Assembly: GCF_032854445.1 (NCBI RefSeq) | Contig: NC_088296.1 | Span: 24,311,604-24,375,603 of the forward strand | DNA length: 64,000 nt | Origin: Liolophura sinensis | Taxonomy: Eukaryota > Mollusca > Polyplacophora > Chitonida > Chitonidae | Direction: 5' to 3' | Shown: positions 1 to 64,000 of the stretch, piece after piece | How the letters are laid out: the number at the start of each line of letters is the position of its first letter | How positions within the stretch are numbered: the first letter of the stretch is position 1 | Made by a program: the position numbers and the translations under genes | The notes under the pieces: generated by a model | Database searches by the model: none | Seen by the model: the letters and a program-made list of their open reading frames with translations, nothing else | What the model was told of the DNA's origin: nothing

Positions 1-728
1 TTAAGGATGGATATTTGGAAATCAAATCTATCTAGTTATTGACTGACCCAGTAGTGTAAGCTGTGTTGTTGCATGGACTCTGTTATAACCGATTGTTGGT
101 GCAGCCATTGTAAAACAAATTACTCTCCACGCTCATTATCCAGATGGCAACTTGCTTCTTTGTAATAAAACGGACGTCCAACGTATCAGTGTGTAGAGCT
201 TGGGTTGTTACGTGAGACTAACTGAAGGCAATTTTGGTAGCGAGTATGACTGATTTTACAGACAGCTGAATATAGGCGACTCTCTAAAAGAAATCAACTA
301 TACTGCTAGTATATCTACCTTGTGATTTGCTGTAAGCTGGTTGTCAGATTAATATCATGAGATTAAATTTGTTTCGGTAATCAAGTGGTAAACTTGTAGC
401 ACAAACAAAAAAAATCCCACTATTTTGGAGCACGCAGTTTCCTCATGCATTCTTGTCATGAATTTCGGTTAATAATTCCCCTCTCACATTTTGCGAAGGA
501 TTTGCTCAACGTCTTCATGTACTAACTTTGTTTGGGTATGTTTATACTCAAAATACATGTAGAGTAATGACAATGTGCTGGATGTGAGCAGACTAAAACA
601 CAGCAGACAAATTACTACTGTTGCCTGGAGAGATTATAACTTCCATATCGGAAGCTCTAAATATGTGTCGGTTTAAAAATCAAGAAGCTTTTTTCGTCGG
701 ATGAAATTGTTTGTGAGTTATCTCCCTT
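1..728. other. Intergenic; contains one dispersed repeat arm
   Basis: No gene is visible. About 105-300 is homologous to the arms of the foldback element at 16.57-17.36 kb: both share a stretch containing ACAGCTGAATATAGGCGACT, and the order of the matching blocks is the same. I see nothing else before the LTR of the next element. Confidence 0.6.
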
Positions 729-752
729 TGTACGACCGCGACACCTCACATG

Positions 753-1362
753 GGCACTGATCGCTATGCAGGACTGCACGCACTGCTGCTCTGTAAGAAA
801 CTTGTAAATTTTGTACAGTAAATACCAGGAGATCTACTCTTCAGGTAATTTAGATTTATTATTTTATTTTTATTTTGTGTAAAATCAATACATTATTCGC
901 ATATTTTTAATTCCGTAAATCTGCTAGTTTTTTTTATATTTCCACAGCAGCGTTCCCTCTTGTTTTATACATGGTAATGAGAACATTCTGTTTTTTAGAG
1001 CCAAGTGTTTGTCTAGAAATGTTGTATTATAAAGAAAAGATATTTTCGCTGAGTTTTTTAATTGGGAAGTTTACAGAGTGTAGTAATGCATTTATTCTTT
1101 TCTAATTCTGTGAGTTACACAACCTTGTAGTGGTCGTTTTAGTGGACGATCTTCATGGTACATTCCTTCACAAGACTTGCGAGCGAATGACAGTATTTCA
1201 TGTGTGTCTCTTATTTACTGTAATATGATGCAGAAATTTTGTTGTTTGTTTACACAGTTATCTTGGTCTGACGTACTATTATTCGTTTTAACGCTGAATA
1301 AACTGGTCTTGAAATATTCTCTCCTACTGGGCATTTTATATTAGGATTACCCGTCTCAACCA
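753..1362 (+). repeat. Left LTR of the BEL/Pao element
   Basis: Homologous to 4766-5089. Shared blocks include GCACTGATC, TGTAAGAAACTTGTA, ACGCTGAATAAAC and the end GATTA-CCG-TCA-CCA. It is about 285 bp longer than the right copy, so one or both have suffered indels. It may extend left to the TGT at 729. Confidence 0.75.
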
Positions 1363-1969
1363 AGTTTCTGAAGATTTCTGAAGTTACACCGCGTACTGGA
1401 CTGGGCGATATGGAGGCAGTATATAGGAGTTGGGCTTGGTGAGTTGCGTGGCGCAGATCAGACTAAGCGCAGAATGTGGCCGCATTCTTGATGAAGTCAA
1501 AGCTAACTTTAGTTCAGCTTGTGAGTTTCACGGAAAGTTATAGGATTTTATCAGCCCAGAACAGATACTTCCTCGACGCCAGTGGAAAACTGACCTTGCT
1601 AATGGTGTCTATGATATCGAGGAAAGGGTAAAGACTCCTTTCTATCACTTGGCGAATCTCCAGTAACAAATCAGCAGAGGGTTTGAAGACAAAATGTGTT
1701 TGCCGAACCAGTTCACAGAGTTTGCCATCCCATTCTAACATTCCATCACCCAGCTCAGTGCAACGAGACAATGACAGTGGGCTCGTCAAACTCTGCCCAT
1801 GACACCAATTCCCAGACTGGAGAGAATGGGAGATGTAATCCATTAGCCACGCCCGACGTGTCTAGTGTGCATGTACCAGGGGTTCTCAGGCAAACAGAAC
1901 AATCCCCATATGTTTCGTAACCTGTGACTCTGAGGCCACAGAGCTTTGACTCTTGGATTGACACGCTAG
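1363..1969 (+). other. Leader and 5' gag region of the BEL/Pao element
   Basis: Lies between the left LTR and the first recognisable gag-like segment. It should contain the primer-binding site and the start of gag, but I could not identify a tRNA match, and the short frames here are not recognisable. Confidence 0.4.
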
Positions 1970-2683
1970 TTGAGTGTCAAGAAACTGTACTGCCACAGCC
2001 AGTCTGTTAGTGAAGCTTTGTACAAACTAGAAGCTAGTAAACATATTCCTACCATAGAACTTGATATATTTGGTGGTAATCCTTTGAAAGGTTTAGATTT
2101 TATCAAAAGACTCAAAGCTCATGTTCACAATAAGGCACATTTAACTGATGGTATGAGAATGTTGCAGTTCCGCATACTTCTTCATAGGTGATGCTGAGCG
2201 CGCTACTTCTGACATACGCGCTTGCGGCATCATGTATACGCCAGCTTTGAAATGTCTCAAACAATCAGTATGATCACCAAAGTAGTATTGTGCTTGCTTG
2301 CTTAAGGGAACTCACCGATGTGGCAAAGATAGGTGTAGGGGATCGTCAGCCATTGCGCGATATGTCCCTTGATATGATAAACTGTATTTCAATTTTCAGT
2401 ACACTTGAATATCAGGTTGGCATTAATTCCAGTGAAAACCTTCGCCAGGTAGTGAGACGTCTACCAGACTGGCTAATAGGTAAGTGGAAGCGTCTTGTCG
2501 CAGACATCCGATGGGCAAATCGCGACATTAATTCACGAAAGTGATGTTGTCAGGAAGCAGGTAAGAGCTGAGTTTGATCCAGATTTCGGGGATATTCAGA
2601 CAGGTGGAAGTAAAGCTGAACACAATGGGCAGAAGGATAAAAACAAAGGGGTGTACACTCAAATCAAACGCGTCCAAATGTAA
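1970..2683 (+). pseudogene. Gag-like (DUF1759-type) remnant of BEL/Pao
   Basis: Two broken frames. 1970-2191 contains IELDIFGGNPLKGLDFIKRL, which fits the 'F-G-P-F-F' core of the DUF1759 gag-like domain. 2290-2683 contains RRLPDWLIGKWKRLVADIR, which fits the segment ending that domain. Frames are interrupted between 2191 and 2290 and again near 2540. Non-functional. Confidence 0.7.
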
Positions 2684-2872
2684 TCAAGTGTTGTGTTTGT
2701 GAAGAAAATCATAGAATTTTTGACTTTCCTACTTTCAAGGACCCAAACGTAGACTAATGCGTGAAGGAACACCAAGTGTTTTTCGTGTCTGGATCGGGAG
2801 TATACTTTTTCGGATTGTCGATCGAAGAAGAAATACACGAAGGAAGGGCGTACTCGCTTCCATTGCATTCTC

Positions 2873-3389
2873 TTGAACGCCTATCCTCCGTTAGCTAGCG
2901 GCATCGCACCTGCCCTTGGTCGTGACGGAATCATGCCGGTTGTTCGTGTTCTTTTCCGTTCAGCTAATGATAGAACACGCAATGGAATTGTTCTCATCGA
3001 TAGTGGCCCAGGAACAACCGTCTTTCGACGCGAGTTTGCCAAAGCTTTAGGTCTTCAAGGTAAAAGGGAGCGTCTCGACATTTCGGTGGTAGGTGGTGAA
3101 AACGATAGCTCAGCCACAAAGTCGTAGGGTGAAATGTGTCATCTCTTCTTTGACAGGAGGGGAAGACTATCTCATTGAGGCTCATGAAATTGAAAAGAAA
3201 GAACTTGGCTCTAGTCTCACATTTGCAGATGTGGATTTTCCACATAAAACCGGACCAGTGGATTTAATCCTTGTGGTTCAGTACTCACACCTAATTGTAG
3301 ATGAGGAAACCAGGCAAGGGCTTCCGTATAAACCTGTGGCTAAGCGAACCGCATTAGGTTGGTTTGTAATAGGATCGGATATAAACTAA
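2873..3389 (+). pseudogene. BEL/Pao aspartic protease (DUF1758-type) remnant
   Basis: The first frame (2873-3127) carries the retropepsin-like active-site segment VLIDSGPGTTVFRR. The second frame (about 3093-3389) carries the characteristic domain end, with GLPYKPVAKRTALGWFVIG. In intact elements these belong to one polypeptide, so a frameshift lies near 3110-3130. A polyprotein-processing role is inferred from the family; this copy cannot make it intact. Confidence 0.8.
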
Positions 3390-4500
3390 GAGAGCTTCAT
3401 CAGTGTGCTCGATCGGTTTCGTTCAAAATATCGATATGGACAAGTTCATTGCGAAGGAGACGTTGGGAGTCCAGGGAGTAGACTGTCACTGCAGCAAAGA
3501 GGCAACTTCTACTGACGACAGACGAGCTCTGAAATTATTTCGACAATCGTGTCAGCGGATTGGAGATCGCTATATGAATGCACTACCATCCTGCATCACT
3601 TCCAAACAACTATCTTTGGGAGGAAAAAAGGTTGGTGTCACTTGAGAGAAACTTGTCAAAGGATCCGAGGAAAGCTGAACTGTATGAAGAAGCAATAGGT
3701 AAATATCTTAATAGTTGTTGGGCTACCCAGTTCTCAAAGAGGAAGTAGCCAGTAAGCCGGCAAACTATCTTTTGCATCACGGAGTCTACAGATCTCACAA
3801 TGACAGTACACCTTTGAGGCCGATCTTCAATCCAGCATGTGAGTACAAGGGAGTGTCATTAAATCTCTATGCTGTACAAAGAACCTTGCGTGATAGGTAA
3901 TCTAAGTGGAGTACTAATCCGCTTCCCTGAGGAAGGGGTAGCGTTTATGGAAGACATCTCCAAGACGTACCTGCAAATCTGTCTCCCAGAGTCAGATACA
4001 TATGTTTACAGGTTTTTTGGAGAAACCTTAATTCATCAGACTTTTTACAGACTGTTAAGAGTCACATTTGGCGACAAACTTTCGCCAGACATGGCAAGCT
4101 ATGTCAAACTGCGCATCACAGAAGAGACCCGTTCTGGATTCCCAGAGGCAGCGGCAGTGCCTGAAGGGGACCGTTATGTTGACACACTTATCCATTCCTG
4201 TGGTACACAAGAAGAGGCCCAGTCTAAGATAAAGCAACCGGATGAAGTTCTGAGCAGTGGGATTTTTCATGTGAAGGAGTGGTTGTGCTCCGCAGAGGAA
4301 AGGCACGAGAGTGTTGGTGAGGGAAACTTGGGCTCCACATTTAAATGATGTTCCTTGCAATAAGAAAGCTGATACTAAGACGTTAGGAATTGTCTGGAAC
4401 GTTAAGAGACACATTATCCTTTATGAAGTACGAAAGATAGAGCCAGTTACGCTTTGTAAGCGCACCATTTTGCCAGAACATCTGCAATTTACAACAAATT
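3390..4500 (+). pseudogene. BEL/Pao reverse transcriptase remnant
   Basis: Fragments in several frames. About 3700-3900 holds NYLLHHGVYRSHNDSTPLRP, then the segment expected around PIFNPACEYKGVSLN. 3869-4348 holds GVLIRFPEEGVAFMEDISK (the position of the first catalytic Asp) and later DRYVDT, where the usual YVDD has lost its second Asp. 4380-4500 holds LGIVWNVKRH, typical of the segment after the palm. Frameshifts and the YVDT change mark it as dead. Confidence 0.8.
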
Positions 4501-4509
4501 AGGCCTAGC

Positions 4510-4763
4510 CAGAATTGACAATTGGCGTAATTGACCGACAAAATTAAATCTAGCTAACGATCTTAGCAGAGGTATATCGGTTGCTGAGATCAATGGTAGA
4601 TGGTAGATTTTCTTCGCCAACGAGAAGCCAGCCAATGTGATAAAAACCCCAAGTGATAACACTGAAAAGAGACGGCCAAAGCCAGTATATGTTGCAGTAC
4701 GTATGGACCCAATCATCGACTCATGTAGGTACTCCAGCTGGCAACGACTAGTCCGGGTAACTG
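4510..4763 (+). pseudogene. Post-RNase H linker of BEL/Pao
   Basis: The reading frame across 4555-4755 contains ANDLSRGISVAEI, KTPSDNTEKRRPKPVYVAV and SSWQRL. This matches the order of the conserved 'NPADLxSRG ... W ... SW-RL' linker between RNase H and integrase of BEL/Pao proteins. The integrase that should follow is missing and the right LTR begins instead. Confidence 0.6.
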
Positions 4764-4765
4764 CG

Positions 4766-5089
4766 CACTGATCAGTGTTGCAGACGGCTGGCACTGCTGC
4801 AGTGTAAGAAACTTGTACATTTTGTGGAGTAAATTACGCTGTTTATTTACGTATACATTCAAACTGACTATTATTTGATTTAACTACATATTATGTAGTA
4901 CACGCGCGTGCGATGTGCATTTCATTTAATTCCGTATCACTGTTTTGATATACTGTATTTCTGCATTTTTACGGAACTGATAAGCAGCTGCCGAACTGTC
5001 TGTCACGTCGTGCACGCTGAATAAACAGCTCCGGAAATATTCTCGCCTGTTGCGCATTTTGTATCAGTCAGGATTATCCGTTTCAGCCA
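4766..5089 (+). repeat. Right LTR of the BEL/Pao element (shortened)
   Basis: Direct repeat of 753-1362 in the same orientation. It starts at GCACTGATC and ends at GATTATCCGTTTCAGCCA. It is about 325 bp against about 610 bp in the left copy, and diverged, so the insertion is old. Confidence 0.75.
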
Positions 5090-6329
5090 AATTACTTTCT
5101 AGGCTTTCCTTAAAATTCTTATCGTAGCCTATGCCATACATTAGGTTCATGTCCGTAAATCACAATGACAAATGGTATAGGCCCCTATGTTAGATGGCTT
5201 GTTGAATTGTTCTTTAAATGGAGCTCATAATATGGAGCACAGAATGCGTTTGCAAAGAACATCTAATGTTAGAAAATAAGAGCACAAAGTTATGAGAGCA
5301 AAGTGCATTGAACAAAAGTAAAAACGAAGGTGAAAGAAGTCGTAAATGATCACACATGAGATCTGAAGTGACTGTCCCTGGCCCATTCAATGTATGCATA
5401 CAGGCCAAGCAACTAACACTGGACCAGTGTCTGAACAAATGTAGAATGTACCTACCTGTAATTAACGGATTGTACGTCTGCCCTGCTGTGTGTCGTAACA
5501 CAACTGTAGCTGGGTTAGAAAGGTGCTCATGTAATATATCCACATATAGCACAACGGATGTGTACACGATACGTCAGCCCAAGGGTCACTAGATAGGAAT
5601 TCACATACAAAGGCAGTACCACTCAAACATTGTCCACGGGCCTTTGCATTGAAAAGCCAGGACATTTCGATTAACAGAGCAGAACAAAGAATAACGCGTT
5701 CCTGCACCACGTTCAAGTAGATGTATATAGATGTATTCGAGTAAATTTCTTGTTGAAGAATCAAATACAGAACTTGCTAGCACTATAGTCAAGATAACTT
5801 TTTCCCAGTGAGCTTGCCAATGGAGGGGCGAATAATGTATAACATTCTATGTGATGCACCCCGATGAAGAAAATGATAATATTCGATTATTCTAGCTATT
5901 TTAGAGTAAAACAGCGAAAATTATATTAAAGTAAAATCGATTTAAAGAGCAGAACAAAGAATAACGCGAGCTTGCACCACGCCCCTTTAATAACAAGTTT
6001 ACTGGAATATATACTTCTACTTGTATATATTCCAGTAAACTTGTTATTAAAGGGGCAAATAAAGAACGTGCTAGCCTTACATTCAAGTAAATGTTTGTAT
6101 TCCAGTAAATTTTATACTGTAGGCTCTAACAGCGAATAACCTACATGTATATGTACATTGCACAACATTATTGTTTACCTAGAATTTTAAGATAAAATGA
6201 AGTGATGCTAATAACAATTTATTAAACGTCAAAAAGCTATGATGGGTATACATTTAAGATGTTATCTTATAATGGTTCTATAGCTTTTAACATTTCCCTT
6301 CCTACGTCCATTTATACACATTTGAAGAT
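5090..6329. other. Non-coding, with a duplicated segment
   Basis: No gene seen. 5678-5790 and 5943-6100 are diverged copies of one sequence (shared AGCAGAACAAAGAATAACGCG and, later, GAAC-TGCTAGC). The second copy contains the perfect palindrome annotated separately. Confidence 0.55.
5981..6056. repeat. Perfect inverted repeat, 33-bp arms, 10-bp loop
   Basis: Arms 5981-6013 and 6024-6056 are exact reverse complements and start with GCCCCTTTAATAACAAG. The loop is CTTCTACTTG. Exact arms in otherwise decayed DNA suggest a recent origin, for example a fold-back duplication. Confidence 0.95.
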
Positions 6330-6640
6330 GAGGGCGAAAACTGGGCCTCACCGGCCAGCTGCCAGTACAGCCTGTGTGAAGACGGTGGAGTGTTCCCCAA
6401 AAGCTCAGCTCTATAGTCTGTACAAGTCCTGTTTGACGTTTTATAGTTGACTTATTCAACCGTAGCCTACTTATTTCCTTCTATATGTATATAATTTAGA
6501 CTCTTTTTTTAAAAAGGGAGGCTTCTATAATTCTTCCAAGAATGTGTATTGCGAAATACCCCATGTTTTGATATCACTATAGCAAAACGAAACCACAACA
6601 AACGTTTGTGTGATCAGGTACATGTCAGGTCAGTGTTTCC
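6330..6640 (+). repeat. Dispersed module X, copy 1
   Basis: Homologous to 10335-10640 and more weakly to 19690-19945. Shared blocks include CTCAC-GGCCAGC, GTGTGAAGACGG, ATATGTATATAATTTAGACT and a CGAAACCA block. Non-coding. Confidence 0.75.
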
Positions 6641-7679
6641 CTGAAACTAGCACCATTCAAGATTCAAGTACTAAAATGACATACTGGTCACACTGCGCCT
6701 GAGTGGAAATATGAGAGCTTTTGGTTGGTTGTTTTGTGTTAAAGCAGGACAAATAGGTATATGTATTCACCACATCTCTATCCGTGCTTCCGTATGTGTG
6801 AAATCGAGGGCTATTTGAACAGATAAAACGGGATTATACTGAAAACAGTACAGCATATATGTTAATAAGTGCATCAGTTTACGAGATATCGCGCAGTATT
6901 TACTACATTCTAACATATAAATCCAAAGTATTATGATCAGTTTATATTTTAACGACCTCAAAAGTCCTCTTCTGAGAATATATCCAGTGATCAGCACACA
7001 GATGTCCTGAAAACTCTTTGACTGCTTTTTGAACTTAACTAGTCTGTGACAAGATGTCCTTTTCCGGCTTCCATACATTTGACATTGGTTCCAAGTACAC
7101 GTATGTGAATGGAATAACATACTTGTGTACATAAACCAGAGGGCTGTAAAACCACTTTGTTGTCAAGAGTATGTATCGTTAATGTTACAAAAATGTTACA
7201 TATTAATACATGAGCGATAATAATGTTTTTTTTCTTCGTGCTTCCTGTGTTCATTTGCTCCAGTGTCGTATCATTCGTTAGGTCCTTTATCGAGCATCAC
7301 GGAATAACACCTAAACGGATTTACAGACGCTGTCGTCTACAAATCTCCATCAGTGCTGCGAGAATTCGCAATTGTGACGACCAAAGCATCAGTTGTCATG
7401 CTACACTCACATAAGTCTACGATAACTTTGTGGAAACGCCATATTTAGTGAATGATTCTCGGGACGGTGAACATAAGATACATTTTGTTTAATTGACGCA
7501 GAATAAAATCCATCAAACAAGTAGCTTTGCTTATCAACATTTTGTTTTTGTTACTCATTTTTAACATCATCATGTTAGCTTTAAGTAGGTTCCGGCACTG
7601 ATTAATGTTGCAAGCATTTACAGACTCTTCTGGATACATTCTCCATGTGGAAAACTAAATACAAATTCAGAAACAATAT
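6641..7679. other. Non-coding stretch
   Basis: No exon is recognisable on either strand. 7050-7110 resembles 11455-11510 (shared GATGTCCTTTTC, then CCAAGTACACGT), which extends the three-way duplication of this region. Confidence 0.5.
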
Positions 7680-8200
7680 TTTTTAGAAAGTATCTAATCT
7701 TGCATTAAAGCGGAGGAAAATGAAGACCAGATTTTTTTACCAAGAAGTTCCATTTTCAAGTTCAAATTTGAAGAAATGGAATCAAGTACATTAGAATAAA
7801 TGTAAATGTAGGTATTAAATGTTAGGATCGATTGTAAACTTATTGGTTGGGAAGAGGCCAACACGAAAATCTCGCTTTTTACACTGTTTTGGAAAATCTG
7901 GTAGGTGTTCTGAACGTGAAAGGGTAGAACTGGGTACATATATAAATGGTTACACGATCAGCAGAATAGTCTGTGTTTCTGGAGAAGTTTTACATTCCTG
8001 ATTTGCCAGTGACACAAATTAACCAGCGAAAGTTATATCTTCACAAATGTGTGTTTACGTTAAGGAATCCCTATTTACAGACACATTTAATATTCCTACA
8101 GTTGCTCACTGATTGCTCTTAATCGAAAACATACATGCACGTTTGCCAGATAAACATTGCATAGTAAATTGCATCATCATAAAATTTTTCTGGATGGTAG
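7680..8200 (+). repeat. Dispersed module Y, copy 1
   Basis: Homologous to 20840-21345. Shared landmarks in the same order: AAGTACATTAGAATAAA, GGATCG-TGTAAAC, TTGCACTGTTTTGGAAAATC-like text, TGACACAAA and TTGCCAGA-AAACA. Non-coding. Confidence 0.75.
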
Positions 8201-8227
8201 ATATAGAAAATAATCAAGGACGTACAG

Positions 8228-8745
8228 CATTGGGAGTAAAACCAGAGCAGTGACGACAGTGTGATAGACGAACAGCATAGAGAGAAAACACAGATCATCG
8301 GCGACAGTGCGATAGACGTACAGCATAGAGAGAAAGCACAGAGCAGCGACGACCGTGTGATAGGCGTACAGCATAGAGAGAAAACACAGAACAGCGGCGA
8401 CAGTGTGATAGATGTACAGCATAGAGAGAAAACACAGAGCAGCGACGACCGTGTGATAGGCGTACAGCATAGAGAGTAAAACCAGAGCAGCGACGACAGT
8501 GTGATAGACGTAGAGCATAGAAACAAAACACAGAGCAGTGACGACAGTGTGATAGACGTACAGCATTGAGAGAAACACAAAACAGAGGCGATAGTGTGAT
8601 AGACGTACACCATAGAAAGTAAAATCAGAGCAACTACGACAGTGTGATAGACGTACAGCATAGAAAGTAAAACCAGAGCAGCAATGACAGTGTGATAGAC
8701 GTACAGCATAGAAAGTAAAACCAGAGCAGAGATGACAGTGTGAGA
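8228..8745. repeat. Minisatellite, 48-bp unit, about 11 copies
   Basis: The unit contains GTGTGATAGACGTACAGCAT followed by AGAGAGAAAACACAGAGCAG. 48 is a multiple of three, so long frames appear on both strands; I take these as by-products. Confidence 0.9.
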
Positions 8746-9894
8746 TCTGGCAAATGTTCACACGTTCACCTTCCCACCATTCCAACACACACACAAACTC
8801 TCCCCCACCCAACTCTCCCCAAACAATCCCAGACAACTTCTGTGTGTGCTTCAGACTAAAAGAAGCCTGATCGGCGAGTGATCACATACACAAAGACGTT
8901 TCAGTTTCGCCCGCAGAAGTCACCTTGTTCAGTCCGTAGTAAAAAGAGCAAATAATTTTTTCGCAAATTGCGTAGGTCCTACCTATCTCACATCAAACAC
9001 CTTTGTATTCCATGAATCTGTTAATAGTTCACCGTGCATTACGTATCCTGGTGCTTGGCATAGATCCAAACATGTCACATAATACGCATGTGCGACTTCC
9101 TACTAACGTGAGAGTTTACACCAGGTCACAAAAACAAATTCTTGGAGACTAAAACTAGAGCAGTTACGACGGTGTAATACTTCACAGTTAACCGGTTAAG
9201 TCCGGCCTCTTGTCAATTTACCTCAGTTAAGGTTCTATTTTACCTGTTCATTAAATGCTTAAAAAGTAGCAACTTATACATTCTTAGCACTGTTGTTAAA
9301 ACAAACTGAGGCAAAGACCTAACATTACAAAAGGGACGGTACCTTGGGGGCTGTTTGGATATGTCTTCAAGACATCGGAGTACGTGGTGTATGGGGATCT
9401 ATATCCTGTCTGAACATGTGGCAAGGCATTTAGATTTAACAGATTAAAGCACACGTGTTATTATTGTCATTGGAATTTGTAATTACTTTGCAGTGTTCAT
9501 TGAAAATGTCTTTTCGAGCGAGTGAGTGAGTGAGTGAGTGAGCTCTTAGGGATTAAGGTCGTGCTCAACAATTTTTCAGTCATATGACGACGAAGAAATC
9601 CTTACTGCCTTTTGCTCAGAAAATATGTATTTATTACTTATCACTATATGAGTTCTCCACCCTTGTTATATATCTCTGCTTTTCTTTTTCCTTATTAGCT
9701 ACTTTTTGTTGTTGAATTTTTTAGGGGCGGGGGGGAAGCTTGAGGATTTTAACAGCTAGATTGAGTTCTGTTTGCCAATTGTCCTTTAATCAGTTGTTGC
9801 CTACTTCCTTAGGAAATAGAAATAAAAAAAATCCCACGTACACATGTTGTTTGTCACCAGTAGTACATCTGAAATCCATCTAAGATTGTGTGAT
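8746..9894. other. Non-coding stretch with a SINE-B fragment
   Basis: No gene seen. About 9515-9595 is the 3' part of SINE family B in the plus-reading orientation: a (GAGT)n tract, then CAACAATTTTTCAGTCATAT and GACGACGAAG. Confidence 0.55.
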
Positions 9895-10250
9895 TTCACG
9901 CCTAGAGTCTATAATGGTTGACAGTTGGAATAAGAGTGTGTGTTTTGGCGCCTAGAGTCTATAATGGTTGACAGGTGGAATAAGAGTGTGTGTTTTGGCG
10001 CCTAGAGTCTATAATGGTTGACAGGTGGAATAAGAGTGTGTGTTTTCACGCCTAGAGTCTATAATGGTTGACAGTTGGAATAAGAGTGTGTGTTTTGGCG
10101 CCTAGAGTCTATAATGGTTGACAGGTGGAATAAGAGTGTGTGTTTTGGCGCCTAGAGTCTATAATGGTTGACAGGTGGAACAAGAGTGTGTGTTTTGACG
10201 CCTAGAGCCTATAATGGTTGACAGGTGGAATAAGAGTGTGTTTTCGCGCA
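9895..10250. repeat. Minisatellite, 50-bp unit, 7 copies
   Basis: Units start at 9901, 9951, 10001, 10051, 10101, 10151 and 10201. The unit contains CCTAGAGTCTATAATGGTTG then GGTGGAATAAGAG. Copies are nearly identical. Confidence 0.95.
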
Positions 10251-10334
10251 TGGTATCCATAACTTTTTTCCAGTGAACTTGTCATTGGAGAGTGGAATAA
10301 TAAATAACTATTTCCAGCTATAGTCTTGTTATTT

Positions 10335-10640
10335 CCTAGTAGAGGACTGGCCTCACTGGCCAGCGGCCAGTATAGTCTGTGTGAAGACGGCGGAGTGTTC
10401 ACCAAAAGCCCAGCTCTAAAGTCCGTACTAGTTCTGATTAACGTTTTATAGATGACCTATTCAACTGTGGCCTACTTACTGACATCTATATGTATATAAT
10501 TTAGACTCTTTAACAAATGAGATTTCTATTTCTACCAAGAATGCATATAGCAAAATACCCTCGAACGTTGATATATCTATAGTGAAACGAAACCAAATCA
10601 AACAGTTGTGTCATATGGTACATATCCAGTCAGTGTTTTA
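10335..10640 (+). repeat. Dispersed module X, copy 2
   Basis: Same module as 6330-6640 with many substitutions and small indels. Shared landmarks are GTGTGAAGACGG, ATATGTATATAATTTAGACT and GTGAAACGAAACCA. Confidence 0.75.
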
Positions 10641-11769
10641 TAGAAACATCTTGGGGACCACTGACAGCACATGTCCTCACATGTTTGGCTTTTATGAATG
10701 ACATTAGTTCATTCATTTTTAACATTAAATCCATCAAGGGTTATTATTTTAAAATGACCGGGTTTCAAATATACTGAAATTTTACAGCTATGAGACCTAC
10801 ATTAGAAGCCGTCTCTATTTGTACGAATGTAGTACACTGCTCTACAGGACATACCAAAGAATTTCTGAACAACTGAGGTAATCCTGTGTAGAGGCTACCA
10901 TTGAAGCAAAGTGGGTCTTACCTGACAGAGTATTTCAGATTCACAAAACATTAGCCTTGGATCTGTATCATAATGTTAAAGATTTACTGAGAGTCAGCCT
11001 GTGTGTTCAATATTAAGGTAGTGGAAGTAAAACGTAATATCACACCAGGAGCTCATTTTGTGATATAAGAGCCAAATTAAATACAAACTGGGATATCAAA
11101 GGACAAAAATCCACAGAGTTGACCTACCCTCAAGAAGGTTTATATATAATTCACGTTTCACGGAGTGGAAGCAGTTTTATTGTAAATATAGAAAGAAAAC
11201 CGAATAAGAAAGATATTTTAAAATTTGATATTCCTTGACTATTGGTTGTAACGTACACCTGCCAAATACCGTCCATTTCTTGCTGTCTACTTGTCAAAAC
11301 CGTTAGGTCTGGGGATAAAGGATTATGCATTCTTCAGAATAGTCTGCCGTCACGTGAAACGTGGAACATAGAACAACGAGTAAAAATTCCAACATGGTGA
11401 TATTTAAATGCTATTTGCAACTTTGTCGTTGGGTCGAGCCCCGCAAAACCCGGGACGAGATGTCCTTTTCGGTTCCATACATGTCACAATGGATCCAAGT
11501 ACACGTTTCAGTACATATATAAGGTTACACTCCGCATACGTAAAGGTTTCTTTGTTCAGCTTTTTCTGCCAGATAAACGCTCAATAGTATCGTTGCTATT
11601 ACCAGGAGCAACAAAGCGTAGCGAGCTGACACAAAAATGGTAAACATCTTACCTATGGTTGCCGTCAAGTAGTACTTGGGAAGACTTCAGGTGTATGACA
11701 CGTGACTCTCATAATATTATTTTGCGCTGTTTGTTGTTTGTTAAGTGTATTAGCGCACATATATATTAC
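10641..11769. other. Non-coding stretch
   Basis: No gene seen on either strand. 11455-11600 is related to 7050-7110 and to 22170-22270 (shared TTCTTTGTTCAG and CTG-CAGAT-AACGC), so it belongs to the same dispersed family as modules X and Y. Confidence 0.5.
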
Positions 11770-12730
11770 ACATTCACGACACGTCAGTGCAATTGTTTTG
11801 AATACCTAACTTGAATTGTTTTGAACAGAACACTCCATCGGTTTTGAACACCTCACTTAAATTGTTATGAACATATCACTTGAATTGTTTTGAACGGCAC
11901 ACTCCATCAGTTTTGAACATCTTCCTCCAATGGTTTTGAACATCACGCTGCAATAGTTTTGGACAGCCCAATGCAGCGGTAATATACATCTCACTTCAGC
12001 AGGTTTTGGCATTTTTCTGAAACTGGTTTCCACACTTTGTTGCAATGTTTTTGACAACTACACATCAATGGTTTTTTAAACACCTTACTCCAGTGGTTTT
12101 GAACATCTTAATCCAATCGGTTTGGTCATCTTGCTACACTCTGTTTGAATACTTTGCCCCAATGGTTTTCATCACCACACTGTAATGATTTTGAACAGGT
12201 TGCTGCCCTCGGTTTGAACGCTTTGCCCCCAAGTGTTTTGACCACCACACTCCAATGCTTTTGAGCACCACGCTCCTACGGATTTGGGCACCTAAATCTG
12301 ATGGTTTTGAAGACCTCAATGCAATGGTTTTAAACAGGGCACTCCAATGATTTTTAACACTTTACTCCATAGGTTAGCGACAGGTTAACCTGTATAAGTA
12401 TAATGGCTCGGGCGGGGCGGCCTACTTGCCTTCGGTAAATCGTCTCAGTGAAGCAGCACTAGATAAAAGAACGGTGGAAATCCATCCTGCAACAACGGGG
12501 CGCATTACATACACCCTAAGGATTTGTTTGTCTAACCGAAAAATTCTTGAGTAGGACGTTAAACCCCAAGCTCTCACTCACTGACTGACTCCATAGGTTA
12601 TGAAGAACATCTTACTCCGTAGGTTTAGAAGACTACTCCTATCGTTTTAAACATCTTACTCCATATGATTTGACGATTTTACATCAATGGCTTTGAACAA
12701 ATTACTCCAAAAGTTTGAATACTTTCCTCC
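11770..12730. repeat. Degenerate tandem repeat, ~27-bp unit, split by a SINE
   Basis: A loose unit of the type 'CACTCCAATGGTTTTGAACAC' recurs with much variation in 11790-12370 and again in 12588-12730. The gap is SINE-B (12377-12587). The high divergence marks it as the oldest-looking array in the window. Confidence 0.75.
12377..12587 (+). mobile_element. SINE family B with 13-bp target-site duplication
   Basis: Contains ATAATGGCTCGGGCGGGGCG, then TCGTCTCAGTGAAGCAGCAC, and ends in a (CTCA)n-like tail. It is flanked by exact copies of ACTCCATAGGTTA at 12364-12376 and 12588-12600. The same element lies in opposite orientation at 42583-42821. It landed inside the tandem array, so the array predates it. 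Confidence 0.9.
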
Positions 12731-13194
12731 GTGTCGGCTCTTGATCTTTAAAGGCATAAAGAATAGATTGAATAGCGGCTGTGTGAGAGAGGCAAGTCAA
12801 CTCTATATCTAGTTTAATTTGAATTTCAGATATGGTAGACTGATTCAAGCGTCACCAAGGCTGCAGTGTTTAACCAGGAGAACACTATCTCCAATGCGTT
12901 GCTTATTCACTTCAGGTTAGGGATAAGGGGCGAGGCAATGTGGGCCTGGTGTAAGTGTCTGTAACCGTTTTTGATTTATTTAACTGGTGTTTTTCGCCGT
13001 ATTCAAGAATATTTCACTTATACGACGGCGCTCAGTTTTATGGTAAAAGAAAACCGGGCAGAGCCCGGCAGAAACCAACGACCATCCGCAGGCTGCTGCA
13101 GTGTCAACCTCTTTTCTTTTCTACCCTTCGACACCCATTCATGTGAAAAAAAGAAAAAGAAAACCTCACTGTCAGATTTCGTCCCTATCCGTGG
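12731..13194. other. Non-coding, with a partial SINE-A
   Basis: 12970-13115 is SINE family A in plus orientation (GGTGTTTTTCGCCGTATTCA, ATTTCACTTATACGACGGCG, CCATCCGCAGGCTGCTG). The tRNA-like end is absent. Nothing else is recognisable. Confidence 0.65.
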
Positions 13195-14770
13195 TGTACA
13201 TGTACCTATCACTAGAACCAGCTGAATATCCCTTAATACTACTAAACTAAAAATGGTATCACCTCATAATCCTTTGTGCACATGTACCTATCATTCACAA
13301 GAACAAGCTGAATATCCCTAGTTACCGCTAATCAAATGGCTGTGTCACCTCATTAGACCTAATGTACGTATACCTATCATTCTCAAGAACAAGCTGAAAC
13401 TATCTAGTTACAACAAACCTAATGACTGTATCACCCCATTAGCCGTCGTGTCCATGTACCTTTCAGTAACAAGAAGAAGCAGAATAACGCTAGTTACTAC
13501 TAACCTAATGACTGTATCACATCATTAGCCGTGGTGTACATGTACCTATCATTCACAAGAAGAAACTGAATATCCCTAGTTACTACTACCCTAATGACAG
13601 TATCACCTCATTAGCCGTGGTGTACACGTACCTATCATTCACAAGAACAAGCAGAATATCCCAAGATAAGACTAACCTAATGACTGTATAACCTCATTAG
13701 CTGTGGTGTACATGTATCTGTCATTCACAAGAACAAACTGAATATCCCTAGTTACTACTACTATAAGGACTGTATCACCTCATTAGCCGTGGTGTACATG
13801 TACCCATTATTTACAAGAACAAGCAGAATATCCCTAGTTACTACTAACCTAATGACTGTATCACCTCATTAGCCGTGGTGTACATGTACCTATCATTCAC
13901 AAGAAGAAACTGAACATCCCTAGTTACTACTAACCTAATGGCTGTATCACCTCATTAGCCGTGGTGTCCATGTACCTATCATTCACAAGAACAAGCAGAA
14001 AATCCCTAGTAACTACTAACCTAATGACTGTATCACCCCATTAGCCGTGGTGTACATGTACCCATCATTCACAAGAACAAGCAGAAAATCCCTAATTACT
14101 ACTAACCTAATGACTGTATCACCCCATTAGCCGTGGTGTCCATGTACCTATCATTTACAAGAACAAGCAGAAAATCCCTAGTTACTACTAACCTAATGAC
14201 TGTATCACCTCATTAGCCGTGGTGTCCATGTACCTATCATTCACAAGAACAAGCAGAAAATCCCTAGTTACTACTAACCTAATGACAGTTTCACCCCATT
14301 AGCCGTGGTGTACATGTACCCATCATTCACAAGAACAAGCAGAAAATCCCTAGTTACTGCTAACCTAATGACTGTATCACCTCATTAGCCTTGATGCACA
14401 TGTACCTATCATTTACAAGAACAGGCAGAAAATCCCTAGTTACTACTAACATAATGACTGTATCACCCCATTAGCGGTGGTGTCCATGTACCTATCATTC
14501 ACAAGATGAAGCAGAATATCCCTAGTTACTACTAACATAATGACTGTATCACCCCATTAGCGGTGGTGTCCATGTACCTATCATTCACAAGATGAAGCAG
14601 AATATCCCTAGTTACTACTAACATAATGACTGTATCACCCCATTAGCGGTGGTGTCCATGTACCTATCATTCACAAGATGAAGCAGAATATCCCTAGTTA
14701 CTACTAACATAATGACTGTATCACCCCATTAGCGGTGGTGTCCATGTACCTATCGTTCACCAGAAAAAGC
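13195..14770. repeat. Minisatellite, 86-bp unit, about 18 copies
   Basis: The unit contains ATTAGCCGTGGTGTACATGT, ACCTATCATTCACAAGAACA and TAGTTACTACTAACCTAATG. Right-hand copies (14450-14760) share the variant AGCGGTGGTGTCC and are almost identical, so they expanded most recently. Confidence 0.95.
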
Positions 14771-14821
14771 AGAATATTACTAACTAATTTACCTAGTAAC
14801 CTAGTTACTACTAACTCAATG

Positions 14822-14945
14822 CGTATGTTGGAAAGTCTGCCAGTACCCTGCGGATTGTCGTGGGTTTGCTGGGCGACGTCGTATAATTGAAATATTCTTG
14901 AGCACGGCGTAAAACACCAATCAAATAAATAAATAAATAAATAAA
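14822..14945 (-). mobile_element. SINE-A, 5'-truncated, inserted at the array edge
   Basis: Reverse-orientation SINE-A 3' part ending in (AAAT)n. It is flanked by near-identical TACTAACTCAATG (14809-14821) and TACTAACTTAATG (14946-14958), which are sequences of the neighbouring 86-bp repeat. This looks like a target-site duplication. Confidence 0.8.
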
Positions 14946-14958
14946 TACTAACTTAATG

Positions 14959-16015
14959 ACCGTATTTTTAAGGAGAATACCTCTCCACATGCCACAAGTA
15001 ACAGAGTTTGTTTTCCCAGAGGAGAGAGTTAAGACATGTATATGATACAAATTTTAATACCTTTGACTTATATACTCTTTACATTTTTATGTTTATTGAT
15101 TATTATAGTTATTAATTTAACTGGTGTTTAAGCCGTACTTAAGGATATACTCGGCAGTAAGCATTATGGTGGAAAGAAACCGGGGAGAGCCTTGGGGAAG
15201 CCCACGATCATCCGCAGGCTGCTGTCAAACTTATGTGCATTTTAAATTAAACATGTATCTTTACATAATGCAAAGCAATCTAATATTAAATAAAGATTTT
15301 AGGTGTTCAATGGTTAAAACGGACATGCTATATCTATTTCATTTACGATGAGATATGCCCGATGTACATGTGACAGAGGTTAGCCCTACAGTTGTGGGCA
15401 ATCTGGGAAAGTATTAAACAACACCGTTAGAACTTCCGAGCTCCTTAATTCTAAGAGTTATCTGTCGATATATAATCTACTTCGGGCAATGAATTACTGA
15501 GCAGATTTATTTGTATGGTACTGACAGTGTGCTCTCTCTGTGGATACTAAATTAAGGGAGACACTTTCGCTGCCCAGTTGTCTAGGGAGATTATGGGCTT
15601 TACAGCTTTTACAGTAATGGGACTTTTGATAAACTAAAGATTCGTCATGTGTGCAAGGAAGCTTTCTAATCGGCTGGAATTGTTTGATTGATCTTCTTCA
15701 AGTTCTTGTCGTATTTCTTGAGATAATTTATAGCTTACTTCAGTGATTATCTCACCGAGATAATTGAAAACGCACTCTACTTATCTCACTAAGATAATTT
15801 ATTGGTGATGTATAAAACTCGCCATTCACGTTTAATAACAAGGCACACGTTTGGTTTCGGTAAAATTTGCCGAACACAGTATAAAGTGCAGTCAAGTAAT
15901 CAAAACGTGAAGACCCCGAGTCTGTCCGAAAATAAGGACACAACGCTAAGAGAAAAAGAAACCAGTACAATGTGCAAAATGTACTCATCTTTCTATATCT
16001 GTCCTATGACAAATC
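14959..16015. other. Non-coding, with another SINE-A fragment
   Basis: 15115-15225 is a diverged plus-orientation SINE-A (CTGGTGTTTAAGCCGTACTT, GCATTATGGTGGAAAGAAAC, CATCCGCAGGCTGCTG). No gene seen elsewhere. Confidence 0.6.
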
Positions 16016-16200
16016 TTCTTTGGGGTACCATCTTCCCAACTCATCTACAGCTTTTACTGCTCCTCCAAAATGTTGCTCGGGAATGGAATAGATTGACATA
16101 AGACCTTAAGGCAGTAATTTCTTCTTCCCTTTTTAAATCTAAATTAAGAGTCATCTCCTCACAGTTTGATCACCATTTATATAACCTTACTCATTAAAGG
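16016..16200 (+). pseudogene. Possible 3' end of a LINE reverse transcriptase
   Basis: The plus-strand frame shows NVAREWNRLT, then after an in-frame stop a readable LKAVISSSLFKSKLRVISSQ. This resembles the C-terminal 'WN-LP ... F K-L' tail of many non-LTR retrotransposon polymerases. It is short and broken; no upstream RT is recognised. Confidence 0.4.
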
Positions 16201-16566
16201 TATATTTTATGTGTAATTATGCTCTATATTATGTTAAATTCATTTGATCACCATAAACATAAAAAGTGGCTAATGGCGTCCATTTTGACCGCGGCCCCGC
16301 GAAGGACACGATTGCATTAAAACTCTTCGACCCTCGCCAAACTTCAGCCACCATAGAGCAAGAGTTTAACACACATAACATACATACCTATAAATAGAAG
16401 TCTGTCAGATGTTTTTACTTCCCCTTCAAGGAGTTGTCCTTGACACAAATGTTGATCGGTGGCCAACATTATATGTAACATAATATGCCAGTTGACTGAG
16501 ACCATCGAGGCGTTTCAAGACAGACACAACAGCAAGTCAGAGCTTTTCTAGACAGGAGTTGTATAA

Positions 16567-17355
16567 TGTTTTTTAGCCGTAGCCTGTTTTCAGCTGTCTG
16601 TAAAATCATTCATTCTCGCTACCACAATTGCTTCTCGTTAGTGGCACATATCACTACAAGGTCTGCACGTTGATATGTTGACGGTCTGTATTGTTGATAG
16701 AAAACACAGTTAGAATATTTTTTTCTAATTTATACTGTTAATCTCCATCAGCATTCTTTAAACACCAAGAAACCCTTGTCACCGGTGACGTGATAATTAT
16801 TCAAAAGCAAGTGACATGCTGGACAAAGGGCGTGTAGAGTAGTTTGTTTTACAATAAGTATTACTCCACGTAATAAGACAACCTACACCACTGTCTCACC
16901 GAATATACTACATTGTTTTTTCATCACAGAATTTCCTACCTACCAACTCTATAACCATACTACTGTGAGATCTGCAAGAGATAAGATAAAAATCATTTCT
17001 GAGTGTTTTTTTTATTATATTTTATCGTACAAACAATGTCGATTATAAAAGTGTCAGAAAGAGGGTTGAGATTAGCGGTTTAGGCAACTGTGGTCACCTT
17101 TTGCTTAAACATACTGAATTCCGCCCAATGTTTAGCATGCAACTGGTTTTTGAATAATTATGACGTCACCCGGGGCAATGAGTTCTTGCCGTCGAAAGTA
17201 TGCTAATTTAATTTTCTGTGCACGAATATGGACTTCCAACATACCCATGTGTAGGGTTGTTACATGTCACTGACTAAAGGTAGTTGTGGAAGCGAATATG
17301 ACTACAGTGTAATTTTAAACACAGCTGAATATAGGCGACTGGCTAAAGGAAACAT
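16567..17355. mobile_element. Foldback element, arms of about 265 and 233 bp
   Basis: The left arm (16567-16832) reads as the reverse complement of the right arm (17122-17355). Shared text: TTTTGAATAATTAT-ACGTCACC, then AGCGA-AATGA and ACAGCTGAA-A-AGGC-AC near the outer ends. About 290 bp separates the arms. A solo arm lies at 105-300. No coding sequence, so it would be non-autonomous. Confidence 0.75.
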
Positions 17356-18236
17356 ATGGTCATTTTAATGCTTATTCACCCCTCCACTTTACTTACGACC
17401 TGAACACGTATCACGAAAATTTACGATAAAATAAATGACTGATTTAGGGTATCTTAGGGAAGACACTTATCGAATTTGGCTAAACCTATACGCGAGGGAA
17501 TCCAGGCCCTAAAAGTCTTGTCAGACTTAAATCTTCAGTATTGGTGCATGTAGTACTCCTCAATTAATGCTTGACAATGAGCGACATATTTGTCACTTTA
17601 AAGTCTAAAAAAACAGTCTTGATATGAACTGAAATCCAAATTTACATGGCAACTCCTGATTTCAGCGTCTTAAACTGATCTAAGGGGAATTGTAAACCGC
17701 CCCTCCCCCCTCAAAAAAAAAACAACTTCGTGATGATGGGACCTTGAATTCTGGACTGTCTATTTCGGGTTGATCCCTGTAAGCCCAAGTTACAGTATAA
17801 AATACATTAGAAAGTATGTACTACTAACAAAATAATAACTGAACGTACAGGTTGGATCCTCCCGTGGTAACGCATACACTTATACATTATTTAACTTCAG
17901 TGCTTGAGCACTTTCCCCACGACATTTCTCAGAAAGCATGTAAATTAAATCTGCACGCAATGCAGCGACGCATATCATATGACGCACGCATCTTATACGA
18001 GACTTTCTGATCGATGGAGTCCTAAACCCCAGTTGTCGAGCACATAATCAGAGGACTATATCTATACTGTACTTTAGGCTATCGTGGGAATTGTTATTAC
18101 CCTCTGGTTTTTAAAAATCACTATGCATTCCTAAGCGTAAGTATTGAATGCCTACGTAAATGTAAATTAAGTTTGTTTCACGATAAAGAGTTATTCTATA
18201 ATACTGGATTACAATCGGTGTGAAATCCATAGCCCT
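17356..18236. other. Non-coding stretch
   Basis: I see no gene, repeat array or recognisable element here. Confidence 0.5.
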
Positions 18237-18998
18237 TGACCATATAATCTGATCTGAGTCACAACCGAATTGGGTCCGGTGTAGAACTGATATGAATAGT
18301 CACAACCGAATTTGGTCCGGTGTATAACTGATGTGAACACTCACAACCGAATTTGGTCCGGTGTAGAACTGATGTGAATAGTCACAACCGAATTTGGTCC
18401 GGTGTATAACTGATGTGAACACTCACAACCGAATTTGGTCCGGTGTTTAACTGATATGAATAGTCACAACCGATTTTGGTCCGGTGTATAACTGATATGA
18501 ATAGTCACAACCGAATTGGGTCCGGTGTATAACTGATGTGAAAAGTCACAACCGAATTTGGTCCGGTGTATAACTGATATGAATAGTCACAACCGAATTG
18601 GGTCCGGTGTATAACTGATGTGAACAGTCACAACCGAATTTGGTCCGGTGTAGAACTGATGTGAATAGTCACAACCGAATTTGGCCCGGTGTATAACTGA
18701 TGTGAATAGTCACAACCGAATTTGGCCCGGTGTATAACTGATGGGAATAGTCACAACCGAATTTGGTCCGGTGTAGAACTGATGTGAATAGTCACAACCG
18801 AATTGGGTCCGGTGTATAACTGATGTGAATAGTCACAACCGAATTTGGTCCGGTGTATAACTGATATGAATAGTCATAACCTTATTTGGTCCGGTGTATA
18901 ACTGATGTGAATAGTCACAACCGAATTTGGTCCGGTGAATAACTGATGTGAATAGTCACAACCGAATTTGGTTCGGTGTATAACTGATGTGAACAGTC
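18237..18998. repeat. Minisatellite, 41-bp unit, about 18 copies
   Basis: The unit is CACAACCGAATTTGGTCCGG followed by TGTATAACTGATGTGAATAGT. Successive ACAACC starts, such as 18261 and 18302, are 41 bp apart. Copies differ by one or two bases. Confidence 0.95.
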
Positions 18999-19561
18999 TG
19001 TACTGGTCAAGTGGTTAAGACGGTTGTTCTTCACAAGCTAGGACAGACGAGATGTGGATTCAGCTGGAACAATGGATAAGAAATTTGGTGAGATAAAATC
19101 GACTGAGACTGCTTGTAAGGTCGTCTGTCCAGCCTAATGCTCATTGAAGGCGACTTGTCTTCCATCGATGGACCGATGTATATGTCCATTGATATCAGGA
19201 TGGTTAACTGCAAGCACTCCTGTTACTTGAGCCCACAGAACGGATCGTATATCATCCAGTAAGAGGAATATTGTTAAACATGGCACTAAAATGCTAAAAC
19301 AAATCCATGGCCTTTTTAGACCCAACAATCGACGAAAGTATGATATTCAATGAAATAAAAGTGCTAAGTGCATAAAAAATCTGTTTAATCAAATGCTTTA
19401 ACAACAGCAACTTATACCCCTTTCCTCTCTGCCAACGATCCCACACAACACCATGAGTATAATTTTCGTCACATAGCCGAAAACTTTGAAACTGTGGTGT
19501 GGCTTCTAACCTTTACTTTGGTACCTACATATATACATTGTAACAGGTGAGTGCGAAGACT
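18999..19561. other. Non-coding stretch
   Basis: No gene seen. 19008-19075 has a weak tRNA-like look (TGGTCAAGTGGTTAAGACGG, later GTGGATTCAGC) and could be a SINE head, but there is no clear tail. Confidence 0.35.
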
Positions 19562-19690
19562 GGGTCCGGTTTCATGAAACATCCTTAGTGGTAAGTAGCC
19601 CTTAGCTAAGTGCACTTTATATCTCTACAACATACCACGCCAGGGTAGTTAAGGGCAACTTTAGCTAAGTGATGTTCATGAAACCAGCCA
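19562..19690. mobile_element. Palindromic MITE-like element
   Basis: Ends GGGTCCGGTTTCATGAAAC and GTTCATGAAACCAGCCA are imperfect inverted repeats, with TTAGCTAAGTG inside. The same family is at 55915-56027. Confidence 0.7.
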
Positions 19691-19945
19691 CTGGACCTTA
19701 ATAGCCAGTTGCTAGTATAGTAGTCCGCATGAAAATGGTAGAATGTCCTCCACAAGCCTCCACAAAGTTTGTGCGAGTTCTGCTTAAAACTTTACAGCTG
19801 GCTTCTATATTAGAAGTTTTTGTCTGTTAAGAATGGAGACTTGTACTATTTTTCTACTAATGTGTATTGCACAATACCCCCGTGTTTTCATATACCCAGA
19901 TGTAAAACGAAAGCAAAACTTAAATTGTCCCAAACGGGTATATAC
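19691..19945 (+). repeat. Dispersed module X, diverged copy 3
   Basis: Weaker homology to 6330-6640 and 10335-10640. Shared text: GCCAGT-GC-AGTAT, TGTGTATTGC-AAATACCCC and AAAACGAAA-CAAA. Module Y copy 2 follows at 20840, as module Y follows X in the 6.3-8.2 kb copy. Confidence 0.6.
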
Positions 19946-20017
19946 AGTTTTTCCCTTTTAACAGACTTCGTTATACATTTGACAAAATAGATGGCTTGGC
20001 TCCAGTAATTATAAGTG

Positions 20018-20270
20018 TTACGGTCCTGCCGTAAACACCAAAGAAATCGCTGACCTATCGGATAATTTTTTCCGGTTAAACTTGAAGTCCAGCTCATGCT
20101 GTCTTCCTGTCCGGCTGTTAGTTGGAAGGTCTTCCAGCAGCCTGCGCATGGTCGTGGGTTTCCCCTGGGCTCTGTCCGCACCCCCCCCCCCCCTTTTAAT
20201 GCTGGCCGCTGTTGTATAAGTGAAATATTCTTGAGTATGGCGTAAAACACCAATCAAATAAATAAATCCA
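20018..20270 (-). mobile_element. SINE-A, reverse orientation
   Basis: Reads in reverse: TCTTCCAGCAGCCTGCGCAT, GCTGGCCGC, TATTCTTGAGTATGGCGTAA, then an AAATA tail near 20260. A poly-C tract interrupts it around 20183. It forms an inverted pair with the copy at 20365. Confidence 0.85.
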
Positions 20271-20364
20271 ATGAAACAGCACTCTGTGGAGACGCAGAAC
20301 CTGCTGACACAGCAAAATTGAATCTTACCGGACGGGGTATTACAGCTGCACGCACCATTAGGAT

Positions 20365-20632
20365 CTATTTATTTATTTATTTGATTGGTGTTTTACGCCG
20401 TGTTTAAGAAATTTCACTTATGCGACGTCGGCCAGCATTATGGTGGAAGGAAACCGGAAAGAGCCCGGAGGAAAGCCACGACCATCCGCAGGTTGCTGCA
20501 AAACCTTCCCGCCTACGGCCGGAGAGGAAGCCAGCATGAACTGGACTTGAACTCACAGCTACCGCATTGGTGAGAGGCTCCTGGTTCACTACGATGTGCT
20601 AGCGCCCTAACCAACTGAGTAACGGAGGTCCC
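20365..20632 (+). mobile_element. SINE-A, nearly full length
   Basis: Runs from TTTATTTGATTGGTGTTTTA through GTGGAAGGAAACCGGAAAGA and CATCCGCAGGTTGCTG to the tRNA-like end GCGCCCTAACCAACTGAGTA. This is the best copy of the family in the window. The tRNA-like end places the 5' end of the transcript at the right, so the transcribed sense is the minus strand. Confidence 0.85.
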
Positions 20633-20839
20633 TGTGATGGTAAATGTTTACTGCGAGGAAAAACGTGTGTTTATGACGAGAGGGATAGTTTTCAATTTTG
20701 ACATTCTAAATTATCCTTACTTGGACAGCAATATGCCCAAGAATCCTGCATAAGGCTTGTACATTTTTCACCTTGTAGAATTTGTTAGATCCGACGTGTT
20801 GATTTCAATCAACGTCACAGATAATTAGCACAAAAACTA

Positions 20840-21345
20840 GTGTTTTAACGTTTTTCCATAAAGCGCCTTCATTCCAAGAATTTTTTTTTCACGATAAGTA
20901 TAATTCTCTTGTAAGTGAACATTTTCGTCCAAATTTGAAACAAAAAGAAGCAAGTACATTAGAATGAAACCAAATGTAGGACATAAATGTAAAGGATCGC
21001 TGGTAAACCTAATGGTTAGCAACTGTGTGGTACTCCCAACACCATAATCTCGGTCTTTGCACTGTTTTGAAAATCTGATATATATCCTAAACTTGAATGG
21101 GTATAACTGAGGACATGTATAAATGATTACCCAATCGGCGGAATACTCAGTATTTCTAAAGATGTTCCACTTCCCGCATTTGCCAATGACACAAAGTAAC
21201 CAACTAAAGTTAGTATGTCTAAGTGAAGGAATCCCGAATTACAAACACATTTAACATTCTTACAGTTACCGACACATTTTTCTTGTTCAGAAACCTACAT
21301 GCTTTTTGCCAGACAAACAATAAACAAAACTGATGGTCACTAAAT
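20840..21345 (+). repeat. Dispersed module Y, copy 2
   Basis: Homologous to 7680-8200 in order. Shared text: AAGTACATTAGAATGAAACC, GGATCGCTGGTAAAC, AAAATCTGATATATATCCTA-like segments, AATGACACAAAGTAACCAAC and CTTTTTGCCAGACAAAC. Confidence 0.75.
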
Positions 21346-22924
21346 TTCTCAGGATAGTATGTACAGCAGGCTAGTGTCATCCTTTACACGAGAAGCTCTG
21401 CTTAAAGGACGTCCATAAAGCTGCAGGACTGATAGTTGTTGTATTTCTATTGCAATATTTCTCAACCTTTGGTGATAATTGAATGTCGAAGCTGATTTAC
21501 TAATATGCCCTAATAGGGCCTTGTGCCAAAATATGGTGCTTTTAAGGAGAATGACCCTCAGATAACGACACAATTCATTGGAGGGCCCTAACATCGTATA
21601 CTTGTAGGAATTGATCCTTCAGGCTTAACACACGAGTGTCTGTTCTCTCCTAATAGTTGTCTGTTAATAATTTTTATGCCTTTGTACAGGGTGTCCAGCC
21701 CAGTCAGCCTGTACATGGCGTTGTACAGCAGAATAAAAAACCATCGTCTGTGTCGCCAATGTTAAGAAAATAGACAACATCACGTGGTGCCATAATCTGT
21801 GACATCCAACGTGACACAAAGTATAAACTATATCACAAAAGCAACACCAAATTCTATTTTCACTTCATATGTACACCTGAGAATAATCGCATCTTATTGC
21901 TTTTCGCCGTGAGTTTGTTGAATAAATATATTCTGGGTGGAATTCTGGGTGCACAATGTAATAAATTTAGTTAAAGTGCAGATTGAAATGCGAAATAAGA
22001 GAAAGATTTCTTTTACAAGTTGGCCATACATAAATACTGTAAAAGAAACTTTTCCTCACTCCTCATGAAAGACAGCCCCCTGGCCTTTTCTGTATGCTAT
22101 ATCACATGTATAATCCGTCAGGCGATGATGTTTTAGGTGACCGCTACCCAAACACACACTAGGGATTTTCAGTGCATGTCGCTGTTGTTACACTTCGCAT
22201 ACATCAAGCCTTCTTTGTTCAGATATTTCTGGCAGATGAACGCACAATGGTTTCTTTGTTGTCACGTATATTAAATAACTAAGGGTAAAGAATTGAGAGA
22301 CTTGTCTCACGGGTTCTTGTGTTTCCATGAACTCATTGGCAATCAGTTTTTTTATGGAATACCGTGTAAACGTCAGCCAGATAAATAGTGTGATCCACTG
22401 GGTCGAGGAATATTAGTGGTGAGATATTACGTGACAAATCAAACCCTTATCATTTTTCCCCAAGCCTATCTAATTCGCCCATATTAGAACAGCCTACATG
22501 ACATTGTGTCTAACTACTGTGTGTATTTGAGTGTGTATTGGAGATTAACACCGTAATTATGAATATTTCACTCAACAATTACGTACGTCGGTGCGGCCAG
22601 ATTGTTTATGCGTATACAAAGAGGAAAATCCCTGCGGAATAAATCAGCGCCGAGTTGATGTCCGCGCGAATGGTAGCAGCGAAATCCAGTGAAAGCGCAT
22701 ATCAGTTGTATACTTTTTAATGGTATGAGCTCGGAGTCCTATACGTTACATGTACAACTTTTTAAGTATTTACCTGAACTACTGGAATAAAAACCCTAAC
22801 CGAGGTAAAATGACAAGAAGCCAAATTTCACTTCTTACTCACGACCTTATTCACACTTCTGTGTGACGATGTATAAAACATCCCATTGTCCTTGCTCTAA
22901 TGTTATTATCTGATGTATTTTTGT
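21346..22924. other. Non-coding stretch
   Basis: No gene is recognised. 22170-22270 is related to 11530-11600 (TTCTTTGTTCAG, GCAGAT-AACGC), part of the same dispersed family. The open frame on the minus strand at 21349-21594 matches nothing I know. Confidence 0.45.
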
Positions 22925-22929
22925 TTTTC

Positions 22930-23475
22930 ACTGTGGCGATTTTGTACACATGCGATTGATGCTTTTTCGGTATCAACAGAGTGTAAAATGTGACTGGTTG
23001 TGAACCGTGTGACTCTTTGGCTAATGGAAAACGACAAAATGGTTGGAATCCATGCCTTTTAATGATAACACACATGCATTTCTATCATTACTGGTTTTGA
23101 TGTGAAACAATGGCTTAACAGTGGTAGAAATTACATGTTCTCAATAAAAACGCCATTTGGTATCTCTTAAATCTTTTTGCGTCAGTATCGGAGCATTAGC
23201 GTCAGGAGGTTGACAGGTTGTCATTCAGGCGGACACACCCGATATCGACGTAAAACGCTTTAAGAGATACCAAATGACCTTTTATTGAGTAATTTAAACC
23301 GTTGTTTCAACACTGCTCACTCCAGAACCATACTTGTAAAGCCATTGTTTTCACACAAAAATCAGTGGTGATAGAAATGCGTGTGTGTTATCATTAAAAC
23401 ACATGGATACCAATCATATTTTTCACTTTTTTGATACAAAAGAACATCAATCGCAAGTGTACAAAATTGCCACAG
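22930..23475. mobile_element. Large hairpin/foldback repeat, arms ~262 and ~237 bp, 47-bp spacer
   Basis: The left arm (22930-23191) and right arm (23239-23475) are reverse complements over nearly their whole length, with small indels. Paired blocks include TTTTAATGATAACACACATG with its complement near 23390, and CATTTGGTATCTCTTAA with its complement near 23258-23275. There is no coding potential. It could be a MITE of foldback type. Confidence 0.85.
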
Positions 23476-24127
23476 AGAAGCCAGAGAGGTGCCAGAGTAC
23501 GGCGTTAAAAACAAGTATTGATTAAATACATTTCTAACAAATGTTCTGACAAACGTGTAAACCGTTTTTTTTTTTGCCCTTCAACGCACATCCCTGTTAA
23601 AAGGGGGAAAAAACGTCACTGCCAGTTATCGTTATTTCATACAAAGTGTCATTTAATCTTTAGGCGTCGATTCTCAGAGATTTTATTCGTTGAAATATTT
23701 CACAGGGGAGTCAAACTTGGGTTTGTTATTGTAGATTATTTTGTACAGTTATAGCCCTTGATCCTGTCATGAAGATCTGAACACATAAACATGTTGGGAC
23801 CTCCAGATCGTCCAGATCAAGTGTACATGTATTTTCAATGAAGACATCGTTGACTGTAAAAGCATACCCGTTATCAACTGGAAGAAATACACGCGCACCT
23901 AGTGAGATTTAAATACGAAACAACATGCTTATCTTCTTGCTGCCAGCTGCAGTTTTTACGAAGAGCTTCCAACGCCGCATTTCTTGTTTTCAAAGACAGC
24001 AAAGTTTTGAAGCTCAGTTCTTCCATAACACATTGCAGGTACAGGCATAGGAAATGTGCTGTTGTTGTATGACGTACATGTAGCATTGAAAATAATTTGT
24101 AATAAAGATGTGATAAATACAACCCAT
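23476..24127. other. Non-coding stretch
   Basis: No gene, element or array recognised. Confidence 0.45.
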
Positions 24128-25070
24128 CAGAAAAAGCACCCTTTTCGCTGATGGAAATCTCTATATTTCAACTGATATCTGCAAATTATGTGAAAGAGCA
24201 CTCTTTTCGCTAAAGGGAATCGGTATGGTTTACCTGATATCTGCAAACTATGTGAAACAGCACCTTTTTAAATGAAGGAAATCCTTATGTTTCACCTGGT
24301 ATCTGCAAACTATGTGAAACAGCATCCTGTCCGATGAAGGAAATCTCTATATTTCACCTGATATCTGCAAACTATGTGAAACAGCATCCTGTCCGATGAA
24401 GGAAATCTCTATATTTCACCTGATATCTACAAACTTTGTCAAACAGCACCCTGTCCGATGAAGGAAATCTCTATATTTCACCTGATATCTGCAAACTATG
24501 TGAAACAGCACCCTGTCCGATGAAGAAAATCTCTATATTTCACCTGATATCTACAAACTATGTGAAACAGCACCCTGTCCGATGAAGGAAATCTCTATAT
24601 TTCACCTGATATCTACAAACTTTGTCAAACAGCACCCTGTCCGATGAAGGAAATCTCTATACTTTACCTGATATCTGCAAACTATGTGGAACAGCACCCT
24701 GTCTGATGAAGGAAATCTCTATATTTCACCTGATATCTGCAAACTATGTGGAACAGCACCCTGTCCGATGAAGGAAATCTCTATATTTCACCTGATATCT
24801 GCAAACTATGTGGAACAGCACCCTGTCCGATGAAGGAAATCTCTATATTTTACCTGATATCTGCAAACTATGTGAAACAGCACCCTGTCCGATGAAGAAA
24901 ATCTCTATAATTCACCTGATATCTGCAAACTATGTGAAACAGAACCCTGTCCGATGAAGAAAATCTCTATATTTCACCTGATATCTGCAAACTATGTGAA
25001 ACAGCACCCTGTCCGATGAAGGAAATCTCTATATTTCACCTGATATCTACAAACTTTGTCAAACAGCATC
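24128..25070. repeat. Minisatellite, 62-bp unit, about 15 copies
   Basis: The unit contains CACCTGATATCTGCAAACTA, TGTGAAACAGCACCCTGTCC and GATGAAGGAAATCTCTATAT. The outer copies at each end are more diverged than the central ones. Confidence 0.95.
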
Positions 25071-25284
25071 TTTTTCTCTGAAGGATATTATTATAATTCA
25101 CCTGTATATTAACCATAAAAAACATATCTACGTCGTGAACAAGATCAAACCCTATTATTTAGAGAAAAGGACAGCAAGGGGGGAGTTGATATTTCGGTAG
25201 GTAAAGTAACGATATAACTTCAGATACACGATGATGACATAAAACCCTCCACACGTCTTTGACTCTGTGTTCTTGCAGTTTATG
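25071..25284. other. Spacer between two minisatellites
   Basis: Unique sequence; no gene seen. Confidence 0.5.
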
Positions 25285-26640
25285 ACACCTGGTTTACCTG
25301 TAGGAGCCTTGAGGTATGTTCGGATATTAGTAGTATCGACATGTTGTACATGTAGCAGCCTTGAGGTAGGTTCGGATATTTGTAGTACCGACATGTTGTA
25401 CATGTAGCAGCCTTGAGGTAGGTTCGGATATTTGTAGTACCGACATGTTGTACATGTAGCAGCCTTGAGGTAGGTTCGGATATTTGTAGTACCGACATGT
25501 TGTACATGTAGCAGCCTTGAGGTAGGTTCGGATATTAGTAGTATCGACATGTTGTACATGTAGCAGCCTTGAGGTATGTTCGGATATTAGTAGTGCCGAC
25601 ATGTTGTACATGTAGCAGCCTTGAGCTTGGTTCGGATTTTAGTAGTATCGACATGTTGTACATGTAGCAGCCTTGAGCTTGGTTCGGATATTAGTAGTAT
25701 CGACATGTTGTACATGTAGCAGCCTTGAGGTATGTTCGGATATTAGTAGTATCGACATGTTGTACATGTAGCAGCCTTGAGGTATGTTCGGATATTAGTA
25801 GTGCCGACATGTTGTACATGTAGCAGCCTTGAGGTAGGTTCGGATATTAGTAGTATCGACATGTTGTACATGTAGCAGCCTTGAGGTATGTTCGGATATT
25901 AGTAGTGCCGACATGTTGTACATGTAGCAGCCTAGAGGCATGTTCGGATATTAGTAGTACCGACATGTTGTACATGTAGCAGCCTTGAGGTAGGTTCGGA
26001 TATTAGTAGTGCCGACATGTTGTACATGTAACAGCCTTGAGGTATGTTCGGATATTAGTAGTGCCGACATGTTGTACATGTAGCAGCCTTGAGGTATGTT
26101 CGGATATTTGTAGTACCGACATGTTGTACATGTAGCAGCCTTGAGGTATGTTCGGATATTAGTAGTACCGACATGTTGTACATGTAGCAGCCTTGAGGTA
26201 GGTTCGGATATTAGTAGTGCCGACATGTTGTACATGTAACAGCCTTGAGGTATGTTCGGATATTTGTAGTACCGACGTGTTGTACATGTAGGAGCCTTGA
26301 GGTAGGTTCGGATATTAGTAGTACCGACATGTTGTACATGTAGCAGCCTTGAGGTAGGTTCGGATATTAGTAGTGCCGACATGTTGTACATGTAACAGCC
26401 TTGAGGTATGTTCGGATATTAGTAGTACCGACATGTTGTACATGTAGCAGCCTTGAGCTAGGTTCGGATATTAGTAGTGCCGACATGTTGTACATGTAGG
26501 AGCCTTGAGGTATGTTCGGATATTTGTAGTGCCGACATGTTGTACATGTAGGAGCCTTGAGGTAGGTTCGGATATTAATAGTGCCGACATGTGGTACATG
26601 TAGGAGCCTTGAGGTAGGTTCGGATATTAGTAGTGCCGAT
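25285..26640. repeat. Minisatellite, 52-bp unit, about 26 copies
   Basis: The unit contains CGACATGTTGTACATGTAGC, AGCCTTGAGGTAGGTTCGGA and TATTAGTAGTAC. Each unit holds the dyad ACATG-TTGTA-CATGT and the palindrome TACATGTA. Minus-strand open frames across it are by-products of the repeat. Confidence 0.95.
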
Positions 26641-27226
26641 ACGTTTTATCATCTTTTGACCGTTATTAAATTAAAAACAAGAATATAAAAACATCATGCT
26701 GTGTACCAAGAATTTTGTAGGAATGACATTTGTTTTAAACCTAGTAAATGACTCAAAGGGAAACAGGACAATTTAGTCAAGAGGAACGTTATGTCGCATA
26801 AACATACTTTTCTGACTATTATTGAATACGATATCCTAACTCATGTTAAACGGATTCACACCAAGTAGATTCACTCTCATGTATAAGTTTAACTCTGAAA
26901 TTGATTTGCCGTGTTTTCAGATATGCTTTCACAATTCTGGGATGATTTTACCGAAGGAAAGATTCACTCAGAGTTATCCCCCCTAAATTTGCTCAGCAAG
27001 CTGCTGGGAACTGACTCTGCATCGTGTTTTTGTGGAGATGAAGGAGGTTTTCGGTCATATGTAACATTAGGCCTTGCCCACTCAGGCATTTTCTTTCTCC
27101 GTCATACAGAACTGTCATTATCCTGGAAAAAAAATCACGGATGCTTCCTAAATTTAAAAAAAAAAAAATCTTTAGATTTTCTTAAAACCATGCAGGCATG
27201 TATAGTCTAAGGAATGTATCCCGAAA
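26641..27226. other. Non-coding stretch
   Basis: Contains a 99-codon plus frame at 26911-27210 that I do not recognise; its end is poly-A/low complexity. I do not call it a gene. Confidence 0.4.
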
Positions 27227-28938
27227 ACACAGGCGACATCATTGACACAGGTGTCATCATTGACACAGGTGACATCATTAACACAGGTGACATTGACACA
27301 GGCGACGTCATTGACACAGGTGACATCATTGACACAAGTGACAACATTGGCACACGTGACGATATTGACACAGGTGACGACATTGGCTCAGGTGACATCA
27401 TTGACACAGGTGACATCATTGACACAGGTAACATCATTGGCACAGGTGACATCATTGACACAGGTGACGACATTGACCGAGGTGACATCATTGACACAGA
27501 TGACATCATTGACACAGTGACGACATTGACACAGGTGACGTCATTGACACAGGTGACAACATTGGCAGAGACGACGTCATTGGCACAGGTAACATCATTG
27601 GCACAGGTGACGTCATTGGCGCAGGTGACGACATTGACACAGGTGACGACATTGACTCAGGTGACATCATTGGCACTGGTGACATCATTGGCACAGGTGA
27701 CATCATTGACACATGTGACGACATTGACATAGGTGACGTCATTGACTCAGGTGACGTCATTGACACAGGTGACAACACTGGCACAGGTGACAACATTGGC
27801 ACAGGTGACAACATTGGCACAGGTGACGTCATTGGCACAGGTGACATCATTCGCACAGGCGACATCATTGACACAGGTGGCATCATTGACACAGGCGACA
27901 ACATTGGCACAGGTGACATCATTGGCACAGGTGACATCATTGACACATGTGACGACATTGACATAGGTGACGTCACTGACTCAGGTGACGTCATTGACAC
28001 AGGTGACAACACTGGCACAGGTGACAACATTGGCACAGGTGACAACATTGGCACAGGTGACGTCATTGGCACAGGTGACATCATTCGCACAGGCGACATC
28101 ATTGACACAGGTGACATCATTGACACAGGCGACAACATTGGCGCAGGTGACATCATTGACACAGGTGACGACATTAGCTCAACTGACATCAGTGACACAG
28201 GTGACATCATTGACACAGGTGACATCATTGGCACAGGTGACATCATTGACACACGTGACGACATTGACCCAGGTGACACCATTGACACAGGTGACATCAG
28301 TGACGTCACGGGCACAGTTGACATCACAGGCACAGGCGACGTCATTGACACAGGTGACATCATTGACACTGGTGACGTCACTGACACAGGTGACGACATT
28401 GACACTGGTGACGACATTGACTCAGGTGACGTCATTGGCACAGGCGGCGTCATTGGCACAGGTGACATCATTGACACAGGTGACGACATTGACCCATGTG
28501 ACATCATTGACACAGGTGACATCAGTGACACAGGTGACATTGACACAGGCGACGTCATTGACACAGGTGACATCACTGACACAGGTGACAACATTGGCAC
28601 AGGTGACGACATTGACACTGGTGACGACATTGACTCAGGTGACGTCATTGACACAGGCGACGTCATTGGCACAGGTGGCTTCATTGACACAGGTGACGTC
28701 ATTGACACAGGTGACGACATTGACACAGGTGACGACAGTGACTCAGGTGACGTCATTGACACAGGTGACAACATTGGCACAGGCGACTACATTGGCACAG
28801 GGGACATCATTGACATAGGTGACATCATTGGCACAGGTGACAACATTTGCACAGGTGATATCACTGGCACAGGCGACACCATTGGCACAGGTGACATCAT
28901 TGACACAGGTGACGTCACTGACACTCGTGACATCAATG
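27227..28938. repeat. 18-bp satellite, about 95 copies, rich in TGACGTCA
   Basis: The unit is GACATCATTGACACAGGT with common variants GACGTCATTG and GACAACATTGG. Because 18 is a multiple of three, several frames on both strands stay open for hundreds of codons. I counted 15 exact TGACGTCA palindromes (CRE/ATF-type site) within it. Confidence 0.95.
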
Positions 28939-30794
28939 ACATCGTCAATTTGAACCATGAAACCCAGCAAACAGTCGAACGAAACACCTGACTGAGACAT
29001 GAATTAACTACATTAATTATCTCGGTTAGAGTGCGAAAGATCACAACAGACTTTTTGTTGAACAACAATTTCCACACTGCATAAATTGTATATATATATG
29101 CCTTAAGTCGGATGTATACACAACATTTTGTTATAATGTGAGACAGACACTGGCATGATGTTATAAATACTTTACAAAAAAAATGGAGCACATTTGCAAA
29201 TAGAAGTACCTGTGCTAGTATTATTATTGACATATCACCCAATTAAGTACAATTTTTTTACATTTAGTTATACGTTTAGGACAAGCAGGTTATTATCCGA
29301 CTTGTACTGGACATTTACAGTGCTTTGTTTGTGAACAAGACCCAAGGCGACGCTGCAATTTTGTTTACGTTCTTGTAAATTGCTTGTAAAGTTACAGCAA
29401 ATTTACAGTAAACTTACACCATTTGTTATAACAGTGTTGCGAAGAAGGCCCTTTGCATCTCTTTGATGTAGCATATACAGATAATGTCATGCCGTAACAT
29501 TAGCTGCCTGCGTTACTCGCATACATAGAGGATATGCAACGACTGACCCATTATATCGGATGTATTAAACGAGTGGTGGAATTTTGGAGACTTTGGCGAG
29601 AAGCAAATGAAAGTTACAATACGAGTTAATAAATCTGAATCACGAATTGCATGTCCTATTAATCCTATAATTGATTTTCAGCGGTTTTGGGTGGTTTATG
29701 GAAAAGGAAACATCTGTTTGCTTTGACAAGTATGTAAATGAGATGCGTACTGATATCGATATATGTGAAAAAGTTGGGACCGTATCGCACATTTTTCAAA
29801 AAATAGTTCTAGAACAGAAAACATAACACAACCCATTAGGGTGATAAGATGACGAGCTTTAATTTCTTTCAAAAATATCAGCATTCATAATTGCTTATTT
29901 GTCAAAACGTTGGGCTCCAAAAGTCCAAATCACAACTTCATGACAAGTGATGTCGCGTGATGACTTGCGGGGCGCGAAGAGTGGTGATATCGAAAATCAT
30001 ACTAAACGAATTTTTCCCATCAGGCTTTAACGCGAACAATCACCTGAAAACTTATTTGTTGGTCTTATAAACCATTATGGAATCTGGAGAATGTAACAAA
30101 ACTGTGTCTACGGTATTTCAATAGGCTTTATTTTGGTTCCGTTTTGGGCTTTCCGTGAGATGGTAGACGTGATGTTGAATCAAAAGGTCAAAGTGGGGCC
30201 AATTATCGTTTTCGATGTAGAAAGTAAAATTAAGTAGATGTAAGAAAAATCAAGAAGTACACTAGTTGCAGACGAGTTCTTACACACGAGACAACTCCTT
30301 GGTGCTCTACATAGTAATAAGGTAGGTTTGTAGATGTTTAATTTCGTGAAAATCTGATACCGAGGCATGCTGATGTCGTTGACGCCTGACGCAGCGACGG
30401 TTGTACTTATGTTTGTGAGTACCTTACAGTGCCAAGCGTTTCATTTCCTTTCACCAACTGTGGCTATTTTTTTACAATTTTACGAAGATAAGGTTTATTC
30501 CTGTCCAGTGTACCAAACAGTAAACATTTGTCATAGCAAGAAACCGTTGCCACGGTGTAATAATTGATAGCTAGCCATTTCTTTTCTTTGTTTTTCAGTA
30601 ATTGAAGTAGACCGGTATGCAGTTGTACCTTTTCATCGGATAAGCTTGTTAATGAAAGTTCAGGTGACCAATGAAAATTTCGGGTTATTTATATAACGAG
30701 TGGCGTATTGAAACTTTACATCAGTGTTGTTATATCACTGACTCGGACAAATTATGGGACAAACATATTTATGCTTCATGTAGATAGTTCCCAG
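28939..30794. other. Non-coding stretch
   Basis: No exon or element is recognised. It would be intron or downstream flank if the minus-strand ankyrin segments form a gene. Confidence 0.4.
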
Positions 30795-30884
30795 TTCGTC
30801 GACACTAGCACCTTTCTTCACGAGTAGAGCGGCGATGTCAAAATGACACTTCTGAACTGCAATGTGCAGAGTCGTCCATTCATT
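30795..30884 (-). pseudogene. Ankyrin-repeat exon-like segment, 3'-most of the cluster
   Basis: Minus-strand translation reads NEWTTLHIAVQKCHFDIAAL then LVKKGASVDELG. This fits one ankyrin repeat ('G-TPLH-A---GH--IV--LL-KGA-V'). The acceptor that should read CCACAG, as in sister exons, reads CCACAT here. No GT donor is seen at the expected end. Ankyrin repeats are protein-binding scaffolds; partner unknown. Probably a dead exon. Confidence 0.65.
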
Positions 30885-31017
30885 ATGTGGAAGAAAATGA
30901 CAGTGTATCACACAAACATTACGTCTTTTATATAGAAAAATGAAAACTGTGTCTAACACATGTCTACCTATTACTGATGTTGTTGTTTTGGTGTGTTTTT
31001 TTCACTGATTTATATGT

Positions 31018-31405
31018 TGCCAAGGTAGGCTTTATGAACCGTATACTGCCAGTAGCAAGGTATACTCTGACGTCACATTACTTTCTTTCCCGAATGTCAA
31101 GGTAGGCTTTATGGGCTGTACACTGCCAGTAACAAGGTATACTCTGACGTCACATTACTTTCTTCCCCGAATGTCAAGGTAGGCTTTATGGGCCGTACAC
31201 TGCCAGTAACAAGGTATACTCTGACGTCACATTACTTTCTTTCCCGAATGTCAAGGTAGGCTTTATGAATCGTGTGCAGCCAGTAGCGAAGTATAGTCTG
31301 ACGTCACATTACATTCATTTCCGAATGTCAAGGTAGGCTTTATGGGCTGTATGCTACCAGTAACAAGGTATACTCTGACGTCACATTACTTTCATTCCCG
31401 AATGG
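31018..31405. repeat. Minisatellite, 77-bp unit, 5 copies, each with TGACGTCA
   Basis: The unit contains CAAGGTAGGCTTTATGGGCC, AGTAACAAGGTATACTCTGA and CGTCACATTACTTTC. All five copies keep TGACGTCA within CTGACGTCACATTA. Confidence 0.95.
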
Positions 31406-33079
31406 CCTCTTAACAAAAGGGACATCACTCCAAGGGCCTATGGAAGCAGAATGAAAATGGCAGCTTTGAAATGGAGACCCAGAACTGGGCAAAACCCATG
31501 TTTCTCGAAATTTATATAAACTATCTTTTTTTAAAGTGGATATTATAAAGTGCATCGTTAAACATCGGGAAACTAAGTGTGAGACTTTAAAATGTGCGAT
31601 CATGTGCGCTACGGCGATGGTTAAAATGGCGGATTTTTTTTCAAAGAAGACACTATACAAAGTCAAATCGGCTATTAAATAGACACTTACATGATAATAT
31701 TTCCACAAATGCCGATCTCCGTGCCTTCACATATCTAAGGCAACTAACACATAAAGTGGTTCGAAACCGGTAAAAACCTGGAACTCACAGGTACAACAAC
31801 AACATTGAATAAATATGAACAAAAATCGGCGAAAATGTTCCATGTATGAGCATGACCTAACTATAGGGTAACCCAAGGGGTCAATCAGAATTTCATGTCG
31901 TCTAGATGGCAAATATTCACTGTTTTTTGTTTGTGAGAACGTTTGTCATAAGGATACTTTTAAACAGCTTGGGAGACCTAACGGGTAGAACGTTTGCCTC
32001 GAATTCGAGAAACCTCACACTTGGGTCTGATCATAACAAACGCATTGAAAGTGGTATTAGATGCTGCCTCGCTTGACGTTCATCACCGAGAAGTTAGAGC
32101 AAGAAAACAGGATTGGTGGGCCCAGTGTCAGTATGAATATCTCTTTTTGTGTTCCTTAACGATTTGAAACAATTAAGGTCAATATTACCGCCCCGCAAAA
32201 TTTGTGTCTGCCATAAAAGCGTGTTGTGTGTTACAACCCAAACTGTCTGTATTATAAAGAGATGGCTTGTTCGAAATACACGACAGTTTAGCCGGACAAA
32301 AAAGTAACCAAAACCAGTAAATTTTATTTTACAACAATTTATTAGCTTAACGAGACCAGATAATAAGACTTATACAAATACTAAAGTACTTACGGTGTCA
32401 AGTCCAAACGGACGCATATATTCCACAATATATATACCACACAGGCATAAATGCTCAAAGGCAAATTCACAAGAGGGAAAATCCACAGTATAACTGAGTG
32501 TATGACGAAATAGACACAAAATTCCACAGACAGGGTCCGTGTACAAATAAGCACTGTGTATACAAGAGCACAAATTAAACATACAAGCTCAGACTGAACA
32601 GGTGCTCGGTGGAGATAGGATATAAAAAAGCCAGAGGCTATAGGGACACTAAAATTCAGCACAAAAGGCCTACTAAAGTAATACACAGCGAAAGCATCCA
32701 GAACTCTCAATAATTCTCCGTTCTCTGTTCTCCCTTCTCTGTTCTCTCCCCGTTTAACCTGCTTTCATAGGTCTTATATAGCCTGGTGGAATTGTCTAGA
32801 ATAAGAAAATTCCTGAACACTTGATGTAAACAAACAGGCACCGAACTGAGCGCATTCTGGAATATTCTAAGGTAGAGGCAGACAGCACTCCCTGAACTCA
32901 GCATATGTAAACAGTGGCAAGCTACATCTAGAAACTGACGGCAGCCGTGCACATAACATGTGCAAAATGCCTAAACGCTCTGACATAAAAAGTGAGCTTG
33001 TTACATGCATGTTTGATTCCCTAGAATATGTATCAGATTTCACATTTATATTTCCTATACCTTTATTTTAGCCTAATTA
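31406..33079. other. Non-coding, with a possible tRNA-derived SINE
   Basis: 31968-32140 begins with a tRNA-like segment (A-box-like TAACGGGTAGAACG, B-box-like CTTGGGTCTGATC) and continues to GGGCCCAGTGTCAGTATGAA. This is consistent with a third SINE family. No gene is recognised in the rest. Confidence 0.4.
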
Positions 33080-33150
33080 CACAATATCGAGCACTAAAGT
33101 TTGCTGCCAGAAAGCATGAATTGTGACATGAAGAAAGGCGTCCTTCCATT
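33080..33150 (-). pseudogene. Possible ankyrin-repeat exon, weak
   Basis: The minus strand shows CCACAG followed by a frame reading EWKDAFLHVTIHA, spaced like the 'G-TPLH-A' core but with poor conservation. It has the same acceptor motif and position as the sister exons. The remainder does not complete a repeat. Confidence 0.4.
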
Positions 33151-34064
33151 CTGTGGATAGCAACAGCAGCTTATCAAAGAATCCACCTCGTTTCCATGCA
33201 TTAATAGCTCCTGCGACCAAGTCTGTGAATTCAACGTAAGAGTTAGAAAATGAGTTGTGAACAAAATCAGAAGATAGAAATATGACATGTTAGATTCAAC
33301 TCAGCTGCTCTTAAAAGGTCACATTTTTTGACGATATTCCCTTATTCTTAATTCTGTCGTTTGCGTGAAAAAATTAAATATAAGACTAGCAAAAAAGTCG
33401 ACTATCGCCAATTTAATGGAGTACATCTTTCATTTCAATCCAAAAATTCCACCAGATTATCTTTCCCCGGACCATGCCGAGAGAGGCTGATTCGAATTTA
33501 ACATGGCCGTTGTCAAAGTCTGGCTTGCCATATAAGTGCAAGGTACACTTTTTTTCAATTTGGCATTATTTTCTTTATTATTCACAAGTCAATGCGTGCT
33601 ATGGAGACAAAAGCATGAACAGACACGTGTTTTGTTCTGTGAACATTTTCGGATTTATGGTGAGGATACATACAGTACACAAGAATGAGTTCCAGTCTGG
33701 TGAATATAAACATTTGGAGTGACGTCAGATTATACCCTGTCTGTTATGGTCTAGGGTTTTCCCCGACACTGCCCGGTTTCCTCCCACCGTAATTCTGGAG
33801 GCCCTTGTAGGCTACAAGTGAACTATTCTTAAGTACGGTGTAAACCACCAATCACTCTATGGATCAAAGGTCTCTCTCCTGATGCCAACTTTATTTGCGA
33901 GCCTTTTAAAAACCACCGCGAGGTGGTTTGGCTGTTGAATTTATTCATCCTAAAATCCGATTAAAATCTCCAGTAATAACCTACACAATATTACTGTAAC
34001 ATTATTGCTAATAAATTCCTTTTCTTGGCATGAAGATAAAACCAGAAGTAACCAGAAAAAGCTT
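33151..34064. other. Non-coding, with a SINE-A fragment
   Basis: 33765-33855 is a diverged reverse SINE-A (GCCCGGTTTCCTCCCACCGT, TATTCTTAAGTACGGTGTAA). No gene seen. Confidence 0.5.
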
Positions 34065-34153
34065 GTCAGTATTTTGTCAGTACATTGACATCGGCACCCT
34101 TCTTCTCTAACATGACCACTCAGAGCTGCTGAATGTAAAGGCGTGAACCCCCG
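34065..34153 (-). pseudogene. Ankyrin-repeat exon with internal frameshift
   Basis: After an intact acceptor (CCCACAG), the minus strand reads RGFTPLHSAALSGHV, then continues in a different frame as VMLEKKGADVNVLT. The two halves together make most of one ankyrin repeat, so bases are missing between them. The expected donor position lacks GT. Confidence 0.7.
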
Positions 34154-34949
34154 CTGTGGGTTGTAGCACGGATGCGTCACACTCATTATTCCTTATTTTA
34201 ACAAATGCATCTGGTTCCGTGGCTTCAAGTTATGAGGACGAAACCGAACATTATTTTAATGTAGCTTGCATCTTTTAAAGAGATACATTGCCGACGGGTA
34301 AAAAAATTGGGCTGCTATTTCAAACGCCATCTAGATGTAGATAAGGTTAAGATTTCCAAACGTCCACTGATATTTATCTGCCTTTGAGTGGACAATCGAA
34401 TATCCATGGATTCCCATCGAACATCAAGGCACTCAAGTCGCTATATTTAGAAACATGTCTGAGAATTAACTTTCTTACTTTATTATTTAAATTACGAATA
34501 CTTTATAATATATCATCGATAGAGAGGAAGACACTTTACTAGACATACTGTTCGCTTTAAATCTGTCATATTGTTAACTCGAAAGAGTCATGCATTGTGC
34601 GAATCGTTATGCTGTCTCATATGCATATTATCTCGACGGGATGACAGTTAGACCAGTGGCGAATTTCCCCTTAGCATTCTCTTCATTTTTCGAAAAATAC
34701 AGGCCCAATGCGTTTGGTTAGGAATCAAATGCAACTCATATTTGTATTTGTATATGTCCCAGTATAGAATCATTTTATACAGATGTATCAAGTAGACGGA
34801 GACGTAAATATTATCACTTGGCGCCACTAAGTGTACGTGATGATATACAAAGAAGTACCAAAACAAATGTTTTCTCCATCTAGCAATAAAGTTTTAGTGA
34901 CACAGCTAAGCAATCGAAAATTTTACTTTTACAGTTGTACACGTATATT
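34154..34949. other. Non-coding stretch
   Basis: No gene or repeat recognised. Confidence 0.4.
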
Positions 34950-37900
34950 AAGGGGCCTTGTCACATTAAATGTTTTACAACTGTTAAAACATACCTATAT
35001 AGAACATGACCCAATCTTTATGTTTTGTTTCGTACCTGACAATGAAGGGATCAAGATTTAACTGTTAGAACATACCTATATAGGACATGACCCAATCTTT
35101 ATGTTTTGTTTCGTACCTGACAATGGAGGGATCAAGATTTAACTGTGAAAACATACCTATATAGAACATGACCCAATCTTTATGAATTGTTTCGTACCTG
35201 ACAATGAAGGTATCAAGATTTAACTGTTAGAACATACCTATATGGAACATGACCCAATCTTTATGATTTGTTTCGTACCTGACAATGAAGGGATCAAGAT
35301 TTAACTATTAGGACATACCTATATAGAACATGACCCAATCTTTATGTTTTGTTTCGTACCTGACAATGAAGGGGCCAAGATTTAACTGTTAGAACATACC
35401 TATATGGAACATGACCCAATCTTTATGAATTGTTTCGTACCTGACAATGAAGGTATCAAGATTTAACTGTTAGAACATACCTATATGGAACATGACCCAA
35501 TCTTTATGATTTGTTTCGTACCTGACAATGAAGGGATCAAGATTTAACTATTAGGACATACCTATATAGAACATGACCCAATCTTTATGTTTTGTTTCGT
35601 ACCTGACAATGAAGGGGCCAAGATTTAACTGTTAGAACATACCTATATGGAACATGACCCAATTTTTATGTTTTGTTTCGTACCTGACAATGAAGGGGCC
35701 AAGATTTAACTGTTAGAACATACCTATATAGGACATGACCCAATCTTTATGTTTTGTTTCGTACCTGACAATAAAGGGGCTAAGATTTAACTGTTAGAAC
35801 ATACCTATATAGGACATGACCCAATCTTTATGTTTTGTTTCGTACCTGACAATGAAGGGATCAAGATTTAACTGTTAGAACATACCTATATAGGACATGA
35901 CCCAATCTTTATGTTTTGTTTCGTACCTGACAATGAAGGGGCCAAGATTTAACTGTTAGAACATACCTATATAGGACATGACCCAATCTTTATGTTTTGT
36001 TTCGTACCTGACAATGAAGGGGCCAAGATTTAACTGTAAGAACATACCTATATAGGACATGACCCAATCTTTATGTTTTGTTTCGTACCTGACAATGAAG
36101 GGATCAAGATTTAACTGTTAGAACATACCTATATAGAACATGACCCAATCTTTATGAATTGTTTCGTACCTGACAATGAAGGGATCAAGATTTAACTATT
36201 AAAACATACCTATATAGAACATGACCCAATCTTTATGAATTGTTTCGTACCTGACAATGAAGGTATCAAGATTTAACTATTAGGACATACCTATATGGAA
36301 CATGACCCAACCTTTATGAATTCTTTCGTACCTGACGATGAAGTGATCAAGATTTAACTGTTAGAACATACCTATAGAGAACATGACCCAATCTTTATGA
36401 ATTGTTTCGTACCCGACGATGAAGTGATCAAGATTTAACTGTGTTAACATACCTATATAGAACATGACCCAATCTTTATGTTTTGTTTAGTACCTGACAA
36501 TGAAGGGATCAAGATTTAACTGTTAGAACGTACCTATATAGAACATGACCCAATCTTTATGTTTTGTTTCGTACCTGACAATGAAGGGGCCAAGATTTAA
36601 CTGTTAGAACATACCTATATGGAACATGACCCAATCTTTATGATTTGTTTCGTACCTGACAATGAAGGGATCAAGATTTAACTATTAGGACATACCTATA
36701 TAGAACATGACCCAATCTTTATGTTTTGTTTCGTACCTGACAATGAAGGGGCCAAGATTTAACTGTTAGAACATACCTATATGGAACATGACCCAATCTT
36801 TATGATTTGTTTCGTACCTGACAATGAAGGGATCAAGATTTAACTATTAGGACATACCTATATATAACATGACCCAATCTTTATGTTTTGTTTCGTACCT
36901 GACAATGAAGGTATCAAGATTTAACTGTTAGAACATACCTATATGGAACATGACTCAATCTTTATGAATTGTTTCGTACCTGACAATGAAGGGGCCAAGA
37001 TTTAACTGTTAGAACATGCCTACATAGAACATGACCCAATCTTTATGTTTTGTTTCGTACCTGACAATGAAGGTATCAAGATTTAACTATTAAAACATAC
37101 CTATATAGAACATGACCCAATCTTTATGAATTGTTCCGTACCTGACAATGAAGGGATCAAGATTTAACTGTTAGAACATACCTATATGGAACATGACCCA
37201 ATCTTTATGATTTGTTTCGTACCTGACAATGAAGGGATCAAGATTTAACTATTAGGACATACCTATATAGAACATGACCCAATCTTTATGTTTTGTTTCG
37301 TACCTGACAATGAAGGGGCCAAGATTTAACTGTTAGAACATACCTATATAGAACATGACCCAATCTTTATGTTTTGTTTCGTACCTGACAATGAAGGGAT
37401 CAAGATTTAACTATTAGGACATACCTATATATAACATGACCCAATCTTTATGTTTTGTTTCGTACCTGACAATGAAGGTATCAAGATTTAACTGTTAGAA
37501 CATACCTATATGGAACATGACCCAATCTTTATGAATTGTTTCGTACCTGACAATGAAGGGGCCAGGATTTAACTGTTAGAACATGCCTATATAGAACATG
37601 ACCCAATCTTTATGAATTGTTTCGTACCTGACAATGAAGGGATCAAGATTTAACTATTAAAACATACCTATATAGAACATGACCCAATCTTTATGAATTG
37701 TTCCGTACCTGACAATGAAGGGATCAAGATTTAACTATTAGGACATACCTATATAGAACATGACCCAATCTTTATGAATATTTTCGTACCTGACGATGAA
37801 GTGATCAAGATTTAACTGTTAGAACATACCTATATAGAACATGACCCAATCTTTATGAATTGTTTCGTACCTGACGATGAAGTGATCAAGATTTAACTGT

Positions 37901-38990
37901 GTAAACATACCTATATAGAACATGACCCAATCTTTATGATTTGTTCCGTACCTGACAATGAAGGGATCAAGATTTACCTGTTAGAACATACCTATATAGA
38001 ACATGACCCAATCTTTATGAATTGTCCCGTACCTGACAATGAAGGGATCAAGATTTAACTGTTAAAACATACCTATATAGAACATTACCCAATCTTTATG
38101 TTTTGTTTCGTACCTGACAATGAAGTGATCAAGATTTAACTGTTAAAACATACCTATATAGAACATGACCCAATCTTTATGAATTGTTCCGTACCTGACA
38201 ATGAAGGGATCAAGATTTAACTGTTAAAACATACCTATATATAACATGACCCAATCTTTATGAATTGTTCCGTACATGACAATAAAGGGATCAAGATTTA
38301 ACTGTTAAAACATACCTATATAGAACATGACCCAATCTTTATATTTTGTTTCGTACCTGACAATGAAGGAATCAACATTTAACTGTTAAAACATACCTAT
38401 ATAGAACATCACCCAATCTTTATGTTTTGTTTAGTACCTGACAATGAGGGGATCAAGATTTAACTGTTAGAACATACCTATATAGAACATGACCCAATCT
38501 TTATGTTTTGTTTCGTACCTGACAATGAAGGAATCAACATTTAACTGTTAAAACATACCTATATGGAACATGACCCAATCTTTATGAATTGTTCCGTACC
38601 TGACAATGAAGGGATCAAGATTTAACTGTTAAAACATACCTATATAGAACATGACCTAATCTTCATGAATTGCTCTGTACCTGACAATGAAGGGATCAAG
38701 ATTTAACTATTAGGACATACCTATATAGAACATGACCCAATCTTTATGAATTGTTCCGTACCTGACAATGGAGGGATCAAGATTTAACTGTTAAAACATA
38801 CCCATATAGAACATGACCCAATCTTTATGAATTGTTCCGTACCTGACAATGAAGGAATCAACATTTAACTGTTAAAACATACCTATATAGAACATGACCC
38901 AATCTTTATGAATTGTTCCGTACCTGACAATGAAGGGACCAAGATTTAACTATTAGGACATACCTATATAGAACATGACCCAATGAGTCG
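34950..38990. repeat. 81-bp satellite, about 49 copies, with higher-order structure
   Basis: The unit contains ACATACCTATATAGAACATG, ACCCAATCTTTATGTTTTGT and ACCTGACAATGAAGGGATCA. Variant positions (TATGGAAC/TATAGAAC; GAATTG/GATTTG/GTTTTG; GGTATC/GGGATC/GGGGCC) recur in ordered groups. For example, the same three-unit order appears at about 35150-35390 and 35395-35640. Confidence 0.95.
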
Positions 38991-39294
38991 GGTGCTTCGT
39001 GGCTTATTATTATTTGCTAACCCAACAATACAGCACCACATAATCCAATGAGCGTCCAGGCCAACGTGGGGAGGTCTGTCAGCAACCTGCCCGGTCATGC
39101 TATATGCCACTGAAAGACGCCAAATATGTTTTATGCATTCCAAGAAAAACAATTTAGTCTCCCAAACGAGGCAATTAAAACTTTATTATACCAAACAATA
39201 GTAAAGAAGACCTTTTTGCAAGGCAGTAAGAACATCGGCCAGAATAACATTTTCGCTTGTTTTTAACCGGTACATCAACAAAAATATGGCTTAC
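38991..39294. other. Spacer after the satellite
   Basis: Unique sequence, no gene seen. Confidence 0.4.
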
Positions 39295-39392
39295 TTTTGT
39301 CTGAAACTGATATCGGCACCTTTCTCATACAGAAAACTAACAACGTTCACGTGGCCTCTCAGAGCTGCTGAATACAAAGGCGTGTGCCCGTC
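39295..39392 (-). CDS. Ankyrin-repeat exon
   Basis: The minus strand reads DGHTPLYSAALRGHVNVVSF then LYEKGADISFRQK, one full ankyrin repeat. It is followed by a good donor (AAA|GTAAGC). At the 5' side the sister motif CCACAG reads CCACAT, so the acceptor may be lost, or the exon may start upstream (the frame stays open through CYNPH). It is the best preserved repeat of the cluster. Confidence 0.65.
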
Positions 39393-39724
39393 ATGTGGAT
39401 TATAGCACCAAACTACATGTACCATACGCACCAATGTTTAGTATAACTTGTAGAGCTACTTGTATGTCGACATGTATGCCTTGAGGTATCAGTATTGGGT
39501 AGAGACTTGCCATGGTTTCATTATTGTACTTAAACAAAGCAAAGTCTACAGGACGATGTGCAACAGAAGACATCACAGGCCTTCTATACATTTAGCAATG
39601 AAACTGAGCTCAATAATGGAAAAAAGAAATACTGTAGAGTGGTCGTTTGAGAGGCTCTTTCACATCCACAAATATCAGAACAAGCACTTTTATACATAAG
39701 TGGAACAGACATAAGACGACAACG
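39393..39724. other. Between two ankyrin segments
   Basis: Presumed intron of the minus-strand ankyrin cluster; nothing else recognised. Confidence 0.35.
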
Positions 39725-39788
39725 TTAACAGACGAACAATAACCACGCTGCCTTCCTGACCTGCTAGGTGCAGAGGCGTCCATCCGTC
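39725..39788 (-). pseudogene. Truncated ankyrin-repeat exon
   Basis: After a consensus acceptor (ATTCCACAG), the minus strand reads DGWTPLHLAGQEGSVVIVRL and then loses the repeat without 'EKGAD'. The second half of the ankyrin unit is missing. Confidence 0.65.
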
Positions 39789-40344
39789 CTGTGGAATATA
39801 ATACTAATACATAACATATATACTACTTGTGTTACGCATGTATTCAACAGGATAAAACCTGTTTGCAGATTTACCAGCTAAGGTGCGCCGTCGCATAATT
39901 ACAATATGCAGTGTTCCAGTAACATCATAAAAGCAACAGACTGACGTCCCCGGAAGTGACATAGCCGGAAGGGAAGGGCACGGTAAGTATTCTTGTCTGT
40001 CTTTTAACAGGTAGAAACTTATTTAAATCAAACCACTGAGAGAACATCACTTTTTTTTTTAATATTGTAAACCCAAACACAACCATGAAGATAATTCAGA
40101 AGATCAATTAGTAATTTTGAATTATTTTTACATATTATACATATCACCCTATGTTAAAGTTGGCAGATTCGTCCTGGAATGCTGCAAAACAACAGTGTCT
40201 TAAGGGACGTTGCTCTGTTGTCGTAATGTTGTATCTCGATTTCTCAAATGTGGTTTCTCAAATGGGTCGAAACGTTACGCTGGCTTAATGACGGCATAAT
40301 GACGGCAATTCGCCGCATTGGTGTGTAAAAGAGCCTCCCTGCAT
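39789..40344. other. Non-coding stretch
   Basis: No gene or element recognised. Confidence 0.4.
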
Positions 40345-41688
40345 ATTATATACTTGGTTGTACAGAGTGTATAGTACAGGGTTGTACAGTGTGTATAGTA
40401 CAGGGTTGTACAGTGTGTACATCACAGGGTTGTACAGTGTGTATAGTACAGCGTTGTACAGTGTGTATAGTACAGGGTTGTACAGTGTGTATAGTACAGG
40501 GTTGTACAGTGTGTATAGTACAGGGTTGTACAGTGTGTACAGCACAGGGTTGTACAGTGTGTATAGTACAGGGTTGTACAGTGTGTATAGTACAGGTTTG
40601 TACAGTGTGTACAACACAGGGTTGTACAGTGTGTACAGCACAGGGTTGCACAGTGTGTATAGTACAGGGTTGTACAGTGTGTATAGTACAGGGTTGTACA
40701 GTGTGTATAGTAAGCCTACAAGGTTGTACAGTGTGTACAACACAGGGTTGTACAGTATGTATAGTACAGGGGTGTACAGTGTGTACAACACAGGGTTGTA
40801 CATTGTGTATAGTACAAGGTTGTACAGTGTGTATAGTACAGGGTTGTACAGTGTGTATAGTACAGGGTTGTACAGTGTGTATATTACAGGGTTGTACAGT
40901 GTGTACAGCACAGGGTTGTACAGTGTGTATAGTACAGGGTTGCACAGTGTGTATAGTACAGGTTTGTACAGTGTGTATAGTACAGGGTTGTACAGTGTGT
41001 ATATTACAGGGTTGTACAGTGTGTACAGCACAGGGTTGTACAGTGTGTACAGCACAGGGTTGTACAGTGTGTATAGTACAGGGTTGTACAGTGTGTATAG
41101 TACAGGTTTGTACAGTGTGTATAGTACAGGGTTGTACAGTGTGTATAGTACAGGTTTGTACAGTGTGTATAGTACAAGATTGTACAGTGTGTACAGCACA
41201 GGGTTGTACAGTGTGTATATTACATGGTTGTACAGTGTGTACAGCACAGGGTTGTACAGTGTGTACAGCACAGGGTTGTACAGTGTGTATAGTACAGGGT
41301 TGTACAGTGTGTATAGTACAGGTTTGTACAGTGTGTATAGTACAGGGTTGTACAGTGTGTATAGTACAGGTTTGTACAGTGTGTATAGTACAAGGTTGTA
41401 CAGTGTGTACAGCACAGGGTTGTACAGTGTGTATATTACAGGGTTGTACAGTGTGTACAGCACAGGGTTGTACAGTGTGTATAGTACAGGGTTGTACAGT
41501 GTGTATAGTACAGGGTTGTACAGTGTGTATAGTACAGGTTTGTACAGTGTGTATAGTACAGGGTTGTACAGTGTGTATAGTACAGGGTTGTACAGTGTGT
41601 ATAGTACAGGGTTGTACAGTGTGTACAGCACAGGGTTGTACAGTGTGTATAGTACAGGGTTGTACAGTGTGTACAGCACAGGGTTGAT
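40345..41688. repeat. 24-bp satellite, about 55 copies, open in several frames
   Basis: The unit is GTTGTACAGTGTGTATAGTA plus CAGG, with variants (CAGCA, CATCA, TTTG). The plus strand has open frames of 468 and 432 codons (8-residue repeats GLYSVYST and GCTVCIVQ); the minus strand has one of 474 codons (NPVLYTLY). Open frames follow from the unit being 8 codons without a stop. Confidence 0.95.
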
Positions 41689-41884
41689 GTTGATATACAT
41701 TGATATCATTTCATTTCAAAGGTTTTGTGTATGTTGTACAGGGATTCACATTTTTCTTCAATAGAGGCTTCCCACTGTGTTCCAGGTTCATTAATTAACG
41801 TCTCGACTTTGTCTCTGATGATTTAGGCGATAAGACGGGTGCTGCTCCATGACATGATGAATAAACAATATGCAATCATAAGTC
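41689..41884. other. Spacer
   Basis: Unique sequence, no gene seen. Confidence 0.35.
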
Positions 41885-41992
41885 ACTGACTTTGTCTGTG
41901 CATTGACGTGGGCCCATTTCTCGTACAACAGATAAACAACATAAACACTGTCTCCAAGAACTGCCCTGTGCAAAAACGTGCACCCGTCACAG
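41885..41992 (-). CDS. Ankyrin-repeat exon, 5'-most of the cluster seen
   Basis: The minus strand reads DGCTFLHRAVLGDSVYVVYL then LYEKWAHVNAQTK, one ankyrin repeat with G-to-W at the conserved 'KGA' position. The donor AAA|GTCAGT is plausible. No AG acceptor is visible at the position used by sister exons. No promoter or start exon found upstream. Confidence 0.55.
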
Positions 41993-42568
41993 TTATATCA
42001 CTCTGATTATCTGCTAGAATAACATGTGAAGCGTGACCTTTGACTTGGTGGCATTTAGTTGTATTACACAAGTATTTGTTGTGCTGCGCAAATAGGCCTA
42101 CTTAAATATTGCTCCTAATCACAGAGGAAAAGAAATATTGTATAGATCGAAAAGATGGCACAAAGCAGTACATCTGAATAATTATGGGCATAAATGTACA
42201 GAACAATTGTATAGAACGAATTTGTGCTTACTGAACGAAACAAAAAGAACAGCAATGTGATGTTTTTGGAATAATAAAAAAGCAAATGTCATCAGAAGCG
42301 ATCAAAATAATGTATTCAGTGTTTAGCCCTCGGTACAGCTTTGTGAGCGTGGTGAATTTAACACAGTAGAAATGCTGATCACGTGATTACATTTCTGTCC
42401 CCTAACATCTGGGTGCCATGTACAGCCACGTCTCTTTAACTGTAAAATGAAGATGAAAAAGTTGTTCCATACATGGTTGTTTGATGATTTAGTTCGGATT
42501 GACACATTGATGGAAACGCCGTTTTCTCAAGATTGGATGTCTGTCTTGAATTTGCCACTTCACTGTAC
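41993..42568. other. Non-coding stretch
   Basis: No gene recognised. A minus frame at 42323-42505 matches nothing I know. Confidence 0.4.
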
Positions 42569-42582
42569 ACCACTCTGTAAGA

Positions 42583-42821
42583 GTGAGTGAGTGCTTGGGG
42601 TTTAACGTCGTACTCAACAATTTTTCAGTCATATGACGACGAAGGAATCATTAGGGTGCATGTACGTGTAATGTGCCTCCTTGTTGCAGGACGGATTTCC
42701 ACCGCTCTTTTATTTAGTGCTGCTTCACTGAGACGACTTACCGAAGGCAATTAAGCCGCCCCGCCCGAGCCATTATACTGATACGGGTCAACCAGTCGTT
42801 GCACTATCCCCTTCATGCTGA
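42583..42821 (-). mobile_element. SINE family B with perfect 14-bp target-site duplication
   Basis: Reverse orientation of the 12377-12587 element: (GAGT)n tail, GGGGTTTAACGTCGTACTCA, CAACAATTTTTCAGTCATAT, then CCGCCCCGCCCGAGCCATTA. Exact ACCACTCTGTAAGA flanks at 42569-42582 and 42822-42835. Confidence 0.95.
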
Positions 42822-42835
42822 ACCACTCTGTAAGA

Positions 42836-45800
42836 AGTGTTCTGTCTATAAACATCTGCCTAGAAACAGACATTCGTATATCAGCCTTCAACCAAGGACG
42901 TTTCAGGTCAATAATTACAAGACCAAAACGAAGTGTAACATAAAGTTTCAGATCAATAATTACAAGACCAAAACGAGGTGCAACATAAATCATCCAACAT
43001 CTAAGTAAGATCAAAGATCTAAAATATAATATACGAAAATAGGTCGGAGTCATGTAAAGAGAAGCAGTCAATAGTTTTTAATGAGGATGGAAATTCGCAA
43101 GGTATGTTCTAATCAACTGAGTGAAATCAGTATTCAAATCGAGTATCATGCTAGAATATCGGTTGTCGATAACAAAATACGTATCTCAGTTGGGCTTCAT
43201 ATATCCAACGTGGCGATCAAATTCAACACAAGGAAGATACGCCCCTGACCCAAGTTAAGCAGAATTAAACACAATCATGAAGCAGAGCGCCAGAGATTCT
43301 GGACACTCTGCCCATATTTACTTACAAGAGAATTATACTCATTGTAAAACTCAAGAAATTTGGAGTGAAGGCGTTTGATGAAATAACCTTGACACACTAG
43401 TTTTGCAGTAATGTCTTGACTGTGACATTGATTAAAATCGTCTCACAACACGCGGGATCTAACAAATGCTACAAAGCGAGATATGCACAGGCCATACGCA
43501 TGACCCTTCGGTATATTGCTGTCCCAGTAAGGATAATTTATAACATCAATATTGAAACTATAACTCAGTAGTTTAGAGTATGGAAAGATGACTGGCTGGC
43601 ACGTTGTCAGTATAATGCCATTGTTATGCCTTGTGTCTTCGGCATGATACTTCAGTGGTGGCAACGCTCTGGCAGGCTAGACTCGCCCTGCCATAAAAAG
43701 ACACAGTATGTGAACACACACCTCATGAATCTTCATCGTCATATGACCGAAAAATTGATAAGTAAGATGTAAAACCCAAAGCGTAGATAGATAGACGAAT
43801 GATGGGAATAGATTTGAATGATGTCATCAGTTTATGTTAAGCTTCAGATTCAATTCAGATTGTGCATGAGGCCCTGTACGTTCACAATAATTTAAGACGC
43901 ATTTTCACAAAATGTATACCATGATGCCTTACAGGGACTGTTGTCGTAAGTCGTACACTCTTTGTGGAGAGTAGAGAATTGCCGGTAGTCGATCAGTGAC
44001 GGTAGTTCATATCTCCGTCACACCTCAGTGAGCCTCACCAGTTTGGCAAGGGGGGACAGACACTCTGCACACATTGGTAGACTTATATAAACTGCAAAAC
44101 TGCAGAAAAACAGACGTTAGTGAAATTGTTCTTATTTAACACGTGGGTATATGTGACATGTTGGATATACATGATATGTTGTCAAAACATGTGGTTCTTG
44201 AAATCTGAAAGCTAGTTATTAGTGACTCATACCAACTGGTGCCATTTACAACTTACACGAAGACTATTAAAAAAAAGAGTTTATTTTAAACAATGTTGTG
44301 TAAACCAGCGGGCAGTAAAAGACTATACGAGTGTACACTAGAAATAATTCTGGAGAGACAACGACAACAGCGACACGACTTCATACAAACCATTCTTAAA
44401 GAAAATTAAAGTTTGGCACAGTTTGACAAATATACACAGCTACTTATTTTTTCACGATATTCCCGAATCCATACTATCGGTAATGATATGTGGTGTGACA
44501 TACTTTATGTATGTAGGCCTATGTCAGAAACGGACACAGGTGTTTCCAGGTATACCAGGCTTGGACAGTTGTGGAGGTTTTATACCGCCGTGTTCAGTCG
44601 GTGTTGAATACTGTAATGCGTGATGCATACATGTTTGTCCAAATGCGAGGGAATCTTGGCATGGAATCTAATTAAGAATACCAATGTTAATTGTTCATGT
44701 CAATTCTTGGGACTCTTGGTGTGGCCAGAGGCGTCTAGTGTTGGCTCCTGTTGATCAAGCCCTGCTTTAAAGCTGTCACTGCCACATTAAAAATGAAACC
44801 CGATTCACAAGTTTTTACACAGTGTGTAATCACTCTGTAAGCCAAATGATGATTTGGGAAAGCTCCTTTAAAATAATATTATCAGCGGGATGCATACAAT
44901 CTGTGAATTTCTATAATATTTTGATCATGACTTTTTGTAGGTTTCTTACGTGGTAGTAATCTCTAAAACCACTATCATGCAGGTGTTTTGTATGAGGTCT
45001 GGATTTTTGTAACCCATACAAACACTGCATATTTTGTCTCACCAGCGTTCGATATTTCAGTTTAATTAAGTCCGAGTGAACAGAGCGAGGTTTCCAAGGG
45101 ATGGGTGTTGAGGCGCCTGGTGATGTATTGACTGAGGCTTTGTCATACTGTGCATCATTCGTAACTTTTGAGTATACTTATAGATTGATTAGTAGATAAA
45201 TACACATGGAAATTTGACAATTCTTATCTTTACTTTAGACATTTATTAGGAACAAATACTATGTGTCGATTTGCATCTGCAAATGACCTTCCAGAGCCTC
45301 CCATGTCCTAGACCTGCAGGTGCAAGATGAAATCTACATGGTTTGTATTTTTGCCCGGGAACTGGAAAGTCAGGCCTGTCATCTTTTCAGTTGGATCTAA
45401 CCACTTGAACTTTGTTTTCTGAGCGAACATTGTTTACATATTTTCTGTGAAATTACCGATGCCATTCACAGCAAAACCCACTCCTCAGAGCTCGATATTC
45501 TCCAATGTGGCCTGGTACGTATATCAGTGGGCTTTGGAGGCATTTGTGTGATAAAATATAAAGCCCGGTTTAGCTAATTTAATGTCATATATACATGAAT
45601 GTACATGTGTACTATTTTTTTCTTGAAATGCTCGTGATGTTAAGCTACAATTAATTTAAAAAGAGTGTAGCAAAGAACATTTGTTGGCTCTGAATTATAT
45701 GTTAATGTGTTCGTGTATTATAGCGTGTAATGAAAGTCCGTTGTTTCGCTTTTATTGTTTTACATCACCCATGGATGTGTTGTGGCGCGATGTGAACTTT

Positions 45801-46599
45801 GACACTGACAGACAACATGTTTTCGACTTGTTGACATTGTGAAAGAGGTGTAATGGTCTACAAAACGGTATTTCAAATGCACTGACATTCTGTACGTTCC
45901 GTAAAGATATGTTCTCTCCTCGCATGTGATGTTTCCACGTGACAGACTACTATGTTCATTGAAAATGATTGTTTGATTAACTCTGTTCTTTCCCGCCAAA
46001 GACCGCACTACAACCACAACAAATGGTAAATGTAATCAGTGTTATACAGTAAGTACAGTTAACAGTAACGGCGGCCTGGCGCCTACATTCTATGGCATAT
46101 ATAAAAAGCGCGTACTGAGTGAAGGCATCTTATGCAGATTTATGTTTGTTTTCTTTGCAGTCAATCGTATGTTTCCGAGCTATATGTGATCACAACTATA
46201 TGCGGGTTCAAGTCTTGTTCAACTGCTGTGCCATGGTTCAAGCTTGTTCATTAAAATCGGTGATATTCTTGGAACAACGAATTGGCGTTAAGCTGTCACC
46301 TACACAGGTTCATGTTTCAATATGTTTTTTTTTTCTTCTTTATACAAGCACGTACAATGAAGAATGACGCCATGAGTTGCCATGTAAAAGTTGCCAGGAA
46401 AGGCTGGCTTATAGGCTTTTATTCCAGCTGAGTTAGCTGACACCCCGATGTCACCTTCTGCGGTGAGCACTTCGAGGGAGACTTGTCTGGTCTAAACACT
46501 TACTTTCAATGTGTCTCAATTACCGATTGTCTGTGATTATTGAGAAGGTATGGTACATGTAACTGGCATCCTGCCCATTCAGTCCCACATGTGTTTTAT
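42836..46599. other. Long non-coding stretch upstream of the mannosidase exons
   Basis: I looked for N-terminal GH38 motifs (HSHNDPGW, AIDPFGHS, CPW) and found none. 42905-42990 is a two-copy tandem (CAATAATTACAAGACCAAAA). 43735-43790 is a SINE-B tail fragment. No other gene recognised. Confidence 0.5.
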
Positions 46600-46690
46600 G
46601 TATTTATTTGATTGATTAGTGTTTTACGTCATACTCAAGAATATTTCATTTGTAAGGTGGCAGCCAGCATTATGATGGAAGGGAACCAGA
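46600..46690 (+). mobile_element. SINE-A fragment
   Basis: TTTATTTGATTGATTAGTGT, ACTCAAGAATATTTCATTTG and CAGCCAGCATTATGATGGAA match the 3' part of SINE-A. It lies just upstream of the first mannosidase exon. Confidence 0.75.
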
Positions 46691-46806
46691 CACCCACAGA
46701 CATAACTTGCATTGGTATTAAATAATACCTGTAAAATGAACATATTTTGTTCAACATTTAAAGTCCATTGAGTATATAAATAAATCTTAAATCTGTGTTT
46801 TCGCAG

Positions 46807-46984
46807 GGCTGAAATGATCTTGGACCAGTACAGACAGAAAGCCCAGCTGTATAAGAATGATATTTTACCGGTGCCTTTGGGAGACGACTTTAGATATGAC
46901 AAACCTGATGAATGGGACAACCATTTCAACAACTACCAGAGGCTGTTTGATCATATCAATGGTAGACCAGAGTTAAATGCTAAG
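46807..46984 (+). CDS. MAN2A: MAN2A exon with the GDDFRY catalytic segment
   Basis: Acceptor TTTTCGCAG, then one base completing a split codon, then [30 protein letters not shown] and [20 protein letters not shown]. The GDDF Asp corresponds to the acid/base of GH38 class II enzymes (family knowledge). Ends AAT GCT AAG|GTAAGT in phase 0, matching the phase-0 start of the exon at 47718. Its 3' half and donor are tandemly copied downstream. Confidence 0.92.
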
Positions 46985-49900
46985 GTAAGTCCTATATTGT
47001 ATAGTGGACCTCAGATATAACAAACCTGATGAATGGGACAACCAGTTCAACAACTACCAGAGGCTGTTTGATCATATCAATGGTAGACCAGAGTTAAATG
47101 CTAAGGTAAGTCCTATATTGTATAGTGGACCTCAGATATAACAAACCTGATGAATGGGACAACCAGTTCAACAACTACCAGAGGCTGTTTGATCATATCA
47201 ATGGTAGACCAGAGTTAAATGCTAAGGTAAGTCCTATATTGTATAGTGGACCTCAGATATAACAAACCTGATGAATGGGATAACCAGTTTAACAACTACC
47301 AGTGGCTGTTTGATCATATCAGTGCTAGACCAGAGTTAAATGCTGAGGTAAGTCACATGTTGTACAGTGGACCTCAGATATAACAAACCTGATGAATGGG
47401 ACAACCAGTTCAACAACTACCAGAGGCTGTTTGATCATATCAATGGTAGACCAGAGTTAAATGCTGAGGTAAGTCATGTGTTGTATAGTGGACCTCAGAT
47501 ATAACAAACCTGATGAATGGGACAACCAGTTCAACAACTACCAGAGGCTGTTTGATCATATCAGTGGTAGAGCAGGGTTAAATGCTTATATTGTATTAAA
47601 AGTCCTATATTGTATAGTGGACCTGAGATGCGACAAGCCCCATTAATGGAACATCCAGTCCCCCTAGAAACCCAATCAGTATTTCAGTTTGACAGGCAAT
47701 TTCTTTTCTACCTTCAGCTGCAATTTGTTACCCTGAAGGACTTTTTCAATGCTGTGGCACAGAGATCTCAGCTCGAACCTGAAGACGATTTTTTGCCCAA
47801 GGACTACCCTGTGCTGAGAGGGGATTTGTTCACATATTCTGATCGTGAGGACCACTACTGGAGCGGCTATTTCTCCTCACGCCCCTTCCACAAAAGTCTA
47901 GACAGGATCACGGAGTACCATTTGAGGTGAAGTGTCTCTGTTGTCTGTATACAAATGGTTTAAATGATGTGTATAATGCGTGCTCTCTTCAGAAGACAGG
48001 TACAGCTGCTTGGTGTGATGGTTTCCTCTCGGGTTCCTGCATGTATGAACATTTTGACTGATATAGTGTTGAAGTATTCTGGATTCGTGTGGCATGAGAT
48101 AACAGTTGTACTGTAGGCCTGGAAATGATTTTTAAGCTGGTACATGATATAATGGCAAATCTTCCAGCTTTTTACATTCTGAAAAAAGTTAGGGTTATAA
48201 GCATGGGGGTTTTGTCCTGTGACAAACAGTCGGTCCCTGTCAAAATAATACTTGTTGCAGGACATTTCCGGCTGCTGGTTGAATGAATGAATGAACGAAT
48301 GACACCTGACTGCTTATTGAATGAATGAATGAATGAATGAGTGAAGGCATGAAACCTGACTGCATTTATTGAAGAAATAAAGAATGAAGTAAACAGTTCT
48401 GGATAGGGGAGACGGGTAATGTCTGGTCTACACATTCTTCAGATGAAGCAGTGTTTCTACAACTAGTTTGCTTGAGTAGATAAAGAGATAGATATTACAG
48501 TTGGATACGTTGGATGTATATATACACCTGTGTGTTGAAGTGCAACATTGTTTGTCATAACATACATGATCTAGGAGTTATCTCCCCTTTGCTTACAATA
48601 TCAAAGAAAATAAAGATACAGCTACATGTATATCAGGACAGGATCTGCTTAGCACCCATGTACATGAGGACAGGATCTGCTTAACACCCATGTACATCAG
48701 GACAGGATCTACTTAGTGCACATGTATATCAGGACAGGATCTGTTTAGCACCCATGTACATCAGGACAGGATCTGCTTAGTGCACATGTATATCAGGACA
48801 GGATCTGCTTAGTGCACATGTATATCAGGACAGGATCTGCTTAGCACCCATGTACATCAGGACAGGATCTACTTAGTGCACATGTATATCAGGACAGGAT
48901 CTGCTTAGTGCACATGTATATCAGTACAGGATCTGCTTAGTGCACATGTACATCAGGACAGGATCTACTTAGCACCCATGTATATCGGGATAGGATGTGC
49001 TTAACACCCATGTACATCAGGACAGGATCTGCTTAGTGCACATGTATATCAGGACAGGATCTGCTTAGCACCCATGTACATCAGGACAGGATCTGCTTAG
49101 TGCACATGTACATCAGGACAGGATCTACTTAGCACCCATGTATATCGGGATAGGATCTGCTTAACACCCATGTATATCAGGATAGGATCTGCTTAACACC
49201 CATGTACATTGGGACAGGATCTGTTTAGCGCACATGTATATTGGGACAGGATCTGCTTAGCACCTATGTATATCAGGACAGGATCTGCTTAGCACCCATG
49301 TACATCGGGACAGGATCTACTTAGCACCCATGTACATTGGGACAGGATCTGCTTAGTGCACATGTGTATCAGGACAGGATCTGTTTAGCACCCATGTAGG
49401 ATCTGCTTAGCACCTATGTATATCGGGACAGGATCTGCTTAGCACCTATGTATATCAGGGCAGGATCTGCTTAGCACCCATGTATATCGGGATAGGATCT
49501 GCTTAGCACCCATGTGTATTTGTGTGGATGCAGTCTTGGCCTTTGAGAGGAATGTTTACTGTTCTCTCCCAACACAGTTCTTGGGCCTTGATGAAGATAA
49601 GCTTGTTATGCCACCCGTGTGGCAGTTTGTGCAGTTCAACCTTTGTTAATGAGCACTTTTTAGCGACCAATATGTTGTGTGTCTGTACATCACACGTGAA
49701 AAAGTTCATCTTTACATGTGACATCTTGTAGCTGGTTTGCTCCATCCGTTAAACTGACTGCCCTCTTATAAATGGAAACATCATAGGAGGCCTTGTGCTA
49801 GCAATCAGCCTTATTATGAGCAGTTGTGACTCATAAAAACTCCTTATAATAACTTCTCCTAAAACATTTTCATAAAAACAAATGAGTCAGCGAAAAGGAA

Positions 49901-52900
49901 ATAAACTCTCATTTTTTCAGAGCTGAAGAAATTGCCGTCTCCTTAGCCATGGCTTATGTTCGTAAATTGGTGTAAACATTTTCCGTCGGAACCTGTGGTG
50001 AAGAAGGTGTCTGTTCGCAGTAGTTTGGTGGTGTGAACAGTTTCCCGTCAGAACCTGTGGTGAAGAAGGTGTCTGTTCGCAGTAGTTTGGTGGTGCGAAC
50101 AGTTTCTTGTCAGAACCTGTGGTGAAGAAGGTGTCTGCTCGCAGTAGTTTGGTGGTGTGAACAGTTTCCCGTCAGAACCTGTGGTGAAGAAGGTGTCTGT
50201 TCGCAGTAGTTTGGTGGTGTGAACAGTTTCCCGTCAGAACCTGTGGTGAAGAAGGTGTCTGTTCGCAGTAGTTTGGTGGTGCGAACAGTTTTCCGTCAGA
50301 ACCTGTGGTGAAGAAGGTGTCTGTTCGCAGTAGTTTGTTGGTGCGAACAGTTTCCCGTCAGAACCTGTGGTGAAGAAGGTGTCTGTTCGCAGTAGTTTGG
50401 TGGTGTGAACAGTTTTCCCGTCAGAACCTGTGGTGAAGAAGGTGTCTGTTCGCAGTAGTTTGGTGGTGTGAACAGTTTTCCTGTCAGAACCTGTGGTGAA
50501 GAAGGTGTCTGCTCGCAGTAGTTTGGTGGTGTGAACAGTTTCCCGTCAGAACCTGTGGTGAAGAAGGTGTCTGTTCGCAGTAGTTTGGTGGTGCGAACAG
50601 TTTCTTGTCAGAACCTGTGGTGAAGAAGGTGTCTGCTCGCAGTAGTTTGGTGGTGTGAACAGTTTCCCGTCAGAACCTGTGGTGAAGAAGGTGTCTGTTC
50701 GCAGTAGTTTGGTGGTGTGAACAGTTTCCCGTCAGAACCTGTGGTGAAGAAGGTGTCTGTTCGCAGTAGTTTGGTGGTGCGAACAGTTTCCCGTCAGAAC
50801 CTGTGGTGAAGAAGGTGTCTGTTCGCAGTAGTTTGGTGGTGTGAACAGTTTCCCGTCAGAACCTGTGGTGAAGAAGGTGTCTGTTCGCAGTAGTTTGGTG
50901 GTGCGAACAGTTTCTTGTCAGAACCTGTGGTGAAGAAGGTGTCTGCTCGCAGTAGTTTGGTGGTGTGAACAGTTTCCCGTCAGAACCTGTGGTGAAGAAG
51001 GTGTCTGTTCGCAGTAGTTTGGTGGTGTGAACAGTTTCCCGTCAGAACCTGTGGTGAAGAAGGTGTCTGTTCGCAGTAGTTTGGTGGTGCGAACAGTTTC
51101 CCGTCAGAACCTGTGGTGAAGAAGGTGTCTGTTCGCAGTAGTTTGGTGGTGTGAACAGTTTCCCGTCAAAACCTGTGGTGAAGAAGGTGTCTGTTCGCAG
51201 TAGTTTGGTGGTGTGAACAGTTTCCCGTCAGAACCTGTGGTGAAGAAGGTGTCTGTTTGCAGTAGTTTGTTGGTGCGAACAGTTTCCCGTCAGAACCTGT
51301 GGTGAAGAAGGTGTCTGTTCGCAGTAGTTTGGTGGTGTGAACAGTTTTCCCGTCAGAACCTGTGGTGAAGAAGGTGTCTGCTCGCAGTAGTTTGGTGGTG
51401 TGAACAGTTTTCCTGTCAGAACCTGTGGTGAAGAAGGTGTCTGCTCGCAGTAGTTTGGTGGTGTGAACAGTTTCCTGTCAGAACCTGTGGTGAAGAAGGT
51501 GTCTGTTCGCAGTAGTTTGGTGGTGTGAACAGTTTCCCATCAGAACCTGTGGTGAAGAAGGTGTCTGTTCGCAGTAGTTTGGTGGTGTGAACAGTTTTCC
51601 TGTCAGAACCTGTGGTGAAGAAGGTGTCTGCTCGCAGTAGTTTGGTGGTGTGAACAGTTTCCTGTCAGAACCTGTGGTGAAGAAGGTGTCTGTTCGCAGT
51701 AGTTTGGTGGTGTGAACAGTTTCCCATCAGAACCTGTGGTGAAGAAGGTGTCTGTTCGCAGTAGTTTGGTGGTGTGAACAGTTTTCCCGTCAGAACCTGT
51801 GGTGAAGTAGGTGTCTGCTCGCAGTAGTTTGGTGGTGTGAACAGTTTCCCGTCAGAACCTGTGGTGAAGAAGGTGTCTGCTCGCAGTTGTTTAGGGCTGT
51901 ACCAACATCATGACGGAATTACTGGCACTGCCAAGGACTTTGTGGTGGTGGACTGTGGGAAAAAGTGAGTGTAACATGTGCATGTAGTATGACCTTTCTG
52001 GCGGAAGCAGTTGGGGAGCTTTTCTTTTGCCTCTGCAGAGCAGTGTGATTATCTGCTTAGTTTTTGTTTATAGTGTATAATCTCGTAACAAGAATTTTCC
52101 GAATGTGACTACAGAGTTAATGAAGCACATTTTTATCAGTATAGCCATAAGCTGATTAGCTTCAGAACTACAGTGAAGTACTTTCTTTTTTTGTGTGGAA
52201 CTAATTTTCGCGGATTTCGCGGTGACCAGTTTACTAGTTTACCAGGAAAATTAATCCCAGCAAAAAAATGTCCCAATATTGAATCATATACTACTGGTAG
52301 TAGTGATAAGGAAGTGAAATCTTTGCCAGGGTGACGGAAGTTGTGCTGAGAAAGGCCGATGGGACGGCTAAATTTTTTGAGAGCAGTGAAGGGAAATTAT
52401 GATCACGAAGTTTAAATATATACAAACTCTGGTGCTGTCGTGGTGGTTATAAAACAAAGTGGGAGTTTATTCGTCTTTAGTTTGATCAATTGTCGCTATG
52501 CCCGCAAAGTGAAAGAAAAGTAGATACTAGCATGTGCTGGCTTCTGATGAATGTCACTCTGATACACGCTATCCCATTGGCTGTGTCTCTCCTGTGGTCC
52601 AATGAGTGAGCTTCTGACAAACTGTGAAGTGTGTACAATAACACAATGGCTGTTTGACATCCACAGCAATGTTTGCACTTTCTGACCTGTTACAGAGGAC
52701 GATTAAAACTGAAAACAATGCAAAACTTCCCATGTTGCTTGATAAAGAATGAGTGACCGGTGCCGATAATGGGGTGAATTTATATGTTTTTGCATTGAAC
52801 TGTTCAAAAAGGTGAGAGGTGACTTTGCCAGGTGTTTAAAAGTACTCATCAATGATTTGAAAAGAAGTGACACCTATTTGAGTACTGCTTACGGTAGGTG

Positions 52901-55900
52901 CGAAAGTAATCTTTTTATGTAGTGATAATCTATCCCCCGTTGGTTTAATCTCTGATCCAGATCACGAGGATTAGTGACACTGCAGGAAACAAAAGAGGAT
53001 TAAAACTACCCATGATGATACTTGTTTCACGTGCTTGAATAATTTCAGCCATATTATATCTCGGAAAATTTTAAGATTTGTTTTTCAGTATTCTCTTAAA
53101 TACGCGGAAATTAATTCCTGTAAACATATTTTTGAACAAAATCCACAAAAATAAATTCCAGCGAATAATAAGTACTTTACAGTATTCTCTTTACCAGTGA
53201 GGTTGATGGTTCAAATCTAGCTAGCTTCTTTTGTTTCAGCTACAGCTTGTTACTTGTTTATAGTGAGGTTTTTGTCACCTGTAAAGCTGATCACTGTCTT
53301 ACAAATGAAATATTCTGAAGTTCAGTGTGAAACACCAACAAATAAATCAGTTATATACAAGTATCTTTACATAATTCTGGGAGCTCCAGCAATGACTGCA
53401 GATATTGAAATTTTAATATTTGTTTGTCTTAAAGTCTCCATATGAATATTATGAGAGATGGACAGAGAGGTAAAGTCATCATCACATGAGGGGTCAGACT
53501 CAAACCCAAGTATGTTTGGCTCAGATGAGGTCTCTTGCCCACACGTACAAGACTGACCAGTTAATGCCTAACTGATGATTGGTACACAGATATGAGATAA
53601 TATTGCCACATTTTGATTGACTTTATTATATTCCCCCTCCTAATTAGGGAGGACATTTTGCGATTGCTTTTTCCGTCCATCTGTGTGTTCGTGCGTGCTT
53701 TCTTCTTCTCTTTGTGTATGGTTGCTCTACATGAGTACCTCATTCATTTTGTTGATGACTTATTGCTTGTTTGTTTTATGTCTTTTGTCTTCAGGTTGCT
53801 GAAAGCCAGGATGATTGTGGAATATGCCTATTTACTCATGATGTCCGACAGGAAAAGCTACTCCTATCAGGAATTAAGGTCTTTATTTAATATTGTAAGT
53901 TTCAGGAGTGAAAACAGATGGGATAAATGGTTGATCTCAGTCTAAATATTTAACTATTCAAGCACAAAGATCGAGGCATGATAAGTCAGATGCAACTGAC
54001 CAATCAAAAGACACCTCAAAATAATCTTTGACATATCATGAATTGTGAGGGAAAACAGCTCACAAGTCAAATCCAACTTTTTGTCAGTCCAACGTATATC
54101 AAAACACAGCTATTGCAAGTAGAACATTAATAAATGATTGATTTATTTATTTGATGTGAGTTTTATGCCCGTCTCCAGAATATTTTACTTGTATGACTTC
54201 AGCCAACATTACGGTGAGAGGAAACCAGGCAGAGCCCAGGGGAAAAGCAACGACCATCCGCAGGCTGCTGGAAGACCTTCCCATGTACGGCCATTAATAA
54301 ATGAAGGTGAATAGAATGGGTGCTGCTATGGAACCTGTAGCACCAGTATTGCTGACTTGGTGGATTTATCAGTTTCCTGGATGTTCAGCTGGTGGGATAT
54401 CATTTGTTCTGTTCCCAAACTCTGGTCGAAATGTAGATTTATGCACAAAGTAAATATGATTGGGCCGGTGTTGTGATACCCGACTTGAAATCAACTAAAA
54501 CCCTGTTTTGGCCACATCCACTAAACCTTTTCTCAGTCTAACCCTGCTGAGCCTTCTACTGTGTATATCTCCCAGCTACTTGTGTGACTTTACCTGTCCT
54601 GAAGATGACCTATTCAATTTTGTTGAAATATTGAAATGTCAAATGTGCGACTTATCAGTTTTTTATCAGAGTTTTTATGCTTTTTGCATTATGCAAATAG
54701 GAGCTAAATACCACCGTTTGTTTGTACCATAGTATGCATATAATGCTATTGTAGATTCCTAATGAGAATACGAGCTGAAAACTAAACTGCTGTGAATTAG
54801 TTATGCCAGTGTACGGATTGATGTGTAGGAGAGAATGATAGGCCTGTTTGTGGTCATTACACTGTAAATAGTGCGCTGTCCGTCGGTCAGTCTGTGATGT
54901 GTGTTAAACGTTAAACACCAGGTGGTTTGCTGATTGGCTAATCCTTTATTAATTGTAAAGCCTTGAACAATTTTCATCCAAATACATACAGGACATAGTC
55001 CAGCGTAAATCTAAGTACATGAGCGTATTCAACTCCTAAGAATCTCTTCCCACCATAATCCGCCATCGTATAAGTGAAGTATTCTAGAGAATGGTGTAAA
55101 ACACCACTCAAATAAATAAATAAATAAACCCATGAGACACTTAGTCAACCAGCTACCTGGCCCTGAATATGTGTTCGAGAACTTGTATACGTATCTTAGA
55201 CAATGTCAGAATGTACAGCGTGCGGAGAAATCCACTCTCCTCAAATTTGTTGCAGAAGGATACAGTTTGATGAGATAAAAGAAAATATACAATATACACA
55301 TTCAGATTGTATTATAGAGTGTAAATTTTTGTTTAATTGTATTGTTTTAGGATGAATACAGAATGTCCCATGATTCAATGCCAGAGAAGACAGTTCTGCG
55401 ATTGAGTAACCCAGACACAGTAAGTACATGCTACTTGCGCCTGGTGAGGACAGGTTAGGAGTTATCCTCCCCTGTCTGTGATCTCAAAGTTATGCTGGGC
55501 TAAACATGGGGTATACCTCACACTCCTGAACTCTGCTGCCCAGGGCTGGTTTGATGTCTTTGTTCAGTGTCTGTTAAACTGGTGAACTTGAACAAGAAGT
55601 TTGTCTGTATTTGATAAGATATATGCATATCAAGTTTGGCCTGCCACATGCAGTGAGTGCCATCTAAAACCAGAGCCTTGTAGAAGACCTTGGCTGTTGC
55701 TTGATTGTGTAAGGAGTTATCTCCCATGTGGGTATTTGTCGGCACAAAATATCAGTAATGCAAAAGGTAAGAGTTACTCTCTGGTGTGACTGTTGTACGG
55801 AACATGGCCTTGTATAGGTGGTGGTGACAGAGTGTTACATTGCAACCCAATCTCCGATGATGTGACAACCTGAAATGATCAGACATTGTGAATTGTCTTC

Positions 55901-58900
55901 AATGTATTAAATAAGGGGCCAGTTTCATGAAGCTTACTTAGTGTTAAGTTGCCCTCATCTCTGCAACATACGGTACCATGTTAGTTATGGGCTTACTTAG
56001 CTAAGTGAGCTTTATGAAACCAGCCCCTGGTACCTGATTGTATCATGCTTAGCCAAAACATGCTTTTATATTTGCTTTGAAACAAGGAAATCCACACATA
56101 TAAGGGAAGATCAGTGATAGGCTGAAAATGCCCTGGCGGAAGTACACATGCCAAAATGCCATTGGCTGTGGAAAGATTTGGTTCCTGAAGATTTCTATAC
56201 ATGTATGCACAGCAATGGTGATTGTGAAGCCTATAGCACAGAAACAATCTTGCTGACAGGAAGATGGGGAGGAACAAGGGTGATTGTGAACCCTATAGCG
56301 CAGTATCAATCTTGCTGACAGGAAGATGGGGAAGGACAAGGGTGATTGTGAAGCCTATAGCGCAGTATCAATCTTGCTGACAGGAAAATGGGGAAGAACA
56401 AGGGTGATTGTGAAGCCTATAGCGCAGTATCAATCTTGCTGACAGGAAGATGGGGAAGGACAAGGGTGATTGTGAAGCCTATAGCGCAGTATCAATCTTG
56501 CTGACAGGAAGATGGGGAAGGACAAGGGTGATTGTGAAGCCTATAGGGCAGTATCAATCTTGCTGACAGGAAGATCCCTCTATAAGAACAACTCAACACT
56601 GTCAACACTTTATTGATGTATTTCACATGAATGTGTCACATTCTGAGACTTTTCATACTGTCTATTCCGCGTTTGTCACAAATAATGTTATGTTGCTGTA
56701 ATTGTTATTTTGTTGCTTATTTCACAGAGCAGTTTTGTTTTACAATTCCCTGGCACAACAGAGGGAGCAGCTAGTAACAGTGTACACCAACTCTTCATGT
56801 GAAGGTGACCAACTATTCATGTGAAGGTGAAAAACCCAGAGGGAGCAGTCATTACTTCTCAGGCAGATGCCTTCTGGTGCACTGACCATGAAATATCAAC
56901 AGACAAGTCAAAGATAAGTAAGTAAAACTGGCTGACATCATGTAAGACATCATCTGTAAGATTTCAGATCTACACCTGTACTGTACAAACTGCCAATGAT
57001 TATAACAAAGATTTCAGATCTACACCTGTACTGTAAGAGCTGCCAATGATTATAACAAAGATTTCAGATCTACATCTGTACTGTATGAGCTGCCAATCAT
57101 TATAACAAAGCTTTCAGATCTACACCTGTACTGTACAAGCTGCCATTCATTATAACAAAGATTTCAGATATACACCTGTACTGTATGAGCTGCCAATCAT
57201 TATAACAAAGCTTTCAGATCTACACCTGTACTGTACAAGCTGCCATTCATTATAACAAAGATTTCAGATATACACCTGTACTCTATGAGCTGCCAATCAT
57301 TATAACAAAGCTTTCAGATCTACACCTGTACTGTACAAGCTGCCATTCATTATAACAAAGATTTCAGATATACACCTGTACTTTATGAGCTGCCAATCAT
57401 TATAACAAAGCTTTCAGATCTACACCTGTACTGTACAATCTGCCAATCATTATAACAAAGACTTCAGATATACACCTGTACTGTACGAGCTGCCAATCAT
57501 TATAACAAAGATTTCAGATCTACACCTGTACTGTACAAGCTGCCAATCATTATAACAAAGCTTTCAGATGTACACCTGTACTGTACAATCTGCCAATCAT
57601 TATAACAAAGACGTCAGATATACACCTGTACTGTATGAGCTGCCAATCATTATAACAAAGATTTCAGATCTACACCTGTACTGTACAAGCTGCCAATCAT
57701 TATAACAAAGCTTTCAGATCTACACCTGTACTGTACAATCTGCCAATGATTATAACAAAGACGTCAGATATACACCTGTACTGTATGAGCTGCCAATCAT
57801 TATAACAAAGATTTCAGATACACACCTGTACTGTACAAGCTGCCAATGATTATAACAAAGATTTCAGATCTACATCTGTACTGTACGCGCTGCCAATGAT
57901 TATAACAAAGACGTCAGATCTACACCTGTACTGTACGAGCTGCCAATCATTATAACAAAGATTTCAGATCTACACCTGTACTGTACAAGCTGCCATTCAT
58001 TATAACAAAGATTTCAGATCTACACCTGTACTGTACAATCTGCCAATGATTATAACAAAGACGTCAGATCTACACCTGTACTGTACGAGCTGCCAATCAT
58101 TATAACAAAGATTTCAGATCTACACCTGTACTGTACAAGCTGGCATTCATTATGAAGAAGATTTCAGATCTACACCTGTACTGTACAAGCTGCCAATTGT
58201 TGTATCAAATCCATCAAACTGCATTCTCTGTATTTGTGTTTATTAACAATACTGGAGTTACTTCCCCTGATTACAGGTTACATTTACTCCTGACTAAGTG
58301 TGTCTGTTATTCATAACCATGATTTCTTGCTGTGCATGGAAAGACCCAAGCTCAGCTTGGGTCTGACACCAGGAGGAGATGTTGTTTGTGAATCTTGCTC
58401 CTGCTACATGTGTGTGTGGCTCAGCTCAGCTTGGGTCTGACATCAGGAGGTTTGTCAGGTATATTCATTAACACTGTGGTATTTCACATAACTTGGCTTA
58501 ATCCTGGCTGATAACACATGTAGAGCTGAAGTACAGGTATGTCTGGCTGATAACACATGTAAAGATGAAATACAGGTATGTCTGGCTGATAACACATGTA
58601 GAGATGAAATACAGGTATGTCTGGCTGATAACACATGTGAAGATGAAGTACAGGTATGTCTGGCTGATAACACATGTAGAGATGAAGTACAGGCATGTCT
58701 GACTGATAACACATGTAGAGATGAGGTACAGGTATGTCTGGCTGATAACACATGTAGAGATGAACTACAGGTATGTCTGGCTGATAACACATGTAGAGAT
58801 GAAGTACAGGTATGCCTGGCTGACAATGCATATAGAGATGAAGTACATGTACGTCTGGCTGATAACACATGTAGAGATGAAGCACAGGTATGTCTGGCTG

Positions 58901-61900
58901 ATAAGACATGTAGAGATGAAGTGCAGGTATGTCTGGCTGATAACACTTGTAGAGATGAAGTGCAGGTATGTCTGGCTGATAACACATGTAGAGCTGAAGT
59001 ACAGGTATGTCTGGCTGATAACACATGTAGAGATGAAGTACAGGTATGCTAGACCACAGTGTAAAATAACAGTCAAGATATAATACATTTATTTGTTTTT
59101 TGTCAGTGATGTTGAAATTTAATATTTCTTTCCTGCCCAGCATGTTTTGAAGGTATTTAACAAAGTGCAGTCATTGATGCTAGGTACATGTGATTGTGTG
59201 AACAATTGAATTTTCTGATGTACATGTATATTATACATCTGACTCGCTTTTCAGAGGACCTTTTGGTATCGACATGAAGAATCCTGAACATTTTTCTGTG
59301 GAGAACTCTCAGCTGAGGGGAGATAGTAGTGGTGAAACAGGGATGCTAACAGTACGTATATGTACCTTCCCATGATGTCCGTTACACAGATAATAAACGG
59401 GGCTGCTAACAGTACGTATATGTACCTTCCCATGATGTCTGTTACACAGATAATAAACGGGGCTGCTGGCAGTACGTATATGTACCTTCCCATGATGTCC
59501 GTTACACAGACAATAAACGGGGCTGCTAACAGCACGTATATGTACCTTCCCATGGTGTCCCTTACACAGATAATAAACGGGGCTGCTGACAGTACGTATA
59601 TGTACCTTCCCATGATGTCCGTTACACAGATAATAAACAGGGCTGCTAACAGCACGTATATGTACCTTCCCATGATGTCCGTTACACAGAAAATAAACGG
59701 GTCTGCTAACAGTACGTATATGTACCTTCCCATGATGTCCCTTACACAGCTAATAAACAGGGCTGCTAACAGTACTTAAATGTACCTTTCCATGATGTCC
59801 CTTACACAGATAATAAACGGGGCTGCTGACAGTACGTATATGTACCTTCCCATGATGTCCGTTACACAGATAATAAACAGGGCTGCTAACAGCACGTATA
59901 TGTACCTTCCCATGATGTCCGTTACACAGATAATAAACGGGGCTGCTAACAGCACATATATGTACCTTCCCATGATGTCCCTTACACAGATAATAAACGG
60001 GGCTGCTGACAGTACGTATATGTACCTTCCCATGATGTCCGTTACACAGATAATAAACAGGGCTGCTAACAGCACGTATATGTACCTTCCCATGATGTCC
60101 GTTACACAGAAAATAAACGGGTCTGCTAACAGTACGTATATGTACCTTCCCATGATGTCCCTTACACAGCTAATAAACGGGGCTGCTAACAGTACTTAAA
60201 TGTACCTTTCCATGATGTCCGGTACACAGATAATAAACGGGGCTGCTAACAGAACGTATATGTACCTTCCCATGGTGTCCCTTATACAGATAATAAATGG
60301 GGCTGCTAACAGTATGTATATGTATCTTTCCATGATGTCCGGTACACAGATAATAAACGGGGCTGCTAACAGTATGTCTGTGTACCTTCCCATGATGGTC
60401 GTTACACAGATAATAAACGGGGTTGCTAACAGTACATATATGTACCTTCCCATGATGTCCGTTACACAGATAATAAACTGGGCGGCTAACAGTACGTATA
60501 TGTACCTTCCCATGATGGTCGTTACACAGATAATAAACGGTGCTCCTAACAGTACGTATATGTACCTTCCCATGATGTCCGTTACACAGATAATAAACAG
60601 GGCTGCTTACAGTACGTCTATGTACCTACCTATGATGTCCGTTACACAGATAATAAACAGGGCTGCTAACAGTACGTATATGTACCTTCCCATGATGTCC
60701 GTTACACAGATAATGAAAAAGTTATTTTCATTGTACAAGACTGATTACAACTGCAAGACTGCCAAAAATATATATTCATATATTTCAGAAGAGAGAAATC
60801 AGCATCGTTCAGTGTACATGCCCTTAAATCCGGCGTTGATCATAATTTTGGTGGATTCAGAATTTTTAAACGAATTTGTGATTATTAGGAGATTATTAAG
60901 AGCATTAGGTGTGCTGATCTTGCCATCAATTGACCAAGTTCAGGAGAAAACAGTGAATATTTTTTAGTTTGCATTAGTAAGTATGCTGAGGCTTTGAATG
61001 GCTTTTTTTGGTCACTTTGTGTGTTAAGCACACTCCTTCAGAGCAAAGGTTTAATCTGAAGTTTGTGGGTAATTTCCGAATAATTTTAAGATGAGAATGT
61101 GACTGATGGCTCCCCTGATGCTACGGGTTGTTGGCTAACTAGTAGAGCTTCTTTACCAGGTTCACTGAAGACAGTCTGATATCATATGTCATCACCTAGC
61201 CAAATGGCACCATTTGAACTAATCCAAAGTTTTGATTCCTTCCCTGAACAGTCTGTGACATCAAAGGAGGACAATGTAAAACACCAGATTCAGCTGAGTT
61301 TTGTCATGTATGGGGTAAAGATGGCAAAGGAAAAAGCGGGGCCTACCTCTTCTTAACAGATGGGGAGGTGTAGGTAAAGTAAAAAAAGCCCTTAACAAAT
61401 AACTATGGCACTAACCAAATAAAAATGACACTAACCAAGTAACTACAACACCGATTGAATAACTATAACATAATTACTGCAACCTGTGAATGGCCGTGGG
61501 TTACCCCCAGGCTCTGCCCGGACTCATTCCTTTATAACGCTGGCCACCATCGTATAAATGAAATCCTTCTTCAACATTTTCATCTTCCTCTGTTACCAAT
61601 ATTTTGAAACAATATGGAGGGTACAGAAATAATTTGCACAGTTTTATGAAACTTGCATCTTAAGTGACGCAGACTAGTCATTCTTAGCATCATTTTCATA
61701 ATAATTGTGGGCATAAATTCTACTTAAAAAAAAATGGTTGTAAAGGTGGAAGTTTTACAGTATTCTTGAGTATGACATAAAGCACCAATCAAGTAAATAG
61801 GTAAATAAATGACACACATATTCTAGTGAGCTACTGTAATTTGGGGGTTGTTCTCCAGAGCTGTGCAGTTCTTGAATTACCTCCCCTGTTCACAACTCCT

Positions 61901-64000
61901 CTATGTAGAGTCATCCTGAAAACCATGTCTGTGTACTGACACTTCTAAATACACATCAGACACAATCATTCTACCCTTGTGCAGTGCTTTGAGATTGCCT
62001 TAACATCTCTGCATTATTTGTCAAGATACAAAGGTGCATGTATATGTAAAGAAATACATCCAGACAAGTGGGGAATACATACCCTAATTCCTCAACCTTT
62101 TCTCAAATGAAAGAGAAACTTTCAGAGCAATTTTTGCATGTTTATGATTTTGGAGATTTTATTTTAAAGACAAAACTATATAAGTTGAATTGGCCCTTTT
62201 CAGGGCTTCACAAAAAGTATAATTTTATCAGTCTACTCAGAATAATGCCTTCAGAATATGCTTGAATAAACACCTTGCAAACATTGGAAAAGGTTGAAGA
62301 GTTACAATAAGCAAGGGCCCTTTTACTTAAACAGTCTTAAACAAAATGTGCATGAAAAAATTACAATTTTGACAACAATTGGTGTTTTAGGAGTAAGGTA
62401 CAGTATTCAGCTTCAAAGATTTTATTTTGTACTGAAGATTAAGGCTTTGGACTTCAAATTGAACATATTTTCTTTTTTTCTTTTTCAGTCCGTTGCAGTA
62501 TTCAAGCCGTTTATCCGTGTTTTAAGGGGCCCATTGATGTCAGAGTTCAAGGTCATGCTGTCTAATGTTGAACATGTGGTCAGGCTACAGAACTCACCAG
62601 GTAAAGGGTCTTTCATAAATATCTGCCAGGAAATCCACAGAGTATTTGGTTTTGTGTTCATATTGGCTACTCTTACACCTTAATATTTCTGGGGAAATAC
62701 TGATGTTTCACCCAGGATAGAGCCTATTGTAAGATGTACCAGGGAAGTATAAAAATACAATAATATCTTTATTTATCAAAGGTAGCTCGGTCAATTTACA
62801 ATGAAATTGTTCTTCCCCAAGACTTTCACAGAGAAAACAGTATATAGGAAACATGTATTTCAGAGTGCAAGGGAAAAAATACAAAAATATATGTAAAACA
62901 AGATAAAGCATTGTGTAGTTTGAAAAGAAAAACTACATACGTTCATACATAGAAGAGCAACAAAGTGGTGTTATGGTTGCCCTTCAAATTTAAATCGGCT
63001 ACAGGGATAATAGAGACATTCAAAATGAAGTCATATTAACTCAGGAAAGTTTCAGGGGCAAATGTCTGGGGGAAAAAAAGATGAAAGTTTCATATTTGTC
63101 AAGTTATAGTATGAAGGTCTTAGGGGTTATTTCTTTCAAACCTGTGCTGCGTTATACCCCTATAGCCAAGCTAACTGTACAAATATACTGACCCCAGAAA
63201 TATCTATATCCAGTCCCTGATCAGCTGTGTGACTACAGGTTGTAATACAACTTCTTGTATGGATCAATCCTGATATAAATATTTACAATACACCTCCCCC
63301 TCATTACCACACCCTTCCGCTATGAGACGTGCTCCATTAGAACACAGTTATAAATTTGTCCCCCAGATATTCACAAAGCTGTTTCTGTGCTGACATGTAT
63401 ACACTTGCAAAAGTCGCATTGTAGAAAACCTTCAAATTTTGTATCATTTTAACATTCAGGGGCTTCCAGGGTTTATATATCATTCTGGTGTTCATGTAAT
63501 TAATCAATGAAAAGCATGATATTAGCCTGATATGGCTTACAGCTAACATCCAGCATCAACCCACATCTGTCACTTATGACACTTATGACACTCACCCCCA
63601 CCCCCAACCCCAACCCCAACCCCAACCCACTGTTCCCGCCATTGTAATGAGGGACCTCATTCTTCTACCTTTTTACAGGTACAAATAGGGCCTATAAACT
63701 AAGGCCTATAAGCTCAGGCCTATAAGCTCAGGCCTATAAACTAAGGCCTATTAGCTCAGGCCTATAAACTAAGGCCTATTAGCTCAGGCCTATAAACTAA
63801 GGCCTATAAACTCAGGCCTATAAGCTCAGGCCTATAAACTAAGGCCTATAAACTCAGGCCTATAAGCTCAGGCCTATAAACTAAGGCCTATAAGCTCAGG
63901 CGTACGGTCTAGCTTATTATTCACCTGGCCCCTGTTGACAGGTACAGATGGTTCTAGTGTGGAGATTCACAACATTGTTGACATCAAGTCACAGCAGAAC
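46807..64000 (+). CDS. MAN2A: Class II (Golgi-type) alpha-mannosidase, GH38, C-terminal exons; continues past the window
   Basis: Eleven exons encode the stretch corresponding to roughly residue 430 onward of animal MAN2A1/MAN2A2, in order and on one strand. The family trims two mannoses from hybrid N-glycans in the Golgi lumen. '[13 protein letters not shown]' is of the MAN2A type, not the lysosomal MAN2B1 type. Seen here are the GDDFRY segment (acid/base Asp) and the YQHHD zinc/active-site segment. The signal anchor, HxD zinc motif and nucleophile Asp are not in the window. Most junctions agree in phase. Three frame breaks (55419/56728, within 56728-56917, and near 61316) and one apparently missing small exon between 56917 and 59255 leave open a pseudogene or assembly errors. 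Confidence 0.85.
46985..47600 (+). repeat. 121-bp tandem repeat made of exon 3' half plus splice donor
   Basis: GTAAGT donors recur at 46985, 47106, 47227, 47348 and 47469, exactly 121 bp apart. Each unit is about 95 bp of the preceding exon ([20 protein letters not shown] in frame) plus about 25 bp of intron. The first copies are almost identical to each other. The last has lost its donor. Confidence 0.95.
47718..47926 (+). CDS. MAN2A: MAN2A exon with the DHYWSGYF motif
   Basis: Strong acceptor (TTTTCTACCTTCAG). The translation has [50 protein letters not shown] and ends in HLR with a split codon (TTG AG|GTGAAG). The substrate-channel motif [12 protein letters not shown] is intact and diagnostic for MAN2A-type enzymes. 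Phase matches the exon at 49921. Confidence 0.95.
48180..48620 (+). other. Intron with a (GAAT)n microsatellite
   Basis: 48280-48345 carries runs of TGAATGAATGAATGAATG. Nothing else is recognisable. Confidence 0.6.
48622..49520. repeat. Intronic minisatellite, 32-bp unit, about 27 copies
   Basis: The unit is ATGTACATCAGGACAGGATC followed by TGCTTAGCACCC, with frequent TATATC and AGTGCAC variants. It lies wholly within the intron between exons 47718-47926 and 49921. Confidence 0.95.
49921..49961 (+). CDS. MAN2A: MAN2A short exon or exon remnant ([13 protein letters not shown])
   Basis: A strong acceptor (CATTTTTTCAG) joins in phase with the previous exon (AG|A), giving [15 protein letters not shown], which corresponds to 'LRAAEILYYFAL' of vertebrate MAN2A1. 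The frame then meets a stop (RKLV*) at the first unit of the 62-bp array. A possible donor GTTC|GTAAAT at 49962 would splice over the array. Confidence 0.7.
49962..51895. repeat. 62-bp minisatellite, about 31 copies, interrupting mannosidase coding sequence
   Basis: The unit contains AACAGTTTCCCGTCAGAACC, TGTGGTGAAGAAGGTGTCTG and TTCGCAGTAGTTTGGTGGTG. The last unit runs without a break into coding sequence ([19 protein letters not shown]). The first is fused to AYVRKLV. 62 is not a multiple of three and units hold stops, so the array cannot be translated through. Confidence 0.95.
51856..51964 (+). CDS. MAN2A: MAN2A exon with the [10 protein letters not shown] zinc/active-site motif
   Basis: The reading frame [35 protein letters not shown] aligns with the '[27 protein letters not shown]' region of MAN2A1. 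The His in HHD is a zinc ligand in the family. The 5' boundary is inferred: acceptor TTTCCCGTCAG in the last array unit gives an in-frame join with 49961 (C|AA). The end AAA AA|GTGAGT is in phase with the exon at 53795. Confidence 0.85.
51965..53794 (+). other. Intron
   Basis: No array and no recognised element, apart from a weak tRNA-like stretch near 53190-53225. Ends with TTTTGTCTTCAG. Confidence 0.55.
53795..53894 (+). CDS. MAN2A: MAN2A exon ([18 protein letters not shown])
   Basis: The first G completes the split AAG of the previous exon, giving [17 protein letters not shown] then SDRKSYSYQ. This aligns with 'GTRLFHSLMVLEKIIGNSAFLLILKDKLTY'. Ends TTT AAT ATT|GTAAGT in phase 0, which agrees with the exon at 55351. 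Confidence 0.88.
54138..54291 (+). mobile_element. SINE-A, truncated, with 13-bp target-site duplication
   Basis: Exact CATTAATAAATGA at 54125-54137 and 54292-54304. Inside are TTTATTTATTTGATGTGAGT, GAGAGGAAACCAGGCAGAGC and CATCCGCAGGCTGCTG. The tRNA-like end is missing. Confidence 0.9.
54305..55350 (+). other. Intron, with a SINE-A tail
   Basis: 55055-55125 is a reverse SINE-A 3' tail (AGAGAATGGTGTAAAACACC, then AAATAAATAAATAAA). A 74-codon frame at 54508-54732 starts with a hydrophobic stretch but has no recognisable family; I do not call it. Confidence 0.45.
55351..55419 (+). CDS. MAN2A: MAN2A exon ([19 protein letters not shown])
   Basis: Acceptor ATTGTTTTAG, 23 codons in phase 0: [20 protein letters not shown] then PDT, donor ACA|GTAAGT. 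Corresponds to 'DLKQKSQDSLPQKNIIRLSAEP' of MAN2A1. Confidence 0.9.
55915..56027. mobile_element. Palindromic MITE-like element
   Basis: Terminal inverted repeats GGGGCCAGTTTCATGAAGC and GCTTTATGAAACCAGCCCC, with TTAGCTAAGTGAGC near the right end. Same family as 19562-19690. Confidence 0.8.
56210..56575. repeat. Intronic minisatellite, 62-bp unit, 6 copies
   Basis: The unit contains GATTGTGAAGCCTATAGCGC, AGTATCAATCTTGCTGACAG and GAAGATGGGGAAGGACAAGG. Unrelated in sequence to the 62-bp array at 49962. Confidence 0.95.
56728..56917 (+). CDS. MAN2A: MAN2A exon with internal frame break
   Basis: After acceptor TTATTTCACAG, one frame reads [20 protein letters not shown] (vertebrate 'YLVVYNPLEQDRISLVSVYV'). 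It then stops. A second frame continues as [31 protein letters not shown]. The switch lies in an imperfect 22-bp duplication (AACTCTTCATGTGAAGGTGA / AACTATTCATGTGAAGGTGA). The start phase is also off by one base from the exon at 55419. Probable donor ATAA|GTAAGT. Confidence 0.8.
56970..58195. repeat. Intronic minisatellite, 50-bp unit, about 24 copies, acceptor-like
   Basis: The unit contains AAAGATTTCAGATCTACACC, TGTACTGTACAAGCTGCCAA and TCATTATAAC. Starts such as TATAACAAAG at 57001 and 57051 are 50 bp apart. Each unit carries an acceptor-like ATTTCAG|AT. Confidence 0.95.
58196..58507 (+). other. Intronic or missing-exon region
   Basis: The small exon expected between 56917 and 59255 (the 'PPLGLKVYKLL ... 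LADYVLY' part of MAN2A1) should lie in 56.9-59.2 kb. I cannot identify it with confidence. Confidence 0.4.
58508..59047. repeat. Minisatellite, 39-bp unit, about 14 copies, with CAG|GTATGT in each
   Basis: The unit is GCTGATAACACATGTAGAGA followed by TGAAGTACAGGTATGTCTG. It is open in the plus frame ([13 protein letters not shown]) and every copy contains a consensus-like donor ACAG|GTATGT. Confidence 0.95.
59255..59351 (+). CDS. MAN2A: MAN2A exon ([19 protein letters not shown])
   Basis: Acceptor GACTCGCTTTTCAG, one base, then [32 protein letters not shown]. This aligns with 'IKNMI..ITLENSFVLLRFDQTGLMKQM'. Donor CTA ACA|GTACGT is phase 0, joining correctly to the exon at 61252 (SVTSKED). 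The last ~15 bp and the donor are the first unit of the 60-bp array. Confidence 0.82.
59338..60718 (+). repeat. 60-bp minisatellite, about 23 copies, each repeating an exon end and its donor
   Basis: The unit is GGGCTGCTAACAGTACGTAT, ATGTACCTTCCCATGATGTC, CGTTACACAGATAATAAACG. The first unit begins inside the preceding exon (GGG ATG CTA ACA|GTACGT), so the array is an amplification of that exon/intron junction. Most copies keep GTACGT. Confidence 0.95.
60719..61251 (+). other. Intron
   Basis: No element recognised. Ends in CCTTCCCTGAACAG before the next exon. Confidence 0.5.
61252..61367 (+). CDS. MAN2A: MAN2A exon with a one-base frame loss
   Basis: Reads [21 protein letters not shown], then in another frame [17 protein letters not shown]. 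Together this matches 'MTKEDGK...[26 protein letters not shown]'. Length 116 (not a multiple of three) although both ends are phase 0, so one base is missing near 61316. Donor GAG|GTGTAG is weak but in phase with the exon at 62489. Confidence 0.85.
61480..61810 (-). mobile_element. SINE-A, reverse, split by ~196 bp
   Basis: 61483-61564 holds the GCCGTGGGTTACCCCCAGGC and AACGCTGGCCACCATCGTAT part. The element resumes at about 61761 with TATTCTTGAGTATGACATAA and an AAATAGGTAAATAAATG tail. Intervening 61565-61760 is not SINE. Confidence 0.7.
61811..62488 (+). other. Intron
   Basis: No recognised element. Ends in a long pyrimidine tract, TTTTTTTCTTTTTCAG. Confidence 0.5.
62489..62600 (+). CDS. 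MAN2A: MAN2A exon ([18 protein letters not shown])
   Basis: Phase 0 start; [38 protein letters not shown]. Aligns with 'PPFVRVTHGRIYSEVTCFFDHVTHRVRLYHIQG'. Ends CCA G|GTAAAG, completed by GT of the next exon. Confidence 0.92.
62601..63689 (+). other. Intron, with a C/CCCCAA low-complexity tract
   Basis: 63594-63630 is (CCCCAA)n-like low complexity. Nothing else is recognised. Confidence 0.5.
63690..63902. repeat. 14-bp tandem repeat, about 15 copies, just before an exon
   Basis: The unit is GGCCTATAAACTAA, alternating with GGCCTATAAGCTCA. It ends 40 bp before the last exon. A second acceptor-like TTTTTACAG|GTACAAATAG precedes it, resembling the real TTGACAG|GTACAGATG. Confidence 0.95.
63942..64000 (+). 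CDS. MAN2A: MAN2A exon, cut by the window end
   Basis: Acceptor CCCCTGTTGACAG; GT completes a Gly codon, then [19 protein letters not shown]. This matches 'EGQSVEVSNIVDIRKVYNRE' of MAN2A1. Continues beyond 64000. Confidence 0.92.

Follow-up and report, generated by a model that had tools for sequence, protein, structure and literature searches.

Tandem repeats that span exon–intron boundaries were described in lancelets under the name 'mirages', initially in Adh3 and then in the globin genes BflGb6 and BflGb9, and repeats in TnC and PGBD5 were likened to them (PMC3087553, PMC3902484). In the passages of these reports considered here, the mirages come from single genes and their length is unstable, while splicing appeared to be undisturbed in RT-PCR (PMC3087553, PMC3902484). 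A model in which introns are gained through tandem duplications that bring splice signals with them is outlined in one of these reports (PMC3087553), and minisatellites, some at exon–intron boundaries, are reported from human segmental-duplication genes in the portion of that study used here (De Grassi and Ciccarelli 2009, PMC2812944). An earlier note on the DNA analysed below held that no class of splice-junction repeats had been described; with the lancelet mirages and the human boundary repeats in print, that statement was wrong. A 1995 paper, going by its title, reportedly concerns a human minisatellite with multiple splice donors.

The arrays described here were found in a 64,000-nt stretch of chiton DNA (contig C2, 24311604-24375603; hereafter the window) and were followed through a genome of 609,464,459 bases in 632 contigs. 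Two of those in the window, in a dead mannosidase gene, and others in several ordinary genes appear to be mirages, a known kind of repeat in a new phylum, apparently with a bias towards splice donors.

Gene structure and arrays in the window

Part of a GH38 alpha-mannosidase is encoded by the exons at 46807-64078 (Table 1). When the following 10 kb is included, the match extends over parts of residues 352-898 of a paralogue on contig C6 that has 1086 codons and lacks introns; exon ends and donor use were derived from homology and consensus. GH47, our first guess at the family of the host gene, was rejected because the gene matches GH38. Residues 1-351 of the C6 paralogue found no match at E < 1 in the 46 kb upstream of exon 1. 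A lone GH38 N-terminal piece (profile positions 12-170) at C2:25694630-25698737 holds the part missing from this locus and its copies, and stops about where exon 1 of the copies starts; the piece and the copies are possibly one gene split by rearrangement. Long uninterrupted GH38 frames lie at C6:4312501-4315900 (1086 codons) and C11:16970026-16972362 (1095 codons), of which the C6 frame alone was read.

Table 1. Arrays and exons of the GH38 locus in window coordinates, and regions of the further copies on contig C2
Feature	Position	Strand	Copies	Remark
Exon 1	46807-46984	+		last ~93 bp in first 121-bp unit
121-bp array	46892-47629	+	6.0	straddles exon 1 donor
Exon 2	47718-47926	+		
Exon 3	49921-51964	+		contains 62-bp array; 1-bp deletion relative to D, E, F
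62-bp array	49968-51892	+	31	interior of exon 3
Exon 4	53795-53894	+		
Exon 5	55351-55419	+		
Exon 6	56728-56917	+		broken frame
50-bp array	56958-58197	+	24.8	intron 6
39-bp array	58504-59048	+	14	intron 6
Exon 7	59255-59351	+		last ~17 bp in first 60-bp unit
60-bp array	59335-60714	+	23	straddles exon 7 donor
Exon 8	61252-61373	+		
Exon 9	62489-62600	+		
14-bp array	63689-63901	+	15.2	
Exon 10	63942-64000	+		continues past the window to 64078
Copy regions besides W	C2:23185501-23211500, 23248001-23266500, 27827001-27847000, 28063501-28080500, 28295501-28317500			

All six arrays listed in the earlier note were recovered at about the same places, and two of them sit on splice junctions as it had proposed. 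The 121-bp array straddles the exon 1 donor (AAG/GTAAGT at 46984/46985), its unit holding roughly 93 bp from the end of exon 1 and then the donor with some 28 bp of intron. The 60-bp array straddles the exon 7 donor (ACA/GTACGT at 59351/59352), and its unit takes in that donor along with roughly 17 bp from the end of exon 7. In both, the unit therefore spans an exon–intron boundary, as mirage units do. The 62-bp array, said to meet its exon at the acceptor, behaves differently: the acceptor lies at 49920/49921 (TTTTTTCAG/AGCTGAAG), the array expands the interior of exon 3 and its unit crosses no exon–intron boundary.

Splice-like motifs are present in the 39-bp (CAG/GTATGT) and 50-bp (TTTCAG/A) units, but no exon edge was found at either array, both of which lie in intron 6. 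Six copies among the seven described below (W, B, C2, D, E and F) were searched with the C6 paralogue and scanned for motifs; no convincing further exon that might have given rise to these arrays emerged between exons 6 and 7, although an exon may have been lost there. Where it was called in the copies, the 39-bp array ranges from about 2 to 58 repeats, and it was called in neither E nor C1. The 14-bp array does lie beside an acceptor, ending 40 bp before that of exon 10, but the acceptor itself is outside the array.

Elsewhere in the window, minus-strand ORFs at 30738-31001, 33953-34192 and 41794-41997, with arrays of 77, 81 and 24 bp among them, look ankyrin-repeat-like in their motif, and several ORFs at about 1970-4350 resemble a retroelement polyprotein in pieces when viewed by eye.

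Segmental copies and the origin of the donor arrays

A search with the translations of the window exons, in which the best candidates were scored, revealed at least seven broken GH38 copies on one chromosome: that of the window (W) and six more (B, C1, C2, D, E and F), three near 23.19-23.26 Mb on the plus strand and three at 27.83-28.32 Mb on the minus strand. The copies are scattered across about 5 Mb and are segmental, as introns and flanks also align (pieces of 76 to 96% identity), and their array lengths vary greatly from one to the next.

Each of the seven carries at least one frame-breaking lesion in the sequence read. The 1-bp deletion in exon 3 is common to W, B, C1 and C2, and 1-bp deletions in exons 2 and 5 are common to D, E and F; exon 8 is 1 bp shorter in W and B than in C2, D, E and F. 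Exon 6 of W contains a 22-bp tandem duplication (56786-56830) and is 20 bp longer than that of B, and exon 6 was not found in D, E or F. Remaining frame lesions are private or common to fewer copies. None of the seven combines the complete N-terminal catalytic exons with the open frame of a functional GH38 gene; upstream of copies other than W, this covers the roughly 2 kb read (for copy C2, the stretch back to C1). Judged by these exons and frames, the host of the window arrays is a truncated GH38 pseudogene family.

These copies order the arrays relative to the duplication of the gene. The 121-bp array occupies the identical place in 7/7 locus copies, with 6 units in W, 8 in B, 5 each in C1, C2 and D, 4 in E and 12 in F. 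Many of these units retain splice signals of the AG/GT type seen in mirages: the donor GCTRAG/GTAAG(T/A) is found in 5/6 units of W (there as GCTRAG/GTAAGT), 8/8 of B, 3/5 of C1, 4/5 of C2, 3/5 of D, 3/4 of E and 11/12 of F. The instability in length typical of mirages is likewise present, the range of 4 to 12 copies being one between paralogues, not alleles. The 60-bp array stands at the same place in all five copies in which exon 7 was found, with repeat-finder counts of 23 (W), 11 (C2), 40 (D), 11 (E) and about 39 (F); B has neither exon 7 nor the array, and no extension of C1 as far as exon 7 was found. The shared places of both arrays suggest that they predate the split of the two copy groups, and on the same ground we infer that they are older than the spread of the locus.

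At the site of the 62-bp array, each of the six copies other than W has a single unit (65 bp in D, E and F), showing the starting state from which the array grew. In B, the two ends of the segment carry similar but not identical motifs, TTGGTG and TTGGGG, and the breakpoints lack any exact short repeat. As far as the seven copies testify, the 62-bp array is a separate, later event, an exon-interior expansion arising in the W line only.

An assembly artefact, with repeats collapsed or inflated at exon edges, might be suspected as HiFi coverage is only 14x with a mean read of 8.3 kb, according to the part of the assembly report consulted (PMC11068029). Against this, the arrays recur at corresponding positions in seven distinct loci, where they vary in length and their units have diverged, and we regard an artefact as very improbable.

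We favour reading the 121-bp and 60-bp arrays as mirages, born by tandem duplication over an exon tail, the donor and the intron start and later resized, and put the probability of this at roughly 0.8. A short segment holding all three elements would have been duplicated in tandem, and the array would then have lengthened or shortened through unequal exchange or slippage, a presumed mode of growth. Copies accumulate within the intron and leave the founding exon intact; in living genes, splicing would use one donor, probably the first, and the array would thus be tolerated. Copies of an acceptor, by comparison, would precede the used site and might perhaps be less tolerated. In the window gene, whose copies are broken, the outcome of splicing is probably of no consequence any longer, and the suggestion that such arrays persist because a single copy is used fails for this gene at present, its host being a pseudogene.

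Donors and acceptors in the window and in control genes

Arrays were counted when they had at least three copies of a unit of at least 10 bp. The whole window holds 18 (32% covered), against 7 (5.7%) in ten random 5-kb stretches, and most of the examined gene regions also exceed those stretches in array density. On a reading of pure chance, the genome is so rich in arrays that some founding units must span exon edges even with zero bias, and the window alone fits this reading. Arrays cover 42% of the 17-kb gene stretch, yet only 2/19 exon edges lie inside one, where coverage alone would give 8.0, and array ends are no nearer to edges than at random (one end within 20 bp of an edge against 0.69 expected, P = 0.50). 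Two donors fall in founding units against 0.25 expected (P = 0.026; any edge, P = 0.09), the edges used in these window tests differing from those of Table 1 by up to 50 bp at exon 10 and up to 5 bp elsewhere. The earlier note had called chance placement unlikely; the window by itself makes a weak case for that, and it is the control exons that show an excess at donors.

The controls comprised 12 gene regions (126 kb) with 65 profile-anchored exons and 25 arrays; the profiles recovered a subset of the exons, and a match interrupted by stops was scored as one exon. The first set (five GH47 genes, another GH38 gene and the GH38 N-terminal piece) was fetched before its repeats were viewed. Three of its donors are straddled against 0.44 expected (P = 0.01), a P value that is after the fact, since the donor pattern was first noticed there. 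The replication set, five CCT genes (PF00118), was chosen after the idea had formed and before repeats were viewed, by taking the most compact clusters with the most exon matches; this left out smaller clusters and a five-hit one on contig C3 (about 14 kb). Open-frame lengths, a possible hint of arrays, were visible during this selection, which was not based on them. Three donors are straddled here too, against 0.56 expected (P = 0.02).

Over all controls, arrays straddle 6/65 donors against 0.99 expected under a uniform spread of founding units across non-exon sequence (P = 0.0006), and 1/65 acceptors, again against 0.99. The straddled donors belong to the GH38 N-terminal piece (first matched exon), GH47c, GH47e, CCT2 and CCT5 (two exons), and none was straddled in 7/12 regions. 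The same anatomy thus recurs in independent genes, including two CCT chaperonin genes (three exons); a third, CCT4, was left uncounted because the exon at its donor array (3021-3960) is absent from the profile matches. Donors outnumber acceptors 8 to 1 when the window is included (P = 0.04) and 6 to 1 in the controls alone (P = 0.13), a split of few events.

Some of these calls depended on inspection by eye. GH47c was accepted because, although the called array starts about 30 bp after the donor, an exon copy of the unit lies just before it, whereas a seventh flagged donor, CCT5 358-1528 (contig C8, gene-strand coordinates), was removed because its array starts ~12 bp past the donor. For the count, a pair of overlapping arrays in CCT5 and a pair of adjoining ones in GH47c were each treated as one array. 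The GH38 N-terminal piece (C2:25694001-25699500) also has, at 4428-4555, a 63-bp acceptor-carrying duplication of 2.0 copies, below the three-copy limit; counting it together with the CCT4 array gives seven donors and two acceptors, a weaker asymmetry. In the CCT gene on contig C1, an array at 4284-4850 (gene-strand coordinates) starts about 140 bp past a donor, which is outside it.

We infer from these counts that the excess of donors over acceptors in this chiton is real. The control donors, six where 0.99 were expected, and the agreement of both sets count against placement without bias, and we consider chance possible at somewhat below even odds, the modest genome-wide signal given next being a point in its favour.

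If donors seeded arrays strongly, the octamer AGGTAAGT should stand in triple tandem far more often than other octamers. Shares of occurrences in triple tandem were therefore taken genome-wide at periods of 30-60 and 61-91; octamer matches are not independent arrays. For both ranges together, AGGTAAGT was in triple tandem in 1785/26,582 cases (6.7%), compared with 1044/29,090 (3.6%) for its reverse TGAATGGA, 396/14,184 (2.8%) for GATAGTGA and 756/16,056 (4.7%) for AGTGATAG, an excess of 1.4 to 2.4-fold. A second octamer and its reverse had been added because TGAATGGA may be inflated by TGAATG microsatellites. At periods 61-91 the shares were 4.2% for AGGTAAGT and 1.3-2.6% for the others, and at periods 30-60 they were 2.5% and 1.5-2.1%. 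The excess is diluted, since only some occurrences of AGGTAAGT are real donors, and part of it may be explained by the density of arrays in genic sequence, which would raise it. Among 55 array units, donor strength scored against shuffled units reached P <= 0.1 in 24% on the strand shown and 9% on the other; the strand shown is that of the gene in the GH38 stretch and the controls, and its choice is arbitrary for the ten random stretches and the window's left part. A bias towards donors is likely, but modest or local.

What would produce such a bias is less clear-cut. The earlier note had raised junctions as hot spots of repeat birth, which the exon-anchored test suggests and the genome-wide octamer test suggests weakly. 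Donors may be true birth hot spots, or arrays at donors may be selectively kept (e.g. as additional U1 sites in long introns), consistent with the roughly six-fold excess at anchored donors, its absence at acceptors and the larger octamer excess at periods 61-91. The octamer excess is small at periods 30-60, however, the counts are small and array-rich genic surroundings are only partly controlled, and we rate this explanation as rather unlikely. Uniform births followed by stronger selective purging of acceptor and exon-interior arrays would also yield a donor-rich set, given that donor copies fall behind the used site and acceptor copies before it. The 8 to 1 split, the intron-side position of donor-array copies and the presence of the exon-interior array in an already broken exon all point this way. 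Purging would account for a lack of acceptors but not for donors above expectation, acceptors stand at expectation (1 against 0.99), and lancelet mirages occur at both boundaries in the passages used (PMC3087553); we thus hold it to be unlikely.

More broadly, splice donors may be preferred sites of minisatellite birth or survival, with several % of introns, including those of essential genes, starting with arrays of exon tail and 5' splice site, so that the machinery would routinely pick one of 3 to about 40 near-identical donors. We offer this tentatively, as a proposition that falls short of an even chance.

Comparison with described boundary repeats

Among the literature searched, judged mostly from titles and abstract openings and including few subscription papers, no junction-repeat case from a mollusc was recognised. 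A mollusc genome with many mirages, in unrelated genes and mostly at donors, would be a natural test of donor choice among near-identical copies and would supply material for studying intron change.

Several described systems share single aspects with the chiton arrays. Minisatellite-sized arrays occur in another lophotrochozoan intron, the first of an earthworm metallothionein gene, although spanning of an exon edge is not reported in the passages at hand (PMC12783039). Duplications that create introns carry splice signals as the chiton units do, but in the published passages on that model a new intron arises in an exon (PMC3087553), whereas the chiton arrays lie at existing introns. The human splice-donor minisatellite is, by the title of the paper, a tandem array of donors as well, in a single human gene. 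The human segmental-duplication repeats resemble those of the GH38 locus in that minisatellites expanded in recently duplicated gene copies; they differ in that transcripts and new introns are reported for them, and a donor-specific pattern is absent from the passages considered (PMC2812944).

The closest likeness is to the lancelet mirages. As far as the published passages go, both are minisatellite-like duplications of a boundary with unstable copy number, and both have units of about 10 to 160 bp, many of them with splice signals (PMC3087553, PMC3902484). They differ in that the lancelet repeats occur at both boundaries and those of the chiton mostly at donors, and in that the host in the window is a pseudogene; the lancelet cases were also followed by RT-PCR, while the chiton arrays are known from genome sequence alone.
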